Positions 1 through 64,000 of a DNA stretch of 64,000 nucleotides are shown in pieces. Position 1 is the stretch's first letter; every line of letters begins with the position of its first letter. Position numbers and translations under genes: made by a program. The stretch spans positions 1 to 64,000 of the forward strand of contig JAFQVJ010000041.1 of the NCBI GenBank assembly GCA_017408025.1, given 5' to 3'. The notes below the pieces were generated by a model, which saw only the letters and a program-made list of their open reading frames with translations, searched no databases and had not been told where the DNA came from. The DNA comes from Lachnospiraceae bacterium. Lineage in GTDB: Bacteria > Bacillota > Clostridia > Lachnospirales > Lachnospiraceae.

Positions 1-13
1 CGAAAATTAAAAT

Positions 14-1692
14 TTTAAATTCCACTCCCTCAAGCATAAGTGGAATTTAGTCTTGGATAAGTAGAATTTAATCTTTAACACATCTCATATATCTGTTATT
101 GTTTTATAGTCTCTGGCTTCATCAGAAGGAGGCTATATATGTCAAAATTAATACCAGGAAACCAGAAACACCTTACACTTGAAGATAGACGATACATAGA
201 AAAATCACTTAATGAAGGCAAGTCATTTAAAGATATTGCTAAATTTCTTTGTAAAGACCCGACTACTATTTCAAAAGAAGTTAAGCTACACAGAACAACA
301 AATACATGGAATAAGGGTAGTTTTAATAACCCACATAACTTCTGTATTCATCGTTTTAGATGTAAGAAGACAAATGTATGCGAAAAACTCTTCATATGCG
401 ACCAGAAGTGTCGTTCTTGCTTCAAATGTAATCAAGTATGCAAACATTTTGAAAAAGAACATTGTCGTAGATTAGACAAAGCTCCATTTGTATGTAATGG
501 TTGTGAAAAGTCACTAAGCAAATGCACCATTCCTCACAAATATTCCTATGATGCACATTTTGCTCACAGAAAGTACTCAGAAAAACTATCTAGTTCCCGT
601 GAGGGGATTAACCTTACTAAACGAGAAGCTAGAGCTCTTGATGCAGTAGTTACACCTTTAGTTAATCAGGGACAATCACCATATCATATCTTAACAAACC
701 ATCCTGAACTAGGAATAAGTGTTACTACCCTATACAATTACATTGATAAAGGTGTTCTTCTTTCAAGAAATATTGATCTCAAAAGAAAGACAAAATTCAA
801 ACCTAGAAAAGGAACAAAAGAAGGTATTACTAATCGAGAAGTTTTCATTGGCAGAACCTACAATGATTTCAAAGATCTTAATCCTCCATATTTTTGTGAA
901 ATGGATACTGTCGTATCAGCAAAAGGTTCTAATAAATGTATCTTAACCTTTTATATACCCGAGATGGAACTGTTTATAGCCAGGCTTTTAAACAGATGTA
1001 CTTCTGGTGCTGTACGTGCAGCTATAGATCAAATAGAACACTCTTTAGGTACATATAATTTTCTATCTGTGTTTGAAGTCTGTTTAACTGATAGAGGAAG
1101 TGAGTTCGGTAAAGCCGAAGATATCGAGACTGGAGTTAATGGTATTCAGCGAATGAGTCTTTACTATTGTGACCCAATGCGTAGCAATCAAAAAGGTGGT
1201 ATTGAAAATATTCATACAATGCTTCGTATGATAATCCCTAAAGGAACGGTTTTCGAAACACTTTCCCAATGGGATATCAAAAAGGCTGTAAACCATATCA
1301 ATGCAACTCCTAGACAGAAGCTCAATGGTAAAACACCATATGAATTGGCTCTAAATAAATGGGGCCCCGAGATACTCGAGGCCTTGCAACTTAAATTCGT
1401 CCCAGCCGACGATGTGACCTTGTCACCAAAGTTGCTAAAAAAATAATTCAATACATTTAGTAGATACAAGCCAGAGACAATTTATAAAAATCTCACTTAA
1501 GCCTGTGGAATTTAGTCTTGAAAACAACTTTTTCAGAGGCTTGTTTTCCATACCTAAAATTCCTAAATCCATTAAAAATGTAGGTTAATTATAACATCTG
1601 TCCCCTAACATTTAAAGAGAAACTTTTAAAATTTAGCAATTTTTAAATAGGTGGTGGAATTTAGTCTTGCATACGGAATTTACTTTTAAAAT
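14..1692 (+). mobile_element. IS30-family insertion sequence (ends approximate)
   Basis: A single transposase gene is flanked by short AT-rich repeats. GTGGAATTTAGTCTTG occurs at 40-55 and 1654-1669, each followed by a second, related GAATTTA motif (near 64-70 and 1675-1681), and a half copy lies at 1505-1520. These copies are all in the same orientation. A partial inverted relation also exists: AAATTCCAC at 18-26 on the plus strand against AAATTCCG read inward from the right end near 1680. I could not fix the terminal inverted repeats or a target duplication, and the left end may lie at or before base 1. The right end touches the stop codon of agrB. Confidence 0.6.
139..1446 (+). CDS. IS30-family transposase (435 aa)
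   Basis: DDE transposase that would cut and join the ends of its own insertion sequence. Residues 10-50 form an IS30-type helix-turn-helix (LTLEDRRYIEKSL, then SFKDIAKFLCKDPTTISKEV). Residues about 65-130 hold a dense cysteine/histidine stretch with at least ten Cys, probably a zinc-binding module as in other Firmicute IS30 relatives. The catalytic triad is visible: Asp in CEMDTVV, Asp in LTDRGSEF and Glu in KGGIENIHTML. The frame is intact over a normal IS30 length, so the element may still be active. AAGGAGGC lies just upstream of the ATG. No passenger gene is present. Confidence 0.93.
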   Translation: MSKLIPGNQKHLTLEDRRYIEKSLNEGKSFKDIAKFLCKDPTTISKEVKLHRTTNTWNKGSFNNPHNFCIHRFRCKKTNVCEKLFICDQKCRSCFKCNQVCKHFEKEHCRRLDKAPFVCNGCEKSLSKCTIPHKYSYDAHFAHRKYSEKLSSSREGINLTKREARALDAVVTPLVNQGQSPYHILTNHPELGISVTTLYNYIDKGVLLSRNIDLKRKTKFKPRKGTKEGITNREVFIGRTYNDFKDLNPPYFCEMDTVVSAKGSNKCILTFYIPEMELFIARLLNRCTSGAVRAAIDQIEHSLGTYNFLSVFEVCLTDRGSEFGKAEDIETGVNGIQRMSLYYCDPMRSNQKGGIENIHTMLRMIIPKGTVFETLSQWDIKKAVNHINATPRQKLNGKTPYELALNKWGPEILEALQLKFVPADDVTLSPKLLKK

Positions 1693-2265
1693 TCACCATT
1701 TTATCACTTTTTCAGCTACTAACATTAATGACTGCACCAAATATGCATACTCAATTATTATAGAATATTTATCATCGAAGAACATTACACAAGCAGTCAA
1801 TATGCACATTTGAACAACTACAATAACATGTGTTTTTCTTTTATATATTTTTTTCTCAATATCATTTAATCTCTTTGTTTCTGTATCAACAGGTGACATG
1901 AATAGTATTATAACTACACAACATATTACAATTAACAAACTAACAGAAAGAGAAACATATTGTATCCAACAATTTGCAATAATCTCTGCTATGATTAATA
2001 TAAAATTTGATATAAGTGTACATTTCCATAATCTATTTGCATGCCAACCACCACTATACGTTCTTAAAGGAATATATATCAGCAAGAATATTATAACCGT
2101 TTTGATGTCTCTAAAAATAAATCCAATAAATATAGCTATTATGATATTCATAATAATCTCTAACAATAAATAATATCCATATTTATATATATCAACCTCC
2201 TCTCTTGATATTGTCTCATTTTCAAGTTGCTGGTTTACTATTTTGTCTACTAATCTCTCAATCAT
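1693..2265 (-). CDS. agrB: AgrB-like peptide-processing membrane endopeptidase (190 aa)
   Basis: AgrB proteins cleave the C-terminal part of the AgrD precursor and help make the cyclic autoinducing peptide exported for quorum sensing. The signature SGGWHANRLWKC places the catalytic pair at His75 and Cys82 with the family's usual spacing. Several hydrophobic segments (about residues 30-52, 55-70, 85-125 and 150-185) fit a polytopic membrane protein. Length is normal or slightly short. The stop codon TGA at 1693-1695 lies at the edge of the IS30 element, so the last residues may come from insertion. agrD and agrC normally follow agrB, but here the next DNA is the insertion sequence and no convincing precursor peptide was found. 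Catalytic function looks intact; pathway function is doubtful. Confidence 0.85.
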   Translation of the reverse strand: MIERLVDKIVNQQLENETISREEVDIYKYGYYLLLEIIMNIIIAIFIGFIFRDIKTVIIFLLIYIPLRTYSGGWHANRLWKCTLISNFILIIAEIIANCWIQYVSLSVSLLIVICCVVIILFMSPVDTETKRLNDIEKKIYKRKTHVIVVVQMCILTACVMFFDDKYSIIIEYAYLVQSLMLVAEKVIKW

Positions 2266-2299
2266 GCAATTGTTCTCCTACCTGATTTATTCATTGAAC

Positions 2300-2364
2300 A
2301 ATATATCACTCTTTTGTTTGCGCATTTTCAAATGTGCCATTTTCGACATTTAATGTGCCATTTT
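2300..2364 (-). promoter_or_regulatory. agrB promoter with tandem LytTR/AgrA-type boxes
   Basis: Read on the minus strand, AAAATGGCACATT occurs twice, at 2352-2364 and 2331-2343. The copies are perfect direct repeats with a 21-bp period, two helical turns apart. Tandem direct repeats with this spacing upstream of a -10 element are the usual arrangement of LytTR-regulator sites such as AgrA and VirR boxes. A -10 like TATATT follows at 2300-2305, about 25 bp downstream of the proximal box, with no good -35. This suggests a weak promoter activated by a LytTR response regulator. Operator identity is inferred from geometry. Confidence 0.6.
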
Positions 2365-2602
2365 TCATATTACTTTATTACAAAAAACCTGTTCCACTAA
2401 TGATTTTCAATCACTTTAGCATCGCTTTTTACAACCCATTATAAACCATTTTCATATAGAATCAATAAAAAGTTACAAAGGGAAGATGATATTGTGGGAT
2501 GATATGCTAAGAAGGATCTACAGAAAATTTTAGATAAGAAAGATACATTTTTATAAGATTTCCACCTGAAAATAGGCATATTTTTTATTCCTTTGCGGAG
2601 CA
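2365..2602. other. Intergenic DNA with no recognised gene
   Basis: This AT-rich stretch lies between the agrB operator and the first palindromic repeat. I see no convincing gene or RNA on either strand. The best open frame is a 15-codon plus-strand ORF starting at about 2487, which has no homology I recognise. The DNA may be a decayed remnant of an agr-type locus, but nothing in the sequence proves that. Confidence 0.4.
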
Positions 2603-2649
2603 TTTTTATTGTATAGGAAAGTTTCGAGAACTTTCCTATACAATAAAAA
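2603..2649. repeat. Dispersed palindromic repeat, copy 1 of 3
   Basis: A perfect 21-bp inverted repeat (2603-2623 with 2629-2649) has a 5-nt loop, TCGAG on the plus strand. The inner arm GTATAGGAAAGTT, the loop and its complement are identical in the copies at 45930-45964 and 49542-49590. The outer arm here is TTTTTATT/AATAAAAA and differs from the other copies but still pairs. It directly follows the fab operon terminator, sharing that terminator's T-tract. Confidence 0.9.
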
Positions 2650-2703
2650 AATTATTCCCTAAGATACCCTATTTTTCATTTTCTAGTATCTTAGAGAATA
2701 ATT
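2644..2703 (-). terminator. Rho-independent terminator of the fab operon
   Basis: Read on the minus strand, an 18-bp stem (2686-2703 with 2650-2667, one mismatched position) closes an 18-nt loop and is followed by a run of T (2644-2650). It lies about 60 bp after the stop codon of the fabK-like gene, the last gene of the operon. The dispersed palindrome copy 1 begins inside its T-tract and could act as a second, back-up hairpin. Confidence 0.85.
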
Positions 2704-2762
2704 ATTTTGCATAGACACTCCAGCCTTAATTTTTATTGTACTTAATACCTACAAACAAAACT

Positions 2763-3818
2763 TTACGACAACAATTCTGCAAAGATGTCGCTTACGTGTT
2801 CTAGCTTCTGGGACTTATATGCATTAGCACCACAGAATAAAAGTGCATTGTCCACGTTTCCCTTTGCAGCATTTATAAGTGCATCTGTAATACAATACGG
2901 TATATCCTTTGCTTTGCATCCATTAAGGCATTGATAGCATTTTCTAAGCTTAAAATTACCTTCTTCTGATTTTTCCATAAATTCGTTGTAAATAGCTCTA
3001 CCTGGCATACCTACAGGACTTTTAACTATGCGTATATCATCCTTTGTTGCATTGATATAAGTCTGCTTATACTCATCAGATGCGTCGCACTCGTAAGTAG
3101 TAACAAATCTTGTTCCCATCTGTACGCCATCTATTCCGAGACCCATATAATGTTCCATGTCCGCCTTGTCATAGACGCCACCTCCGAATACTACAGGTAT
3201 ATGCTTGTCATATTTCTTGCTATATTCATCCACTACTTCCTTTATAGCAACTATTTCCTTCTCATACTCTTCGTCGGTGATATTTTCAACATCTTCCTTT
3301 GAAAATCCAAGATGTCCCCCTGCCTTAGGGCCCTCGATAACCACCATATCTGGTGACTTTCCGTAACGTCTGTCCCAAAGCTTACATATAACCTTTGCAG
3401 ACTTTACTGAAGACACAATAGGCGCAATCTTCGTCTTTGTGTTCTTAACAAACTCTGGTAGATTAGTTGGAAGCCCTGCACCTGATATTATAAGGTCAAC
3501 TCCAGCTTTGACAGCAGCCTTAACATACTCCTCGTAGTGCTTTGTGGCTACCATTATATTTACACCTATAACTCCACCCTTTGCTATTTCACGGGCCTTG
3601 TCAATATATTTCTTTATGGTTGCAAGATTTGTCTCATATGGCTTTTCCTCAAAGCCTTCTTCCTTAAAACCAATCTGCGCAGTAGATATAACACCTACTC
3701 CTCCTGCCAGGGCTACATGCCCCGCAAGGTTTGATAAGCTTATGCCTATGCCCATGCCTCCCTGGACAATTGGGTACTTAGCCACAAGCCCATCAATATT
3801 TAATGCCTTAAACTTCAT
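2763..3818 (-). CDS. FabK-like enoyl-ACP reductase / nitronate monooxygenase-family flavoprotein (351 aa)
   Basis: An FMN-dependent TIM-barrel protein of the FabK/2-nitropropane dioxygenase family. Family landmarks are YPIVQGGMGIGIS near the N-terminus, GVNIMVA, ISGAGLP, IEGPKAGGHLGF and DGVQMGTRFVTT, which bind flavin and phosphate. As the last gene of a fatty-acid operon with no other enoyl reductase in the window, it most likely performs the final NAD(P)H-dependent reduction of each elongation cycle. It is about 35 residues longer than classical FabK because of a C-terminal cysteine-rich stretch (CYQCLNGCKAKDIPYC). Some relatives are annotated as nitronate monooxygenases, so the exact substrate is inferred from context. 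It starts 11 bp after accDA. Confidence 0.75.
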   Translation of the reverse strand: MKFKALNIDGLVAKYPIVQGGMGIGISLSNLAGHVALAGGVGVISTAQIGFKEEGFEEKPYETNLATIKKYIDKAREIAKGGVIGVNIMVATKHYEEYVKAAVKAGVDLIISGAGLPTNLPEFVKNTKTKIAPIVSSVKSAKVICKLWDRRYGKSPDMVVIEGPKAGGHLGFSKEDVENITDEEYEKEIVAIKEVVDEYSKKYDKHIPVVFGGGVYDKADMEHYMGLGIDGVQMGTRFVTTYECDASDEYKQTYINATKDDIRIVKSPVGMPGRAIYNEFMEKSEEGNFKLRKCYQCLNGCKAKDIPYCITDALINAAKGNVDNALLFCGANAYKSQKLEHVSDIFAELLS

Positions 3819-3829
3819 AAGTCCTACCT

Positions 3830-5563
3830 CTAAAAATTTCTAAATCTGTCATATCTTTGCTCAACGATTTCTTCTTTAGTCTTACTCTTATATAAGGCCA
3901 AAAATTCCTTTATATAACCCTTCATAAAGCCTGCTATATCTGATAGATTGTCCTCAGATGCTGGCGATGGTTCAGGAATAATTTTCTCTATAATACCAAG
4001 CTCTTTAAGATCCTTTGCAGTAATCTTCATAACCTCTGAAGCTTCGGCTGCTCTCTTTGAATCCTTCCAGAGAATAGAAGCAAAGCCTTCTGGTGAGAGG
4101 ATTGAATATGTTGAATTCTCAAGCATCCACACTTCATTACCAACAGCCATTGCCAATGCTCCACCGCTTCCGCCTTCACCAATAACAATTGTGAGAACAG
4201 GTACCTTCAAGCCTGACATCTCGTAAAGATTTCTGGCAATTGCCTCGCCCTGACCTCTTTCCTCTGCTTCGATACCACAGAATGCTCCCGGAGTATCAAC
4301 AAAACAGATGATAGGTCTATTGAATCGCTCCGCCTGCTTCATAAGACGAAGAGCCTTTCTATAACCCTCTGGATTTGGCATACCAAAATTTCTAAGGATA
4401 TTATCCTTTGTATTCTTACCCTTCTGCTGACCTATAACAGTTACTGGTCTGCCACCAACTGTAGCAATACCACCAACTATAGCACCGTCATCACGAAATG
4501 CTCTGTCACCGTGAAGCTCTATAAAATCCTTGAATATAAGGTTAATATAATCAAGTGCTGTAGGTCTCTGTGCTGAACGTGATATCTGCACCTTGTTCCA
4601 ACAGCTTACCGTATCATTTTTCTTGAGAGGAATAGCTGCTATAGGTGCGTTCTTTCTCAAATAATGCTCATAAGTATTGATTCTATCTGTCTTTGCTGTA
4701 TGCATTCTGATGATTTCGCTGAGAGTCTCCCGCAAATCACGACGTTTAACAATACCATCTATAAGACCTTTTTCCAACAAGAATTCTGAACGCTGGAAGC
4801 CTTCTGGAAGCTTCTGGCCAATAGTCTGTTCGATAACTCTAGGGCCTGCAAAACCGATAAGTGCACCTGGCTCTGCAAGGATAATATCTCCAAGCATTGC
4901 GAAACTTGCTGTAACACCACCTGTTGTAGGATCTGTGAGAACGGATACATATAATAAGCCTTTGTCATTGTGCTTCTTTATAGCCTGAGATGTCTTAGCC
5001 ATCTGCATAAGAGATACAATACCTTCCTGCATTCTTGCTCCACCAGAACATGCAAATATAATAACAGGAATCTCATTTTCTGTAGCTCTCTCAACGAGAC
5101 GTGTTACCTTCTCTCCGACAACTTCACCCATGCTTCCCATAAGGAATCTCGAGTCACATACACCGATAGCTGTTCTCTGTCCGTGAATTGTAGCTTCGCC
5201 TGTCACTATAGCTTCATCAAGCTGTGTCTTTTCCTTGAGCGCCGTAAGCTTATCTACGTAACCAGGAAAGTTCAAAGGATTGCTTGTCACAAGATCTCTG
5301 TCCCACTCTACAAAGCTTTCCTCGTCTACAACCATCTCAATTCTCTGCCATGCACCTATTCTGAAATTGTATCCACACTTAGGGCATACATGACCATTAT
5401 TTTCCACATCTTCTGTGTAAACAGCGTCACCGCAATTACCACACTTCATCCAAAGTCCCTCTGGAACATTGTCAGATGGTGTAACCGCCTTCTCACTTTT
5501 AAGTGCCTGACTTCTCTCTATTGATATATATGTTGTTTTCTTAAACATTTCCTTTAATGCCAT
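3830..5563 (-). CDS. accDA: Acetyl-CoA carboxylase carboxyltransferase, fused beta and alpha subunits (577 aa)
   Basis: Transfers the carboxyl group from carboxybiotin on AccB to acetyl-CoA, making malonyl-CoA. The N-terminal half is AccD: a four-cysteine zinc ribbon (Cys41, Cys44, Cys60, Cys63) precedes a crotonase-like fold with [14 protein letters not shown] and [18 protein letters not shown]. The C-terminal half, from about residue 290, is AccA: it carries the usual [40 protein letters not shown] and [14 protein letters not shown] motifs. In many bacteria these are two proteins; here there is one uninterrupted frame with no stop at the joint, an arrangement common in Lachnospiraceae-type Clostridia. 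It lies 11 bp downstream of accC. Confidence 0.96.
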
Positions 5564-5574
5564 GACTTAATCTC

Positions 5575-6918
5575 CTACAATCCATACTCATCATGTATAA
5601 AGTGAGTATTGATATCTCCGCTTCTAAACCTTTCGTTACCAATCAGATCAAACTGGAAATCTATATTTGTCTGTACACCTTCAATAACAAGCTCTCCAAG
5701 AACTGACTGCATCTTGTTAATGGCAGCTGTTCTATCCTTGTCATGAACTATAATCTTACATATCATTGAATCATAATTTGGTGGAATCTTATAACCATTA
5801 TATATAGCCGAATCCACACGAACACCATTTCCGCCAGGAAAATGAAGGTTCTGTATTGTGCCTGGACATGGCATGAAATTCTTTGATGGATTTTCGGCAT
5901 TGATACGGCACTCTATGGCATGACCGTTTACCTTTATATCCTCCTGCTTTACAGAAATTTCAAGTCCTTCCGCTATACGAATCTGCTCCTTTATAAGGTC
6001 CATACCTGTTACCATCTCTGTAACAGGATGTTCTACCTGTATACGAGTGTTCATTTCCATAAAATAAAACTCACCACTCTTATCAAGCAAAAATTCGATA
6101 GTTCCAGCACTTACATATCCAACTGCCTTAGCAGCCTTTACCGCAGTCTCACCCATTCTGGCTCTCAAATCATCATTGATAGCAACTGAAGGCGATTCCT
6201 CTATCATCTTCTGATGTTTTCTCTGTATTGAACAATCTCTCTCTCCAAGATGAACAACATTACCATGACTGTCTGCAAGAATCTGGAACTCAATATGTCT
6301 TGGACTCTGTATATATTTCTCAATGTACATTGTATCATCACCGAAAGCATTTACAGACTCTCTCTGAGCAGTGTTAAAGTTTGCCTCAAACTCATCTGAA
6401 TTCTCAACAATTCTCATTCCCTTTCCACCACCGCCTGATGATGCCTTAACGATAACCGGATAACCCATCTCGTCAGCTATTTTATGTCCTTCTACAGCAT
6501 CATACACTGGTTCAGTTGTTCCCGGTGTAACAGGAACTCCTGCCTTAATCATAGTAGCTCTTGCTTCTGATTTGTTACCCATTTTATCTATAATCTCTGC
6601 ACTAGGTCCAATAAATGTAATATTACATTTCTCACACATCTGTGCAAATTTACTGTTTTCTGATAAAAATCCAAAACCTGGGTGAATAGCTTCCGCTCCT
6701 GTAACTATGGTTGCACTTAGAAGTCTCTCCATATTGAGATAACTCTCTGCTGAATTTGCAGGTCCTATACATACAGCCTCATCTGCAAGCTGTGTATGTA
6801 ATGCATCTGCATCCGCCTCAGAATATACTGCAACTGTCTTGATACCAAGCTCTCTACAAGCTCTGATAATACGAACTGCTATCTCACCACGATTTGCAAT
6901 AAGAATCTTTCTAAACAT
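5575..6918 (-). CDS. accC: Acetyl-CoA carboxylase, biotin carboxylase subunit (447 aa)
   Basis: ATP-grasp enzyme that carboxylates the biotin on AccB using bicarbonate and ATP. It opens with MFRKILIANRGEIAVRIIRA, the standard N-terminus of the family. Further landmarks are the glycine-rich ATP loop KASSGGGGKGMRIV, the ERDCSIQRKHQKMIEESPS segment and FYFMEMNTRIQVEHPVTEM, which contains the metal and bicarbonate residues. An upstream in-frame ATG at 6939 would add seven residues, but GGAG sits 6 bp before the ATG at 6918 and the family N-terminus begins there. Length is normal for AccC. Confidence 0.96.
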   Translation of the reverse strand: MFRKILIANRGEIAVRIIRACRELGIKTVAVYSEADADALHTQLADEAVCIGPANSAESYLNMERLLSATIVTGAEAIHPGFGFLSENSKFAQMCEKCNITFIGPSAEIIDKMGNKSEARATMIKAGVPVTPGTTEPVYDAVEGHKIADEMGYPVIVKASSGGGGKGMRIVENSDEFEANFNTAQRESVNAFGDDTMYIEKYIQSPRHIEFQILADSHGNVVHLGERDCSIQRKHQKMIEESPSVAINDDLRARMGETAVKAAKAVGYVSAGTIEFLLDKSGEFYFMEMNTRIQVEHPVTEMVTGMDLIKEQIRIAEGLEISVKQEDIKVNGHAIECRINAENPSKNFMPCPGTIQNLHFPGGNGVRVDSAIYNGYKIPPNYDSMICKIIVHDKDRTAAINKMQSVLGELVIEGVQTNIDFQFDLIGNERFRSGDINTHFIHDEYGL

Positions 6919-6971
6919 ATATGCTCCAATCTTCGACATTTATACGCTTTCTACTTAGTTACATTCTCAAA

Positions 6972-7394
6972 TTAACCAATGACAAATGTAAGCTCTGCTG
7001 CCACTGCAACCTTTCCATCAACTGTCGCTGTTGCCTTACCAACTCCAACAGGTCCTTTAACCTTTATCATTTCACACTCAAGCTTAACTAAATCACCTGG
7101 CACAACCTTCTTCTTGAATTTACATGAATTGATTCCACCAAAGTACACTGTCTTACCCTTGAATTCATCACAGCTAAGAGCCGCAACAGCACCAACCTGT
7201 GCAAGAGCCTCCACCATAAGAACACCTGGCATAACAGGTTCCTGTGGGAAATGACCCTTGAAGAATGACTCATCATATGTTACTGCCTTGTAGCCTACAG
7301 CTCTCTTGCCCGGCTCAAGTTCTTCTATCTTATCCACAAGTAAAAATGGATGTCTGTGTGGGATTATCTCCTGAATTTCCTTTATTCCTAACAT
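6972..7394 (-). CDS. fabZ: 3-hydroxyacyl-ACP dehydratase FabZ (140 aa)
   Basis: Hot-dog-fold dehydratase that removes water from 3-hydroxyacyl-ACP to give trans-2-enoyl-ACP. The catalytic region is [20 protein letters not shown], with the active-site His48 and Glu62, and [13 protein letters not shown] lies at the start. The length is typical. It sits between accB and accC, as in other clostridial fab operons. The C-terminus is ordinary and no FabA-type isomerase feature is evident, so it should serve saturated elongation. How unsaturated fatty acids are made is not visible in this window. Confidence 0.95.
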
Positions 7395-7446
7395 TTGTTA
7401 TTCCTTTCTGTCTGCCACAGTACTATCCGTAGCGAAGCGTTTTACA

Positions 7447-7938
7447 CTATTTCACCTTTATAAGCACCTGTCCGTACTCTACCATATCACCATTATTTAC
7501 AATAATCTCTGTGATAACACCGTCATGCTCACTTTCAATTTCATTCATAAGCTTCATGGCCTCAACTATACCAACTACCTGACCCTTCTTAACTGTATCG
7601 CCTACTCTTACAAATGGCTCTGCGTCTGGTGATGACGCACTATAAAATGTTCCAACAAGTGGAGATGTTATAGTTTTAACATTTTCATCAACAGCCCCGC
7701 CGGCTGCATCTGCTGTAGTAGCTGGTGTTACCTCTGCTACTGGTGCTGCAACAACTGGTGCCACTGGCTGTATCATAGGTGTAGCAACTGTTGTTGCTGG
7801 TACCTGAACTATCTGTGGCTGCTTATTGTTATCTCCAGCCTTTATTGTAAGCTTCTTATCACCCTCTTCAAGAGTAAATGATGTAACCTTTGAATCTGAA
7901 ATTGTCTTAATCAACTCTATAATCTGATTGAATTCCAT
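7447..7938 (-). CDS. accB: Acetyl-CoA carboxylase biotin carboxyl carrier protein (163 aa)
   Basis: Carries the biotin that shuttles carboxyl groups between AccC and AccDA. The C-terminal lipoyl/biotinyl domain (about residues 88-163) contains VEAMKLMNEIES, with Lys129 as the biotinylation site. The N-terminal 35 residues form the conserved small domain beginning MEFNQIIELIKTI. Between them lies a flexible linker rich in Pro, Ala, Val and Thr (about residues 40-85), the usual swinging arm. A biotin uptake gene, bioY, lies elsewhere in the window at 30133-30654, but no biotin ligase gene is seen. Confidence 0.96.
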   Translation of the reverse strand: MEFNQIIELIKTISDSKVTSFTLEEGDKKLTIKAGDNNKQPQIVQVPATTVATPMIQPVAPVVAAPVAEVTPATTADAAGGAVDENVKTITSPLVGTFYSASSPDAEPFVRVGDTVKKGQVVGIVEAMKLMNEIESEHDGVITEIIVNNGDMVEYGQVLIKVK

Positions 7939-7995
7939 TTTTATTTCCTTTCTGCCATTATTCCGTTCATTGCCAATCTGGAAAAACCTGCTTTT

Positions 7996-9231
7996 TTACT
8001 TAACAAACTTTTTAACTAAGATACTTGCGTTATGACCACCAAAACCAAGTGAGTTAGATATAGCATAATTTACTTCCATATTTACTCCACTTCCCATACA
8101 GTAGTCAAGGTCACATCCTTCATCTGGATTTTTAAGACCAACTGTCTGATGAACATAACTATCCTCAATTGACTTAACACATGTGATAAATTCAACCGCA
8201 CCAGCCGCACCAAGAAGATGACCAACCATAGACTTTGTAGAATTTACCTTTACATTCTTAGCAGCATCACCAAATGCAAGCTTAATAGCCTTAGTCTCAA
8301 ATAAATCATTGTGATGTGTGCTTGTTCCATGAGCGTTAATATATTCGACCTGTGAAGGCTCTATACCAGCTTCATTCATGGCATTTGACATCGCTCTGGC
8401 TGCACCTGAGCCATCCTCTGCAGGCGATGTAATATGGAACGCATCTGATGTTGCTCCGTATCCTACTACCTCGGCATAAATTTTTGCACCTCTCGCCTCG
8501 GCATGCTCAAGCGACTCTAAGATAACCACACCTGCACCTTCGCCCATAACGAAACCATTTCTATCCTGGTCAAAAGGCTTGCATGCCTCCATTGGATCTT
8601 CTGTTGTGCTAAGCGCTGTAAGCGCTGCAAAGCTACCTACACCTACAGGTGATATACAAGACTCTGTACCTCCTGCTACCATCACATCTGCATCTCCACA
8701 CTGAATGCTTCTATAAGCTTCACCAATGCTGTGTGTACCTGTGGCACAAGCTGTTACTACATTAAGAGATTTGCCCTTAGCACCAAGTGCTATAGATACA
8801 TTACCAGCTGCCATATTTGTAATCATAAGTGGCACTGCAAGCGGTGCGATTCTTCCTGGTCCTTTTTCTAAAAGCTTCTGTGTTTCTTTCTCTGTAATCT
8901 CAAGACCACCGATACCTGAACCTATAGATATACCGACCATGTATGGATCTTCCTTCTCCATTTCAAGACCAGCATCTTTTACAGCCTCATTTGCTGCTAC
9001 AACTGCATACTGACAGAATGTATCCATTCTCTTTGCAGCCTTTGGATCCATATATTCCTTTGCGTTAAAATCATTAATCTGACCTGCTACCTTTGCCTTA
9101 AAATCAGAGGCATCAAACTTGTTGATAGTTGAGATACCTACTTTACCTTCCTTTATTCCATTCCAGAAATTGTCTACGCCAATGCCTATTGGTGTGACAG
9201 CACCTAATCCTGTAACTACTACTCGCTTCAT
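7996..9231 (-). CDS. fabF: Beta-ketoacyl-ACP synthase II (411 aa)
   Basis: Condenses malonyl-ACP with a growing acyl-ACP, the elongation step of type II fatty-acid synthesis. The thiolase-fold active site is complete: nucleophile Cys162 in VTACATGTHSIG, a histidine in NAHGTSTHHND and a second histidine in MVGHLLGAAGAVE. The C-terminus ends NSLGFGGHNASILVKKF, typical of FabF. Length is normal. The initiating synthase FabH is not in the window, which is unusual because fabH often heads such operons; it may lie elsewhere. Confidence 0.96.
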   Translation of the reverse strand: MKRVVVTGLGAVTPIGIGVDNFWNGIKEGKVGISTINKFDASDFKAKVAGQINDFNAKEYMDPKAAKRMDTFCQYAVVAANEAVKDAGLEMEKEDPYMVGISIGSGIGGLEITEKETQKLLEKGPGRIAPLAVPLMITNMAAGNVSIALGAKGKSLNVVTACATGTHSIGEAYRSIQCGDADVMVAGGTESCISPVGVGSFAALTALSTTEDPMEACKPFDQDRNGFVMGEGAGVVILESLEHAEARGAKIYAEVVGYGATSDAFHITSPAEDGSGAARAMSNAMNEAGIEPSQVEYINAHGTSTHHNDLFETKAIKLAFGDAAKNVKVNSTKSMVGHLLGAAGAVEFITCVKSIEDSYVHQTVGLKNPDEGCDLDYCMGSGVNMEVNYAISNSLGFGGHNASILVKKFVK

Positions 9232-9258
9232 TTTTTTCTCCTTACTTCGTTATTTTAA

Positions 9259-9999
9259 CTACATCCAAAGTCCACCATTTACATGGATAACCTGTCCTGT
9301 TATATACACTGAATCTTCCTTTGCAAGGAACTCTACTGCATTTGCTATGTCAGATACATCACCAAGCTTCTTGGCTGGTATCTGAGCAAGCAAGCCTTCC
9401 TTAACTGCATCTGGAAGTACCTTTGTCATATCTGTATCAATAAAACCTGGTGCTACTGCATTAACTGTAATGTTTCTTGAAGCAAGCTCTCTTGCTGCTG
9501 ACATTGTCAACCCTATAACACCTGCCTTAGATGCACAGTAATTTGCCTGTCCGGCATTTCCCATAGCTCCTACAACACTTGAAAGGTTGATGATTCTTCC
9601 GTAACGCTGCTTCATCATCTGCTTTGTAACAGCCTTGATACCGTTGAATGCACCTTTTAAGTTTACATCTATAACATCCTCAAAATCCTGCTCTGTCATC
9701 TTCAATATAAGGTTGTCCTTTGTGATACCTGCATTATTTACAAGTATATCAACACGACCGTACTTTTCTACAACGTCTGCAACCATCTGCTCAACTTCTG
9801 CAAGATTAGCTACGTTACATTTGTAAGCATATGCCTCTCCGCCATTGTTCTTAATAGTCTCCACTACTTCGTTAGCTGCTGCCTCTGAACCTGCATAATT
9901 TACAACTACTGTTGCTCCCTGAGATGCAAGTCGAAGTGCGATTCCTTTACCGATACCTCTTGCAGCACCTGTTACTATAGCTACTTTATCCTTAAACAT
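9259..9999 (-). CDS. fabG: 3-oxoacyl-ACP reductase FabG (246 aa)
   Basis: NADPH-dependent short-chain dehydrogenase that reduces 3-oxoacyl-ACP to 3-hydroxyacyl-ACP. The Rossmann motif [10 protein letters not shown] lies at residues 10-19, NNAG at about 88-91, and the catalytic Ser/Tyr/Lys set is Ser141 (with Ser140 adjacent), Tyr154 and Lys158 in YCASK. The last residues, [10 protein letters not shown], match the usual FabG end. It lies about 100 bp downstream of fabD, the largest gap inside the operon, and that gap holds a stem-loop. Confidence 0.96.
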
Positions 10000-10029
10000 A
10001 TCTTGTATCTCCTTTATTTAACTTTTTGC

Positions 10030-10052
10030 GAAAAATCGTATAACGATTTTTC
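10030..10052 (-). other. Intra-operon stem-loop between fabD and fabG
   Basis: A perfect 10-bp inverted repeat, GAAAAATCGT and its complement, encloses a 3-nt loop. The stem has A5 on one side and T5 on the other, so it resembles a small terminator, but no further T-run follows in the transcript. It could be a partial attenuator or an mRNA-processing/stability element that sets the level of acpP-fabD relative to the downstream genes. Confidence 0.5.
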
Positions 10053-10100
10053 TCTGACCATCTCACATTGTCTTGCTATATACATTCTCTAGCAAAATCC

Positions 10101-11033
10101 TTATGCGATTTGAGCCACTACTGCAGCCACGTCCTCATATTTTTCAATATTATATGTATCCACTTCCTTGCCTACTGCCTTAGCAATCTTCTTTATAAAA
10201 CCTGTAAGTGTCTTACCTGGTCCAATCTCAATAAATGTATCTACGCCATTGTCAATCATATTCTCAACACTCTGAATCCACAGAACTGAAGATGAAACCT
10301 GACGCTTTAACATTTCCTTTATTTCATCCTTATTCTCCTTTGTAACATACTCTGCTGTCACGTTTGTTACATAAGGAATCTCAAAATCATGAAGCTCAAC
10401 ATTTTCGAGAACCTTGTACAGTTCTTCTCCAGCTTCCTCAAGCATAGCTGAATGGAATGGTCCACTTACATTAAGCATTACACATCTCTTTGCGCCTGCC
10501 TCTGAAAGCTTTACGTTAGCTTCTTCAACTGCTTCCTTCTTTCCTGTTATAACTATCTGTCCTGGACAATTATAATTTGCCACTGATACTCCATCAATCT
10601 TGTCGCAGATATCAGCAATCACCTGACCATCAAGTCCAATGATTGCCGACATAGCACCAATTCCGTTAGGAACTGCTTCCTGCATCAATATACCCCTCTG
10701 TCTAACTGCTTTAACGGCATCCTCAAAATCCATTACTCCTGCAGCTGTCATAGCACAGTATTCCCCGAGGCTCAAGCCTGCACACACATCCGGCTTCACT
10801 CCTGTCTCTTCAAGAACCTTTAACATAGCAATTGAAGTTGTAAGTAATGCTGCCTGTGTGTATTCTGTGATATTGATATCATCATTTTCTTCAAAGCAAA
10901 GCTTAGCCATATCAAATCCTAAAAGCTCTGTTGCTTTGTCGAAAATCTTCTTACTTATATCAGACTTCTCATAGAAATCTTTACCCATGCCCACAACCTG
11001 AGCACCCTGTCCTGGAAATACGTATGCTATCAT
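10101..11033 (-). CDS. fabD: Malonyl-CoA:ACP transacylase (310 aa)
   Basis: Loads malonyl groups from CoA onto acyl carrier protein, supplying the extender unit. The N-terminal IAYVFPGQGAQVVGMGKDF is the family signature. The nucleophile elbow GLSLGEYCAM places Ser88, and the histidine partner lies in NVSGPFHSAMLE. The C-terminal region includes FIEIGPGKTLTGFIKKI. Length is standard. It starts 22 bp after acpP, so carrier protein and its loading enzyme are made together. Confidence 0.96.
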   Translation of the reverse strand: MIAYVFPGQGAQVVGMGKDFYEKSDISKKIFDKATELLGFDMAKLCFEENDDINITEYTQAALLTTSIAMLKVLEETGVKPDVCAGLSLGEYCAMTAAGVMDFEDAVKAVRQRGILMQEAVPNGIGAMSAIIGLDGQVIADICDKIDGVSVANYNCPGQIVITGKKEAVEEANVKLSEAGAKRCVMLNVSGPFHSAMLEEAGEELYKVLENVELHDFEIPYVTNVTAEYVTKENKDEIKEMLKRQVSSSVLWIQSVENMIDNGVDTFIEIGPGKTLTGFIKKIAKAVGKEVDTYNIEKYEDVAAVVAQIA

Positions 11034-11055
11034 TTTTAATACTCCTATTCGTTAA

Positions 11056-11283
11056 TTATACACCTTTTGCCTGAAGATACTTCATAACATCTTCTACTGT
11101 ATTTAACTCAGCAAGATCCTCTGAAGGAATCTCAATGTTGTATTCCTCTTCAAGAGCCATAACTAATTCAAATAAATCTAATGAATCAGCGTTTAAATCT
11201 TCCTTAAAATTTGTTGTCTCCTTAACCTCTGATACGTCACAGCTTAACTGCTCTGCAACGATTTCCTGAATCTTCTCTAACAT
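11056..11283 (-). CDS. acpP: Acyl carrier protein (75 aa)
   Basis: Small acidic four-helix protein that carries acyl intermediates on phosphopantetheine. The attachment motif is NADSLDLFELVMALEEEYNI, with Ser34 in the DSL triad. Composition is strongly acidic and length is typical. It is the first gene of the fab/acc operon, 125 bp downstream of the -10 element. The 5' untranslated region is long and rich in T (minus strand A). A good ribosome site, GGAG, precedes the ATG. Confidence 0.96.
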   Translation of the reverse strand: MLEKIQEIVAEQLSCDVSEVKETTNFKEDLNADSLDLFELVMALEEEYNIEIPSEDLAELNTVEDVMKYLQAKGV

Positions 11284-11407
11284 TGCTAGAATCTCCTTTT
11301 TTCTTTTTTTGATGTTTGATGTTTTTTGATATCATTTCTCGCTTATTCATGAGAAAATTGGGAAAATACCTTGTATTTTTTTCAATTTTATCCTAAATAA
11401 GAAATAT

Positions 11408-11448
11408 TTTGATAGTCAAAGTATATTTACAAAAAGAGAATTTGTCAA
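11408..11448 (-). promoter_or_regulatory. fab operon promoter with FabT-like operator
   Basis: On the minus strand, TTGACA (11443-11448) is separated by 17 bp from TATACT (11420-11425), a near-consensus sigma-A promoter. Immediately downstream, TTTGACTATCAAA (11408-11420) overlaps the last base of the -10 and covers the start region. This resembles the MarR-type FabT site (TTTGATTATCAAA) known from streptococci and relatives. A repressor bound here would block initiation. No fabT-like gene is in the window, so the regulator is inferred. Confidence 0.7.
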
Positions 11449-11472
11449 TATATTTTTGCCAAATTCTCTTTT
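11432..11472 (-). terminator. Terminator-like hairpin after the GH5 gene, overlapping the fab -35
   Basis: A perfect 13-bp inverted repeat (AAAAGAGAATTTG at 11432-11444 with its complement at 11460-11472) closes a 15-nt loop. On the minus strand it lies 25 bp after the GH5 stop codon, and its 3' arm ends in TTTT. It is AT-rich, so termination may be leaky. The 3' arm overlaps the first two bases of the -35 of the acpP promoter, packing terminator and promoter together. Confidence 0.6.
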
Positions 11473-11496
11473 GCATTTAACTCTTATTATTTGTAA

Positions 11497-12702
11497 TTAT
11501 TCCTGAATGGCTAATTTCAGCCATTTTGCCCATTCAGACAGCTCAGACTGTTCAAACCCGCTTATCTTACTAGACCAGCTCTGGAATAATGCACTTGCTT
11601 CCTCCTTATTTGATAGGTTCCAGCCTACATAACTTATTCCATTATCATTAAGGAAATCAAGCCACATGTTTGCTTCATTTATATCCAAAGCTCCATTGCC
11701 CGATGCGTCACATATGCTAAATTCAGACACAAACAATGGGCACCCATTATTTATAGCTATCTGTGCTTTATCTCTTAGCCATTGCTTATGTGTTGCCGCA
11801 TAGAAATGAAGTGCATACATAACATTATCATAACCCGTTATCTTATCATAAGACGCTTGCTCCACATCCTGTGACCAATTAGGTGTTCCTACTATAATAA
11901 TTGCATCACTGTCATTGGCTCTTATGACAGGTATGACCTCCATGGCATATGACTTTATGTCTGCCCAAGTAGTTCCGCCATTTGGTTCGTTACATATCTC
12001 ATATATAACATTGTCATAGCTTTTATACTGTTCGGATATCTCACTGAAGAATTTTACTGCTTCTTCCTTATTCTGCCAAGGATTTGTGTCTGTCAAAATA
12101 TGCCAATCAACGATAACATATAGACCTAATTCAGTTGCTGCATCAATACCTTTTTTGACCAATGCTTTTAATTCTTCCTTATTGCCACCAGAACAATAAC
12201 CATTATACTCTGCCGTATACATAGCAATTCGAACCACATTAGCTCCCCATGTATCACGTAATTCTTTGAATGTATCGTACGACACATACTGTGGATACCA
12301 GGAGATACCATGTGTACTTACGCCCTTTAAGCTGTATGAATTACCATACTGGTCAACAAGCCTTGTGCCGGAAACAGACAATCTTCCATGTGTTTCGTAT
12401 GGAGTTCCATTCCCTTCTGTTATATCTACCGTCGTCGTTTGCTGTTCTGTGTTCATCTGAGAAGTCTCTTCAAAAAATATAGATTCTTCTGTAGTTACCT
12501 CACTAACTGATTCCTCAGCAATCTCTTCTGACACAACACTTTCAAAAGTAGTCTCCTCTTTCTCTCTCCATCTACCGGTAGTTACATCATGTCCACCTGT
12601 AGCTTTACCTTGGTTGCCACCACATCCCACCGTAGATAACACCACCGCCACACTACATAAAACTGCTGTTGCTCTCTTCAACATTTGGAAGCTTTTTCTC
12701 AC
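11497..12702 (-). CDS. GH5-family endoglucanase-like lipoprotein (401 aa)
   Basis: Predicted secreted glycoside hydrolase cutting beta-1,4-linked glucans or related polymers. A hydrophobic signal segment is followed by a probable lipid-anchored Cys27. Residues about 45-100 are a Glu/Thr/Ser-rich linker. The GH5 barrel (about 105-395) opens RLVDQYGNSYSLKGVSTHGI. The acid/base Glu239 sits in YEICNEPNGG and the nucleophile Glu327 in PLFVSEFSICD. The features fit subfamily GH5_2-type endoglucanases. The start is GTG with GAGGAG 8 bp before. No binding module or dockerin is present. It is the last gene of the envelope operon beginning with the LtaS-like gene, which hints at a wall or surface-glycan role as well as fibre digestion. 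Confidence 0.88.
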   Translation of the reverse strand: MRKSFQMLKRATAVLCSVAVVLSTVGCGGNQGKATGGHDVTTGRWREKEETTFESVVSEEIAEESVSEVTTEESIFFEETSQMNTEQQTTTVDITEGNGTPYETHGRLSVSGTRLVDQYGNSYSLKGVSTHGISWYPQYVSYDTFKELRDTWGANVVRIAMYTAEYNGYCSGGNKEELKALVKKGIDAATELGLYVIVDWHILTDTNPWQNKEEAVKFFSEISEQYKSYDNVIYEICNEPNGGTTWADIKSYAMEVIPVIRANDSDAIIIVGTPNWSQDVEQASYDKITGYDNVMYALHFYAATHKQWLRDKAQIAINNGCPLFVSEFSICDASGNGALDINEANMWLDFLNDNGISYVGWNLSNKEEASALFQSWSSKISGFEQSELSEWAKWLKLAIQE

Positions 12703-12743
12703 GTAACCATCTCCTCTTACCTGTTTTATCGTATGATAAATAT

Positions 12744-13637
12744 CTAATATCTCTCATATGGAGACATATTCCATGTGATGGTCTTGCCATCCGACTTAGC
12801 CACTATTGTACCTTGCATATCCGTTCTATACAATGGTATTTTATTAGTTAAACAGTAATTTAATATGTCTGCATGAGGATGTCCATATGAATTGTTCTCA
12901 CCACAGCTTATAACTACAGCTTTTGGTTCAATTTTTGCAAGAAATTCTTCTCCTGATGATGTCCTGCTGCCATGATGCCCAGCCTTATATACGTCCGCAT
13001 GTATATCAATGCCATTATTCAAAATGTCTGTTTCTGCCTCTTCTTCAGCATCTCCTGTAAATAGAAAAGACGTTTCACCATATGTAAGCAACAAGCCTAT
13101 CGATTCATCATTTGCATCATCATAATCTCTATTTGGTGCTATGATTGTAAATTCTGCCTCACCAAGGCTGTATGTCTCCCCAACCTTTGGCAAAGTAATC
13201 TTATAATTTTTATTCTCAATAGTCTGTATTACATCATCATACGTCTTGGTGTCCTTCGATTCATCAGGCATAAGAACGGTGCCACAATCAAAATTATAAA
13301 TAACCACATCCAGTCCACCGATATGGTCTGCATCCGGATGTGTGCCAATAACATAATCGAGTCTCTCTATACCCTGATTTTCTAAATACGACCTGACATT
13401 CATTCCCTGGCTGTTGTCACCTGCGTCTATAAGTAATGTCTTATCATCACATTTTATGAGTGTCGCATCCCCTTGTCCCACGTCCATGTAATGAATTTCA
13501 AGATTCCCGGATACTTCTTTTTTACTCTTATGTGGCTCATTTTCTGATAGACTTCCAACACCAAAAGACACACCTACTGTAGCCACTATAGTCGCTACAG
13601 CAATAGATAATCTCTTAATAAGCTTTGATTTAGTCAT
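12744..13637 (-). CDS. ComEC/Rec2-like exported metallo-beta-lactamase-fold hydrolase (297 aa)
   Basis: This corresponds to the C-terminal hydrolase domain of ComEC, here as a separate secreted or membrane-tethered protein. Residues about 10-28 are a signal/anchor helix. The core begins LEIHYMDVGQGDATLIKC and holds the metal motif THPDADHIGGLD, with a second histidine in KAGHHGSRTSS and an Asp in FLFTGDAEEEAE. No ComEC channel domain is present, so DNA uptake is not implied. Nuclease or phosphodiesterase activity is possible but unproven. It overlaps the upstream ydcF-like gene by 8 bp. Confidence 0.85.
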   Translation of the reverse strand: MTKSKLIKRLSIAVATIVATVGVSFGVGSLSENEPHKSKKEVSGNLEIHYMDVGQGDATLIKCDDKTLLIDAGDNSQGMNVRSYLENQGIERLDYVIGTHPDADHIGGLDVVIYNFDCGTVLMPDESKDTKTYDDVIQTIENKNYKITLPKVGETYSLGEAEFTIIAPNRDYDDANDESIGLLLTYGETSFLFTGDAEEEAETDILNNGIDIHADVYKAGHHGSRTSSGEEFLAKIEPKAVVISCGENNSYGHPHADILNYCLTNKIPLYRTDMQGTIVAKSDGKTITWNMSPYERY

Positions 13638-14304
13638 TTGTCACATCTCCACTCTCTTCTAGAGATATAGGCTCTCCTCCCTCAGTTGCCTCAGGCTCGA
13701 ATATACAATACATAATATCCTTAACTCTGGCAGCTATCTCCCTGATTTCGCGATATGTCTGACCATTATACGTGACATCCTCTGCATTTACGCCATATGC
13801 ATCAATCCCTAAAGACTCAGCATCATATACAGCTCTGTACATATGGTACTTCTGTGTCACAATGACTGCTGACTCAACTCCAAATATATGCACTGCTCTA
13901 TACATAGAATCATATGTGGACAATCCCGCATGATCCATAAAAATAGCATTCGATGGAACATCATATTCCATGAGGTAACGCTTCATGGCATTTACCTCAT
14001 CATAGTTGTCTTCTCTGTGATCACCACTTACTATAACCTTATGGGATACGCCTTGTCGGTACAATTCGATAGCCTTATCCAGACGATCCTGCAACATTGG
14101 ACTAGGTGTTCCATCCGGACGAACTCCTGCCCCCAGCACAATAATACAATCAACATTCTCCAACTCTTCTGCTTCCTCTACAGATATTATATCAGAAAAC
14201 GTCGTTAAAAACATATATAAATTCATTATTATCACTAGTAACACTGAGGTCCCGATAATCGCACCCATACCTATCAGCAATTTCTTTATAATAGTTTTTA
14301 CCAT
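13630..14304 (-). CDS. YdcF/SanA-family (DUF218) membrane protein (224 aa)
   Basis: DUF218 proteins are envelope proteins of uncertain chemistry, linked to wall or carbohydrate metabolism. One N-terminal transmembrane segment (about residues 5-30 from the chosen start) precedes the domain. Landmarks are CIIVLGAGVRPDGTPSPMLQ, a basic VSGDHREDNYDE segment and VTQKYHMYRAVYDA. A longer frame begins at 14349 inside the LtaS-like gene, but GAGGGAG lies 5 bp before the ATG at 14304, which also leaves a normal 16-bp gap. It is followed with overlap by the ComEC-like gene. Confidence 0.85.
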   Translation of the reverse strand: MVKTIIKKLLIGMGAIIGTSVLLVIIMNLYMFLTTFSDIISVEEAEELENVDCIIVLGAGVRPDGTPSPMLQDRLDKAIELYRQGVSHKVIVSGDHREDNYDEVNAMKRYLMEYDVPSNAIFMDHAGLSTYDSMYRAVHIFGVESAVIVTQKYHMYRAVYDAESLGIDAYGVNAEDVTYNGQTYREIREIAARVKDIMYCIFEPEATEGGEPISLEESGDVTND

Positions 14305-14320
14305 GCAACTCCCTCGCATA

Positions 14321-16192
14321 TTACTTGCCCACCTGAAACAATTGTTCACTTACTCCATATGATGACTTGACTATCTCAAGTTCTTCTTCTGTCAGCCCTT
14401 CGCTATAGATTGTGCCATCTCTGAATATGGCATAGCTACGATTTGTCTTAAGCAGATTTCTTCCCATGGCATCATCCATATACTCTTCGTCTGAAAAACC
14501 AAGCAAATATGACAATGTAGGCATAACGTCTATCTGTCCTGCCAATACATCAGATTCAATAGTCTGCCCTATAGAGTCATTATAGACAATGAGCGGTACT
14601 GTATAATAGCCATTAGCCTCAACCCATGGGTATTCATCATACCATTCTTCAAGAGAATACTCATAATATTTATGAATACCAGTATGATCACCTATAACAA
14701 CTATAATAGTATTTTCTAATAGACCTGCCGCCTCCATCTTGTCCAGCAATATTCCAATCTGTGTGTCTACATATCTGCAAAGCTGAAGATAACCGCCAAG
14801 ATATGAATTGTCCAATTCCTCGCTTAACTGAAGCTCTTTTATAGACTCATCATGGATTTGGAACGGCATATGGCTTGAATTACAAACAATGTGAGCATAA
14901 TATGGCTGCGATATACCTTCGATTTTGGGAAATACCTGCTCTAAATAGTCTTTATCATTTATGGTAAAGCCTATCTTATCACCTGACATATCAAGCTCCT
15001 CTGCCCCGATAAAAGTATCAAGACCTATCATGTTTTTCCACGCCTCCTCATAATTCCAGAAGGAGCCGTTAACAGCCTGCGTATATACAGTCTCATACCC
15101 TCTCTCCATAAGCATACCTGGCAATGAATTGAGCTTAACATCAGAAAATCTAAAGAATGTACTTCCCTTGCTAACTGGAAGTCTTGATGTCGTGTACATC
15201 AAATCTGCATCAGAGCTATTTCCGCCCTGAACCTGCTCATATATATTGTCAAACACAAATGCACTCTGTGTAAGTCTGTTTATATTTGGAGTTATCTCCT
15301 GACCATCGATAGTCTGATTGATTACAAATGTTTCCAATGATTCTATTTGTAAAAATAAAACATTCTTGCCGTTAAATATACCTGCATATTCATTATTAGG
15401 AAGATTTTCATTCTTCCATGCATAATATGTTTCTATCTCATTCTGTTCCTCTTCAGACAACTCATCATCAAGAAAATCTGCAATAAGTTCAATAACATCA
15501 CTTACATGATAGCCAAAGGAAGATAAATATCTGCTCTGTTCCGTTGCATCGTTATCTTCATCCATAACATGTGTGTTTATATGGAAAACTCGCGCCTGAA
15601 TAGGAATAGCGGATATGATAGCTGCACATGTCAAAACAACCACCAATGCACTCCTAAATAATGCCTTCTTTTTCACTTCTTTATCAATCTTTCTAGGCTT
15701 AAACTTCCACACAAAAATAGCATGGATTATGATATCTAAGAACAGAATTATATCGTACCCACAGATGAGAGAAGTTACCTCACCACCTTCGAATCCGCTA
15801 AAATTCTTGAAGATATACACATCCGCCATGGATGGCATTGTAAAGAATGAGCGATTGTAAATCAAATCCATACATATCAATACAGTAAAGAATATATTCC
15901 ATCCAATAATATATTTGATTCTGTTGCTATTCTTCTTAAATAAAAGTGATATGGACAATACCCCAAGCATTATGGCCACGTAATATATCCAATACATCCA
16001 CGTTTCGCTTATGGCCTTACCAAAATCAGGCGTATAGAGATTCTCTCCCAAATTATACGCCTGAAGCAAAACATTCTTTAAAATAATACCAATAACAGGA
16101 ATCAGAAACAGAGCGACATGATACACTCTGTTTCTAATCTCTATTTTTTCTATAAATACTCTGTTAAAAAAGCTTCCCAACTTTTCTTTCAT
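14321..16192 (-). CDS. LtaS-like polyglycerolphosphate synthase / sulfatase-fold membrane protein (623 aa)
   Basis: Likely transfers glycerol phosphate to or from a membrane lipid to build lipoteichoic acid or a similar polymer. Five or so N-terminal transmembrane helices (about residues 25-205) precede an extracellular sulfatase-fold domain (about 270-600). Metal-binding landmarks are ESLET near 284, VIGDHTGIHKYY and the following region. The catalytic segment reads QGGNSSDADLMY, whereas characterised LtaS has Thr in GKTSDAE; here the aligned residue is Ser326. It heads an operon with ydcF, ComEC-like and GH5 genes. A sulfatase or phosphatase role is the main alternative. Confidence 0.85.
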   Translation of the reverse strand: MKEKLGSFFNRVFIEKIEIRNRVYHVALFLIPVIGIILKNVLLQAYNLGENLYTPDFGKAISETWMYWIYYVAIMLGVLSISLLFKKNSNRIKYIIGWNIFFTVLICMDLIYNRSFFTMPSMADVYIFKNFSGFEGGEVTSLICGYDIILFLDIIIHAIFVWKFKPRKIDKEVKKKALFRSALVVVLTCAAIISAIPIQARVFHINTHVMDEDNDATEQSRYLSSFGYHVSDVIELIADFLDDELSEEEQNEIETYYAWKNENLPNNEYAGIFNGKNVLFLQIESLETFVINQTIDGQEITPNINRLTQSAFVFDNIYEQVQGGNSSDADLMYTTSRLPVSKGSTFFRFSDVKLNSLPGMLMERGYETVYTQAVNGSFWNYEEAWKNMIGLDTFIGAEELDMSGDKIGFTINDKDYLEQVFPKIEGISQPYYAHIVCNSSHMPFQIHDESIKELQLSEELDNSYLGGYLQLCRYVDTQIGILLDKMEAAGLLENTIIVVIGDHTGIHKYYEYSLEEWYDEYPWVEANGYYTVPLIVYNDSIGQTIESDVLAGQIDVMPTLSYLLGFSDEEYMDDAMGRNLLKTNRSYAIFRDGTIYSEGLTEEELEIVKSSYGVSEQLFQVGK

Positions 16193-16235
16193 GTATTTTA
16201 CTCTCCTTTTATTCCACTATTTCACGTCAGTAATA

Positions 16236-17588
16236 TTACTTTCTGTTAAATAACTTTCCCTTATACACCTTTCCTGTAAAAATTACAAGCACAAATATTG
16301 TCACAATGAGAATTGCTAATGAAATAGCACCCTCTACAATGCTGCATCTTCCAAGAACAATATTTGCTGGCAATATAAATGGCGATGTTATTGGCACCAT
16401 ATTTGCCACCTTTATCAGCGTATCATTTCCCGTAACTGGTGCAAAGTAGGCAACTAACCAGCCTACTATAACTGGTAACTGGAATAATGTCTGGGTTGTG
16501 GACATATCCTCTATCTTACTTACAGCTGCCGCAACCATTGCTGCAATTACACAATACATCACAAAACCTACCATCAATGATACCAAAGCCAATACTACAG
16601 CTATAACACTAAATGCCGCTGCATCACTTTCCTTGCTCATTGTATCTATAATAAGCGATACATAATTTGTATAATCAGGATTGATTCCTTCCGCAATATA
16701 TGCACCTGCAAAATATCCTGCCACACCACAGAGAATCCATATAACAAGCTGCAATATAGCCATTCCTGATAATGCAACAACCTTACCTGTTATAAGTGCA
16801 TATGGCTTAATAGATGTCAACAAATATTCCATAAGCTTGGATGCTTTTTCTGCTACAACACTCTTTGTGATGCTCTGTCCATACATAAGTATCATGGCGT
16901 ACATCAAAAATGAAAATAACATAGGAACAAGCATCTCTGTAAGAGATACTGCAAAGCCCTCTGCCTCATCATTAACTGAAAGCGACATTGTATAGTATGG
17001 AGCCTCCATATAGATAATATCATCTGCTGTCACGCCTGCCATCTGGTAACTAAGTGATTCTACCATCATGATAACATACTCCATATATGTATCTGCTACA
17101 TCTTCTCCAACCTTACTGTCCTGCTTAACATAAGTATGAAACTCATAACGACCATTTTCCACTTCTACCATTTCTACTGCTATAACGTTTTCGTCTTTGG
17201 CAACCCTTTCCTTTATACCATCACAAGCCACATATTCTACTGTGAGCTTTTCGTCTAAAAGATTTTCCAGTGACAACGCTATAGTCACAAGATTATTCAT
17301 AGTCTCATTGTCTAACGCTTCGTTCTCTACCAGCAATACTTTCGATATATGTCCAAGAACCTCCATATCCTCCTTAACTACTTCTTCATAGTTATCTGCA
17401 CCTGGAATGTCTGAACTAGTCTCATCATCCTGAAATACCGCCATTAAGATACTGATTAAAGCAAAAACTACTGCTATAATAAATCCTACAATAACTGTAG
17501 ATTTCTTAAAACCATTTCCCTTTATATTCTGTTGAGCCGTAAAACTTATTACGTCACTACAGCCTGTAAAAAGTCCTTTCTTTTCCAT
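16236..17588 (-). CDS. ABC-2-type exporter permease, NatB-like (450 aa)
   Basis: Membrane subunit of an ABC-2 exporter. One transmembrane helix near residues 30-52 is followed by an extracytoplasmic acidic domain (about 55-205), then five or six helices to the C-terminus, the NatB/CcmB-like layout. The motif SVVAEKASKLMEYLLTSIKPYALITGKVVAL is shared with the neighbouring permease (both have the EK-T-ME/IEYxxTSxKP pattern), so the two subunits are paralogues that probably pair. It shares one base with the upstream permease gene. Substrate unknown; sodium, peptides or drugs are possible. Confidence 0.85.
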   Translation of the reverse strand: MEKKGLFTGCSDVISFTAQQNIKGNGFKKSTVIVGFIIAVVFALISILMAVFQDDETSSDIPGADNYEEVVKEDMEVLGHISKVLLVENEALDNETMNNLVTIALSLENLLDEKLTVEYVACDGIKERVAKDENVIAVEMVEVENGRYEFHTYVKQDSKVGEDVADTYMEYVIMMVESLSYQMAGVTADDIIYMEAPYYTMSLSVNDEAEGFAVSLTEMLVPMLFSFLMYAMILMYGQSITKSVVAEKASKLMEYLLTSIKPYALITGKVVALSGMAILQLVIWILCGVAGYFAGAYIAEGINPDYTNYVSLIIDTMSKESDAAAFSVIAVVLALVSLMVGFVMYCVIAAMVAAAVSKIEDMSTTQTLFQLPVIVGWLVAYFAPVTGNDTLIKVANMVPITSPFILPANIVLGRCSIVEGAISLAILIVTIFVLVIFTGKVYKGKLFNRK

Positions 17589-18988
17589 TATTTAGCCCTC
17601 CTTTTATCCTTATAGATTTTGATCAAATCCTTTAATTTCAATGGAGAACCATTATAATAGATAAGATGCTCAAATATATGTGATACTATCACAAGCATCA
17701 AAAGCACTCCCACTACCATTATAGCTAATGATATAAGCCCCGTAACTAAAGTAACCTTTCCGATCAGTATATATGCCGGAACGATAAATACTGATGTAAG
17801 TGGCAATAAATATATAATATTTGTCACGATGCCCCAATCACCTGCACCTGTCTGTGACATGATCATCATAAACATTGGCAGATATGCACCGATAAGCATA
17901 GTAAATGTATAAAGCTTCATTCCTTCAGCCATCTCTTCTACCTTGGATACTGTAGCACCAGCTATTCCTCCTATAAAACCGTAGAATATAACACCTCCTA
18001 TGAGCAATAATAATGCCACAACAATACTAAGTGGATTAGCTCCTGCCATAATATCACTGTTAAAGAAGGAAACTACCACCTCTGGTATAGCAATAGAACC
18101 ATCTGCATTTGGGAATATTATTCCATTCAGAACTGCTGACAGCAACACACATACAACTCCACTTCCAATAACAAACAGTACGCTTGCCGCTGCTGCCAAA
18201 ACCTTGCCTGTTATAAGTGCCATAGGCTTAACAGAAGTCATAATGTATTCTATAACCTTTGTTGTTTTCTCTGTAACAAGTTGCTCTGCAACCTTACTTC
18301 CTCCTATGGATATAGTAAATATGGCAACCATGAGAAATGCATATGTCACCCAATACTCACTCTGTCCCAAGAAGCCTTCATCTTCTACAATTTGGCTATC
18401 AGCACCAACAAGATTTACTTCATACGAGAAATCCTTCGATATGTATGATGCCATTGTCTCATCTTCAACCAATAATGATGCCAATACTTTTTCGTGAATG
18501 TCATCTACATATACTGATAACTCGCTGGCAGCCTCACTCAACTCCTCTATAGCCTCGCCATAATATACTGAGTACATGAATCCATAATCAACATCATTTA
18601 CATCCTCGACAAACTGAATACGTATCAACACATCACCTTGATCCGATTTTTCTACCTGTGAAAATACGTCATCATAATCATCTTTTTCTACAACAACAGT
18701 TTTCTTATCGCCATACACCTCACTTGAACCAAGCTCAGCTGCTATGACTTCTCCCAATGCACCGTCCTTAAATTCATCCTGTATGAATACTGTGCCTATA
18801 TATTCTGATGATGCTATCTCAGCCTGCTCACCGCCCTCTCCGTCACCAGAGAAAATAGTTATAAGCGGAAATATAAACAATGCAATAGCACAAATAATTA
18901 TCTGTGATACGACAAATGCTTTGGACTTAACTGTCTGCACAAAAGCAAACTTAAATATATCCATAAAACCCTTAAACTTATTTTTCAT
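17588..18988 (-). CDS. ABC-2-type exporter permease, NatB-like (466 aa)
   Basis: Second membrane subunit of the same exporter, with the same plan: an N-terminal helix (about residues 20-45), a large acidic extracytoplasmic domain (about 50-215), then a bundle of helices. The segment EQLVTEKTTKVIEYIMTSVK lies between helices and is the part expected to contact the ATPase. It overlaps the ATPase gene by 11 bp and the next permease by 1 bp, so the three are translationally linked. The heterodimeric arrangement resembles NatA-NatB-type sodium or antibiotic-resistance exporters. Confidence 0.85.
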   Translation of the reverse strand: MKNKFKGFMDIFKFAFVQTVKSKAFVVSQIIICAIALFIFPLITIFSGDGEGGEQAEIASSEYIGTVFIQDEFKDGALGEVIAAELGSSEVYGDKKTVVVEKDDYDDVFSQVEKSDQGDVLIRIQFVEDVNDVDYGFMYSVYYGEAIEELSEAASELSVYVDDIHEKVLASLLVEDETMASYISKDFSYEVNLVGADSQIVEDEGFLGQSEYWVTYAFLMVAIFTISIGGSKVAEQLVTEKTTKVIEYIMTSVKPMALITGKVLAAAASVLFVIGSGVVCVLLSAVLNGIIFPNADGSIAIPEVVVSFFNSDIMAGANPLSIVVALLLLIGGVIFYGFIGGIAGATVSKVEEMAEGMKLYTFTMLIGAYLPMFMMIMSQTGAGDWGIVTNIIYLLPLTSVFIVPAYILIGKVTLVTGLISLAIMVVGVLLMLVIVSHIFEHLIYYNGSPLKLKDLIKIYKDKRRAK

Positions 18989-19961
18989 TTGAATCCCCCA
19001 CCTTCTCTACAAAGATTTCGTGGAGTGATGGCTCACGAAGCTCATACTTAATCACGCTTACATTCTCTTCTACAAGCTTGCGAAGGAACTGTCCAGCCTG
19101 TTCTTCACCTGTTACTTTCAACTGATATCCGTCAGGTGTCTCGTTTATAACTGTCAATCCGAAGCTCTCAATATAAGGAGTAACATCCTTGCCCTCACAT
19201 TTAAGGAACATATTTACACGGCCATAAGACTTCTTTATCTCATTCAAATCACCCTGTAAAACAACGTTTCCTCTATTTAATATGGTAATGTCCTTACAGA
19301 ACTCTTCTATAGTTGCCATCTGATGGCTGGACATAATTACATACTTATCCTTGCTTATAAGCTCTTTAATAATTGATTTAAATATATCTGCATTAACAGG
19401 GTCAAGACCACTTAAAGGCTCGTCCAAAACTATAAATTCAGGATCGGATAACAGTGCTGCCATAAGCTGAATCTTCTGCTGATTACCCTTTGATAACTGG
19501 TCTGCAGTTTTCTCTTTTTCCTTCTTCTTTCCAAAGGCTGACTTCCTCCCACCAGTCTTGTCTGCCTTACTGGCAAGGTCCGCTGATCTATATAAATATT
19601 CCGTCACTTCCAGTTTTTCTGCCCAATACTTAATTCTTTCCTTTGCAACACTCTTTGGCACTTTTTTAAGCTTTGCAAAGTAAAGCAACTGGTCCATAAG
19701 TGTAAACTTAGGATAAAGGCCTCTCTCTTCTGCAAGATAACCAAGATTCATACTCATAGGGTCAATTGGCTTTCCATCCCATAGAATCTCTCCTTCATCA
19801 TAAGATAACATTCCCAAAATAATTCTGATAGTAGTTGTCTTACCAGCTCCATTTGTACCAAGAAGCGCGTATACACCCGGTTTTTCCATCTTGAAGCTAA
19901 GATTGTTTACTACAGTCTTCTCTCCATATTTTTTTACAAGATTTCTTACTTCTAATGACAT
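18978..19961 (-). CDS. ABC transporter ATP-binding protein, NatA-like (327 aa)
   Basis: Energises the two downstream permeases. Walker A is LGTNGAGKTTT (about residues 34-44), the signature is LSKGNQQKIQLMAALL (about 172-187), Walker B is EFIVLDEPLSGLDP and the switch His lies in VIMSSHQMAT. A C-terminal extension of about 100 residues is typical of exporters of this class. A lysine-rich insertion (about residues 148-171, with AFGKKKEKEKTADQ) sits directly before the signature, where most homologues have a short loop. It is the first gene of the exporter operon. Confidence 0.93.
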   Translation of the reverse strand: MSLEVRNLVKKYGEKTVVNNLSFKMEKPGVYALLGTNGAGKTTTIRIILGMLSYDEGEILWDGKPIDPMSMNLGYLAEERGLYPKFTLMDQLLYFAKLKKVPKSVAKERIKYWAEKLEVTEYLYRSADLASKADKTGGRKSAFGKKKEKEKTADQLSKGNQQKIQLMAALLSDPEFIVLDEPLSGLDPVNADIFKSIIKELISKDKYVIMSSHQMATIEEFCKDITILNRGNVVLQGDLNEIKKSYGRVNMFLKCEGKDVTPYIESFGLTVINETPDGYQLKVTGEEQAGQFLRKLVEENVSVIKYELREPSLHEIFVEKVGDSNEK

Positions 19962-20015
19962 ATTAAACTCCTTTCCTTTTCCACATATATCATATTTAAT
20001 AATGTGGTAAATCGA

Positions 20016-20981
20016 CTAAAATGCGTCACCGCATGCCGATTTTTTTGCTTTTTTATACTGCTCGCCATCTTTTTTTGTGACAGTTTCTTCTATTATCCCT
20101 ATATCTTCTGTACACAGGGTTAAGCGCACCCTCCCTTTTTCGATTACAGGATGTCTCATGATTCTTGTGTTTGAAGTCTGGCACTCCATTCTGCAAAACG
20201 CCACATATGAAAACTTTTCATCTTCATAAGGCACATCAGCCGCTTTTACAAGCCTATGAAGTTTACCACGTTGCACTCTACATGTAAAGTGACACCAGTC
20301 ATATTCTTTTATGTGACAATAAGCACTATGAGGGCAAGGTGCCATCATATAGGCGCCCTGTTTCAACAGATAATCTCTTATTTCTCTTATGTTTTTAAAA
20401 CCAACAGGAGTACCCGGCTCAACTATTAATAGGACCTGTTTTGTATTTTCCCAAAGCTTTTCAACAGTCTTCATCCTGTCTTCCATGGACATCTCATTTA
20501 AAACATATGAAGCAATGACCAAATCCGATGGATATTTCCCACCAAAATTTTCGGATAAATCCGTATGTATCCACTCTGCTGAATTTAAAGCTGGTTCATC
20601 TGACTCTCTCATAAAAGCTTTGCCCACATTTTCCATGGCTCCTTCTCTCTCAAGACAGGTTATTTTATCCAGATTAAAGAAAGAATTGGCCGCCCATGAG
20701 CCCGCTCCTGTTCCTGCTCCAGCATCCAATAGGCTTCTTGGCACAAAGTCAGAAACTTCACATATTTGTCTTAATGCTGCAGCAACAGCACCAAAGGTAG
20801 CCGGCATTCTCATAAGCGAATATACAAGTGCTTCCTTATCCTTAGTCAGCAGTGGTTTTCCAGTTCCACTTTCCTGCATATATTTTCTACTAAGTTCCTT
20901 TGCACTTTCTGTCATATCACTGCTAGAGATTCCCTCTACCATTCTCTCTGACATTATGCGCAATTCCACCGGAAATTCCAT
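20016..20981 (-). CDS. Rsm22-like ribosome-associated SAM methyltransferase (321 aa)
   Basis: Class I SAM-dependent methyltransferase-fold protein of the Rsm22/METTL17 family, which acts in small-subunit ribosome assembly. SAM-binding residues lie in LLDAGAGTGAGSWAA (about residues 90-104 of the chosen start) and ASYVLNEMS follows. A cysteine cluster, APCPHSAYCHIKEYDWCHFT plus a further Cys, has spacing C-x5-C-x7-C-x3-C and probably binds an iron-sulfur cluster, as reported for eukaryotic family members. A longer frame reaches 21065 but starts inside the promoter; AAGGTGG lies 5 bp before the ATG at 20981. Methyl transfer is not proven for the family. Confidence 0.8.
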   Translation of the reverse strand: MEFPVELRIMSERMVEGISSSDMTESAKELSRKYMQESGTGKPLLTKDKEALVYSLMRMPATFGAVAAALRQICEVSDFVPRSLLDAGAGTGAGSWAANSFFNLDKITCLEREGAMENVGKAFMRESDEPALNSAEWIHTDLSENFGGKYPSDLVIASYVLNEMSMEDRMKTVEKLWENTKQVLLIVEPGTPVGFKNIREIRDYLLKQGAYMMAPCPHSAYCHIKEYDWCHFTCRVQRGKLHRLVKAADVPYEDEKFSYVAFCRMECQTSNTRIMRHPVIEKGRVRLTLCTEDIGIIEETVTKKDGEQYKKAKKSACGDAF

Positions 20982-21055
20982 ACATTCCACCTTTCTGAAT
21001 ATACAAACATACCATTGATGACGCCCTTCTTCCCCTTGGCGCAAAACCCTTATTG

Positions 21056-21114
21056 AATTTAGCACAACAACGTACTAATGTCAACCTTGACAAGTGTCCC
21101 ATTTGGTGTATACT
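21056..21114. promoter_or_regulatory. Overlapping divergent promoters for rsm22-like and ppa
   Basis: Plus strand, for ppa: TTGACA at 21087-21092, 16 bp, TATACT at 21109-21114. Minus strand, for the methyltransferase: TTGACA at 21079-21084, 17 bp, TAAATT at 21056-21061. The two perfect -35 hexamers lie back to back, two bases apart, forming the palindrome TGTCAA-CC-TTGACA. Two polymerases could not bind at once, so expression of the genes may be mutually exclusive or co-regulated. Confidence 0.75.
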
Positions 21115-21159
21115 AAAACTATGCAGACTGTGTAAATATCACACAAAAACGGAGGCCCG

Positions 21160-21195
21160 ATGGAAAGAAACTTCCATCCTGTGTTTGTGCTTTAG
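21160..21195 (+). CDS. Putative 11-residue leader peptide upstream of ppa
   Basis: A tiny ORF, MERNFHPVFVL, begins at an ATG preceded by GGAGG with 5-bp spacing, as good a ribosome site as that of ppa itself. It lies in the roughly 120-nt ppa leader. Its start codon sits within a small hairpin, GATGGAA paired with TTCCATC (21159-21178). A second hairpin-like sequence, AAGTGCAGGCACTT (21200-21213), lies before the ppa ribosome site. It could be a regulatory leader or a chance ORF; no homologue is known to me. Confidence 0.35.
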   Translation: MERNFHPVFVL

Positions 21196-21239
21196 CTATA
21201 AGTGCAGGCACTTCAAATTGAATCATTAGGAGGCATATT

Positions 21240-21782
21240 ATGAATATTTGGCATGACATTAATCCAGATAGAATAAACCCAACAGATTTCATGGCTGTTA
21301 TCGAGATTTCCAAGGGTAGTAAAAAGAAATTCGAGTTGGACAAAGAGACTGGTCTCATTGTGTTAGACCGTATACTCTATACATCAACACACTATCCTGC
21401 AAATTATGGATTTATACCTAGAACATACGGTGACGACAAGGATCCACTTGACGTTTTGGTACTTTGCTCTGAGCCTATTGAACCTCTTACGCTTGTTAAA
21501 TGTTATCCAATCGGTGTTATGAAGATGCTTGACAATGGTATGGGCGATGAAAAAATTATTGCTATTCCATATAATGATCCAACATACAACACATATACAG
21601 ATATTTCTGAGTTACCAAATCATATCTTTGAAGAGATAAAACACTTCTTCAAAGTGTACAAGGATCTTGAAGGCAAGGAAACTCAGGTCAATGAGTTTGG
21701 AGGTCCGGATGAAGCTGTGAAGATTATCCAGCACTGTATCGGCAATTACAACATGAAATTCGGAGAAAGACATCCATATTAA
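21240..21782 (+). CDS. ppa: Inorganic pyrophosphatase, family I (180 aa)
   Basis: Soluble magnesium-dependent enzyme that hydrolyses pyrophosphate, pulling biosynthetic reactions forward. Family I landmarks are [20 protein letters not shown], the tyrosine stretch [23 protein letters not shown], which includes the D-x-D-P-L-D-V-L metal-binding signature, and the C-terminal [11 protein letters not shown]. Length is normal. AGGAGG lies 7 bp before the ATG. It is monocistronic, transcribed from the divergent promoter, and ends facing the PAP2 gene. Confidence 0.95.
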
Positions 21783-21785
21783 CAA

Positions 21786-21930
21786 AGTGGACAAGTCCAC
21801 TCCCCCCCTAAGTCCCTCATTCATGAGGGACTTGCTTCACTTTGCGAGCAAGCTTCTCCACCTGTGGCGGGCCGCTTTAGCGACATCTTCCTATTCGCCA
21901 CAGTGCGAGTGCTCATCTTCCATAACCTAT
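21786..21930. other. GC-rich, hairpin-dense intergenic segment
   Basis: Between the convergent ends of ppa and the PAP2 gene lies a segment clearly richer in GC than its surroundings. It contains AGTGGA/TCCACT (21786-21801), a perfect 10-bp stem AAGTCCCTCA with a 4-nt loop (21810-21833), and CTGTGGCG paired with CGCCACAG across about 25 nt (21862-21903). No T-run follows the hairpins on either strand, so these are not standard terminators. It looks like a structured repeat or a small-RNA-like element; no second copy is in the window. Confidence 0.45.
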
Positions 21931-21932
21931 TG

Positions 21933-22493
21933 TCAGGCTGTCTCTTTAAAGAATCTAGGCCGGATAAATGTTTTTACCACATATCTGACCACAAAAGCAC
22001 ATATCACGCCGAGAACAATTCCACCTAAAACATCTGTTGGATAATGCACAAACAGATATAGTCTTGTAAACGCTATCATAGCCGCCATAGCAAACGCAAC
22101 TATTCCCGCCTTCTTATGATTTAGGAATATTGCGCATGCCGCTGTAAATGATGACGAGGTGTGACCTGATGGAAAAGAATACTCGCTTGGAAATATAAGC
22201 GGTACAACACTTGTATCTACAGTATATGGTCTTGGTCTCTGTACTATATTTTTAATAATAAGATTACCACATATAAAATTAAGCAGGAGAGAAAGCAACA
22301 TACTGATACCCATGATTCTTCTCACATTCATGTGTTCACTACTCTCCTTTCCTATTCTTGGAACGGCAAGCAGTAACACGCTTGTAGTTATCCAAAGTAC
22401 GCCTCCATCACCAAGTGATGTGATAAAAAGCATAATCTGATCTAACACGTCATTGTGCCAGCTCTGAAGTCCGTGTAAAATTTCAATTTCCAT
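21933..22493 (-). CDS. PAP2-family membrane phosphatase (186 aa)
   Basis: Integral membrane phosphatase, probably acting on phosphatidic acid, undecaprenyl pyrophosphate or phosphatidylglycerol phosphate. The three PAP2 motifs are intact: K-x6-R-P in KNIVQRPRP, PSGHTSS and R-x5-H-x3-D in TRLYLFVHYPTDV. Five or six transmembrane segments fit the family. The substrate cannot be told from sequence; recycling of the wall lipid carrier is the commonest role. It is the last gene of the two-component operon, 14 bp after the kinase gene. Confidence 0.9.
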   Translation of the reverse strand: MEIEILHGLQSWHNDVLDQIMLFITSLGDGGVLWITTSVLLLAVPRIGKESSEHMNVRRIMGISMLLSLLLNFICGNLIIKNIVQRPRPYTVDTSVVPLIFPSEYSFPSGHTSSSFTAACAIFLNHKKAGIVAFAMAAMIAFTRLYLFVHYPTDVLGGIVLGVICAFVVRYVVKTFIRPRFFKETA

Positions 22494-22507
22494 CTTTTAC
22501 CTCCACA

Positions 22508-23221
22508 TTATATCTCTACTCTAAAAACTATTATCTGTACATCATCTTTCTCATCTAGTGATACTGTCAAAGCTCCACCATACTTTATAGCTATATTTCT
22601 TGCATTGTACAAGCCCACTCCATGTTCTGTCCTAAAACTGCCAGAGCTTTTAGATTCCTTTGTGCTATAGCCCTTGTCAAAGAAATGACTAACTTCATCA
22701 AGAGTCAAACCTTTTGTGTTATTGCTTATCTCAAATACAAGCTTGTCACCAATAGAATCAAGTGATATCTTTACCTCACAAAGTTCCTCCGTACACGCCT
22801 CGAAAGCATTATCCACCAATGTACCTATTATCTCTATAAGTCCATGCTCTGACACAGAAGATATAATATCCAGACTTTTTACCTCTACATCCACTTTTAT
22901 AAATGGTTTAGCCGCCCTAATCTTACTATATAAAAATCCCGCCAATATCTTATCACTTATCTTCAAGAGAGTTATTAGCTGTCTTGAATCTTCGCTATAC
23001 ATTTCCTTAATATATTTTGACTGTGCTTCCACCAGACCTTCATAATTATCTATAGTGTAATGCATATTTAGCACAGCATTCATATGATTGTCAAATTCAT
23101 GCTGTCTGGCTCTTATCTCCTTTACCAGTTCTTCCAATGGTTTTATGTACATTTGGTACGATTTAATCTCATTTTCCAGAACCTGGATTTTCTTTCTTCT
23201 AGACCATATTCCCATTTTCAA
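22508..23221 (-). CDS. GHKL (AgrC-like) histidine kinase without membrane sensor (237 aa)
   Basis: The kinase core resembles AgrC-type sensors: a phosphoacceptor His41 in RARQHEFDNHMNAVLNMHY, an N-box in LVDNAFEACTEE, and a G-box in EHGVGLYNARNIAIKYGG. AgrC proteins usually begin with five to seven transmembrane helices; this one has none and starts with a short basic coiled-coil-like segment (about residues 8-35). It is therefore cytoplasmic or depends on a partner. The LytTR regulator gene lies just upstream, the reverse of the usual order. What it senses is not evident. Confidence 0.85.
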   Translation of the reverse strand: MKMGIWSRRKKIQVLENEIKSYQMYIKPLEELVKEIRARQHEFDNHMNAVLNMHYTIDNYEGLVEAQSKYIKEMYSEDSRQLITLLKISDKILAGFLYSKIRAAKPFIKVDVEVKSLDIISSVSEHGLIEIIGTLVDNAFEACTEELCEVKISLDSIGDKLVFEISNNTKGLTLDEVSHFFDKGYSTKESKSSGSFRTEHGVGLYNARNIAIKYGGALTVSLDEKDDVQIIVFRVEI

Positions 23222-23270
23222 CTTTCCCCCATCTAAACGTCCATAAACGCTGTCTTAACTTAAAATTCTT

Positions 23271-23999
23271 TTATCCTCTAAGCTCTTCTTTAAGCTTTTG
23301 CTTATAGGTTCCTCCAACCTCCACTAGTTCATCATATCCACCCATCTTTATCATTCTGTTAACGAAGTCAACATTTTCAATATATTTTTTATTGACCACA
23401 AACATGCGATGTACCTGTATAAAATCATCCTGCGGAAGCTGTTCCATCAGCTTAACTATAGTAAGATACGGAATTTTCATACTTTCTTTTTTCAGATATA
23501 AACACACACCTCTAGGTACAGCCTGAATATAGACAATAGCATTACATTTTATACGATAATTTATACCGTCCTTTTTTACAACTATAGTCTTTTCCTCTTT
23601 TACATTTCTCATAGCCAAAAGCTTCTTAACCACTTTTTTTACATCTTCCTCAACATAAGGCTTCAAAAGATACTGATAGCAATGCAGCTCTCTGTAAGCC
23701 GCCATCTCAAGATTGACTACGGAAGTAACCATAATTACAGGTGTGAATTCATATTTTTCATAACTTCTTATAAGTCTTGCAAACTCCAACCCAGACTCAT
23801 CTGACGGGTTTCTCTCGTCCAGATTAATATCAAGAAAAAAGGCATCATACATGGCATTTGATTCCACGTAATGTCTGCCTTCTTCAAATGAAGAGGCTGA
23901 ATCCACTTCTATTTCCTCCTGGTGACCAGTAGAGACAATAAGCTCTTTCAATGCTTTTCTGCTCATTTCCTGATCTTCCAAAATAAAAATTCGTATCAT
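23271..23999 (-). CDS. LytTR-family response regulator, AgrA-like (242 aa)
   Basis: Receiver domain (about residues 1-125) with acidic residues in IFILEDQEMS and phosphoacceptor Asp57 in DAFFLDINLDE, followed by a LytTR DNA-binding domain (about 140-240) with FIQVHRMFVVNKKYIENVD. Such regulators bind tandem direct repeats about 21 bp apart, the pattern seen upstream of agrB at 2331-2364. The frame extends 14 codons further upstream, but AGGAGAGG precedes the ATG at 23999 and the receiver begins there. It is co-transcribed with the GHKL kinase and PAP2 genes. Confidence 0.88.
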   Translation of the reverse strand: MIRIFILEDQEMSRKALKELIVSTGHQEEIEVDSASSFEEGRHYVESNAMYDAFFLDINLDERNPSDESGLEFARLIRSYEKYEFTPVIMVTSVVNLEMAAYRELHCYQYLLKPYVEEDVKKVVKKLLAMRNVKEEKTIVVKKDGINYRIKCNAIVYIQAVPRGVCLYLKKESMKIPYLTIVKLMEQLPQDDFIQVHRMFVVNKKYIENVDFVNRMIKMGGYDELVEVGGTYKQKLKEELRG

Positions 24000-24116
24000 T
24001 CTGCCTCTCCTACTTTGTATGCCTCCCGATATTTTGTTCAAAAATTCCGGTCTGACTCCGTTACTATTCTATATAACGTTACAATTCTTTAACCAAATCC
24101 TCTATGAGGATTCTGA

Positions 24117-25046
24117 TTACTCTTTAACAGTTTCAACTACTGATTTTGCTAAACCTGCAAATCCCTGAATCTCTGATGGGATAATAATCTTTGTAGCCTT
24201 ACCGTCAGCCGCCTTAGCAAATGCCTCAAGACTCTTAAGCTTAATAACTGCTTCATCAGCACCTGCTTCCTTGACAAATTTGATACCATCAGCATTAGCC
24301 TGCTGGATAGCAAGTATAGCCTGTGCCTGACCTTCAGCTTCTCTGATTGTAGCTTCCTTATTAGCTTCTGCACGAAGAATCTGTGCTTCCTTATCAGCCT
24401 CTGCTGCAAGGATTGCTTCTGCCTTCTTACCTTCTGCAACAAGGATTGTTGACTTCTTCTCACCTTCTGCGATAAGAATAGCCTCACGTCTCTCACGTTC
24501 TGCCTTCATCTGCTTCTCCATAGCATCCTGAATAGCTGCTGGTGGAATAATGTTCTTTAACTCAACACGGTTAACTTTGATGCCCCAAGGATCTGTAGCA
24601 ACGTCAAGTGACGCTCTCATCTTTGTGTTGATTGTTTCTCTTGATGTAAGTGTATCATCCAATTCTAAATCACCGATGATGTTACGAAGTGTTGTTGCTG
24701 TAAGGTTCTCAATAGCCATAAGAGGATTCTCAACTCCGTAAGCAAAAAGCTTTGGATCTGTAATCTGGAAAAAGACTACTGTATCGATTCTCATAGTAAC
24801 GTTATCCTTTGTGATAACTGGCTGTGGAGCAAAGTCTACAACCTGTTCCTTTAAGATAACCTTTCTAGCGATTCGATCCACAATCGGAAGCTTGAAGTGC
24901 ATACCTACGCCCCAAGTACCCTGGTAGCCTCCTAAACGCTCAACAACATATGCCTGTGCCTGTGGCACAATTTTGATGCATGATACTAACACACATAAGA
25001 TGAGTATTGCTATAATAAGCAACACGATTAATACTGGATTATCCAT
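24117..25046 (-). CDS. SPFH/band-7 (stomatin-like, QmcA-type) membrane protein (309 aa)
   Basis: Membrane-microdomain scaffold of the SPFH superfamily. An N-terminal hydrophobic anchor (about residues 3-23) is followed by the band-7 domain (YVVERLGGYQGTWGVGMHFK onwards) and a long Ala/Glu-rich coiled-coil region (about 185-265) that mediates oligomerisation. An NfeD gene lies directly upstream, and the two families usually act together in membrane quality control. A longer frame to 25067 lacks a ribosome site, whereas AAGGAAGG precedes the ATG at 25046. No protease domain is present. Confidence 0.92.
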   Translation of the reverse strand: MDNPVLIVLLIIAILILCVLVSCIKIVPQAQAYVVERLGGYQGTWGVGMHFKLPIVDRIARKVILKEQVVDFAPQPVITKDNVTMRIDTVVFFQITDPKLFAYGVENPLMAIENLTATTLRNIIGDLELDDTLTSRETINTKMRASLDVATDPWGIKVNRVELKNIIPPAAIQDAMEKQMKAERERREAILIAEGEKKSTILVAEGKKAEAILAAEADKEAQILRAEANKEATIREAEGQAQAILAIQQANADGIKFVKEAGADEAVIKLKSLEAFAKAADGKATKIIIPSEIQGFAGLAKSVVETVKE

Positions 25047-25109
25047 AGAAATAAACCTTCCTTTCATTTAATCTTCGTAACTGCTTGGTACATTTCACCG
25101 ATACAGTCA

Positions 25110-25547
25110 CTAATCTTCATATTTTTTGACAATGAGTTTCACACCTGCAATGTTTATTACCTGTGCTAATTCCCCCTGCTCAAATGATATATTATCATTT
25201 TCTGAGCGAGCTGTCCACTCCTGTCCATTAACTAATGCCGTTCCTGTCTCATTAAAATTATCAATTTTCTCTGTTACACGAACTACTTTTCCTATGATTC
25301 CTTCATAGTTTGTCTTTGTTCTGTTGGTATTGAGCCAAGTCTTTGCCAGTGGCCTTGTAACTGCCAGTAACAGTAACGATACTACTAGGAATACAATCAC
25401 CTGAACTATCACATGTAAGCCAGCCATATCAAGGAAACAAGCTATAAGCGCGCCTCCTGCAAACCATATAGAAACAAGTCCTACAGTTCCCACCTCAACT
25501 ACTATACATATAATTGTCAGTATCAGCCAGAAAACCATCATATCCAT
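25110..25547 (-). CDS. NfeD-family membrane protein (about 145 aa)
   Basis: Short NfeD of the protease-less type: three or so transmembrane segments (about residues 3-75), then a C-terminal OB-fold domain (about 90-145) with EGIIGKVVRVTEKI and ALVNGQEWTARS. It is the usual partner of SPFH scaffolds, and the SPFH gene follows after 63 bp. The open frame reaches 25664, but that extension runs through the lepB terminator hairpin and has no membrane-protein character. The start is therefore at or near 25547; the Met two codons further in is equally plausible. Confidence 0.88.
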   Translation of the reverse strand: MDMMVFWLILTIICIVVEVGTVGLVSIWFAGGALIACFLDMAGLHVIVQVIVFLVVSLLLLAVTRPLAKTWLNTNRTKTNYEGIIGKVVRVTEKIDNFNETGTALVNGQEWTARSENDNISFEQGELAQVINIAGVKLIVKKYED

Positions 25548-25585
25548 TGCCTTCACATCCTTTCTGTTTTCAACTGTCCTATATG

Positions 25586-25625
25586 GCAAAAATACACCCT
25601 TGCAGACATTTCTACAAGGGTTTTT
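25586..25625 (-). terminator. Terminator of the lepB gene
   Basis: On the minus strand, CCCTTG (25615-25620) pairs with CAAGGG (25597-25602) across a 12-nt loop, flanked by A-rich sequence before and TGTATTTTT after. It lies about 40 bp downstream of the lepB stop codon. It falls inside the open but non-coding 5' extension of the NfeD frame, which supports the shorter NfeD start. Confidence 0.75.
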
Positions 25626-25660
25626 GCGTGAATTATATTTTTTGTTGCTTGAAATTGACA

Positions 25661-26425
25661 TCAATCATATGACACATCATCAAATATATCAAAGGAATCC
25701 CAGTATGTGAAAAGTGCCTGACCTAATATCTGATCTTCCTTGATATAGATTATATCCTCGCTGTACTCTCCATTAGAGTTTTTTACTTTCCCTGACCATT
25801 CTATTGTGTCGTATGAATTGTTTCTGTTGTCTCCAAGTACAAAGTAGCTGCCTTCTGGTACATGGAATTCATATGTCTTGCCTGCATCCACTGTCCATGT
25901 TCCGTTGATATATGGTTCCTCAAGAGGTCCATACTTCAATTGTCCCTTTGCATCGTAGATGTACACCTGACAATCATCTATAACTACAGTTTCACCTGGA
26001 AGCCCGATAATTCTTTTTACATAGTCCTCTTCAGAATCAAATGGATTAGGGAATATGATAATATCACCACGCTCTGGCTCACTGAAGGTATATGCAAGTC
26101 TAAGGCCTATCATTCGACTACCTGTTGGTATAGTCTTTTCCATAGAACCGGTCGGAACTACAGCATTGATAAGAACAAACATATTTATAAATGCTGCAAT
26201 ACCTATAGCGATAAGAAGCATCCACACCCAGCTCATAATCTCTTTCTTCAGATTAAATTCTGCCTTCTCCTGCTTCTTCTTCGCTTCCTCTGTGAGAGAT
26301 TCCACATCATCATGATACATCTGAGCATCCTCATCTATATCATATTCTATAAATTCAATCTCTTCATCTTCTACATTATCTACCAAATCATCTATTATAT
26401 TTTCCTGTTGTTTCAAATCCGACAT
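25661..26425 (-). CDS. lepB: Signal peptidase I (254 aa)
   Basis: Membrane-bound serine/lysine protease that removes signal peptides. The single transmembrane helix (about residues 64-88) is preceded by a long, strongly acidic cytoplasmic N-terminal region (about 60 residues rich in Asp and Glu), longer than in most Firmicute SipS-type enzymes. The catalytic Ser94 lies in VPTGSMEKTIPTGS and Lys137 in DYVKRIIGLPGE. The GDNRNNSYD motif follows. The frame opens with TTG at 26437, but GGAGG lies 5 bp before the ATG at 26425. It would process the lipid-free secreted proteins encoded in this window. Confidence 0.95.
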   Translation of the reverse strand: MSDLKQQENIIDDLVDNVEDEEIEFIEYDIDEDAQMYHDDVESLTEEAKKKQEKAEFNLKKEIMSWVWMLLIAIGIAAFINMFVLINAVVPTGSMEKTIPTGSRMIGLRLAYTFSEPERGDIIIFPNPFDSEEDYVKRIIGLPGETVVIDDCQVYIYDAKGQLKYGPLEEPYINGTWTVDAGKTYEFHVPEGSYFVLGDNRNNSYDTIEWSGKVKNSNGEYSEDIIYIKEDQILGQALFTYWDSFDIFDDVSYD

Positions 26426-26560
26426 CTCGTCCTCCAAATGCAGTGAATACTCATATATTTTAATATTTTACCACAACGGATTGTTTTATACAAGTAGACA
26501 TCTTTTCCTTGATTCCTATTTTGCATATATTGTTGATATCATGTTTTCACTCTACATCTG

Positions 26561-27319
26561 CTATGGTAATCTCCAGTAATCTATCTTCTGCTCCTCCACA
26601 AACCCATGGTGGGAATACATTACATGTGCCACTGTATTTGCTCCGTTTACATGAAGCAATATCTTATCGGCATCATTTTCCAAGATATTATTTAATATGA
26701 GTAAAAGAGTTTCTGTTCCGTAACCCTTGCCACGCTCACTCTCCTCCACCATAAAGTCATATATAACAGCCTGTGTTCTGGTAAACTCCACCTTACAGCT
26801 TCCAACCTTCTGTCCATCCTTATAGGTTTCATAGTACTCAGTGTTATTATCCTTATGGTGGGTCATTTTCAGGCTGTTCTGTGGTTTTGGCTTTGCACTC
26901 TTGTCATATGCCATTAGGTAATCTGTATCCTCAAGCTTGCTATTTATCTTTATAAGATATTCTTCCATGTCCTTACAGCCTGGCTCGGTGACTACAAGCT
27001 TCTTCTCTATTCCGTATTCTCGGATGTGTCCTAAAGCTTCTGACAAAAGTCGTTTAAAATATCCCTTACCCCGCTCCTCCGGCAATGTGCCTCCATATAT
27101 TTCACACTGACTTTCGTCGGGTATGAATACAGACAGATAGCTTACAAGTCTGCTACCGTCGTACATCATATAAAAGCATGGAAATTCCTCTATCTCGTTA
27201 AGCTCCTGTTCAAGGAATGATACTCCGTGTGTACCGTCTGCCTTAGCGCACTGCTCTGTCAGCTCCATTGCTTCGTGATATTGATTTGAAGTTAGTCTGT
27301 TTGTAACAAATATATTCAT
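26561..27319 (-). CDS. GNAT-family acetyltransferase, two tandem domains (252 aa)
   Basis: Acetyl-CoA-dependent N-acetyltransferase of unknown substrate. The first GNAT domain (about residues 40-130) has YGGTLPEERGKGYFKRLLSE, the acetyl-CoA loop. The second (about 155-250) has DFMVEESERGKGYGTETLLL and LHVNGANTVAHVMYSHHGFV. Tandem GNAT proteins are often involved in small-molecule or mycothiol-like chemistry, but the substrate cannot be named here. It follows the aminopeptidase gene by 6 bp, so the two are probably co-transcribed. Confidence 0.8.
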   Translation of the reverse strand: MNIFVTNRLTSNQYHEAMELTEQCAKADGTHGVSFLEQELNEIEEFPCFYMMYDGSRLVSYLSVFIPDESQCEIYGGTLPEERGKGYFKRLLSEALGHIREYGIEKKLVVTEPGCKDMEEYLIKINSKLEDTDYLMAYDKSAKPKPQNSLKMTHHKDNNTEYYETYKDGQKVGSCKVEFTRTQAVIYDFMVEESERGKGYGTETLLLILNNILENDADKILLHVNGANTVAHVMYSHHGFVEEQKIDYWRLP

Positions 27320-27325
27320 ATATAT

Positions 27326-29116
27326 TTACACCTCTTTTGTGACTTCCTTAAGCCATGCTCTCTCTTCATCATTCATGTATGGAGAAATCTTCTCATATAC
27401 TTCCCTGTGATAGCTGTTAAGTCTGGCTTTGTCCACATCTGTCATTGATGGCATATGGATTGCCTCAAGGTCAATTGGCACCATCGTCAGATTCTCAAAC
27501 CTCATAAACTGGCCATACTCTGTCTTCTCATCCTTTACGCAGGCAATCATATTTTCTGTACGAATGCCGTATTTACCCTCCAGATAAAAGCCTGGCTCAT
27601 TAGAAGTAATCATCCCCTCTTCCAGTATGGCACTGTCATTCCTCTCAGCTACAATTTTCCATCTAAAGCCATTTGGTCCCTCATGGACATTTAAGAAATA
27701 ACCTACACCGTGACCTGTTCCGTGATTGTAATCAAGACCCATCTCCCACAGTGGACCTCTTGCAAGGTAATCAAGATTAACGCCTCTCACACCATGTATA
27801 AACTTTGCTGCAGCAAGATTAAGATGCCCTCTAAGAACTGCGGTAAAATGTACCTTTTGTTCTTCCGAGCATGGTCCTAGGGCAATAGTTCTTGTGATAT
27901 CTGTTGTTCCTTCCAGATACTGTCCACCTGTGTCAAATAAAACAAATCCTTCTGGAAGAAGCTCTGTATCACTTTCAGGTGTTGCTGAATAGTGACACAT
28001 AGCAGCATTTGCCCCATATGCTACGATAGGCTCGAAGCTTGGTCCCATGTAGTTCTCGCCTTCTTCTCTTAAATGTTCAAGATATTGGGCAGCACTTATC
28101 TCTGTTATCTTCATCTTACCTACATTTTTCTTAAGCCAGTACATGAACCTTGTAACTGCCACACCGTCTTTTATGTGAGCAATTCTCTCATTTTCCACCT
28201 CTGTAGGATTTTTAATAGCCTTTGGCAAAAGCGTAAGGTTTATCTCATTTATTACATTTACACCTGATGGTATATTTTTAACTATAGCATAGTTAGCCTT
28301 ACTTCCATCGATAAATACTCTCTTAGCTGATGATATATTTTTAACATCCTCGTATATGTCATTATAAGGCTTTAAATCAATGCCATCATTAGAGAGCTGT
28401 GCCATCACTTCATCTGAAAATGCTTCCTTTGAAGCATACAATGTAGCTTTTTGGTCCTCTATAACAGCATAAGACAAAACTACAGGATTACAGTGTACAT
28501 CATTTCCTCTAATATTAAAAAGCCATGCAATATCATCCAGAGATGTCAGCACGTATATATCTGCCTTTTTCTCCGCCATGAGCTCTCTAATCTCCCTAAG
28601 CTTTTCGCTGCGCAGCTTTCCACAGTACTTTACATCTAATATCATAACTGGCTCTTTAGATAAAGCTGGTCTCTCCTCCCATATCTCATCCACTAAGTCT
28701 TTCTCATAGGCAATTTTTACACCATTGTCAGATAGCAGCTCTTCAAGCTCCTTTGCATAAACATAGTCCACACATCTGCCATCAAATCCCAATGTCTGAC
28801 CACTATGAAGAGCCTTCTTCAGATATTCCTTAATAGTTGGAACGCCTTCTTCACCCATTTTCATAAGCTCTACACCTGTTCCCTCAAGCTCTGCTGCCGC
28901 CTGTATGAAATAACGTCCATCTGTCCACAGCCTGGCCTCTGTAGATGTTATAACAGCTGTACCCGCTGAACCTGTAAAACCAGTTATATACCTTCTGCAT
29001 TTAAAATAATCCCCTACATACTCTGAACCATGAAAATCATTTGTAGGTATAAGATACGCATCTATATTATTTTTGCTCATAAGCTTTCGAAGCTCTTCTA
29101 TTCTCTCTTTAATCAT
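27326..29116 (-). CDS. Xaa-Pro aminopeptidase, M24B family (596 aa)
   Basis: Cytoplasmic metallopeptidase releasing an N-terminal residue before proline. It has the long, three-domain architecture of eukaryote-like aminopeptidase P: two creatinase-like N-terminal domains (about residues 1-300) and a pita-bread catalytic domain (about 310-560). Metal ligands are visible in LFDTGGQYLEGTTDITRT (two Asp), NHGTGHGVGYFLNVHEGP (His) and TSNEPGFYLEGKYGIRTEN (two Glu). Signal peptides are absent. Probably used in peptide catabolism. Confidence 0.93.
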   Translation of the reverse strand: MIKERIEELRKLMSKNNIDAYLIPTNDFHGSEYVGDYFKCRRYITGFTGSAGTAVITSTEARLWTDGRYFIQAAAELEGTGVELMKMGEEGVPTIKEYLKKALHSGQTLGFDGRCVDYVYAKELEELLSDNGVKIAYEKDLVDEIWEERPALSKEPVMILDVKYCGKLRSEKLREIRELMAEKKADIYVLTSLDDIAWLFNIRGNDVHCNPVVLSYAVIEDQKATLYASKEAFSDEVMAQLSNDGIDLKPYNDIYEDVKNISSAKRVFIDGSKANYAIVKNIPSGVNVINEINLTLLPKAIKNPTEVENERIAHIKDGVAVTRFMYWLKKNVGKMKITEISAAQYLEHLREEGENYMGPSFEPIVAYGANAAMCHYSATPESDTELLPEGFVLFDTGGQYLEGTTDITRTIALGPCSEEQKVHFTAVLRGHLNLAAAKFIHGVRGVNLDYLARGPLWEMGLDYNHGTGHGVGYFLNVHEGPNGFRWKIVAERNDSAILEEGMITSNEPGFYLEGKYGIRTENMIACVKDEKTEYGQFMRFENLTMVPIDLEAIHMPSMTDVDKARLNSYHREVYEKISPYMNDEERAWLKEVTKEV

Positions 29117-29173
29117 CTTTTTTCCTCTCTTTAATTCTTGCTTTACTAATACTTCTAATATTTAGATAACATA

Positions 29174-30061
29174 TTATATCGTTTTCAACATTTCAAGCAA
29201 TTTCTTTCCTGCTACTGACATAGGGTTTTTGTTATCTGTCACAATGCACATATCCCTGTCAGGTATATTTTTATCAAACCTAGCTATAAACAGCTCTCCC
29301 GATTCCAGATATTTTTCAGCAAAATCCTTTACCACACACCCCACACCGAGATTACGTACAGCAAATTGCACTATCATATCACTTGTAGCCAGTTCAAATT
29401 CAGGCTCCATCATAACTCCATGATCCCCCAAGAATTCATCTATTGACCTTCTGGTGCTTGTATTCTTCTCAAGGCATATGATTGGCAGATTTTCTATTTC
29501 AGTCAAGGGATTAACCTTATCCTTTAACCTTCTGAAATCATTTCCCGCCACAAATATTGTCTCCAGTTTTCTGACTGGAAGAACATCTATATTATCTTTT
29601 TTTTCAAATGGCATACTGACAACCGCAAAATCGATGGTGCCAAGCTGTAGCTGATGCAATGTCTCAGGTGTTGGTGCATTGGCAACATTTACCTTTATAT
29701 TGGGATATTTATCATGAAATCGTTCCAGATATGGCAATAGATAAAATTGAAGGGTCATATCACTGGCTCCAATCTTTATCTCTCCATTGTCCACATCAAG
29801 AAGCTGTCTAAACTTCTTTTCACCAAGACTTATGGTTTCATAGCCTTCTTTTACATATTTGTAGAGAACCTCACCCTCTGGTGTCAGTTTAACACCTTTT
29901 GCTGTTCTGAGGAATAACTTTCCACCGATAAGCATTTCCAACTGTTTAATAGCCTGACTGACAGCCGGCTGAGATATACACATTATCTCTGCCGCCTGTG
30001 TCAAGCTTCCACAGCCAGCCACATGATAAAACACTTTATAATACTCAAGGTTTGCATTCAT
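29174..30061 (-). CDS. LysR-family transcriptional regulator (295 aa)
   Basis: DNA-binding regulator with an N-terminal winged helix-turn-helix (NLEYYKVFYHVAGCGSLTQA, then CISQPAVSQAIKQLE) and a C-terminal co-inducer domain (about residues 90-290). Close in type to CysL/YtlI-like members, but the ligand is unknown. The frame extends to a TTG at 30094; AAAGGAGG precedes the ATG at 30061, which matches the family N-terminus. It lies downstream of bioY on the same strand, so it could control biotin or thiol-related genes, though the target is not shown by sequence. Confidence 0.9.
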   Translation of the reverse strand: MNANLEYYKVFYHVAGCGSLTQAAEIMCISQPAVSQAIKQLEMLIGGKLFLRTAKGVKLTPEGEVLYKYVKEGYETISLGEKKFRQLLDVDNGEIKIGASDMTLQFYLLPYLERFHDKYPNIKVNVANAPTPETLHQLQLGTIDFAVVSMPFEKKDNIDVLPVRKLETIFVAGNDFRRLKDKVNPLTEIENLPIICLEKNTSTRRSIDEFLGDHGVMMEPEFELATSDMIVQFAVRNLGVGCVVKDFAEKYLESGELFIARFDKNIPDRDMCIVTDNKNPMSVAGKKLLEMLKTI

Positions 30062-30132
30062 ATCCCACACCCTCCTTTCATGTCTCAATATCAATCAGCT
30101 ATATTATTTATGAGTGTGCAAAAAATCCACAG

Positions 30133-30654
30133 CTACATAATCTGTTTCAATCTCTTCCTCACTGGTTCAGCCACCATCCACGCCAAGGCTATCATGAGCA
30201 TATCCTTCGGTAGGTATGGCAATGTAACTGCAAGTATACTTCCTACAATGTCCATTCCTGTTATCAGCGTGAACTGTAGGACTCCAAGTCCATGACATAC
30301 TAATATTCCCAATATTGCCAAGCCTGCTTTTGCCATGTAATGCTGGAATTTGACTGTCAATCCGCAAAGAAAAGCAAGGAATATAAACCCGAATATAAAT
30401 CCACCTGTAGGACCAAACAATACTCCCGGTCCACATGTCATATTGCTGTATACAGGAAGTATCAATCCCATAACCACATAGATGGCAGCCACCGCTGCTC
30501 CTCTCTTATATCCTAATACAAAACCTACAAATGCAATGGCAAATGTCTGAAGAGTTGCCGCTACTCCAAGGATATTTACTCCTAAGGGTATGACCGAAAG
30601 AATACATGTAAACGCCAGAAAAACACCCATTGATGTTATATTTTTCACTTTCAT
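30133..30654 (-). CDS. bioY: Biotin ECF-transporter substrate-binding subunit BioY (173 aa)
   Basis: S component of an energy-coupling-factor transporter that captures biotin at the membrane. Six hydrophobic segments span the protein. BioY landmarks are SVIPLGVNILGVAATLQTFA near the N-terminus, VYSNMTCGPGVLFGPTGGF and GFIFGFIFLAFLCG. The shared EcfA/EcfT energising module is not in the window. Imported biotin would be attached to AccB, encoded about 22 kb away. No BirA-type operator was recognised upstream. Confidence 0.92.
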   Translation of the reverse strand: MKVKNITSMGVFLAFTCILSVIPLGVNILGVAATLQTFAIAFVGFVLGYKRGAAVAAIYVVMGLILPVYSNMTCGPGVLFGPTGGFIFGFIFLAFLCGLTVKFQHYMAKAGLAILGILVCHGLGVLQFTLITGMDIVGSILAVTLPYLPKDMLMIALAWMVAEPVRKRLKQIM

Positions 30655-30731
30655 AGCTTTCCTCCTAACGTTACGCTTACCATTCCTTTACTTGCTCTAT
30701 AACATCACCTTTCATAAAGCGACGCTCTATG

Positions 30732-31463
30732 TCAGATGAACTCTAAGGACTTAAACTGCTTATCAATATATTTTGTACGCCATCTTCCCATGACCATGGC
30801 AAGCTCGCTCAACACTTCTTCCGTTACTGTAAAACCGTATAATTTAACTATTGGTGATGAGATGATATATTGCATTGTATAGAATGTAGACGTATTAAGT
30901 TTCACCATATCCTTAACCACACCTGCACATTCACTACATATAGCTCCGCTTTTTTCCACTGTAAAGCCTTTTAGCTCCTGATTATTTCCACAATTAACAC
31001 ATCTAAACACATCTGGATATTCGCCGTTTACGGCAAACATCTTCAACTCATATATGTATCTTATCAGTTTTCTTGGTATAGCATCACCAGCAAGAGCTTT
31101 AAGGGACAGATACAAGAGATTAACCATGTCCTTTGCCTCAACATTTTCGTGGCTGTAATATTCAGCAAGCTCAAGAAAATAGAATCCGTAGTAAACGGCA
31201 TTAATATCTGTGGCTATGTCGTCAAAATAATTCTTTATATCAATATCCACCAGATTGTAAGCGTCCCTTCCCTGATACAAGGTAAATTCTCCAAATGAAA
31301 AAGGTCTGCTTCCCGCTGCAAATCGGTTTGAAGGTCTTCTTGCGCCTTTCGCAAAGGCTGTTATCTTTCCCCGCTGTCCTGTAAGTATTACAAGGCGCTT
31401 ATCATATTCACCGACAGGTGCTGCCGATAGGACTATTCCTGTTAATTTAACCTGATTTACCAC
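30732..31463 (-). CDS. recO: DNA repair protein RecO (243 aa)
   Basis: Recombination mediator that helps load RecA at gaps with RecF and RecR. The N-terminal OB-fold begins VKLTGIVLSAAPVGEYDKRL and has KITAFAKGARRPSNRFAAG. A zinc-finger-like element, CVNCGNNQELKGFTVEKSGA with a second Cys pair in CSEC, lies at about residues 150-178. Length is standard. It directly follows era, a pairing conserved across Firmicutes. Confidence 0.95.
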   Translation of the reverse strand: MVNQVKLTGIVLSAAPVGEYDKRLVILTGQRGKITAFAKGARRPSNRFAAGSRPFSFGEFTLYQGRDAYNLVDIDIKNYFDDIATDINAVYYGFYFLELAEYYSHENVEAKDMVNLLYLSLKALAGDAIPRKLIRYIYELKMFAVNGEYPDVFRCVNCGNNQELKGFTVEKSGAICSECAGVVKDMVKLNTSTFYTMQYIISSPIVKLYGFTVTEEVLSELAMVMGRWRTKYIDKQFKSLEFI

Positions 31464-31526
31464 AGTATCCTCCGCTTCTTTTACATCTCATCCATCACTT
31501 ATGTAAAAAATATAACTACTTTCCTG

Positions 31527-32432
31527 TTATAACTCTTTAGCATTATAGCCAAAATTTTTCAACTGCATATCACTGTCTCGCCATTCCTTACGAACCTTAA
31601 CCCACAGTTTCAAATTCACCTTTAACTCCATCATCTTCTCTATCTCATAGCGGGCAGCACTTCCAATTTTCTTAAGCATTGCCCCCTGCTTTCCGATGAT
31701 TATGCCTTTGTGGGAATCTCGCTCACATACAATAGTTGCGTCGATGTCAATGATGTCTCCCGACTTTCTCTCCTTCATCTGATCAATATACACTGCAATT
31801 CCGTGTGGAATCTCATCATTAAGGCACTTCAAAGCCTTTTCTCTGATCAGCTCTGACACAATCTGTCTCATAGGCTGGTCTGTTACAGTGTCCTCATCAT
31901 AGAACATTGGTCCATATGGCAAATACTTAAATATAGTCTCTATAAGATCATCTGTATTTGTTCCCTTCAGTGCAGATACTGGCACTATTTCCGCAAAATT
32001 ATAGATTTTTCTATAGTTATCTATAAATCTTAAGATTTCTTCCTTCTTGATAGTGTCCACCTTATTTATAACAAGTATAACTGGTGTAGTCACTTTCTGA
32101 AGCTGCTCAGCTATATGTCTCTCGCCTGCGCCTATAAAGTCTGTTGGCTCAACAAGCCACATTACCACATCCACTTCCTTTAAGGTCTGTTCTGCCACAT
32201 TCACCATGTATTCACCAAGCTTATTTTTAGACTTGTGAATACCAGGTGTATCCAGAAATACTATCTGTCCTTCCTCACATGTATAAACAGTCTGTATTCT
32301 ATTTCTTGTTGTCTGTGGCTTGTTTGATGTAATGGCAATTTTCTGACCTATAAGCTGGTTCATAAGAGTTGATTTTCCAACGTTTGGTCTGCCTATGAGA
32401 GTTACAAAACCTGACTTAAAATTATCTGCCAT
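31527..32432 (-). CDS. era: GTPase Era (301 aa)
   Basis: Ras-like GTPase needed for 16S rRNA 3'-end maturation and 30S assembly. G1 is GRPNVGKST (about residues 13-21), G3 is DTPGIHK, G4 is NKVD and the C-terminal KH domain (about 200-285) has GIIIGKQGAMLKKIG. Length is normal. It sits between an M16C protease gene and recO on the minus strand. The sequence raises no doubt about function. Confidence 0.96.
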   Translation of the reverse strand: MADNFKSGFVTLIGRPNVGKSTLMNQLIGQKIAITSNKPQTTRNRIQTVYTCEEGQIVFLDTPGIHKSKNKLGEYMVNVAEQTLKEVDVVMWLVEPTDFIGAGERHIAEQLQKVTTPVILVINKVDTIKKEEILRFIDNYRKIYNFAEIVPVSALKGTNTDDLIETIFKYLPYGPMFYDEDTVTDQPMRQIVSELIREKALKCLNDEIPHGIAVYIDQMKERKSGDIIDIDATIVCERDSHKGIIIGKQGAMLKKIGSAARYEIEKMMELKVNLKLWVKVRKEWRDSDMQLKNFGYNAKEL

Positions 32433-32462
32433 ATGTTCCTTTTTATCCTTTCTCTATGTGAA

Positions 32463-35390
32463 CTATTTCAATAAATCCTTTGTCTCCATGAACAACGATT
32501 TACATTCTTCTATCTTTCCTGCATTTCCTACAACACAGATATTGTTTTGTGCAAGAACTGCTTCTACCATGTCAGCCAGCTGGTGAACCTTTTCATTTGT
32601 GAGCGTCAGTACCTCATCCCTCTCCTTCTGAACCATATCCATAGTCAGATTTGTAAGGTAGAAGCGGAGTGCTGCGTCACCTTTGCCCTTTGCTGTCTTT
32701 GGTCTATCCAGGTTACTTATTGTTCCAATGATATATTTAAGTATATCTCTGTCTGACTCATTAAAGCTTCTTAAAAACTCTGGTATGCCATTGTAAACTT
32801 CATTTGTCTTCTCAAGATTTGGATCGCGATACGAACAGAAGTAAACATTTCCACCATATGAGTAGGCACTCATGCAGCCATATGCGCCACCCTTTACACG
32901 GATGTTCTCCCATAGATAACCATAATCCATAATATTTTCAAGTACCTTGAGAGTTCCTGTATACTCATAGCCCTCTTTCTTGAAATTACCTGTTCTTGCC
33001 ACATACTGAATCTGCGCTGATGTCTTCAAGCCCTCATTTTTCTTCTCTGGCTTAAGATTTCTGTCTGCCTTAACATATTCATCTGCATTAAGCTGCGCCA
33101 CAAATCCTCCAAATGGCTTCTTCATAAGCTCATAGCCTTCCACATCTGATGTAAAGCCCAATACCAGGTTTTTTACATTGAATACTGCCTTTATAGTCTC
33201 TTTGAGATTTGCAACTATCTCATCTGACTTTGCATCGAAATTATCTGCTAAGTCTTCAATAAACCACATAAATTCCACCCCTGACATCTTATCCGATACA
33301 AGAGATCCTTCCGAAAAATAAGATGTTGCTCTGCCTATGGCAAGGGTGTGTCCGCCGCTTGCTGCCTTGGAACCATGACTAGATTTAATCTCATCTATTA
33401 TCTCTTTAAGACGTTTCTTATCATCCACCTTGGATGTCAAAAGCACTTCCGCTAATATGTCAAATGCCTTATCAAGCTTCTCGTAGAATACCTTAATACC
33501 AGCTTCAACACGCAGTCCATAAGCCTCGGCCTGCACAGCATCTCTATAAACAGACGAATATATATCCATTCCTCCAGTATGCAGATTTATGCTGTTGTTG
33601 AGCTGAATATATGATGACTTTTCTGTATCAATATTTCCCAATACCTTTGTAAGTAATCCCACATATGGTATAAGTTCCTGCTTAACGTTCTGTGTATCAA
33701 ATGTAGCGGTTATATAAGCAATATTATTGGTAAACAGCTCACTGTAAATAACCTTTGTATTAGCCACATCCTTAACCTGATATTTAATCTCCTGAGATTT
33801 CTTATCTATATCTGACAGCTTAAGCATAGGAATTTTCGCCAAATCCTCCTGAGAGCTTGGCTCACTTTGATACTGTAAGAGTCTCTTTGTCTCATCTATT
33901 ATGGTCTGAAGCTCCTCTGTAGAAAGAGAGGCTTTATAATCTGCAAGCTTTTTCGCCAGCTGCTTCTCCTGCTTGTCTGTCATACCCTTTTCTGGTGCAA
34001 GTGTAAGTATAGTCTTATGATTGTTATTTAATATGAATTCCTCCATAAGAGATTCAAAATATCCTGTATCAACAACACTCTTAAGATATACAAAGGCATT
34101 ATCTGCATCTATCAACGTGAATGGATGCATCTCATCAAACATCCATGCCTCAAGTATGTCAAGGCTATAGTACAAGCCCTTTGAATTGCCGCCAAAATCA
34201 GCCTCTCTATACTTAAACTCGTATATATTCAGTGCTGCCCTCAGTGCATCCCTGTCTATACCCTCATCTACAAGTTTCTTAAGTGTCTCCTCTATAACTT
34301 TAATAATTTTTTCCTTATCCTCTACATTTGCACCCTTGGCTATAAATGTAAAGAAATTCTGCATAGCTGTGACACATCCGCCTGTCAAATCCTTGGCTAA
34401 TCCTGCCTCTACAAGTGCCTTCTTAACTGGTGAACCCGGCATTGTCACAAGGGCATATTCAAGGACATTCATGGCATAATATATCTTTACATCTGTACAC
34501 TCCCCAAAGGTTGTTGTATATGCAATATATGTCTTATCTTTTTCATCCTCATTTTCGCCGATAGAATATGTCTTATATTCATCATGTGGCTTCTCAAAAG
34601 GAGCCTGCTTTGTAAGCTTGGAATCAACCTTAAGATAATCATATTTTGACAAATATTCATCATGGAGGAACTCCAATCTCTCAACTGGGTCAATATCACC
34701 ATAAAGGTAGATAAAGCTGTTTGATGGATGATAATACTTTCTATGAAAATCCAAAAACTGCTCATATGTCAGCTCTGGAATACAGTCTGGATCACCGCCA
34801 GACTCGTACTGATATTCATTATCCGGGAATATGGTATGTCTGACATATCTAAATATAACGCTGTCTGGTGAAGAGAATGCGCCCTTCATCTCGTTGTATA
34901 CAACACCGCTTATCTTAAGCTCATCATCCATATTGTCAAGCTTGTAGCTCCAACCCTCCTGAAGGAAGATTTCCTTGTATTTGTAGATATTTGGATGAAA
35001 TACAGCGTCCAGATATACATCCATCAGATTCTTAAAGTCGGCATCATTGCAGCTTGCTATAGGATACATAGTCTTCATTGATGATGTCATGGCATTTAAA
35101 AAAGTGTTGAGAGAGCCCTTAACAAGCTCCACAAATGGGTCTTTTACAGGGAATTTCTCTGAACCGCACAAAACGGAATGCTCCATAATGTGAGGTACAC
35201 CAGTATCATCAGAACATGGTGTTCTGAAAGCTATATTAAATACCTTATTGTTATCATCATTTAGTAACAATGCCACCCTTGCCTTTGTTTTCTTGTGACT
35301 CAACAGATATCCAGTAGAATCAAGTGCTTCAATATTCTGTACATCCAGCAAATCATAATTTGCAAGATTTGATAAATCTAAATTCTTCAT
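32463..35390 (-). CDS. M16C-family (presequence-protease-like) zinc metallopeptidase (975 aa)
   Basis: Large clam-shaped protease made of four homologous insulinase-type domains in one chain, related to PreP/Cym1. The inverted zinc motif H-x-x-E-H is at His67-Glu70-His71 in PHIMEHSVLCGSEKF, with the distal Glu about 80 residues later in the VVYNEMKGAFSSP region. The C-terminal half carries KGGAYGCMSAYSY, typical of the family. No signal peptide is seen, so it is cytosolic and probably degrades peptides. An almost 1000-residue single protein matches the M16C type rather than two-chain M16B enzymes. Confidence 0.93.
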   Translation of the reverse strand: MKNLDLSNLANYDLLDVQNIEALDSTGYLLSHKKTKARVALLLNDDNNKVFNIAFRTPCSDDTGVPHIMEHSVLCGSEKFPVKDPFVELVKGSLNTFLNAMTSSMKTMYPIASCNDADFKNLMDVYLDAVFHPNIYKYKEIFLQEGWSYKLDNMDDELKISGVVYNEMKGAFSSPDSVIFRYVRHTIFPDNEYQYESGGDPDCIPELTYEQFLDFHRKYYHPSNSFIYLYGDIDPVERLEFLHDEYLSKYDYLKVDSKLTKQAPFEKPHDEYKTYSIGENEDEKDKTYIAYTTTFGECTDVKIYYAMNVLEYALVTMPGSPVKKALVEAGLAKDLTGGCVTAMQNFFTFIAKGANVEDKEKIIKVIEETLKKLVDEGIDRDALRAALNIYEFKYREADFGGNSKGLYYSLDILEAWMFDEMHPFTLIDADNAFVYLKSVVDTGYFESLMEEFILNNNHKTILTLAPEKGMTDKQEKQLAKKLADYKASLSTEELQTIIDETKRLLQYQSEPSSQEDLAKIPMLKLSDIDKKSQEIKYQVKDVANTKVIYSELFTNNIAYITATFDTQNVKQELIPYVGLLTKVLGNIDTEKSSYIQLNNSINLHTGGMDIYSSVYRDAVQAEAYGLRVEAGIKVFYEKLDKAFDILAEVLLTSKVDDKKRLKEIIDEIKSSHGSKAASGGHTLAIGRATSYFSEGSLVSDKMSGVEFMWFIEDLADNFDAKSDEIVANLKETIKAVFNVKNLVLGFTSDVEGYELMKKPFGGFVAQLNADEYVKADRNLKPEKKNEGLKTSAQIQYVARTGNFKKEGYEYTGTLKVLENIMDYGYLWENIRVKGGAYGCMSAYSYGGNVYFCSYRDPNLEKTNEVYNGIPEFLRSFNESDRDILKYIIGTISNLDRPKTAKGKGDAALRFYLTNLTMDMVQKERDEVLTLTNEKVHQLADMVEAVLAQNNICVVGNAGKIEECKSLFMETKDLLK

Positions 35391-35497
35391 CTAAAAATGC
35401 CCTTTCTTACTCGTTTTTCACTATTGCATAACTAAGCATAGCAAATCTACATTACATTGTATATTAAACCAATCTAAAAAACAAGTGAAGAAACCTC

Positions 35498-37108
35498 TTA
35501 TAATTCACGTATTTTTTCTCGCAATTCCAATATAAATGCAGGCGATACAGACAACTCATCCACACCCATATCTATAAACCTTTTAGTCAGTTCAATATCC
35601 GACGCTAACTCGCCACATATTCCAACCCAGCAGTTATGAGCATGGCCATTATTTACGACCATCTCTATCATTCGAAGTACAGCTGGATGATGTGTGTCAT
35701 ATATGTGAGCCAATTGTTCATTTTGCCTGTCTATAGCAAGAGTGTACTGAGTTAAATCATTAGTTCCTATACTGAAGAAATCAACTTCCTTTGCCAACTC
35801 ATCACTTATAAGGGCTGCTGCAGGCGTCTCTATCATAACACCGATTTCTATATCCTTATATGGTATCCCGTCTTTTTTAAGCTCATCCTTGACCTGGGCA
35901 AGTATAGCTTTTATAGTTCTTACTTCTGCCACTGAGATAATCATAGGAAACATAATTGAAATATTTCCATACATACTTGCACGCAGTATGGCTCTAAGCT
36001 GGGTCTTAAATACCTCTGGTCTCTTAAGACATATCCTGATTGCACGAAATCCCATAGCAGGATTTTCTTCACGTTCTAAACCAAAATAATCAGCCTGCTT
36101 ATCTGCACCTATATCAAGTGTTCTTATAATAACCTTCTTGCCAGCCATTGCCTCAGCTACAGACTTATATGCTCCAAATTGCTCATCCTCCGTTGGATAA
36201 GAATCACTTCCAAGATATAAAAATTCACTTCTGAATAACCCTATGCCGCCAGCATCGTTTTGAAGAGCACTTATGGCATCTGACACTCCGCCAATATTGG
36301 CATACAGTTCTATCTTTCTTCCATCCCTTGTCACATTTTCTTTGCCTTTAAGCTCCTGCAACAGCTTTCTTCGACGCATATATTCATCACGTTTCTTAGT
36401 ATATTTCTCCAAAGCTTCCTCATCAGGCTCAACGATAAGAGCACCTTCATAACCATCTACGATTGCAGTTTTTCCGTGAATATCCTCTGGAAACTCTACC
36501 TTTATAAGTGCTGGAATATTCATTGTTCGTGCAAGTATGGCAGTGTGGGAGTTAGACGAGCCATACCTTGTAACAAATGAAATAACTTTTGATTTATCCA
36601 TCTGAACCGTCTCAGATGGGGCAAGGTCATCAGCCACAACTATAAGGGAATTATCCCCTTCCACCACCTGCATACCTTCACCCTTTAATATATTGATAAT
36701 TCTATTGGATACATCCTTCACATCTGCCGCTCTTCCGCGCATATATTCATCATCCATAGCTTGAAACATAGATGCATAATTGTCTGATGTACAGGCCACC
36801 GCGTATTCAGCATTTACCTTCTGGCTCTCTATAATATGCTCCACTGATTCAATATAATCATCATCCTCTATCATCATCTGATGGGCTTCGAATATGGCTG
36901 CACTGGCTTCTCCCACCTCTGTCAACGCCTTATCATACAACTTACCAAGCTGTTCACAAGCCTGTTCCACAGCCCATGTGAATCGCTCCTTTTCTGTCTC
37001 TGCATCTTCGCCGTGAATACGCTTTACCTTACTTTCATTTTTTTTATATAAGCTAACAGTTCCGATAGCTATACCGCTAAAAACCGCTGTTCCCTTAAAT
37101 ATTCTCAT
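35498..37108 (-). CDS. ptsI: PTS enzyme I (536 aa)
   Basis: First phosphotransferase of the PTS; takes phosphate from phosphoenolpyruvate and passes it to HPr. The phosphorylated histidine is His188 (counting from the chosen start) in RYGSSNSHTAILARTM. The C-terminal PEP-binding domain has LFRSEFLYLG, MIETPAAALISDELAKEVDF and FFSIGTNDLTQYTLAIDRQN. An in-frame ATG four codons earlier has a poorly placed ribosome site. It is the last gene of the fructose operon, 33 bp after ptsH; whether it is the cell's only enzyme I cannot be judged. Confidence 0.95.
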   Translation of the reverse strand: MRIFKGTAVFSGIAIGTVSLYKKNESKVKRIHGEDAETEKERFTWAVEQACEQLGKLYDKALTEVGEASAAIFEAHQMMIEDDDYIESVEHIIESQKVNAEYAVACTSDNYASMFQAMDDEYMRGRAADVKDVSNRIINILKGEGMQVVEGDNSLIVVADDLAPSETVQMDKSKVISFVTRYGSSNSHTAILARTMNIPALIKVEFPEDIHGKTAIVDGYEGALIVEPDEEALEKYTKKRDEYMRRRKLLQELKGKENVTRDGRKIELYANIGGVSDAISALQNDAGGIGLFRSEFLYLGSDSYPTEDEQFGAYKSVAEAMAGKKVIIRTLDIGADKQADYFGLEREENPAMGFRAIRICLKRPEVFKTQLRAILRASMYGNISIMFPMIISVAEVRTIKAILAQVKDELKKDGIPYKDIEIGVMIETPAAALISDELAKEVDFFSIGTNDLTQYTLAIDRQNEQLAHIYDTHHPAVLRMIEMVVNNGHAHNCWVGICGELASDIELTKRFIDMGVDELSVSPAFILELREKIREL

Positions 37109-37141
37109 GGCACACTCCATTCTTCCGTCTGTTGGATAAAC

Positions 37142-37399
37142 CTACAAATTCTCCTCTAAACATTTTAGCACAGCCTGTGCTGCTTCATTTTCATCCTTTC
37201 CATCCACAACAATCTGGATAGTTTCACCACATTTTACACACAGTCCCATAACTGCAAATATTTTCTTACAGTCAGCATCTTTATCATCCTTCCTCATCTT
37301 AATAGATGCTTCAAATTCTTTTGCTACTTTTACAAGAACACCTGCCGGTCTTGCATGAATACCTTCACTATCCTTTATTGTATAATTAATTGTTTGCAT
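37142..37399 (-). CDS. ptsH: HPr-like phosphocarrier with Lys at position 46 (85 aa)
   Basis: Small phosphocarrier linking enzyme I to FruA. The active His15 lies in EGIHARPAGVLV. In Firmicute HPr the regulatory serine for HPr kinase is Ser46 in the KSIMGVMSLG segment; here that segment reads CKKIFAVMGLC, putting Lys at 46. Catabolite control through Ser46 phosphorylation therefore cannot occur on this protein. It is probably a fructose-dedicated HPr. It overlaps the end of fruA by 14 bp, and GGAGG lies 8 bp before the ATG. The open frame begins 5 codons earlier at a TTG. Confidence 0.9.
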   Translation of the reverse strand: MQTINYTIKDSEGIHARPAGVLVKVAKEFEASIKMRKDDKDADCKKIFAVMGLCVKCGETIQIVVDGKDENEAAQAVLKCLEENL

Positions 37400-39380
37400 T
37401 TTTGCTTCCTCCAAACTGTTTTAATAATCCCAATAACACAGCTCCCAAAACTGTTCCTATAGCCAATGACAGCAGATAAAGAAGTGCATTTCCAACAACA
37501 GGAAAGACAAATATACCACCATGTGGTGCCATCAACGTACATCCAAAAGCCATTGATAAGGCTCCCGCCACAGCAGAACCTGCCACACACGCAGGCAATA
37601 CTCTGAATGGATCAGACGCCGCGTAAGGAATCGCACCCTCTGTGATAAATGCCAATCCCATAATAAAATTAACTGGTCCCGATTTTCGCTCTTCCTCATT
37701 AAATCTATTTTTAAATAATAATGTTGCAAGAGCAATCGCGCATGGTGGAACCATTCCACCTATCATAACTGCTGCCATCATATTATAATTTCCCTGGGTA
37801 ATCATAGCTGTGCCAAACACATACGCAGCTTTATTAATTGGTCCACCCATATCAGCCGCCATCATGCCACCGAGAATAATTCCCAATATAATTTTATTGG
37901 CACCGCCCATTGAATTAAGTGCGTCATTAAGCCACGTATTAAGTGCTCCAACTGGCGGTTCCACTATATACATCATCAATAAGCCTATAAATAAAATACC
38001 AAAGACCGGATAAAGTAATATAGGCTTCATGCCCTCAAGACTTTCCGGAAGCCTGTCAAATATTTTTCTCAACACAAGAATCACATACCCTGCAAGGAAG
38101 CCTGCCATCAGCGCACCTAAAAATCCACTTTTGCCATTGGCTGATATCATTCCTCCCACAAAACCGACTGCAAGACCTGGTCTGTCAGCAATACTCATGG
38201 CAATATATCCTGCCAATACAGGAAGCATAAATCCAAACGCCACGCCTCCTATATTTTTGAATATAGCTGCTGCCTCAGTAATTGTACCAAAGTCTGCCTT
38301 TGAATACTTTTCTCCAAGAAGTGCTGCTTCCTCAGCATTAGACGGAAGAGATTCCAAATCTACCGAAAAACCATCTATCAAAAAAGCTATGGCTATAAGG
38401 ATACCGCCTCCAACTACCAACGGTAACATATGAGATACACCATTCATAAGGTGAGTGTATATCCTATGTCCAATGCTTTCCTTTCCCTCTGTGCCACCTT
38501 CATAATAGCTTTCATTTTTACTTACACTGTTATAAACCGCCACATTACCTTCTGCCGCTCTCTCAAGCAGCTCTGCCGCCTTAGATATACCGTCAGACAC
38601 TTGAACCTGTATTACTCTCTTTCCATGAAATCTGTCCATTGGAACCTTCGTATCAGCTGCTACTATGATTGCATCCGCTTCCATTATCTCAGCATCTGTC
38701 AACACATTTTTTGCCCCACCAGACCCTCTGGTTTCTACCTTTATTTTATATCCAGCTTCCTTTGCTGCCTTTTCAAGAGCCTCTGCTGCCATAAATGTAT
38801 GGGCAATACCAGTCGGGCATCCAGTAACTGCCAGTATCCTTTTCACATATATTTCTTCGTAATTTCCGTCATCTCCTACAAGCTCTTCACTATGAGACTC
38901 CTTCTTTTCCTGTTCTATATCACGTTGTCTCTCTGCTTCATCTATAATTCTTAAAAACTCCTCTTTATTTTGAGCCTTTTTTAGACTATCTATAAACTGA
39001 TCATCCATCAATAAAACCGACAATTTACTTAAAACCTCAAGATGAACATTATCCTTTGTATCTGGTGCTGCAATGAGAAAAATCACATGTACTGGTTCGC
39101 CATCTAATGAGTCAAAATCCACACCATTTCTCACTATCATCGCTGCTATTCCAGGTGCCTTTACACCTTCACTCTTTGCATGAGGAATGGCGATTCCCTC
39201 ACCAATACCAGTCGTACTTTCCTTCTCTCTGGCATATACGCCTGCTTTATATTTAGCCGTATCTACTATATTGCCACTTGCCACCATTAGGTCTATCATC
39301 CTATCAAGAGCTTCTCTTTTGTCAGAGACAGAGCCATTAAGCTCTATACTTCTTTCACTGATCAGATCAGTTATTCTCAT
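37386..39380 (-). CDS. fruA: PTS fructose transporter, EIIABC (664 aa)
   Basis: Imports fructose and phosphorylates it to fructose 1-phosphate. Domain order is EIIA (about residues 1-145, His67 in GIAIPHAKSEG), EIIB (about 175-275, Cys188 in VTGCPTGIAHTFMAAEAL) and EIIC (about 305-655, about nine membrane segments with GGPINKAAYVFG and APHGGIFVFP). A GTG two codons upstream is too close to the ribosome site AGGAGG, so the ATG at 39380 is preferred. It lies 2 bp after the fruK stop codon and overlaps ptsH. Confidence 0.95.
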   Translation of the reverse strand: MRITDLISERSIELNGSVSDKREALDRMIDLMVASGNIVDTAKYKAGVYAREKESTTGIGEGIAIPHAKSEGVKAPGIAAMIVRNGVDFDSLDGEPVHVIFLIAAPDTKDNVHLEVLSKLSVLLMDDQFIDSLKKAQNKEEFLRIIDEAERQRDIEQEKKESHSEELVGDDGNYEEIYVKRILAVTGCPTGIAHTFMAAEALEKAAKEAGYKIKVETRGSGGAKNVLTDAEIMEADAIIVAADTKVPMDRFHGKRVIQVQVSDGISKAAELLERAAEGNVAVYNSVSKNESYYEGGTEGKESIGHRIYTHLMNGVSHMLPLVVGGGILIAIAFLIDGFSVDLESLPSNAEEAALLGEKYSKADFGTITEAAAIFKNIGGVAFGFMLPVLAGYIAMSIADRPGLAVGFVGGMISANGKSGFLGALMAGFLAGYVILVLRKIFDRLPESLEGMKPILLYPVFGILFIGLLMMYIVEPPVGALNTWLNDALNSMGGANKIILGIILGGMMAADMGGPINKAAYVFGTAMITQGNYNMMAAVMIGGMVPPCAIALATLLFKNRFNEEERKSGPVNFIMGLAFITEGAIPYAASDPFRVLPACVAGSAVAGALSMAFGCTLMAPHGGIFVFPVVGNALLYLLSLAIGTVLGAVLLGLLKQFGGSKNANN

Positions 39381-39382
39381 AT

Positions 39383-40285
39383 TCACACCCTCCTATAGAC
39401 TTCTATTACCTCATCCTTTGTGGCCAGATATCTTGAAAATGCGCTGGCACTGCCCGCTGCAATTCCCATCTTCAGTGCATGAACATAATCCTTTTTTTCT
39501 ATATAACCTGCCATAAACCCTGCTACCATAGAATCACCGGAACCTACAGTATTAATGACCTGTCCATCAGGTGCTATACATTCATGTACTTGTCCATTTT
39601 CATCGATGAGTATAGCTCCAGCACCACCCATTGATATAAGAACATTCATGGCACCATCCTGGTAAAGCTTTTTAGCATGCTTTATAATATCGTCCTTAGT
39701 CTCAATATTTACATGGAACATCTCTGCTAATTCATGGTTATTAGGTTTTATAAGAAATGGTTTATATTTTAACACATTTAACAGCAAGTCTCCTGTGGCA
39801 TCCACCACGAACTTTATTCCCTTTGCAGCCAGCCTTTCCATAATATCGCTGTATATGGAATCTGGTAATGTCTTTGGAATACTTCCAGCAAGTACAAGCA
39901 CATCACCACTTTTCAAAGCTGATAGCTTTTCATAAAGTTTATCAAGCTTTTCACGGGTGATAAGTGGGCCTGAACCATTTATCTCTGTCTCTTTTCCAGC
40001 CTTAATCTTTATATTGATACGGGACATTCCTTCTGATATATGGACAAAATCAGTAATACAGCCACACGCCCTAACTCTATCCTCTATCTCCCTGCCTGTA
40101 AATCCTGCCACGAATCCAAGAGCAGTGTTCTCAATACCAAGATTATTTAGCACAATGGATACGTTGATTCCTTTGCCCCCCGGCAGGATCTGCTCGGTGT
40201 TTGTTCTATTTACATAACCAATATTCAGCTCATCCATGGTCACAATATAATCAAGCGCCGGATTAAAAGTTACCGTATAAATCAT
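39383..40285 (-). CDS. fruK: 1-phosphofructokinase (300 aa)
   Basis: PfkB-family kinase that phosphorylates fructose 1-phosphate to fructose 1,6-bisphosphate, the step after FruA. Landmarks are the N-terminal MIYTVTFNPALDYIVTMDEL, GGKGINVSIVLNNLG and the catalytic segment VGSGDSMVAGFMAGY with the general-base Asp. The operon order fruK-fruA-ptsH-ptsI lacks the DeoR-type repressor gene fruR, which often precedes fruK. Tagatose 6-phosphate kinase is a less likely alternative given the neighbouring EIIABC. Confidence 0.93.
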   Translation of the reverse strand: MIYTVTFNPALDYIVTMDELNIGYVNRTNTEQILPGGKGINVSIVLNNLGIENTALGFVAGFTGREIEDRVRACGCITDFVHISEGMSRINIKIKAGKETEINGSGPLITREKLDKLYEKLSALKSGDVLVLAGSIPKTLPDSIYSDIMERLAAKGIKFVVDATGDLLLNVLKYKPFLIKPNNHELAEMFHVNIETKDDIIKHAKKLYQDGAMNVLISMGGAGAILIDENGQVHECIAPDGQVINTVGSGDSMVAGFMAGYIEKKDYVHALKMGIAAGSASAFSRYLATKDEVIEVYRRV

Positions 40286-40308
40286 TTTTCCACCTCCATA
40301 TATGCTCC

Positions 40309-40360
40309 ATTATAATATAGAATGACCGTTTTTGAACTAAAAAATTCAAAAACGGTCATT
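40309..40360 (-). promoter_or_regulatory. fru operon promoter inside a 16-bp perfect inverted repeat
   Basis: A perfect inverted repeat has arms AATGACCGTTTTTGAA (40321-40336 and its complement at 40345-40360) around an 8-nt loop. On the minus strand the proximal arm contains TTCAAA (40331-40336), a weak -35 that lies 16 bp before a consensus TATAAT (40309-40314). The repeat may be an operator for a fructose-responsive repressor. It also lies 25 bp after the clpX stop codon and could terminate clpX transcripts, though no clear T-run follows. Confidence 0.6.
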
Positions 40361-40385
40361 AAAATTATAATATTATTTTTTTACC

Positions 40386-41639
40386 TTAAGCAAGCTTCGA
40401 TTTCTTGTATTTAAGCTCTGGTTCTGCCTTCTTCTCCACAGCATCCTTTGTGATAACACAACCTATCACATTGTCATCTGATGGAATCTCATACATAACA
40501 TCCATCATAACATCCTCAACCACAGCTCTTAAGCCTCTAGCTCCTGTCTTACGTTCGAATGAACGCTCTGCTATGGCCTCAAGTGCCTCATCAGTAAATG
40601 TCAGTTCTACATCATCAAGCTCTAACAATTTTTGATACTGCTTAACTATAGCATTTTTAGGCTCTTTTAATATTCTTACAAGATCCTTCTTCTCAAGCTT
40701 ATCAAGAGCTACTGTTATAGGAACTCTACCTATAAACTCTGGGATAAGTCCAAATTTCACTAAATCCTGTGGCATAGTTTTTTTGAACATCTCAGCCTCG
40801 TCCATATCGCTTCCCGAAGCAACCTCTGCACCAAAACCAATAGATTTCTTATCAAGTCTGGTCTCAACGATTTTCTCCAGTCCATCAAAAGCTCCACCAC
40901 AAATAAATAAGATATTTGTAGTATCTATCTGGATAAGTTCCTGATGTGGATGCTTTCTTCCACCCTGTGGTGGCACTGATGCAACAGTTCCCTCAAGTAT
41001 CTTTAGAAGTGCCTGCTGTACACCTTCACCTGACACATCTCTTGTTATAGATACATTCTCAGACTTCTTAGTAATCTTGTCTATCTCATCAATATAGATA
41101 ATACCATACTGAGCTCTCTCTATGTCATACTCTGCTGCCTGAATAACCTTAAGAAGAATATTCTCAACATCTTCTCCAACATAACCAGCTTCTGTCAACG
41201 CTGTTGCATCTGCTATAGCAAATGGTACATTTATAAGCTTTGCAAGTGTCTGGGCAAGATATGTTTTTCCCGATCCTGTTGGTCCAAGCATAAGAATATT
41301 ACTCTTCTGAAGTTCAACATCAAGATTTTTGCCCGACATTACTCTCTTGTAATGGTTATAAACAGCTACTGACAATACCTTCTTTGCTTCTTCCTGCCCT
41401 ATAACATATTCATCAAGAAATTCCTTGATTTCCTTTGGCTTAAGCAGATTGATACCCAAATCCTCAGAAGCATCGCCGTAACCCTCGAATTCTTCTTCGA
41501 GAATCTCTGCACACGTCTCGATACATTCATCACAGATATACGAACCATCATGTCCTGCTATAAGTCTTCTCGCCTGAGCATGAGACTTTCCACAGAAAGA
41601 GCATCTCATCTTTTTAGTTTCATCTACTCTGTTTGCCAT
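40386..41639 (-). CDS. clpX: ATP-dependent Clp protease ATPase subunit ClpX (417 aa)
   Basis: AAA+ unfoldase feeding substrates to ClpP. The N-terminal zinc-binding domain has Cys13, Cys16, Cys36 and Cys39. Walker A is [13 protein letters not shown], Walker B is [10 protein letters not shown], and the ClpP-contacting IGF loop is in [11 protein letters not shown]. Length is standard. It follows clpP by 21 bp in the classic order tig-clpP-clpX. Confidence 0.97.
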
Positions 41640-41660
41640 ATAGATTCACTCCCTCTATGA

Positions 41661-42266
41661 TTACTTATCTGTCTCAGACGCATTGACTCTATTCTCAACA
41701 ATCTTGTCAATAAGACCGTATTCAAGCGCCTCTTCGGCTGTCATCCAGTTATCTCTGTCTGTAGCCTTTTCAACCTCTTCAACACTCTTACCACAATTAG
41801 CTGCGATAATTTCATTGAGTTTCTTCTTTGTCTTCAAGATATGCTGTGCAGCTATCTCAATTTCTGTAGCCTGACCCTGTGCTCCACCAAGTGGCTGGTG
41901 AATCATAATCTCTGCATTTGGAAGGGCATATCTCTTACCCTTTGCACCACCCGACAAAAGGAATGCACCCATGCTTGCTGCCATACCTATACATATTGTA
42001 GATACGTCACACTTAATGTAGTTCATTGTGTCATAGATAGCCATACCTGCAGTTACAGAACCACCTGGACTATTGATATATAAACTGATATCTTTTGTGC
42101 TATCCTCTGATTCAAGGAACAAAAGCTGTGCAACCACAAGACTTGCAGTTGTCTCGTTTACTTCTTCCCCGAGAAAAATAATTCTTTCCTTTAAAAGTCT
42201 TGAATAAATATCGTATGAGCGCTCACCACGGCTTGTCTGCTCAACGACGTAAGGTACTAAACTCAT
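41661..42266 (-). CDS. clpP: ATP-dependent Clp protease proteolytic subunit (201 aa)
   Basis: Serine protease that forms a double heptamer ring, capped by ClpX or ClpC (both in this window). The catalytic Ser98 is in [13 protein letters not shown] and His123 in [14 protein letters not shown]; the Asp lies in the [11 protein letters not shown] segment. A short N-terminal propeptide-like stretch, [19 protein letters not shown], is normal. It partners ClpX downstream and could also serve ClpC at 52492-54954. Confidence 0.97.
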
Positions 42267-42337
42267 AAACTTCTCCTTTCCATTCTGCCACGCTTCTTAA
42301 AAGCTTTCGCAGATCCATTTTTCCTACATTGGTCAAT

Positions 42338-42375
42338 CAACGAAATATATGTGGCCAACCACGTATATTTCGTTG
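42338..42375. other. Stem-loop between tig and clpP
   Basis: CAACGAAATATA at the left end pairs with its complement at the right end, and GTGG pairs with CCAC inside, separated by one mismatch, around a 4-nt loop. It lies 18 bp downstream of the tig stop. No T-run follows on the minus strand, so it may be an mRNA stabiliser or partial terminator that sets clpPX below tig. Confidence 0.6.
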
Positions 42376-42393
42376 TTTAACTCATTGTTTCAT

Positions 42394-43674
42394 TTAGTTC
42401 TTCTCTACTACGAACTCAGCTGCCTTAGATACAGCGATATCCTTCTTCATAGATTCCTTTTCAACATCTGTTACCATTTCCTTGAGCTTGTCAAGATCCA
42501 TCTTGTACATCTCAGCCATTGTCTCAAGTTCCTTATTGATGTCTTCCTCTGTTACCTCAAAAGCTTCCTTTGCAGCAATAGCTTCAAGTACAAGTCTTAC
42601 CTGAATTCTCTTGAGAGCCTGTGGCTTCATTTGCTCTTTCATCATATCCATTGTCATGCCTGTAAACTGCATGTACTGTTCAAATGAAAGACCCTGCTGT
42701 GATAATCTTCCAGCGAAATCTCTAATCATCTGCTCCTGCTGTGTAGCAATCATAGCATCTGGTATTTCCATCTTTGCATCAGCGATGATAGCATCGATAA
42801 CCTTCTCTTCCTTCTCATTCTTTGCAGCTGCTTCAGCTTTCTCTGTAAGCTTCTTCTTGATATCTTCCTTATACTCTGCAAGTGTATCAAAATCAGAAAC
42901 ATCCTGTGCGAAATCATCATCTAATTCTGGAAGCTCCTTAACCTTGATTTCCTTAACTGTTACCTTAAACATAGCAGGCTTGCCCTTAAGCTCCTCTGCA
43001 TGGTACTCTTCTGGGAATGTAACATTTACTTCTACTTCTTCACCGATGTTCTTGCCGATTAACTGCTCTTCAAATGTATCAATAAATGAATGAGAACCAA
43101 TTGTAAGTGGGTAATCTGTTCCCTTTCCACCTTCGAATGGAACACCATCAATGAATCCCTCAAAGTCGATTGTTGTCATATCTCCATCAGCTACTGCTCT
43201 ATCCTCAACTGGGATTGTTCTAGCCTGCTCCTCCTGAACCTTCTTAAGCTCAGCTTCAACATCCTCATCCTTAACCTCTGGTGCAGCAACCTCTACTTCG
43301 ATTCCTGTGTACTTACCAAGCTCAACCTCTGGCTTTAAAGCAACCTCTGCTGTAAAGATGAATGGCTTACCCTTCTCAATCTGTACAACATCGATTTCTG
43401 GCTGAGATACGATTTCGATATCTGTGCACTCTGAAACCTCCTTAGAGTATGCATCAGGAATAATAATGTTTGCTGCGTCCTCGTAGAATACACCAACACC
43501 ATACATCTTCTCAATCATCTGACGTGGAGCCTTACCCTTTCTAAATCCTGGGATGTTAATCTTTCCTTTATTCTTCTGATAAGCCTTATCGATAGCTTTG
43601 TCAAATTCCTCTGCTGAAACTTCGATTGTAAGCTTTGCCATGTTCTTCTCTAACTTTTCTACCTGTAAACTCAT
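42394..43674 (-). CDS. tig: Trigger factor (426 aa)
   Basis: Ribosome-bound chaperone and prolyl isomerase for nascent proteins. The ribosome-docking signature is NIPGFRKGKAPRQMIEKMYG (about residues 41-60). A central FKBP-type domain (about 160-240) has DMTTIDFEGFIDGVPFEGGK. The C-terminal helical arms run to the end. Length is normal. The first gene of the tig-clpP-clpX cluster, with its own promoter upstream. Confidence 0.96.
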   Translation of the reverse strand: MSLQVEKLEKNMAKLTIEVSAEEFDKAIDKAYQKNKGKINIPGFRKGKAPRQMIEKMYGVGVFYEDAANIIIPDAYSKEVSECTDIEIVSQPEIDVVQIEKGKPFIFTAEVALKPEVELGKYTGIEVEVAAPEVKDEDVEAELKKVQEEQARTIPVEDRAVADGDMTTIDFEGFIDGVPFEGGKGTDYPLTIGSHSFIDTFEEQLIGKNIGEEVEVNVTFPEEYHAEELKGKPAMFKVTVKEIKVKELPELDDDFAQDVSDFDTLAEYKEDIKKKLTEKAEAAAKNEKEEKVIDAIIADAKMEIPDAMIATQQEQMIRDFAGRLSQQGLSFEQYMQFTGMTMDMMKEQMKPQALKRIQVRLVLEAIAAKEAFEVTEEDINKELETMAEMYKMDLDKLKEMVTDVEKESMKKDIAVSKAAEFVVEKN

Positions 43675-43724
43675 TTTTTAATATTCCTCCTTAAAATCGT
43701 CATCGCTATCTGCGACAATTCTAA

Positions 43725-43753
43725 ATTATAATGCATGACGCAATTAGCGACAA
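43725..43753 (-). promoter_or_regulatory. tig promoter
   Basis: On the minus strand, TTGTCG (43748-43753), a 17-bp spacer and a consensus TATAAT (43725-43730). The start point would be about 45 bp before the tig ATG, and AAGGAGG lies just upstream of that ATG. GCGACAAT recurs as a short direct repeat at 43713-43720 and 43747-43754. Confidence 0.7.
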
Positions 43754-43825
43754 TAACATTAGATTACTATACCATAGATTTCCAAGCTTGTCATCAAATT
43801 TCTTAATTAAATATTTATTAATAAA

Positions 43826-43854
43826 GTGACAAATTTTTTAGTCTAGGTTATACT
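43826..43854 (+). promoter_or_regulatory. Promoter of the DJ-1/lipoprotein/CYTH plus-strand unit
   Basis: GTGACA (43826-43831), a 17-bp spacer and TATACT (43849-43854) lie upstream of the plus-strand gene at 43886; AAGGAGG precedes that ATG. It is divergent from the tig promoter about 70 bp away. Confidence 0.7.
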
Positions 43855-43885
43855 TGTAATGTAAATAATAAGGAGGATTAAGACA

Positions 43886-44449
43886 ATGACAAAAACAGCA
43901 TATGCGTTTCTCGCAACAGGATTTGAAGAGGTTGAGGCTCTTGCCGTTGTGGACGCTTTATACCGAGCTAAAATAAATGTAAAAACAGTTTCCATAACAG
44001 GAGAAAAACTTGTAACAAGCAGTCATGGCATAGCTATAATGGCTGACTTACTTTTTGACGATATAAAGGATGATGAAGTGGATTTACTCTTCCTTCCAGG
44101 TGGCATGCCTGGCACTCTGAATCTGGGGGCTCATGAAGGCTTATGTCAGATGCTCGCAAAGCATTATGAAGCCGGCAGACATGTAGCTGCCGTGTGTGCG
44201 GCTCCTAGTGTCCTTGGACAGCTTGGTTTCTTAAAGGGCAGGAAAGCAACATGTTTCCCTGGTTTCGAGGATAAGCTTGACGGTGCAACTGTACTTACAG
44301 AGGACAGAAGTGTACGCTTCGTAACAGATGGCAATGTGACAACAAGCCGTGGCATGGGTACCAGTGTGGAGTTAGGTATCGAGCTTGTAAGAATCCTAAC
44401 AGATGAAAAGACTGCCCATGAATTGGCATTATCTACACAGACCATCTAG
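43886..44449 (+). CDS. DJ-1/PfpI-family protein (187 aa)
   Basis: Flavodoxin-like fold of the DJ-1 (YajL/ThiJ) class, connected with oxidative stress, deglycase-like or chaperone activity in various members. The nucleophile elbow is AAVCAAPSVLG, with the conserved cysteine preceded by LFLPGGMPGTLNL, which supplies the acidic and glycine residues. The N-terminal FLATGFEEVEALAVVDAL is the DJ-1-specific glutamate region. Reaction in this organism is unknown. First of three plus-strand genes. Confidence 0.92.
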   Translation: MTKTAYAFLATGFEEVEALAVVDALYRAKINVKTVSITGEKLVTSSHGIAIMADLLFDDIKDDEVDLLFLPGGMPGTLNLGAHEGLCQMLAKHYEAGRHVAAVCAAPSVLGQLGFLKGRKATCFPGFEDKLDGATVLTEDRSVRFVTDGNVTTSRGMGTSVELGIELVRILTDEKTAHELALSTQTI

Positions 44450-44473
44450 ATTTATTTTTGATTGGAGTATTAC

Positions 44474-45436
44474 ATGAAGAAGAATATAATAAAATACAGC
44501 TGCTATACAGCCTTAGCCACAAGCTTAATGTTAGCCACATTAGCTTCTGTAGCTTGTAGCAGGGACACAGAAGTTCCAAAAATGTCTGTATCATACGGAC
44601 CTGAAATTGGTTTTGCCGATGGCAGTGTCAACCTGTCTGGTGAAGAGCCTGTCATCAACATTTCAGATATCAAAGCTGAGGTAGGTATGAACATTGATTA
44701 TCTATCTGGAGTAACTATTGAAAATGAAGCGGATTTTCCAGACCTTGAAGTCTGGGTTGACGCTTCCACTGTAGACATCTTTACAGCTGGTAACTACACA
44801 GTTGAGTACACTTTCGTATATGATGGTAAGAGCACCACTAAAAAGATAACTGTTACATTGATAGAATCAGAAACGGAGCCGTCTGCCTCTGATACTTCGC
44901 CTACTACTTCCGAATATTCTGGAGATGCGGACGATGATTCATCAAAACAGTCTACTGCTTCAAACGATAACAAAAACACAAGTCAACTGACTACAAAAAA
45001 CAGTGATAACAAGACTTCTTCTGGTGGCAACAGCAGCACAACCCAATCTGCTGCAACAACCAAACCAAATCAGACTACAAAACAGTCACAGACCACGAAG
45101 CAGTCACAGACTACGAAACAGTCACAGACTACGAAACAATCACAGACTACGAAGGTTGCCCAAACCACACAACGCGCCACTACAACGAGACAAATTATAA
45201 CAACGTCCGGAAATAAAACCACACAGTTAAAAAATATTGGTAAGTACACTATTGAACTGTTGTCTGGAAATACTATAACTATCCAGAATACAACTAGCCG
45301 ATATATTGTTTCCACAAGAACAGATGTGGAAAATGTCGAAGAAAAAGGGTGCACATATAGAATTTCTAAGCTCATCATAACTTACAACACGGGTGCCCAG
45401 CAAATACTTGAAACTGTTAAGGACCGCATCAAATAG
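44474..45436 (+). CDS. Exported lipoprotein with Ser/Thr/Gln-rich repeat linker (320 aa)
   Basis: I do not recognise a family. A signal peptide (about residues 1-28) ends at LASVACS, a weak lipobox. Residues about 45-130 resemble a bacterial Ig-like domain (IKAEVGMNIDYLSGVTIENE, then FTAGNYTVEYTFVYDGKSTT). A low-complexity linker (about 133-250) rich in Thr, Ser and Gln follows, including five TTKQSQ-type units. A C-terminal 60-residue domain (GKYTIELLSGNTITIQNTTS) follows. It is probably a surface protein with an extended stalk. The start is ATG at 44474 with GGAG before it; a TTG further upstream is unlikely. Confidence 0.75.
   Translation: MKKNIIKYSCYTALATSLMLATLASVACSRDTEVPKMSVSYGPEIGFADGSVNLSGEEPVINISDIKAEVGMNIDYLSGVTIENEADFPDLEVWVDASTVDIFTAGNYTVEYTFVYDGKSTTKKITVTLIESETEPSASDTSPTTSEYSGDADDDSSKQSTASNDNKNTSQLTTKNSDNKTSSGGNSSTTQSAATTKPNQTTKQSQTTKQSQTTKQSQTTKQSQTTKVAQTTQRATTTRQIITTSGNKTTQLKNIGKYTIELLSGNTITIQNTTSRYIVSTRTDVENVEEKGCTYRISKLIITYNTGAQQILETVKDRIK
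45071..45160 (+). repeat. Five 18-bp tandem repeats coding for TTKQSQ-type units
   Basis: Five in-frame copies of an 18-bp unit like CAGACTACGAAACAGTCA, each varying by a few bases, inside the lipoprotein gene. The repeats sit in the linker, so copy number could change by slippage without altering the reading frame and would simply change stalk length. Confidence 0.9.
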
Positions 45437-45457
45437 TAGATTTTATGAGGATTAATT

Positions 45458-45937
45458 ATGGAAATAGAAAAGAAATACTTAATCAACAAAGCAGAAATTC
45501 CTTTTGAAATTGAAAATTTCGAAAGTCATCTTATTGAACAAGCTTATCTCTGCACAGACCCTGTGGTACGTGTGCGAAAAGAGGACGACTCATATTATAT
45601 GACCTACAAGGGCAGAGGACTTATGGCAAGAGAGGAATATAATCTTCCATTAAATGAAACAGCTTATAGTCATCTTCTAAAAAAGGCTGATGGGAATATT
45701 ATAACAAAAAGGCGTTATCTCATTCCTTTCAATGAGAATTCACTGCAGAAGCCGTTGACTATTGAATTGGATATTTTTGAAGGCAATTTTAAAGGTATCT
45801 GCTTAGCTGAAATTGAATTTGAATCTGTAGAAGATGCTGAAAGCCTTCAACCACCTACATGGTTTGGCAAGGATGTAACTTATGAAAAATCTTATCATAA
45901 CTCAGAGATGAGCAAACAAATATTTCAAGTTGTATAG
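45458..45937 (+). CDS. CYTH-domain triphosphate tunnel protein (159 aa)
   Basis: Small tunnel-fold protein of the CYTH superfamily, which includes class IV adenylate cyclase, thiamine triphosphatase and inorganic tripolyphosphatase. The diagnostic N-terminal ExExK motif is MEIEKKYL, and alternating basic/acidic strands follow: VVRVRKEDDSYYMTYKGRG, ITKRRYLIPF and LTIELDIFEG. The short length and no HD partner suggest a triphosphatase, but the substrate is not given by sequence. Its TAG stop lies inside the dispersed palindrome copy 2. Confidence 0.88.
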   Translation: MEIEKKYLINKAEIPFEIENFESHLIEQAYLCTDPVVRVRKEDDSYYMTYKGRGLMAREEYNLPLNETAYSHLLKKADGNIITKRRYLIPFNENSLQKPLTIELDIFEGNFKGICLAEIEFESVEDAESLQPPTWFGKDVTYEKSYHNSEMSKQIFQVV

Positions 45938-45964
45938 GAAAGTTTCGAGAACTTTCCTATACAA
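45930..45964. repeat. Dispersed palindromic repeat, copy 2 of 3
   Basis: A perfect 15-bp stem (45930-45944 with 45950-45964) and TCGAG loop, with the same 13-bp inner arm as copies 1 and 3. It covers the stop codon of the CYTH gene, so the final codons and stop are supplied by the repeat. On the minus strand it follows a hairpin (45971-46015) downstream of the HD-GYP gene. Confidence 0.9.
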
Positions 45965-45970
45965 TAAAGT

Positions 45971-46015
45971 AATTAAGAGGATTAGGTTGTCAGAAACACC
46001 CCAATCCTCTTAATT
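45971..46015. terminator. Hairpin between convergent CYTH and HD-GYP genes
   Basis: AATTAAGAGGATT at 45971-45983 pairs with its complement at 46003-46015, with a 19-nt loop. It lies 15 bp after the HD-GYP stop codon on the minus strand and is followed there by ACTTTATTG, a modest T-rich stretch. It could terminate both convergent units. Confidence 0.65.
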
Positions 46016-46029
46016 CTATCGTCTATATA

Positions 46030-47142
46030 TTATTTTAATGCTGTTATGGTCATGTTTCCCTGATGTGCCAAGTCAACATACGCTCCACCAACTAATACTC
46101 CCGGACGTCCAAGAGCGTATTTATTAATCATAACAATCTTGCCTTCCATATCATCATTTAATATTACATCTGTATTTACATAAGAATTAGCTATCTTTTC
46201 AAGGAATACAAATAATACCTTTGGGTCATACGCATCAATATTTTCTTCAAATATTGATATAACTTCAAATGGACATATACCCTTTCTATAGATTCTATTT
46301 GATGTCATTGCATCATAAACATCTGCTATAGACACTATTCTGGAAAATGGATCTATGTCATTATATCTATATTTTGATGGATATCCTTTGCCATCACATC
46401 TCTCATGATGCTGTAAAGCCGCAAGCTTTATTCTCTCATCTAGCTCCATGTTCTTTAGTATATTATATCCATGAATAGTATGTGTCTGAACAAGAGCATA
46501 CTCTGTCGCTGTAAGTCTGCCAGGCTTAGTTATAACTTCAACTGGAATCATTACCTTTCCTATATCATGCAACAAGCCACATATTGTTAAAATATCACAA
46601 TCATCCTCTGGATATCCCATCCATACACCTATGATTCTGCAAATCAATGCCACATTAACCGAATGAATATATGTAAGATCATCATATCCCTCTATACAAT
46701 GCAACATATCGAAAAGACTAACATCCGGCTTAAAATCATCAGTTATTTTCTTTACACTATCAAGAAGTACTTCCACCTTTACATCATTGTTCTTGGTGAC
46801 AACGTCATTAATGCACTCCTTTATGTTCGTAACAGACTCCCAAAATAGTTTCTCAAAAACTTCAAACTCTGCACTCTCTTTAATCTTTTGATAATAACTT
46901 CCCGTCTCAATATGATATTCCTGAAAAATCAAACGCTCCAAATCATCTTGATTATATGATGAAATTTTCGTAGACTTATCCTCCTCAACAAAGAAGTCAA
47001 AGATAGAATAATACTTCAGTCTTTCAATGATATCCCTGTTAAGAACAGTACCCCTGGAAATAACAAGATGATTGTTGTCTGTATACACATCACCCGCTAC
47101 TACCATTCCTTCTTCAGCTTTTATAGTTAAAATTCTCTTCAT
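46030..47142 (-). CDS. HD-GYP-domain protein, probable cyclic-di-GMP phosphodiesterase (370 aa)
   Basis: The C-terminal HD-GYP domain (about residues 155-330) carries CGLLHDIGKVMIP, HTIHGYNILKN, HHERCDGKGYPSK and VSIADVYDAMTS, so HD and GYP motifs are intact. It probably degrades cyclic-di-GMP or a related dinucleotide. The N-terminal 150 residues are a separate helical region with no transmembrane segment. A longer frame to 47160 begins with GTG; AGGGG lies about 8 bp before the ATG at 47142. It is the last gene of a unit with the dehydrogenase and CapA-like genes. Confidence 0.9.
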   Translation of the reverse strand: MKRILTIKAEEGMVVAGDVYTDNNHLVISRGTVLNRDIIERLKYYSIFDFFVEEDKSTKISSYNQDDLERLIFQEYHIETGSYYQKIKESAEFEVFEKLFWESVTNIKECINDVVTKNNDVKVEVLLDSVKKITDDFKPDVSLFDMLHCIEGYDDLTYIHSVNVALICRIIGVWMGYPEDDCDILTICGLLHDIGKVMIPVEVITKPGRLTATEYALVQTHTIHGYNILKNMELDERIKLAALQHHERCDGKGYPSKYRYNDIDPFSRIVSIADVYDAMTSNRIYRKGICPFEVISIFEENIDAYDPKVLFVFLEKIANSYVNTDVILNDDMEGKIVMINKYALGRPGVLVGGAYVDLAHQGNMTITALK

Positions 47143-47170
47143 ACATCTATCCCCTAGCACAATATGTATT

Positions 47171-48118
47171 TTAGTTTACAACGTTCTTTGGTACACCTTC
47201 CATATAACACGCAATATTATCACATACAATCTCCAATAAGCGTTGTCTAGTTTCCACTGGCGCCCATGCCACGTGAGGCGTAATGGTTATATTCGGAGCA
47301 TCCAGAAACGGATGGTTCTTCTCCATTGGTTCAATTGTAAGCGCATCTATGGCAGCAGCATTCACTATGCCCTCACGAAGTGCCCACACTAAATCCTTTT
47401 CATCTATTATACCACCTCTTGCCGTATTAATAAATAGGTTTTTTTGTTTAAATTTAGAAAAAATTTCATAATTAAACATTTTCTCTGATTCATTGTTTAA
47501 TGGACAATGAACGGACACTATATCAGATGACGAAACCAAAGTTTCAAAATCAACAAACGTTACACCCTCATCCTGTTTCTCACTTCGATTATATGCCAAT
47601 ACCTTCATCCCAAATACTTTAGCTATATCAGCAACCTTCTTGCCTATACTGCCATACCCAACTATACCAATAGTCTTTCCACTGAGCTCATTCATCCTGT
47701 ATATAAATGGTGAGAACACTTCTGATCTGGTCCAGCCTCCATCTTTTACGAATGCATCATATTCCTTCACTTTACTATAATGATCAAGAATCAATGCAAA
47801 AGTATGTTGTGCCACCGCATCTGTAGAATAGCTACCAGCATTGCACACTGTTATATCCAGCTCCCTTGCATACTCTATATCAATATTGTTATATCCAGTA
47901 GCAAATAGTCCAATATACTTAAGATTTTCACATTTTCCAAGGTTTTCTCTTCCAAGATGGGTCTTGTTACACAAAACAATATCCGCATCAGAAATGTGTT
48001 CAACCATTTCCTCAGGCTTTGTAAGCTGGTAGAGAACTAATTCTCCCAGTTCCTTCAAGGGTTCAAAAAAGCTCACATCATCCGCAATAGTCTTAGCATC
48101 AGTAACTACTATTTTCAT
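47171..48118 (-). CDS. D-isomer-specific 2-hydroxyacid dehydrogenase (315 aa)
   Basis: NAD-dependent reductase of the glycerate/hydroxypyruvate or D-lactate dehydrogenase group. The Rossmann motif GIVGYGSIGKKVADIAKVFG is at about residues 145-165. Catalytic residues lie in NTARGGIIDEKDL (Arg), the AAIDALTIEPME region (Glu) and ITPHVAWAP (His). The exact substrate is not distinguishable. It starts 2 bp after capA and is followed by the HD-GYP gene. Confidence 0.9.
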   Translation of the reverse strand: MKIVVTDAKTIADDVSFFEPLKELGELVLYQLTKPEEMVEHISDADIVLCNKTHLGRENLGKCENLKYIGLFATGYNNIDIEYARELDITVCNAGSYSTDAVAQHTFALILDHYSKVKEYDAFVKDGGWTRSEVFSPFIYRMNELSGKTIGIVGYGSIGKKVADIAKVFGMKVLAYNRSEKQDEGVTFVDFETLVSSSDIVSVHCPLNNESEKMFNYEIFSKFKQKNLFINTARGGIIDEKDLVWALREGIVNAAAIDALTIEPMEKNHPFLDAPNITITPHVAWAPVETRQRLLEIVCDNIACYMEGVPKNVVN

Positions 48119-48120
48119 TG

Positions 48121-49449
48121 TTATTCTCCTATATTTTCATTACCCAAGGATGGCTCAGTGTCTGCGTCAACCTCTCCTGCATCCCACATCTCTTCTGCAT
48201 TTACCATTATACACGATTCACCTTCACTATACAAATCCCCGAATACTTCCTCACTGGTATTTACGAGATAATCATATGAAAATGTTGAATCCTTCCTCAT
48301 TATCCTATTCTGTGAAGCTAATTCTGATGTATAATCGCTTAATCGGTAAGTTCCTATCTGTCCTGCTCCGCTTAACTGATGCGTAACTAATGGTTCAACA
48401 CCATATTCCTTGATGAACACTTCTCCATCCTCATTATCTGCGATGACTACCTTTGCCATAGCCCCTAACATTCTAGCTGCCCTATCCTGGTTGGAAACAA
48501 AATTTCCCAACGAATAGTAAACCAGTGTGTGGCCTCCATTAGCACCATCCACCCATTTGACAGGCTCGATTACATGTGGATGTGTTCCAATTACAAGGTC
48601 AGCTCCATTATCAGCGAAAAGCTGTGCCCATTGCTTCTGATTATCAGTTTCAGTCAATGTATATTCTGTTCCCCAATGAGGACACACTATGACAAAGTCA
48701 GCTATTTCATTAGCTTTTGCCAGATCATTGATTACTCTGTCTTCATCGAGATAATTTACAATGTACTCTCTGCCTTCTGGTGGATTTATTCCATTTGTTC
48801 CGTATGTATAATTCAGTATAGCTATCTTAATGCCGTTTTGCTCGTAAACATATATGTTTTCTGTATCAGCTTCCGTCTCATTCATGCCTAAAACAGCTAC
48901 TTTTGGATGATTTGTTCTCCAATAATTTATGCAATTATCAACACCCTGTCCTCTCTTATCAAGAGTGTGATTTGTAGCATGCAATACAACGTTAAAGCCC
49001 GCATCTGCAATTGCATCGCCAACTTCATAAGCACAGTTGAAGCATGGATATCCACTCAATCCCAACTCCACTCCTCCAAGGATAACCTCCTGGTTTACTA
49101 TAGCTATGTCAGCAGCTTTAATATCCTCACTTATAAATCGAAATAGATGATCATAATTATACGTACCATCATCACATAAACCGCTGCTCTGTACGCCTTC
49201 ATGCATAAGCATATCACCAATCATCATCAGATTTATTTCTGTCTGCACAAACGGTGGTTCTGTTGTTTCTGCTTCAGTCGTCTCTATAGGCTTAGTCTGC
49301 GTTTCATTTGCTGTCACATCTTCTGCTACAGCTGTTGCCATCGCCTCCGAAGCTTTTTCCTCGCATCCTGTCAAAACATTCATAAGCATAAAAATACTTA
49401 TGAGCAGAAATGATGTTATTTTTTTCCTGAATATTTCTTTCATATCCAT
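48121..49449 (-). CDS. CapA-family (poly-gamma-glutamate synthesis-like) lipoprotein (442 aa)
   Basis: CapA-type calcineurin-like phosphoesterase-fold protein, lipid-anchored outside the membrane. The signal ends at LTGC with lipidated Cys29, then an acidic linker, then the domain from about residue 70: MIGDMLMHEGVQSSG, AIVNQEVILGG, ATNHTLDKRGQGVD, PHWGTEYTL and VIGTHPHVIEPVKW. No capBC genes are nearby, so capsule synthesis is not implied; some homologues act on cell-surface polymers. Two start codons are possible, two codons apart. Confidence 0.88.
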   Translation of the reverse strand: MDMKEIFRKKITSFLLISIFMLMNVLTGCEEKASEAMATAVAEDVTANETQTKPIETTEAETTEPPFVQTEINLMMIGDMLMHEGVQSSGLCDDGTYNYDHLFRFISEDIKAADIAIVNQEVILGGVELGLSGYPCFNCAYEVGDAIADAGFNVVLHATNHTLDKRGQGVDNCINYWRTNHPKVAVLGMNETEADTENIYVYEQNGIKIAILNYTYGTNGINPPEGREYIVNYLDEDRVINDLAKANEIADFVIVCPHWGTEYTLTETDNQKQWAQLFADNGADLVIGTHPHVIEPVKWVDGANGGHTLVYYSLGNFVSNQDRAARMLGAMAKVVIADNEDGEVFIKEYGVEPLVTHQLSGAGQIGTYRLSDYTSELASQNRIMRKDSTFSYDYLVNTSEEVFGDLYSEGESCIMVNAEEMWDAGEVDADTEPSLGNENIGE

Positions 49450-49497
49450 CTATCCTTTCGTTAATTCTGATTTTTCTGTATGTATTAAAACAGCTTC

Positions 49498-49526
49498 ATT
49501 CTAATACATCTTTAAATGTTTATCAA
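49498..49526 (-). promoter_or_regulatory. Promoter of the capA-dehydrogenase-HD-GYP unit
   Basis: On the minus strand, TTGATA (49521-49526), a 17-bp spacer and TAGAAT (49498-49503), about 50 bp before the CapA start codon. It lies just downstream of the palindromic repeat copy 3, which separates it from the tRNA-Leu terminator. Confidence 0.65.
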
Positions 49527-49541
49527 GTCTTTAACTGCAGC

Positions 49542-49590
49542 TTTATATTTGTATAGGAAAGTTTCGAGAACTTTCCTATACAAATATAAA
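49542..49590. repeat. Dispersed palindromic repeat, copy 3 of 3
   Basis: The longest copy: a perfect 22-bp stem (49542-49563 with 49569-49590) and TCGAG loop. The inner arm GTATAGGAAAGTT is identical to the other copies, while the outer arm TTTATATTT/AAATATAAA is different but still paired. It abuts the tRNA-Leu terminator and shares its T-rich tail. Confidence 0.92.
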
Positions 49591-49614
49591 AGACCAATGA
49601 ACAATCATTGGTCT
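49591..49614 (-). terminator. Terminator of tRNA-Leu
   Basis: AGACCAATGA pairs with TCATTGGTCT across a 4-nt loop, with TTTATATTT following on the minus strand, 11 bp after the tRNA 3' end. Confidence 0.85.
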
Positions 49615-49625
49615 CTTGCAATTAG

Positions 49626-49706
49626 TGCGGATGACAGGAATCGAACCTGCACGTCGGGGACACTAGATCCTAAGTCTAGCGCGTCTGCCAGTTCCGCCAC
49701 ATCCGC
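49626..49706 (-). tRNA. tRNA-Leu (anticodon UAG)
   Basis: Cloverleaf on the minus strand: acceptor GCGGATG paired with CATCCGC, discriminator A, D-arm, anticodon stem CTAGA/TCTAG with loop CTTAGGA reading anticodon TAG, a class II variable arm and T-arm GCAGG/CCTGT with TTCGATT loop. The CCA end is not encoded, so it is added after transcription. Reads CUN codons. Confidence 0.95.
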
Positions 49707-49718
49707 TCAGCATCTGTT

Positions 49719-49747
49719 AGTATAACAAATCATTTCAAGTTATGCAA
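49719..49747 (-). promoter_or_regulatory. tRNA-Leu promoter
   Basis: On the minus strand, TTGCAT (49742-49747), a 17-bp spacer and TATACT (49719-49724), which would start transcription within a few bases of the mature tRNA 5' end. Confidence 0.8.
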
Positions 49748-49781
49748 GATGGTTTTTATATATTTATATGTATTTTTCTTG

Positions 49782-49810
49782 TTGACAAGTCATCTACAAT
49801 ATGATATAAA
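49782..49810 (+). promoter_or_regulatory. tRNA-Trp promoter
   Basis: A consensus TTGACA (49782-49787), a 17-bp spacer and TATAAA (49805-49810), about 24 bp before the tRNA. It is divergent from the tRNA-Leu promoter 35 bp away. Confidence 0.85.
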
Positions 49811-49833
49811 TATATGCGTGTCAAAAATCACAT

Positions 49834-49904
49834 AGGGGCGTAGTTCATCGGTAGAATAAGAGTCTCCAAAACTCCTGAGCCGGGTTCGATTCCTGGCGCC
49901 CCTG
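49834..49904 (+). tRNA. tRNA-Trp (anticodon CCA)
   Basis: Cloverleaf: acceptor AGGGGCG with CGCCCCT, discriminator G, anticodon loop CTCCAAA giving CCA, and T-arm CCGGG/CCTGG with TTCGATT. The outermost pair of the anticodon stem is A-C, a mismatch, and the rest pairs normally. CCA is not encoded. Length is 71 nt. Confidence 0.93.
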
Positions 49905-49906
49905 TT

Positions 49907-49940
49907 AAAAAAGCTTCAAGCGAAATGCTTGAAGCTTTTT
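49907..49940 (+). terminator. Strong terminator after tRNA-Trp
   Basis: AAAAAGCTTCAAGC pairs perfectly with GCTTGAAGCTTTTT across a 5-nt loop, with T-rich ends on both strands. It serves the tRNA-Trp transcript on the plus strand and, in the opposite direction, the chemotaxis-type gene ending at 49962. Confidence 0.93.
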
Positions 49941-49961
49941 GTTATTTATTTGTTCTTATAT

Positions 49962-50606
49962 TTAATCATTATAAAGATTAATTGTTGTTCTAGCCTTATC
50001 TGTAATATCCCTCTGATATGCTATCTCATTCTCGATATTTCTCGAAACATCATTAGCTGTCTTAGCCGCCTCAAGAATCTTTCCGAGGAGATTGTTTACT
50101 GTTGTAGATATCTTGTTCTGCTGCTCAGCATTTTCGTAGATACCCTTCATAGATTCAACCATACCATCAACATACTGCTGAACCTCACTAATCTTATTTG
50201 CAATTTCAGACGAAGAATTCTTTGACTGATTGGCAAGGTTCTGAACCTCTTTTGCAACAACTGCGAATCCACGTCCCTGCTCACCTGCTCTTGCTGCTTC
50301 TATCGTAGCATTGAGTGAAAGAATATTTGTCTTGTTAGCAATACCTGCAATAACGCCTGCAAAATCTGCGATAACATTAGACACTTCCTTCATCTGCTCA
50401 ATACATTTCTGTGAAGCTGCAACCGATGCATTCAAATCGTCAATCTTTCCGATAAGAACTTCAATCTCCTTTATACCATCTTTAACAAGATTAAGGGAAG
50501 TGTCTGATGAATTGATTACATCAAATGCATCCTTTTCAAGTTTTAATTGAGAAGCGTCAAGATCCTCCACAATTCTCATTACTTCACTCGCTAATTCTCT
50601 GCTCAT
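49962..50606 (-). CDS. Soluble methyl-accepting chemotaxis-type signalling protein (214 aa)
   Basis: Contains only the cytoplasmic signalling part of a chemoreceptor: a coiled-coil with the conserved hairpin tip [20 protein letters not shown], then [20 protein letters not shown]. No transmembrane segment or periplasmic sensor is present and no named input domain is seen, so it may sense an intracellular signal or act as a docking scaffold. No che genes are nearby. Its length is under half that of a normal chemoreceptor, but the frame is complete with a clear start and stop. Confidence 0.9.
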
Positions 50607-50624
50607 AAAAACCTCCTAATAATT

Positions 50625-51986
50625 TTATCTGTGTAAATCTTTTATATTCTTTATACCTATGAGCTTTATACCCTGTGGTTTTTTAATATTCTCAAGAGAT
50701 ACCTGCGGCATAATGCAAGTCTTGAAGCCAAGCTTAACAGCCTCTGATACTCTCTGTTCCGGATTACTCACTGCTCTAACTTCTCCCGATAAGCCTACCT
50801 CTCCAAAACATATTGTGCCTTCATCTATAATCTGATCCCTGTAGCTGGATATAATAGCTATAACTATACCCAAATCAAGGGCTGGCTCAGATATTTTTAA
50901 TCCACCTGCTATGTTGACATATGCATCATAATCTGACAATGGATATCCCAATCTTTTTTCCAATACAGCCATCAACAAATTAACCCTGTTATAGTCAGTT
51001 CCTGCTGCCGTTCTTCTAGGCATACCAAAGTTTGTCTTGCTGACTAACGCCTGAATCTCAACAAGTATTGGTCTTGTTCCTTCCACAGAACATGCCACTA
51101 CAGAACCTGACGCATTTTCAGGTCGACCATCCAGCATAAACTCAGACGGATTCTTCACCTCACACAAACCATCTTCACGCATCTCAAATACGCCAATTTC
51201 ATTGGTTGAACCAAATCGGTTTTTAACACCGCGAAGTATTCTGTATGACGCATGTCTGTCGCCCTCAAAGTAAAGTACTGTATCTACCATATGCTCCAAA
51301 ACCCTTGGTCCTGCTACAACACCTTCCTTTGTCACATGACCTACTATAAATACAGAAATAGTCAATCCTTTAGCAAGCTGCATAAGCTTGTTTGTGGATT
51401 CTCTAACCTGAGATACACTTCCTGGTGCTGATTCAACATCTTCATTGTAAATAGTCTGTATAGAATCAACTATAACAACCTCCGGCAAAGTTTCCTTTAT
51501 AGCCTCTTCCATTCTCTGAAGATTTGTCTCGCACAGCAGCAACAGATTATCCGAAAACTCTCCAAGCCTGTTGGCTCTAAGCTTTATCTGCTTAAGTGAT
51601 TCCTCTCCCGATATGTACAATACCCTTCGCCCTGTTGCCGCCAGATGTCTGCACGCCTGTAAAAGCAAAGTTGACTTTCCTATACCTGGGTCACCACCTA
51701 CCAATATAAGTGATCCTTTTACCAGACCTCCACCCAGAACTCTGTCAAGCTCACCTATATCAGTCAATATTCTGTCTTCTTCGTCTATGGAAATTTCAGA
51801 AACTGGTGACGGTTTAGCCCTGCCACCAGACAATATGGTTCCTGTAATTCCCTTTGACTTAGCCTTCACGACCGGCTCTTCAACAAATGTATTCCATTCT
51901 CTGCATCCAGGACACTGACCAAGCCACTTCACTGACTCGTATCCACATTCCTTGCAGAAAAACGCTGTTGTTTTCCCCTTTGCCAT
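50625..51986 (-). CDS. radA: DNA repair protein RadA/Sms (453 aa)
   Basis: RecA-related branch-migration helicase that helps resolve recombination intermediates. An N-terminal zinc finger has Cys11, Cys14, Cys25 and Cys28. Walker A is VGGDPGIGKSTLLLQA, the RadA-specific KNRFGSTNEIGVFEM motif (KNRFG) follows, and the C-terminal Lon-like domain (about residues 285-440) ends with the usual VSLENIKKPQGIKLIGI region. It starts 3 bp after the small conserved gene upstream. Confidence 0.96.
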   Translation of the reverse strand: MAKGKTTAFFCKECGYESVKWLGQCPGCREWNTFVEEPVVKAKSKGITGTILSGGRAKPSPVSEISIDEEDRILTDIGELDRVLGGGLVKGSLILVGGDPGIGKSTLLLQACRHLAATGRRVLYISGEESLKQIKLRANRLGEFSDNLLLLCETNLQRMEEAIKETLPEVVIVDSIQTIYNEDVESAPGSVSQVRESTNKLMQLAKGLTISVFIVGHVTKEGVVAGPRVLEHMVDTVLYFEGDRHASYRILRGVKNRFGSTNEIGVFEMREDGLCEVKNPSEFMLDGRPENASGSVVACSVEGTRPILVEIQALVSKTNFGMPRRTAAGTDYNRVNLLMAVLEKRLGYPLSDYDAYVNIAGGLKISEPALDLGIVIAIISSYRDQIIDEGTICFGEVGLSGEVRAVSNPEQRVSEAVKLGFKTCIMPQVSLENIKKPQGIKLIGIKNIKDLHR

Positions 51987-51989
51987 GAA

Positions 51990-52400
51990 CTATTCCTTCA
52001 CAATCTTAACTACAGTTGTTCCATTTGACGCCGGAACACTGAGAGAAAGCTTTCCAGAAAGATTTGTTGTCATGCTGCCGGCATTTACGCCATCAAGATA
52101 CATAACATACTCTGTGCTCTCCTCGAGCTCAACTGTAATCTGTGCATTCTGATCTGATTCCACCTCAAAGCTAACTCCACCATTCTCAACCTTGAAGCTA
52201 TTAACAGCTGTTCCTGGAACTGACTCATATACGAACAATCCATTCCTCTCAAGCTTTGTAATCTCCTTACATGTCTTAACCTTGTAGAGATCTCCCTTGA
52301 ATTCAAAATCAGATTTCTTTGACTTCTCCTCAAGCTTGTAATTACCAAAGCTGATTGTTCCGTTTTCTTCAATACGAATTAATTCCTCTACTACTGCCAT
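51990..52400 (-). CDS. Conserved Lachnospiraceae-type protein next to radA (136 aa)
   Basis: I recognise the sequence type from related Clostridia, where it is sometimes labelled endosialidase, a name not supported by its content. It begins MAVVEELIRIEENGTISFGN and contains DFEFKGDLYKVKTCKEITKL and an E-rich region that looks like two or three beta-sandwich repeats. There is no signal peptide or membrane segment, so it is cytoplasmic. It sits between clpC and radA on one transcript, so a role linked to stress or protein quality control is possible but unproven. Confidence 0.6.
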   Translation of the reverse strand: MAVVEELIRIEENGTISFGNYKLEEKSKKSDFEFKGDLYKVKTCKEITKLERNGLFVYESVPGTAVNSFKVENGGVSFEVESDQNAQITVELEESTEYVMYLDGVNAGSMTTNLSGKLSLSVPASNGTTVVKIVKE

Positions 52401-52491
52401 TTTTTTCTTCCTCCTATGTGATATTTATTGTTCAGTTAAATTTACAGTTCACACCTTATTTTAATTGTATCCACAATTATACTATATTAAA

Positions 52492-54954
52492 TTAAATTTT
52501 TCCACTGTTTTTTGTAAACTTCAGTTCATTGTCAGAATATGAAAGTTTAACATTGTCACCTCTTTTTATCTTTCCGGATAAAATCTCTTCTGCCAGTGGA
52601 TCCTCCACCTTACTTACAAGTGTTCTTCTAAGTGGTCTTGCACCATACTTCTTGTCATATCCATTATCAACAAGATACTTTTTAGCTGATGCTGTCACTG
52701 TCAATGTTATACTCATCTGCTCAAATATTCTGTTCTTGATTTCCTCAAGCATGATGCCTATAATCTTACCAATATCGTCCTTTGTCAATGCATGGAATAC
52801 TATAATATCATCAATTCTATTGAGAAACTCTGGCTTGAACAAATTCTTAAGTTCCTCCATCACATTGCTCTTCATGGTCTCGTAGTCAGCCTTTTCATCC
52901 TCTACAGCACCAAATCCCAATTTCTTTGGTTCCATAATTCTGGATGCACCAGCATTTGATGTCATGATGATAATTGTATTTTTGAAATCTACTGTTCTTC
53001 CTTGCGAATCTGTAATACGACCATCATCCAATACCTGCAGTAATATATTAAATACATCAGGATGAGCTTTCTCTATCTCATCGAATAATATAACAGAATA
53101 TGGATTTCTACGAACCTTTTCACTGAGCTGTCCACCTTCTTCAAAGCCTACATATCCTGGAGGCGAACCTACCATTTTAGACACACTATGCTTCTCCATA
53201 TACTCTGACATATCGACTCTTATAATAGAATTTTCATCACCAAATACAGCTTCTGCAAGAGCCTTTGAAAGCTCTGTTTTACCTACACCTGTTGGACCTA
53301 AGAAAAGGAATGAACCTGTCGGACGCTTTGGATCTTTAAGACCTACTCTTCCTCTTCTTACAGCCTTAGCCACAGCTGAAACAGCCTCCGTCTGTCCTAT
53401 TACCCTCTTGTGAAGTATTTTTTCCAGCTTGGCTAGTCTCTGACCTTCGCCCTCTGAAAGCTTCTTAACAGGTATTTTTGTCCATCCTGATACAACGTCC
53501 GCTATATCATTTTCTGTAACCTCTACTTTCTTTGATGACTTAGCCTTATCCCATTTCTTTTTAAGGATGTCATGTCTCTCTTTAAGAGACGATTGTTTAT
53601 CCATAACCTCCTTTACATCTGCCATCTTTGATGCCATTAGAAGCTTTTCCTTTTCTTCCTCAAGCTGTGCTATTTCACTTTCCAGCTGTGCCATCTCTGC
53701 TGGTTTTGCAAGACCTCTTAATCCAACCTTTGCACCAGCCTCATCTAGCAAATCTATTGCTTTATCTGGCAGGAATCTGTCATTAATATATCTCACTGAC
53801 ATCTTCACAGCTGCCTTTACAGCCTCATCTGTGTATCTTAAATGATGATGTTCTTCATACTTTTCCTTCAATCCCTCAACGATAGCTATGGCCTCTTCTT
53901 CTGTAGGTTCATCCACCGTTACAGGCTGAAATCTTCTCTCTAAGGCAGCATCTTTTTCAAAATGCTTTCTAAATTCTGCAATAGTTGTGGCACCAATGAC
54001 CTGAAGTTCTCCTCTGGCAAGAGCTGGTTTTATGATGTTTGCCGCATCTAATGCGCCTTCTGCTCCACCTGCACCGATGATGGTATGAATCTCGTCTATA
54101 AAAAGTAAGACATTTCCCTGACTATGCACTTCTCCTAAAATTCTCTTGATTCGCTCCTCAAACTCACCTCTATACTTTGAGCCTGCAACCATTGCGGACA
54201 AATCAAGCATAAGCACACGTAGATTCTTAATTGTATCAGGAACCTCTTCATTTGCGATACGCGTAGCAAGTGCTTCTACTATAGCTGTTTTACCAACACC
54301 CGGTTCACCTATAAGACAAGGGTTATTCTTTGTTCTCCTTGAAAGTATCTGAATAACTCTCTGTATCTCGTTTTCTCTTCCTATGACAGGGTCCAGCGCT
54401 CCCTCCTTTGCAAGTAAGGTCAAATCACGGCTAAACTGATCAAGGGCTGGTGTAGCTGATTTGCTTTTTCCTTTGATAGGCTTTCCATTTTGGAAATCTT
54501 CCTTAACTTTGTTAGGATCCTGACCCATAGCAATGAGTATTTCCACATATAATTTCTGGAAATTGACTCCGAGAGTGTTGAGCAAACGTGGGGCTGCACA
54601 CTCCGTTTCTTTTAATATAGCTATAAGTATATGCTCTGTTCCTACAAGCTTAGATTTAAATCTAGCTGCTTCTCTTCCTGCTGCTTCAAGGAGTGCCTGT
54701 GCCTTTGGCGTAAATCCATCCGGCTCCGCCAAACCTATAGGACTCATAGGGTCAATATACTGCTCTATAAGGTCGACTAATTTGTCTGATGTGACCTTAA
54801 AATTGTTCAGAACAATTCCTGCAACACTATCCTCTGTCATAGCCAGACCAACAAGTAAATGCTCCGTTCCTATATAACTATGTTCTAAATTTACAGCCGT
54901 TTCATGAGCGTACTCAATAGCGGCCTTCGCTTTTTTTGTAAGTCGTTCCTGCAT
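52492..54954 (-). CDS. clpC: ATP-dependent Clp protease ATPase subunit ClpC (820 aa)
   Basis: Double-ring AAA+ unfoldase working with ClpP. Two Clp N-terminal repeats (about residues 1-145) precede D1, with Walker A GEPGVGKTAIVEALATRI and Walker B LLFIDEIHTIIGAGG, a coiled-coil middle domain (about 410-470), and D2 with GPTGVGKTELSKALAEA and VILFDEIEKAHPDV. The length matches ClpC rather than ClpB or ClpA. The usual ctsR-mcsA-mcsB genes do not precede it here; the next gene upstream is a cohesin protein. It is followed by the small conserved gene and radA. Confidence 0.95.
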   Translation of the reverse strand: MQERLTKKAKAAIEYAHETAVNLEHSYIGTEHLLVGLAMTEDSVAGIVLNNFKVTSDKLVDLIEQYIDPMSPIGLAEPDGFTPKAQALLEAAGREAARFKSKLVGTEHILIAILKETECAAPRLLNTLGVNFQKLYVEILIAMGQDPNKVKEDFQNGKPIKGKSKSATPALDQFSRDLTLLAKEGALDPVIGRENEIQRVIQILSRRTKNNPCLIGEPGVGKTAIVEALATRIANEEVPDTIKNLRVLMLDLSAMVAGSKYRGEFEERIKRILGEVHSQGNVLLFIDEIHTIIGAGGAEGALDAANIIKPALARGELQVIGATTIAEFRKHFEKDAALERRFQPVTVDEPTEEEAIAIVEGLKEKYEEHHHLRYTDEAVKAAVKMSVRYINDRFLPDKAIDLLDEAGAKVGLRGLAKPAEMAQLESEIAQLEEEKEKLLMASKMADVKEVMDKQSSLKERHDILKKKWDKAKSSKKVEVTENDIADVVSGWTKIPVKKLSEGEGQRLAKLEKILHKRVIGQTEAVSAVAKAVRRGRVGLKDPKRPTGSFLFLGPTGVGKTELSKALAEAVFGDENSIIRVDMSEYMEKHSVSKMVGSPPGYVGFEEGGQLSEKVRRNPYSVILFDEIEKAHPDVFNILLQVLDDGRITDSQGRTVDFKNTIIIMTSNAGASRIMEPKKLGFGAVEDEKADYETMKSNVMEELKNLFKPEFLNRIDDIIVFHALTKDDIGKIIGIMLEEIKNRIFEQMSITLTVTASAKKYLVDNGYDKKYGARPLRRTLVSKVEDPLAEEILSGKIKRGDNVKLSYSDNELKFTKNSGKI

Positions 54955-54972
54955 CTGTCTATACCTCTCTTA

Positions 54973-57333
54973 TTAGCCAAATAAATCGTCAAACAACTCG
55001 TCGATAACCATATCTAAATCATCAGCATTTATTGACGAATTCTTATCATCCATAATCTCAGCAACCTTCTTCTTCTTTTCCTCTGCTGTAATTTTTGAAT
55101 TTGACTCAACAGTTTCTTCCTGCTCAGCTGTTTCATCTGACTCAGATGTTTCTTCTGGCTCAGCTGCTTCTTCTGGCTTAGCAATTTCCTCTGGCTCAGC
55201 TGTTTCTTCTGGCTCAGCTGTTTCTTCTGGCTCAGCTGTTTCTTCTGGCTCAGCTGTTTCTTCTGGCTCAGTTGTTTCTTCTGGCTCAGCTGTTTCTTCT
55301 GGCTCAGCTGTTTCTTCTGGCTCAGTTGTTTTCTCAGGCTCTATCTCCTCTGCAAATTCAACATTTTCTATCTGAATTTCACTATAACTTTCTTCCTTAT
55401 CGTCCTCTATGATAGCCTCTACATCATTAGTAATAATGTCTTCAAAATCCATAAAAATGTCATCGAATTCATCTTGCTCATCATCAATTTGGGCGAACTC
55501 TTCTGATGTCACCTGAAGGTTACCCTCCTCAACTGACAATTCTGCCTCATTCTCATCTGTTGCTTCTTCTTCAACTGCGTCTGTAGTTTCGATTTCCTCT
55601 GGCTCAGTTTCTTCTGTTTCAGTTTCTTCTGTTTCAGTTTCTTCTGTTTCGATTTCCTCTGACTCAGTTTCTTCTGTTCCAGTTTCTTCTGTTTCGATTT
55701 CTTCTGACTCAATTTCCTCTGTTTCGATTTCTTCTGTTTCAGTTTCTTCTGTTTCGGTTTCTTCTGTTTCGGTTTCTTCTGTTTCAACTTCCTCTGGCTC
55801 AGTTTCCACCAAATCTAATTCTATTTCTTCATCTTTTATTTCTTCATCTTCTGTCTCACCGTTACCTTTTTTCTTACGTACTACAAGATAGATAATAATG
55901 CCCAAGTAGACAGCCGCCATAATACAACAGCCTAACGCAAGATATTTGTAGAACTGTATGCTACCCTTTTCCTCATTATTATTGTCAGCTTTCAACTGAT
56001 TTATATCATCTTTAAGCTTTTCATTTTGTGATAATAAGCTATTGTAGTCATCTACAGCCACACCTGCCTGCACAGCTATATCGAAATATCTTATAATCTG
56101 AGCTTCATTAACATCATAATAATACAAGCCCTTTTCACCATTCCAATTCATGGCATATATAAGATAGATACCTTCAACTTCACTATTTACCCAACCATCA
56201 AAAGTATCCTCTCCGATAGTAACAGAGCTTTCAGTGAAACCAGCTGGTATAATAATATCTTGTGGTGGCTTAACTATGGTATATAACTTCTGTGTTATCT
56301 GTACATTTGACATAGGATAAAATGTATCCGTGTCTTCCTCATAAATATATAATTGTCCTGCCGAACCATCACCCTTTGTGACGTACATAACGATAAGGTT
56401 TTTCACAAGGCCTTTAGCTGCAACTACAGTTTTATCCTTATAGTTGTATTCAAATGTCTCAAAGCCTTCTGGCAATGTAACTGCATCATTGATATCCTCA
56501 ATATAACTGTCAGTACCATCTATCTGAACTACAATTGGTTCAGGTGGAGGTGTTGTTGTCTCAGGTGCCTTTGCTACAGTAGTATATATAACATACTTTC
56601 TAGTACTGCCATCCTCTGCTGTAACTGTTATGGTTGTAGTATTATCACCTGGATCCATCTTTGTTCCACTGGCCTTAATGCTAGCTTTGCTATCTTCCTG
56701 ATTAGCTGATACAACCAGCTTTGTCACACCTTCAACAGCTTCTGCATAATACTTTGTCACATCCTTTGAAAATTTAGGTGACAAATCAAGTGAATATGTG
56801 GAGCCATCAGCTTTCACCGCCTCCACTTTCAAACTCGAAAGATAATTATTTGTGGATGCTACATAAGGTGCCTTAACAGTAACTGAACCTCCTGTTGCTG
56901 TTACACTCATGTTGTCCGCTGAATCAAAATCAATAATACCATTGTCTTCGCTTATAGATATATATTTAAGTGAAGATGTTCCCGGGCTCTTTGCCTTAAA
57001 TGTAACTTTTATTGTTGCTTCCTTCGAGACATCCGTGTTCTGCGCATAAGCCATGAGCTGTATTCTACCATTACCGCCACCTTCAAAGCCTGACACCGCC
57101 TCAATAACATTTGCATCATAATCAAGATAAAAATTATATGCACCTATGTTTGCGTCAGCCTTGACAGTGATAACTACCACAAACTCTTCTCCTTGCGTAA
57201 CCGTAGATGACGATATAGATACATTGGCACTTGCACCGTATACGGTTGTTCTCAGTACCAACACTGTCATAGCCACTAGCATTATCCCTAATATACTGTT
57301 CCATATTTTTTTATGTTTTGAATACATATTCAT
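54973..57333 (-). CDS. Membrane-anchored cohesin-domain protein with acidic cytoplasmic tail (786 aa)
   Basis: Signal segment (about residues 12-34), then a cohesin-type domain (about 35-155: ANVSISSSTVTQGEEFVVVI, then GAYNFYLDYDANVIEAVSGF), a cadherin-like beta-sandwich domain (about 160-253), an unrecognised region (260-420), a short coiled coil (425-455), one transmembrane helix (about 461-485) and a 300-residue tail of Glu/Thr/Pro repeats (ETEET, EPEETA) ending in VIDELFDDLFG. Cohesins bind dockerins, and the adjacent gene encodes one. By the positive-inside pattern (RKKKG after the helix) the tail should be cytoplasmic. It appears to be a membrane-bound receptor for a dockerin enzyme. 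The cohesin call is from fold landmarks and context. Confidence 0.8.
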   Translation of the reverse strand: MNMYSKHKKIWNSILGIMLVAMTVLVLRTTVYGASANVSISSSTVTQGEEFVVVITVKADANIGAYNFYLDYDANVIEAVSGFEGGGNGRIQLMAYAQNTDVSKEATIKVTFKAKSPGTSSLKYISISEDNGIIDFDSADNMSVTATGGSVTVKAPYVASTNNYLSSLKVEAVKADGSTYSLDLSPKFSKDVTKYYAEAVEGVTKLVVSANQEDSKASIKASGTKMDPGDNTTTITVTAEDGSTRKYVIYTTVAKAPETTTPPPEPIVVQIDGTDSYIEDINDAVTLPEGFETFEYNYKDKTVVAAKGLVKNLIVMYVTKGDGSAGQLYIYEEDTDTFYPMSNVQITQKLYTIVKPPQDIIIPAGFTESSVTIGEDTFDGWVNSEVEGIYLIYAMNWNGEKGLYYYDVNEAQIIRYFDIAVQAGVAVDDYNSLLSQNEKLKDDINQLKADNNNEEKGSIQFYKYLALGCCIMAAVYLGIIIYLVVRKKKGNGETEDEEIKDEEIELDLVETEPEEVETEETETEETETEETETEEIETEEIESEEIETEETGTEETESEEIETEETETEETETEETEPEEIETTDAVEEEATDENEAELSVEEGNLQVTSEEFAQIDDEQDEFDDIFMDFEDIITNDVEAIIEDDKEESYSEIQIENVEFAEEIEPEKTTEPEETAEPEETAEPEETTEPEETAEPEETAEPEETAEPEETAEPEEIAKPEEAAEPEETSESDETAEQEETVESNSKITAEEKKKKVAEIMDDKNSSINADDLDMVIDELFDDLFG
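55148..55340. repeat. 18-bp tandem repeats encoding EPEETA units
   Basis: About ten imperfect copies of the 18-bp unit CTCAGCTGTTTCTTCTGG on the plus strand, coding for Glu-Pro-Glu-Glu-Thr-Ala units on the minus strand. Length is always a multiple of three, so repeat gain or loss would keep the frame. Several adjacent units are identical, which suggests recent duplication. Confidence 0.88.
55596..55803. repeat. 15-bp tandem repeats encoding Glu/Thr units
   Basis: A second block of 15-bp repeats (TTTCTTCTGTTTCGG type on the plus strand) codes for EETET/EEIES units in the same acidic tail. The two blocks differ in unit length and composition, so they expanded separately. Confidence 0.85.
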
Positions 57334-57363
57334 ACTGTCTGTGTTCTCCTTTTTGTTCCCCTT

Positions 57364-59469
57364 CTAATTCTGTACTATAGTTGTCAGTCCCAATATCTGC
57401 TTTTGTAATATAAGCAAATCCTTAATGCTCAAATCTTTACCATCTCTATTTGTATCACCAGCATTGAGATAAATTCCTTCAAGCTTACTAACTCCCAGTA
57501 AATGCTTCTGTATAATAAGCAAGTCTTTTATATTGCTTGCTCCATCACCATTTACATCTCCATATATTACTACAGTGTAGCTATATACTACCTTTCCATT
57601 GATATCCTTTATGGTAATCTTATCGCCGGTAACCACCTTACCATCTGTCTTAGTTTTTCCTGAAACATCAGTAATTTCAATAGTTCCTCCTGTTACAGTG
57701 AATTTACCTTTTATATCAGCTACAGTACTTCCCGGTGCAATACCATTGACAGTACCTGCTGTATCATTTTTAGGCAATGTAGTCTGGACAGACAGCTGCG
57801 TACCTGTTGTAGGGTTCTGTGTCGTTCCTCCTGTGGTTGGTCCAGTCGTAGAACTGCCACCACTTGACGAACCAGCTGACTGTCTTACAACATCTATAGT
57901 GTACACTCTGGCAGAACCATTTTCTGCTGTAGCTGTGACTGTTATAGAGTTAGAGCCCTCCTTCAGCTGATGCACACCTGTTCCTGTCACCTTTGTAGTT
58001 CCTACAATAGCTGTAGCGTTCACCTCAACTGATGCCACATTATTAGGTACTACAAGAGAGTATTCCGTAGTAAATTTACTGAATGTAGGTGTGAGATTGT
58101 ATCCATTAACCGCAAGAGTAGACAAGCAATTATTTGGATTGCCATCACCTGTCGGCAACGGACAGGCTGTAGCTGGCATATTCTTGTAAACTGGTATCTT
58201 AAATACCAGTGGTGTTCCAGATTTTACATCAGCAGTATAAGCCTTTGCTGTTTTGTTTGCTTCTGTTGCATGGGCTTTAATATGAGTCATATACTGATGT
58301 GTATATGGCGTTCCAACATAGTCGAATTTCTTGTAGTACAAGGTATCCTGACCTATGTTTATGTAATTTTCTCCAAACATCTTTGCTCCGCCTATGAGAG
58401 CTTTATATCTTGTATTCCATGGCTGGAAATATTTTTCGTTTGTAGTTTTTGCAAATATAAGTCCATTGACAATAGCGCTATTGCCACTGTGAGCATATGC
58501 CTTCCAGTTATAATAATTATAATATCCTTCATAGCCTGACACAGTACCTGATATACTGCCACTTCCACCACTGTTTCCCATCTCTATAAGGATACTTGAT
58601 GCAAGGTAAAACGGACTGACACCAGACTTTTCGGCTGCTATCATCAATATATCTGCATAGTTTGAGTTTGCACCAGTGTCATCATTTTTCACAAGGTTTT
58701 TGCCTGCCTGCATGAATGTGCCCTTCAGTATCAGCTCCAGCTTATCTATTGTCTGAAACTGGCTCTGATATGACAATTGTTCAAACATCCATATGTACGT
58801 TTCATCAAGGAAATTTCTTGGGTCCATATAATATGCTACCAGCTCCTTTGATGCTGCACACCACGCTCCTCCATCAAAGGTATACCACTCTCCTGTATCC
58901 CAGTTATACGACTTAGGATCAAGAGATTTCCATGAGCTCTTGGCAGTTTTTGATATAAGACTTCGTCCTATTACATCTGCCTGATTATCCAATGCCACAT
59001 TCCAATCATAGGCAAGGTGATCAGCCACAAATACCCATTGCGGATACTGAGCGTGGAGCGTTCTCAAAGAATCCTTATAACTCTCCGGAAATCCCTGCCC
59101 ATTGAGATACGCCTCAAAATCCGCATCCGGTGTATACTCAACAACATCCTTTATATTGGATATATAGCTTGATGAAACGTAACCCGTTCCATCACCATAG
59201 TTAATCTGGTACCATAATGTACCATCAGAAGCGTTTCCCTCCCCCACGATTCTGACTACCTGACCTGCCGTCAGAGAACCAATCTTAGAATATGATGTTC
59301 CTGGTCCACTTCGTACGTTAAGCGAATCGTCTACATTAACTACTCCTGTCTTTTCGGTGTATCCATATACCTCCCCGTATCTGAATACAATACCTGAAAA
59401 AGAGCACGCAATGAGCACTATACACATAACAACGCACGTTATCAATTGTCTCTTCTCCTTATTAATCAT
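57364..59469 (-). CDS. Dockerin-bearing SH3b/glucosaminidase wall hydrolase (701 aa)
   Basis: Secreted protein. A signal segment (about 8-36) is followed by a bacterial SH3 domain (42-105, DDSLNVRSGPGTSYSKIGSL), a glucosaminidase-type domain (about 115-405, with Glu296 in ASSILIEMGNSGGSGS as a probable catalytic acid), a cadherin-like beta-sandwich (445-530), a Gly/Ser/Thr linker and a C-terminal type I dockerin (636-696). The dockerin has two calcium repeats, DVNGDGASNIKDLLIIQKHL and DTNRDGKDLSIKDLLILQKQ. It likely cuts peptidoglycan and docks to the cohesin protein encoded next to it. Both share the cadherin-like fold. A dockerin on a wall hydrolase is unusual outside cellulosome systems. 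Confidence 0.85.
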   Translation of the reverse strand: MINKEKRQLITCVVMCIVLIACSFSGIVFRYGEVYGYTEKTGVVNVDDSLNVRSGPGTSYSKIGSLTAGQVVRIVGEGNASDGTLWYQINYGDGTGYVSSSYISNIKDVVEYTPDADFEAYLNGQGFPESYKDSLRTLHAQYPQWVFVADHLAYDWNVALDNQADVIGRSLISKTAKSSWKSLDPKSYNWDTGEWYTFDGGAWCAASKELVAYYMDPRNFLDETYIWMFEQLSYQSQFQTIDKLELILKGTFMQAGKNLVKNDDTGANSNYADILMIAAEKSGVSPFYLASSILIEMGNSGGSGSISGTVSGYEGYYNYYNWKAYAHSGNSAIVNGLIFAKTTNEKYFQPWNTRYKALIGGAKMFGENYINIGQDTLYYKKFDYVGTPYTHQYMTHIKAHATEANKTAKAYTADVKSGTPLVFKIPVYKNMPATACPLPTGDGNPNNCLSTLAVNGYNLTPTFSKFTTEYSLVVPNNVASVEVNATAIVGTTKVTGTGVHQLKEGSNSITVTATAENGSARVYTIDVVRQSAGSSSGGSSTTGPTTGGTTQNPTTGTQLSVQTTLPKNDTAGTVNGIAPGSTVADIKGKFTVTGGTIEITDVSGKTKTDGKVVTGDKITIKDINGKVVYSYTVVIYGDVNGDGASNIKDLLIIQKHLLGVSKLEGIYLNAGDTNRDGKDLSIKDLLILQKQILGLTTIVQN

Positions 59470-59531
59470 TTGTTTTCCCTTCTTATCTTATTATTATGTA
59501 TTTACAATATTTACCATTATTTTCTCGAAGA

Positions 59532-59558
59532 GGCAGTGTAAATCACCTTCACACTGCC
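59532..59558 (-). other. Stem-loop after purD
   Basis: GGCAGTGT pairs with ACACTGCC across an 11-nt loop, 13 bp downstream of the purD stop codon on the minus strand. No clear T-run follows, so termination strength is uncertain. The dockerin gene lies beyond it with no clear promoter in the 62 bp between. Confidence 0.55.
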
Positions 59559-59571
59559 CCCTAGCTTAAAA

Positions 59572-60852
59572 TTACTTTACCGCATTATCTATAGCTTTAC
59601 CTATATCATTTCTCATGTACTTATTATCAAAGTCAATAAGCTTTGTGGCTTCATATGCATTAGCTCTGGCTGTCAGTAAATCATTTCCTGTCGCTACAAC
59701 GCCGAGAACACGTCCACCATTGGTCACTACCTTGTCACCATCAAGCTTCGTGCCTGCATGGAATACAAAATAGTCATCCTTGTCCTTGAAGATGTAAAGA
59801 ACCTTTATCTCAAAGCCCTTTTCATAGTGCTCTGGATATCCGTCTGAAGCAAGAACAACGCAAACAGCAGCATTATCTTCAAACTGAAGATCAATCTGAT
59901 CTAATGTGCCATCAATACATGCCTCAAATACTTCTACAATATCATTCTTCATACGTGGAAGTACTACCTGTGTCTCTGGATCACCAAATCTTGCATTGTA
60001 TTCAAGTACTCTAGGACCATCCTGTGTAAGCATCAGTCCAAAGAAAATAATTCCTTTGAATTCTCTGCCCTCTGCCTTCATAGCGTCAACTGTAGCCTGA
60101 TAGATATACTTCTTACAGAACTCATCTACCTCTGTTGTATAGAATGGACTTGGCGAGAATGTTCCCATACCACCTGTGTTTAAGCCCTCGTCGTTGTCCT
60201 TAGCACGTTTATGATCCTGTGCAGAGGTCATAAGCTTGATAGTCTTACCGTCTACAAACGAAAGAACAGAAACCTCACGTCCTGTCATAAACTGCTCAAT
60301 AACGATAGTATTTCCTGCTGAACCAAACTGCTTATCAAGCATAAGAGTCTTTACGCCAGCCTTCGCCTCTTCAAGAGTATTGCAGATAAGAACACCCTTA
60401 CCAAGAGCAAGACCATCAGCCTTCAATACTGTTGGGAATGTCGCCTTTGTCTCAAGATACTCTATTGCAGCTTCTGGAGATGAGAAGTTTTCGTATGTAG
60501 CTGTTGGAATATTGTACTTCTTCATCAAATCCTTTGAGAATGCCTTTGAGCCTTCAAGAATAGCTGCATTCTTTCTAGGTCCAAATACACGAAGTCCCTC
60601 TGCCTCGAAAGCATCAACAATACCACCAACAAGTGGATCATCCATACCTACTACAGTAAGGTCAATCTCTTTTTCCTTTGCAAATGCAACGAGCTTATCA
60701 AATTCCATTGCACCGATTGGCACACACTCTGCAACCTCTGCAATACCTGCGTTACCAGGTGCACAATATATTTTTTCAACCTTTGGGCTCTTTGCGACCT
60801 TCCATGCTATAGCATGTTCTCTACCGCCGCCACCTACGATTAATACTTTCAT
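59572..60852 (-). CDS. purD: Phosphoribosylamine-glycine ligase (426 aa)
   Basis: ATP-grasp enzyme of purine synthesis: phosphoribosylamine plus glycine gives GAR. The N-terminal MKVLIVGGGGREHAIAWKVA is the family signature; ATP-grasp landmarks are PTVLKADGLALGKGVLICNT and RFGDPETQVVLPRM. The length is normal. It is the last gene of the operon purE-purM-purN-purD. Its product GAR is the substrate of PurN, encoded just upstream. Confidence 0.96.
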   Translation of the reverse strand: MKVLIVGGGGREHAIAWKVAKSPKVEKIYCAPGNAGIAEVAECVPIGAMEFDKLVAFAKEKEIDLTVVGMDDPLVGGIVDAFEAEGLRVFGPRKNAAILEGSKAFSKDLMKKYNIPTATYENFSSPEAAIEYLETKATFPTVLKADGLALGKGVLICNTLEEAKAGVKTLMLDKQFGSAGNTIVIEQFMTGREVSVLSFVDGKTIKLMTSAQDHKRAKDNDEGLNTGGMGTFSPSPFYTTEVDEFCKKYIYQATVDAMKAEGREFKGIIFFGLMLTQDGPRVLEYNARFGDPETQVVLPRMKNDIVEVFEACIDGTLDQIDLQFEDNAAVCVVLASDGYPEHYEKGFEIKVLYIFKDKDDYFVFHAGTKLDGDKVVTNGGRVLGVVATGNDLLTARANAYEATKLIDFDNKYMRNDIGKAIDNAVK

Positions 60853-60892
60853 CTGTATCTCCTTACAAATCTGTTATTATATAATCTTTGAT

Positions 60893-61522
60893 TTACTTAG
60901 TCACAACTACGTGATTATTAGCATCAATGGTTATTCTACCATTAGCGATATCATCTATAGCCTTTGGCATGATAATCCACTCAGCCTGCTCCATTACTCT
61001 CTGCTGAAGAGACTTTGGAGTATCATCTGGTAACACTTCCACTGTCTTCTGATAGATAATAGGACCTGTATCTGTTCCTGCATCTACAAAATGACATGTT
61101 GCACCTGTCACCTTTACGCCTCTCTCAAGGGCCGCCTCATGAACCTTAAGACCATAATATCCTGTACCACAGAATGCTGGTATAAGTGAAGGATGGATGT
61201 TGATAATCTTTCCTTCATACTTGCCTATAAGCTTTTCCGGAAGCACAACAAGACATCCCGCAAGAACTATCAAATCCACATGATACTCATCAATCTTAGC
61301 TATAAGCGCATCATTGAAAAGCTCCCTGCTCTCATAATCCTTTGGTGACACACATACACCATCTATCCCCGCTAATTTAGCTCTATCAAGAGCATATGCG
61401 TTCTTGTTGTTACTGATAACAACCGCTATCTCTGTATTTGTAATCTTTCCATTACCGATAGCATCTATAATAGCCTGGAGGTTTGTTCCACCTCCAGACA
61501 CAAGTACCGCTATTCTTAGCAT
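60893..61522 (-). CDS. purN: Phosphoribosylglycinamide formyltransferase PurN (209 aa)
   Basis: Folate-dependent enzyme that formylates GAR. Landmarks are [20 protein letters not shown], the catalytic Asn-x-His in [19 protein letters not shown], and the Asp in [10 protein letters not shown]. Length is standard. It overlaps purM by 7 bp and precedes purD by 40 bp. Confidence 0.96.
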
Positions 61523-62547
61523 AATGTAACTCCCTTTTCACCTGCTTCAACGTGACCTACTACAAAAGCTTTATCGCCTGCAGACTGAATAGCCTTGATT
61601 ACAGTATCTACGTCCTCTTTATTTACCGCTATCACCATACCAAGTCCCATATTGAATGTGTTATACATCATTTCTTCTGCGATGTCGCCCTTCTTCTGCA
61701 TCATCTTAAAGATAGCAGGCACTTCGTAGGAATCCTTCTTAACAACAGCTCTTGCACCTTCCGGAAGCATTCTTGGTATATTCTCATAGAATCCACCACC
61801 TGTGATATGACTACATCCGTTAATCTTCACACCAGCTTCCTTAATAGCCTTAAGCGCTTTAACGTAGATTCTTGTTGGCTCGATTAATGCCTCTCCGAGA
61901 GTCTTTCCTAACTCGTCGTAATATGTATTTAATCCTTCTTTTGTAAGTTCCTTTTCAAACACCTTTCTAACAAGTGAGAAACCGTTGCTATGAACACCTG
62001 AAGAGGCAATACCTACAAGTGTATCTCCTGCCTTAATATTTTCGCCTGTGATAATATCCTTCTTGTCTGCAACACCTACAGCAAAACCTGCTAAATCATA
62101 GTCATCCTCTGGCATAAGTCCTGGATGCTCTGCTGTCTCGCCACCGATTAAAGCGCACTCAGACTGTCTGCAGCCCTCTGCCACACCACTTACAATAGTT
62201 GCAATCTTCTCTGGAATATTCTTGCCACATGCAATATAATCAAGGAAGAACAATGGTTCGCCACCTGCACATGCAACATCATTTACACACATAGCCACGG
62301 CATCAATGCCGATTGTATCATGCTTGTCCATGATAAATGCAAGCTTCACCTTTGTGCCACATCCATCTGTTCCAGATAATAATACCGGCTCTTCCATCTC
62401 TTTAATCTTAGCCAATGAAAATGCTCCTGAAAATCCACCAAGACCACCTAACACTTCAGGTCTCATAGTCTTCTTAACATGCTCCTTCATAAGCTCCACT
62501 GACTTGTAACCAGCCTCAATATCTACTCCGGCTTTCTTGTAATCCAT
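61516..62547 (-). CDS. purM: Phosphoribosylformylglycinamidine cyclo-ligase (343 aa)
   Basis: Closes the imidazole ring to give aminoimidazole ribotide. The PurM fold is recognised by [55 protein letters not shown] and [16 protein letters not shown]. Standard length. It overlaps purN, so the two are probably translationally coupled. Confidence 0.96.
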
Positions 62548-62610
62548 TTTGTTCTCCTCCGTAATCTTACTCTTTTATTCAATTCAGGTTAATTTCTGTT
62601 CCCCTGAACA

Positions 62611-63117
62611 TTAATTCATATAATTTTTATATCCAACTTTTTCAAGCTTTTCAGCCTTAGCCACAACCTTTTCCTTCATGCCTTCCTTGTATACCTTAAG
62701 CTTCTCCAAAAGCTCTGGGTCATTCATAGCAAGCATTTTTGCTGCCAGAATTCCAGCATTCTGTCCACCGTTAATTGCAACTGTTGCCACTGGGATACCT
62801 GAAGGCATCTGAACGATAGAGTAAAGAGAATCAACTCCACCAAGTGACTTTGTATAGATAGGAACTCCTATAACTGGTAATGGGAATATAGCTGCTGCCA
62901 TTCCTGGAAGATGAGCGGCACCACCTGCACCAGCAATAATAACCTTAATACCCTTGCTCTCTGCTGATGTAGCATAATCATAGAAAATATCTGGCATTCT
63001 ATGCGCTGAGATAATAGTCATCTCGTAATCAATACCAAACTCCTCAAGGACCTCTGCAGCCTTGCTCATAACATCAAGATCTGAATCACTGCCCATTATA
63101 ATACCTACTTTTGCCAT
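62611..63117 (-). CDS. purE: N5-carboxyaminoimidazole ribonucleotide mutase (168 aa)
   Basis: Rearranges N5-CAIR to CAIR in purine synthesis (class I PurE). Landmarks are KVGIIMGSDSDLDVMSKAAE, TIISAHRMPDIFYDYA and GVPIYTKSLGGVDSLYSIVQ, with the catalytic His in SAHRMP. The frame extends to 63159, but GGAGG lies 5 bp before the ATG at 63117. No purK gene is in the window, so how N5-CAIR forms is not visible here. First gene of the operon. Confidence 0.95.
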   Translation of the reverse strand: MAKVGIIMGSDSDLDVMSKAAEVLEEFGIDYEMTIISAHRMPDIFYDYATSAESKGIKVIIAGAGGAAHLPGMAAAIFPLPVIGVPIYTKSLGGVDSLYSIVQMPSGIPVATVAINGGQNAGILAAKMLAMNDPELLEKLKVYKEGMKEKVVAKAEKLEKVGYKNYMN

Positions 63118-63160
63118 AGTGACCTCCATTTTTTTGTATAATTTGTTTATGTAAATCATC

Positions 63161-63220
63161 TTAGGGTGTGAAAAAATCGCACCCTAAAATAAATATACCC
63201 TATATGACTTGTCAAGTCAA
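63161..63220 (-). promoter_or_regulatory. pur operon promoter with palindrome and 5' hairpin
   Basis: On the minus strand, TTGACT (63215-63220), a 17-bp spacer and TATATT (63192-63197). A perfect palindrome, TGACTTG-N-CAAGTCA (63205-63219), covers most of the -35 and the first part of the spacer and could be an operator. Near the start point the transcript forms an 8-bp hairpin, TTAGGGTG with CACCCTAA (63161-63168 and 63180-63187). No PurR-box or purine riboswitch consensus was found. Confidence 0.65.
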
Positions 63221-63322
63221 TCAATTCCTTTAGTTGTTTAACCAGTTGCTTTGTTTATTTGGAGCTATTTCACCCACTTATATACAAGCACATGTGAATG
63301 GTGACCTTTTGACACTTCAATC

Positions 63323-64000
63323 TTAACTGTTAAACGCCTCATTAAGCTTCTCTGTGCCTGGAAGAACAAATCGTCCATCTTCAATGATTGTAATCTTCTC
63401 ACCACTCTTTGTGTAGGCTGATATATCCAGCAATTCTTCATATGGAATGGTAATATCTGTATGACATCCAAAATATGCCTTTTCTATGTCTGTGTGACGA
63501 AGAGCAGAACACTCATTTTCTCTTGCTATAATCGCCTTGCCATCAGGATTGTATGTCATGGAATCCTCTTCAAATGAATAGCATGTATCACCAACAGCGA
63601 AGTGTGGTCCCATCTTCTCTACAATAAGAATTGGAAGCTTGTATACAATATCATACTTCTTGCCGATAACATATGCTGTTGTATTTGTACCAATAGCAAA
63701 TTCACCGATTGGAAGAGTCTCGTGGTTGTGAAGGAGATTATCTTTGATAAATCTCTTGTTCTCTTCTTCATTTTCAAAATTCTTACATGTATACTCTGCT
63801 ACCTTACCATCCTTAAATGTAATATATAAATCAGTATACTTCAATCCGTTTAAGTACACCTCACTGACATTGAGAACACCTTCTGTTCCTGTAAGCCTTG
63901 GAGATGTGAATACTTCTCCCACAGGTACATTTACATCTGCGAGACAGTTTTCAAAAAGAGTCTCTTTCTCTGGATTATTAAGAGTCTGCATCATTACCTT
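63323..64000 (-). CDS. M29-family metallo-aminopeptidase, 5' end outside the window
   Basis: C-terminal part (at least 225 residues, in frame to base 64000) of a thermophilic-type aminopeptidase (AmpS/PepS-like). Landmarks are GEVFTSPRLTGTEGVL, LPIGEFAIGTNTTAYVIGKK and VEKMGPHFAVGDTCYSFEED, which hold metal ligands in the family. Full-length members have about 400 residues, so roughly half is missing beyond the edge. The Met at 63994 is internal, not a start. Confidence 0.85.
   Translation of the reverse strand, partial: KVMMQTLNNPEKETLFENCLADVNVPVGEVFTSPRLTGTEGVLNVSEVYLNGLKYTDLYITFKDGKVAEYTCKNFENEEENKRFIKDNLLHNHETLPIGEFAIGTNTTAYVIGKKYDIVYKLPILIVEKMGPHFAVGDTCYSFEEDSMTYNPDGKAIIARENECSALRHTDIEKAYFGCHTDITIPYEELLDISAYTKSGEKITIIEDGRFVLPGTEKLNEAFNS

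Follow-up and report, generated by a model that had tools for sequence, protein, structure and literature searches.

Analysed features

The window analysed here, 64,000 nucleotides of a Lachnospiraceae genome, contains a gene for a putative wall-cutting glucosaminidase that carries a dockerin and, beside it, a gene for a membrane protein that carries a cohesin. This raises the question of why a connector familiar from cellulosomes should be attached to an enzyme that acts on the bacterium's own wall, and whether the two neighbours are partners. An earlier note on this DNA had proposed a private pair that holds the enzyme at the membrane, possibly with transmembrane signalling. Coordinates of the two genes and of their domains are given in Table 1.

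Table 1. Features of the locus (positions in the window unless stated otherwise).
Feature	Position	Strand	Description or basis
P0002, dockerin-bearing wall glucosaminidase gene	57364..59469	minus	complete ORF, 701 aa
P0002 SH3b domain, residues 48-104	59158..59328	minus	PF08239
P0002 SagB/Atl/LYZ2-like glucosaminidase domain, residues ~200-430	58180..58872	minus	NCBIfam and PDB matches
P0002 cadherin-like domain, residues 452-530	57880..58116	minus	PF12733, 32.4 bits
P0002 type I dockerin, residues 636-693	57391..57564	minus	PF00404
P0001, membrane cohesin gene	54973..57333	minus	complete ORF, 786 aa
P0001 cohesin domain, residues 37-153	56875..57225	minus	PF00963 and PDB profile search
P0001 cadherin-like domain, residues ~181-251	56581..56793	minus	PF12733
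P0001 unnamed third ectodomain region, residues ~268-420	56074..56532	minus	alignments of partners
P0001 transmembrane (TM) helix, residues 461-486	55876..55953	minus	hydropathy
P0001 acidic Glu/Thr/Pro-rich cytoplasmic tail, 297 residues	54976..55866	minus	composition
L062, second membrane cohesin-like protein	16607-18535, other contig of the host genome

The enzyme and its membrane neighbour

The earlier description of P0002 as a dockerin with two calcium repeats joined to SH3b and glucosaminidase domains agrees with the domain scores, and both reading frames are complete. The SH3_3 match scores 61.3 bits (E 1e-16, Pfam), with PDB entry 2kt8 at 1.4e-11. The glucosaminidase region resembles NCBIfam SagB (E 1.3e-10), where its score of 41 bits, far short of the 425-bit cut-off, places it outside the SagB family, and it matches the Atl glucosaminidase structure 6fxo (E 3.4e-11); the Pfam Glucosaminidase family is absent among the matches listed in the Pfam scan. 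Residue E296 is invariant across 13 aligned orthologues and aligns with the Glu found in the LLETGNG segment of Atl (6fxo). P0002 thus has the Glu in an LLExG segment typical of LYZ2/Atl-type glucosaminidases, which we take to be their catalytic residue. The dockerin scores as type I (PF00404, 37.4 bits, cut-off 22.9), two calcium F-hand repeats are visible in its sequence, and its recognition helices are near-identical (NIKDLLIIQKHLL and SIKDLLILQKQIL).

The next gene on the same strand begins 30 bp past the glucosaminidase gene and stops 18 bp short of a Clp ATPase gene (clpC). Its product, P0001, begins with a signal peptide, followed by a cohesin and a cadherin-like domain, and one TM helix separates the rest of the ectodomain from an acidic tail (46% Asp+Glu); the signal peptide, the cohesin-type and cadherin-like domains and the TM helix had already been read from the letters. 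PF00963 is not listed for the full-length chain in a Pfam scan at E up to 1; it reaches 32.7 bits in a scan restricted to residues 34-156, and 29.8 bits in the genome-wide search (cut-off 24.1). Alone, the domain matches solved cohesins weakly in a PDB search (1g1k, E 0.0025; 2vn5, 0.0051). When 56 orthologous N-terminal domains are combined into one profile, the first 17 PDB rows are cohesin entries (3l8q at 2.8e-15), including NagJ entries that we take to be cohesin modules; antibody light chains appear after row 17, via signal-peptide columns. The cohesin fold is a nine-stranded jelly-roll. The cadherin-like domain (PF12733) scores 28.2 bits on a fragment and 21.8 on the whole chain, the latter below the cut-off of 24.2, and the C-terminal part of the third ectodomain region is conserved in aligned partners of enzymes with and without dockerins. 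No minus-strand terminator-like site was found within 52300-59900, which we count in favour of a two-gene module, and an Rfam scan of the surroundings (52000-63000) gave no matches.

One dockerin in the host genome

The earlier note had asked for a genome search for further dockerins and cohesins. A profile search of the host assembly, which is ~91% complete, recognised one dockerin, that of P0002, and it adjoins the sole cohesin over the Pfam cut-off. A second, weaker cohesin-like domain (21.7 bits, below the PF00963 cut-off) lies on another contig. One dockerin, on a glucosaminidase, and one cohesin over the cut-off, on a single-cohesin protein, do not amount to the multi-cohesin scaffoldin, carbohydrate-binding module and many dockerin-bearing carbohydrate-active enzymes of a cellulosome.

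Recurrence of the pair in relatives

The enzyme/membrane-cohesin pair recurs in many gut Clostridia. In profile searches of 150 genera of the host's family (E 0.001), the matches listed include a cohesin in 63 genera, a dockerin in 55 and both in 41 (odds ratio 9.7, p 8e-10). Among 61 relatives searched at E 0.01, 21 have both, three a dockerin only, five a cohesin only and 32 neither. Exactly one dockerin is present in 36 of the 55 dockerin-bearing genomes and, in 22 of these 36, it is borne by a P0002-type glucosaminidase beside a membrane partner (both counts among the matches listed; in G149 the partner was recognised by topology only). The other 14 single-dockerin genomes, which count against the pair, comprise nine that were read and five that were unread (G141, G186, G210, G231, G234). 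The arrangement was not found in the nine (G016, G020, G125, G128, G185, G191, G205, G209, G227), the reading of G191 and G209 being confined to the cohesin locus. In favour of the pair, G185 has a dockerin on a different type of glucosaminidase (PF01832), which the profile of the P0002-type enzyme does not match and which adjoins the same kind of membrane cohesin. Fourteen genomes have a dockerin and no Pfam cohesin; among the 13 that were read, a partner was seen in seven by profile and in G149 by topology.

These counts bear on whether the locus is a remnant or minimal cellulosome, in which enzymes acting on plant polysaccharides would be displayed on the cohesin through their dockerins, with the glucosaminidase as an incidental passenger. 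Ten of the 55 dockerin-bearing genomes do have 5-27 dockerins among the matches listed. However, 36 have only one, 22 of them on the glucosaminidase (again among the matches listed), and Pfam scans of the whole chain and fragments of P0001 list no carbohydrate-binding module. We rejected this reading, which is highly improbable given a single dockerin and a wall-glucosaminidase cargo.

The gene order was examined in the best 80 of at least 564 relatives from a tblastn search with a dockerin-bearing query, a selection that for this reason leans to dockerin-bearing rows. In 67 of 76 enzyme-partner rows, the gene immediately downstream, in the same orientation, encodes the partner, and the adjacency persists in differing gene neighbourhoods. 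Because it recurs in many genera, it is more than chance. Among the deviating cases, L149 has its listed partner upstream, and this partner carries a dockerin of its own; the partners of L118 and of one L148 enzyme are two genes away. A dockerin-bearing enzyme has the L148 partner in common with a dockerin-less one, and this partner is counted under both dockerin states. No partner gene was found for five of 81 enzymes (L123, L130, L127, L142, L156). Two of these, the Ruminococcus albus loci L123 and L130, have a dockerin enzyme and no neighbouring partner gene, which counts against the pair; an excerpt of PMC4081043 describes R. albus as cohesin-poor.

Symmetry and co-divergence of the dockerin

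In 53 non-redundant dockerins (68, less L123, L130 and L149 removed by hand, gave 65 before redundancy was reduced), the recognition helices are 73% identical within a protein versus 30% between proteins (0 of 20000 permutations). This is the internal symmetry of type I dockerins, and near-identical halves are a known signature of dual binding. Some of the symmetry could stem from internal duplication.

Dockerin distances follow the distances of the partner's cohesin (r 0.52-0.58) more closely than those of the enzyme's own catalytic domain (0.31-0.35). This comparison used the 53 rows that remained once L149, L160 and L135 had been removed by hand and those lacking an aligned partner had dropped out. 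The partial correlation is 0.52 (0 of 2000 permutations) and, after thinning to 33 rows, 0.36 (0 of 5000). The signal is not limited to the four recognition positions (rest of helix 0.49 vs 0.45), which counts against the pair. Domain by domain, in the 42 of these 53 rows present in the partner alignment (which left out L118, L135, L147, L160 and six divergently oriented partners), the cadherin-like domains co-diverge least with the dockerin, at r 0.20 in the partner and 0.11 in the enzyme itself. The cadherin-like fold shared by both proteins, offered previously as a sign that they evolved together, was dropped as evidence for this reason.

Since the dockerin halves are symmetric and co-diverge with the neighbour's cohesin beyond the enzyme's own catalytic domain, binding is very likely. 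From the domain content, neighbourhood, symmetry and co-divergence we strongly infer that the dockerin of P0002 binds the cohesin of P0001, and the two are very probably a matched pair. The proposal of a private, non-cellulosomal pair with a wall hydrolase as cargo is thus borne out by the single dockerin, conserved adjacency, half symmetry and co-divergence. Dockerin plug specificity differs between species.

Enzymes that lack the dockerin

Among the best 80 of at least 564 relatives, 20 of 23 dockerin-less glucosaminidases keep a cohesin-like membrane neighbour, often in the same purine-gene/clpC setting. Genome searches at E 0.01 (42 of the 80 loci, including 19 of the 23 dockerin-less ones, with L127, L140, L142 and L148 not included) found no dockerin anywhere in 13 of the 19 dockerin-less-enzyme genomes. 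We therefore rejected adjacency as sufficient proof of docking. The partners of dockerin-less enzymes match Pfam Cohesin at E 0.01 in 11 of 19 cases, and their N-terminal domain retrieves PDB entry 3l8q by profile at 2.2e-10; one partner alignment left out L148. In an unrooted tree of 91 glucosaminidase domains, made by a quick method, the dockerin state changes at least four times, and the dockerin-less rows form one clade of 16 and another of five, with L142 and L148 standing apart. An ancestral dockerin with later losses is plausible on this unrooted tree. As two dockerin-less clades retain the cohesin-like membrane neighbour, the membrane protein appears to have a role beyond dockerin capture.

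The same neighbours and cohesin-like domains are what would be expected if the membrane protein contacted the enzyme without the dockerin, whether by way of the catalytic domain, of a cadherin-like domain or of a polymer that both bind. The cohesin-like domain would then be a general ectodomain and the dockerin a reinforcement added or lost. This explanation is possible, though doubtful; dockerin symmetry and co-divergence would be unexpected if the contact were idle in the dockerin-bearing species. A contact of this kind would be compatible with a dockerin tether as a second contact.

A second cohesin-like protein

The weaker cohesin-like domain of the host belongs to L062, which has a signal peptide, a cohesin-like region (39-122), a TM segment and an ABC_tran domain, and whose gene directly follows one for an ABC2_membrane permease. 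Among the 15 loci in which it was looked for, the cohesin-TM-ABC ATPase fusion was seen in two genera, the other genome being G028. The L062 domain could compete for the P0002 dockerin. This layout beside the permease gene, and the 28.6% identity between the N-terminal regions of L062 and P0001, would suit a dockerin that serves mainly L062 and so brings the hydrolase to an ABC-2 exporter. We consider this very unlikely, because the L062 cohesin score is below the cut-off and the same fusion occurs in G028, where a genome profile search found no dockerin.

A broader idea, put forward tentatively and rather unlikely to hold, is that Clostridia have long used membrane cohesins for envelope biogenesis, holding wall hydrolases at the membrane and building the cohesins into a wall-polymer exporter, and that these cohesins are not a by-product of cellulosomes. 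If true, peptidoglycan cutting and wall-polymer export could be brought together at one site, and the main use of cohesin-dockerin pairs in gut Lachnospirales would be on the wall of the cell that makes them.

The cytoplasmic tails

P0001 has an acidic tail of 297 residues, and a receptor that senses docking or release of the enzyme and relays it to the cytoplasm through such a tail might be imagined. Long tails are commoner beside dockerin enzymes (at least 25 residues in 37 of 50 partners) than beside dockerin-less ones (five of 18), and an acidic-hydrophobic terminal motif, such as DLEFIDL, ends nine of 69 complete partner tails. However, tail length ranges from 4 to 576 residues across 68 complete partners. 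Tails are shorter than 25 residues in 26 of the 68, comprising 13 of 50 beside dockerin enzymes and 13 of 18 beside dockerin-less ones, and six partners look sortase-anchored, with sortase-like signals. Given this variability, the transmembrane signalling raised in the earlier note is not favoured as a general role, and as an account of the locus it seems unlikely.

Proposed mechanism

We regard it as probable that the two genes form a wall-remodelling module, in which a calcium-dependent, non-cellulosomal tether holds a peptidoglycan glucosaminidase at the membrane. Secreted P0002 would, judging by its enzyme family, cut the glycan strands of peptidoglycan, and its SH3b domain probably binds the wall. 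Its C-terminal calcium dockerin would plug into the P0001 cohesin, with either half of the symmetric dockerin probably able to make the contact, and P0001 would keep the enzyme within reach of the membrane, the site of new wall synthesis. Enzyme family and topology together suggest that P0002 may cut nascent strands there, as SagB does with SpdC. Such a pair lends itself to the study of how dangerous wall-cutting enzymes are positioned in Gram-positive bacteria.

Relation to known systems

In the open-licence literature we found no dockerin-bearing peptidoglycan hydrolase paired with a membrane cohesin. The presence of a cohesin and a dockerin in a genome has been taken as cellulosome-like, in 4333 of 289,232 gut genomes according to part of PMC12997984. 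This reading can mislead, because in 22 of the 36 single-dockerin genomes (among the matches listed) the dockerin belongs to a wall glucosaminidase encoded next to a membrane partner. The recurrence of the pair in many gut Clostridia suggests that bacteria also use the connector known from cellulosomes on their own wall.

Like the cellulosomal type I pairs of Clostridium thermocellum (as excerpted from PMC4728124), the pair described here has a dockerin whose duplicated calcium F-hands form near-identical halves, and a cohesin that is identified both in Pfam and in profile comparison with solved cohesins. In contrast to cellulosomes, a single cohesin is carried on a single-pass membrane protein, there is often one dockerin per genome, and the cargo is a peptidoglycan glucosaminidase rather than a plant-wall enzyme. 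Single cohesins and dockerins also pair outside the cellulosome in glycoside hydrolases of Clostridium perfringens and Akkermansia. There, in the portion of PMC12997984 available, the modules are on secreted glycan-degrading enzymes, whereas the wall hydrolase described here would be captured by a membrane protein that the adjacent gene encodes. ScaE of Ruminococcus flavefaciens is likewise a single surface-anchored cohesin but, unlike P0001, it is sortase-anchored and takes a whole cellulosome via the ScaB dockerin (from an extract of PMC2930009).

In Staphylococcus aureus, the glucosaminidase SagB is held by the membrane protein SpdC, and release of nascent strands from the membrane has been proposed (PMC10581084, in part). 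The similarity of P0002 to SagB is distant, far below the family cut-off. In the same partial text SpdC is a CAAX-protease homologue, SagB is membrane-associated and no cohesin or dockerin is described; P0001, with one internal TM helix and a cohesin, is not an SpdC-type integral membrane partner. The best reading, by analogy, is that the P0002/P0001 tether would be functionally like staphylococcal SagB-SpdC.

Gene pair and its surroundings

The gene for P0002, a dockerin-bearing glucosaminidase, is separated by 30 bp from that for P0001, a membrane cohesin; both are complete and lie on the minus strand. Signal peptides were called by eye from the N-termini and a hydropathy scan. Purine genes (GARS, formyl transferase, AIRS and AIRC) lie upstream of the pair, and clpC, encoding a Clp ATPase with AAA and Clp_N domains, starts 18 bp beyond the P0001 gene. 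No terminator-like site was found on the minus strand between 52300 and 59900, which fits, weakly, with co-transcription of the region.

Coordinates of the two genes, their domains and loci of related interest
Feature	Position	Strand	Content
P0002 gene	57364-59469	minus	complete; 701 residues; hydrophobic signal at N-terminus
P0002 SH3_3 domain	residues 48-104
P0002 Cadherin-like domain	residues 452-530
P0002 Dockerin_1 domain	residues 636-693
P0001 gene	54973-57333	minus	signal peptide, cohesin, Cadherin-like, third ectodomain region, TM helix, tail
P0001 TM helix	residues 461-486
L062 (own genome, C71)	16607-18535		cohesin-like/ABC fusion
L209 (G028)	3153-4739		cohesin-like/ABC fusion
L081 (G016)	5414-9474		dockerin-less glucosaminidase and cohesin-like gene
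G077:C19 (genome of L156)	52133-52717		adjoining dockerin and cohesin matches
L064	5824-11722		papain-family dockerin protease
L069	5202-10388		papain-family dockerin protease
L066 (G002)	5650-9513		papain-family dockerin protease
L078 (G025)	5849-7170		small dockerin protein

The glucosaminidase region of P0002 is akin to staphylococcal Atl and SagB, an assignment based on matches to NCBIfam SagB (1.3e-10; 41 bits, cut-off 425) and to Atl in the PDB (6fxo, 3.4e-11); Pfam Glucosaminidase (PF01832) is absent from the Pfam scan of the protein. Glu296 does not vary among 13 aligned orthologues and aligns with the glutamate in the LLETGNG segment of Atl. The cohesin of P0001 scores 32.7 bits when the domain is scanned alone and 29.8 bits in the genome search. 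Pfam finds it above cut-off from the isolated domain and misses it in the full chain, whose tail of 297 residues is 46% acidic; proteins like P0001 may escape annotation pipelines.

The earlier note had read the two proteins as a private pair. In the 2.35 Mb assembly (71 contigs, ~91% complete) the dockerin of P0002 is indeed the only recognisable one. One further cohesin-type match, at 21.7 bits and below cut-off, occurs on contig C71. In this C71 protein of 642 residues a signal peptide, a cohesin-like domain and a TM helix precede an ABC ATPase on the cytoplasmic side (78.5 bits), and the gene is immediately downstream of an ABC2_membrane permease gene. A second single chain of this kind, L209, belongs to another genus and also adjoins an ABC2_membrane permease gene; the two ATPase parts are 68% identical. 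No dockerin was detected in the search of the L209 genome.

Conservation of the pair

The domain content and the conservation of the pair are direct observations. Among 61 relatives searched at E 0.01, cohesin occurs in 26 genomes, dockerin in 24 and both in 21. Across 150 genera of Lachnospiraceae, represented by genomes at least 90% complete and searched at E 0.001, the counts are 63, 55 and 41 (odds ratio 9.7, p 8e-10). Exactly one dockerin is present in 36 of these 55 dockerin-bearing genomes, and in 22 of the 36 the loci read place it on a P0002-type glucosaminidase adjoining a membrane partner. One of the 22 partners (G149) was recognised from topology alone, and one genome (G145) is represented by L122, whose genome gives identical match coordinates. 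Pfam understates the pairing: of the genomes it scored as dockerin-only, 13 were read, and in 7 of these a more sensitive profile reveals a partner.

In a search of genomes with names, the best 80 of 564 relatives contain 81 glucosaminidase genes, 58 with a dockerin and 23 without. Within this sample 52 of the 58 have a cohesin-profile partner at most two genes away; four others have a neighbour of similar topology only, and two have none. Of 76 enzyme-partner rows, 67 have the partner as the gene immediately downstream. The pair is found in the purine-clpC setting and in other neighbourhoods too. G185 has a dockerin-bearing glucosaminidase that belongs to a different type (PF01832, 63.6 bits), is unmatched by the profile built from the P0002 type and adjoins a membrane cohesin.

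Six partners are divergently oriented (L093, L094, L095, L099, L119 and L145). Each has an NPxT- or SDTG-type sequence (NPQT, NPNT, NPKTG or SDTG-like), then a hydrophobic segment and a short C-terminus, which we take to be a sortase-signal-like motif; these partners are probably sortase-anchored rather than membrane-anchored. The glucosaminidases of L104 (titled Muribaculaceae) and L082 (titled Thermoflexaceae) group with Lachnospiraceae rows in the tree, and both are likely mislabelled or contaminated MAG contigs.

Evidence for the predicted binding

Two properties of the dockerins, their half symmetry and their co-divergence with the partner cohesins, strongly favour binding of the P0001 cohesin by the P0002 dockerin as the predicted interaction. 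Over 13 helix columns in 53 non-redundant rows, the two halves share 73% identity within one dockerin vs 30% between dockerins, a value reached by 0 of 20000 permutations. Recognition residues are numbered 11, 12, 18 and 19 in PMC4728124, and 10, 11, 17 and 18 in PMC4081043; by calcium-loop position we mapped them to columns 2, 3, 9 and 10, where within/cross identities are 0.81/0.14, 0.66/0.11, 0.87/0.20 and 0.89/0.31. The symmetry extends past these columns, since column 6 is equally symmetric (0.91/0.24), and part of it could stem from recent internal duplication in each lineage.

Dockerin-helix distance correlates with partner-cohesin distance at r 0.58 (53 loci) or 0.52 (42 loci), with the enzyme's own catalytic domain at 0.31 and 0.35, respectively, and with the partner's third domain at 0.40. 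The cadherin-like domains, whose shared fold had been offered as evidence of joint evolution, give the lowest values (0.20 for the partner's, 0.11 for the enzyme's own) and do not bear that argument out. Among pairs with diverged catalytic domains the cohesin alone retains a clear positive correlation (0.24), with a regression weight of 0.30 (0 of 2000 permutations; jackknife 0.25-0.31). Thinning to 33 rows leaves a partial correlation of 0.36 (0 of 5000), which falls to 0.27 (1 of 5000) when the two remaining divergently oriented rows are dropped as well. The co-divergence is spread beyond the four recognition positions, which give 0.45 vs 0.49 for the other eight helix positions.

Enzymes without dockerin and other cargoes

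Among the best 80 of 564 relatives, 20 of the 23 dockerin-less glucosaminidases retain a cohesin-profile partner. In a tree of 91 glucosaminidase domains the dockerin-less rows form clades of 16 and 5 and two single rows. No dockerin was found anywhere at E 0.01 in 13 of 19 such genomes searched. The neighbour's domain scores as cohesin at E 0.01 in 11 of 19 of these cases vs 40 of 56 dockerin-bearing pairs. Because a cohesin-like neighbour is retained there, the partner has a dockerin-independent role, or another ligand in these species. Together with the ABC fusion of L209, in whose genome no dockerin was detected, this tells against plain docking as the whole explanation.

At L081 the dockerin-less enzyme and its cohesin-like neighbour lie near clpC, and the single dockerin match of that genome is on a CBM26 protein elsewhere. 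L156 lacks both dockerin and partner, and its genome has adjoining dockerin and cohesin matches at another site.

A second cargo occurs in the genus of P0002: a papain-family protease with a lectin-like domain and a dockerin. It adjoins a membrane cohesin over cut-off in L064 and L069; for L066 the corresponding cohesin match is on a separate contig. The dockerin protein of L078, with a weak FIVAR match below cut-off, is followed by a short cohesin-TM protein, and a GH127 gene adjoins.

Cytoplasmic tail, proposed mechanism and known systems

Transmembrane signalling, suggested as a possibility in the earlier note, is not supported as a general role because the tails are too variable: among the best 80 of 564 relatives they span 4 to 576 residues, with fewer than 25 in 26 of 68 complete partners. 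A role in part of the family may still apply, since 37 of 50 partners of dockerin enzymes have tails of at least 25 residues, a higher share than the 5 of 18 found where the enzyme lacks a dockerin. Nine of 69 complete tails (L082, L097, L104, L105, L109, L112, L116, L141 and L146) share an acidic-hydrophobic C-terminus, for example DLEFIDL or DFEFEFIDI, which may serve as a docking motif in the cytoplasm.

Where and why P0002 would cut is proposed from enzyme family and topology. In the most likely account the enzyme would be exported, folded with calcium and plugged into the membrane cohesin; its SH3b domain would touch the wall, restricting cutting to the membrane-proximal layer. Cohesin-dockerin pairs, including non-cellulosomal ones, are already known; searches of open-licence papers gave no report of a conserved private pair in which a single-pass membrane protein carries a peptidoglycan hydrolase. 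In function the closest parallel is SagB-SpdC, where, according to PMC10581084, nascent strands are cut by a glucosaminidase that its membrane protein partner orients.
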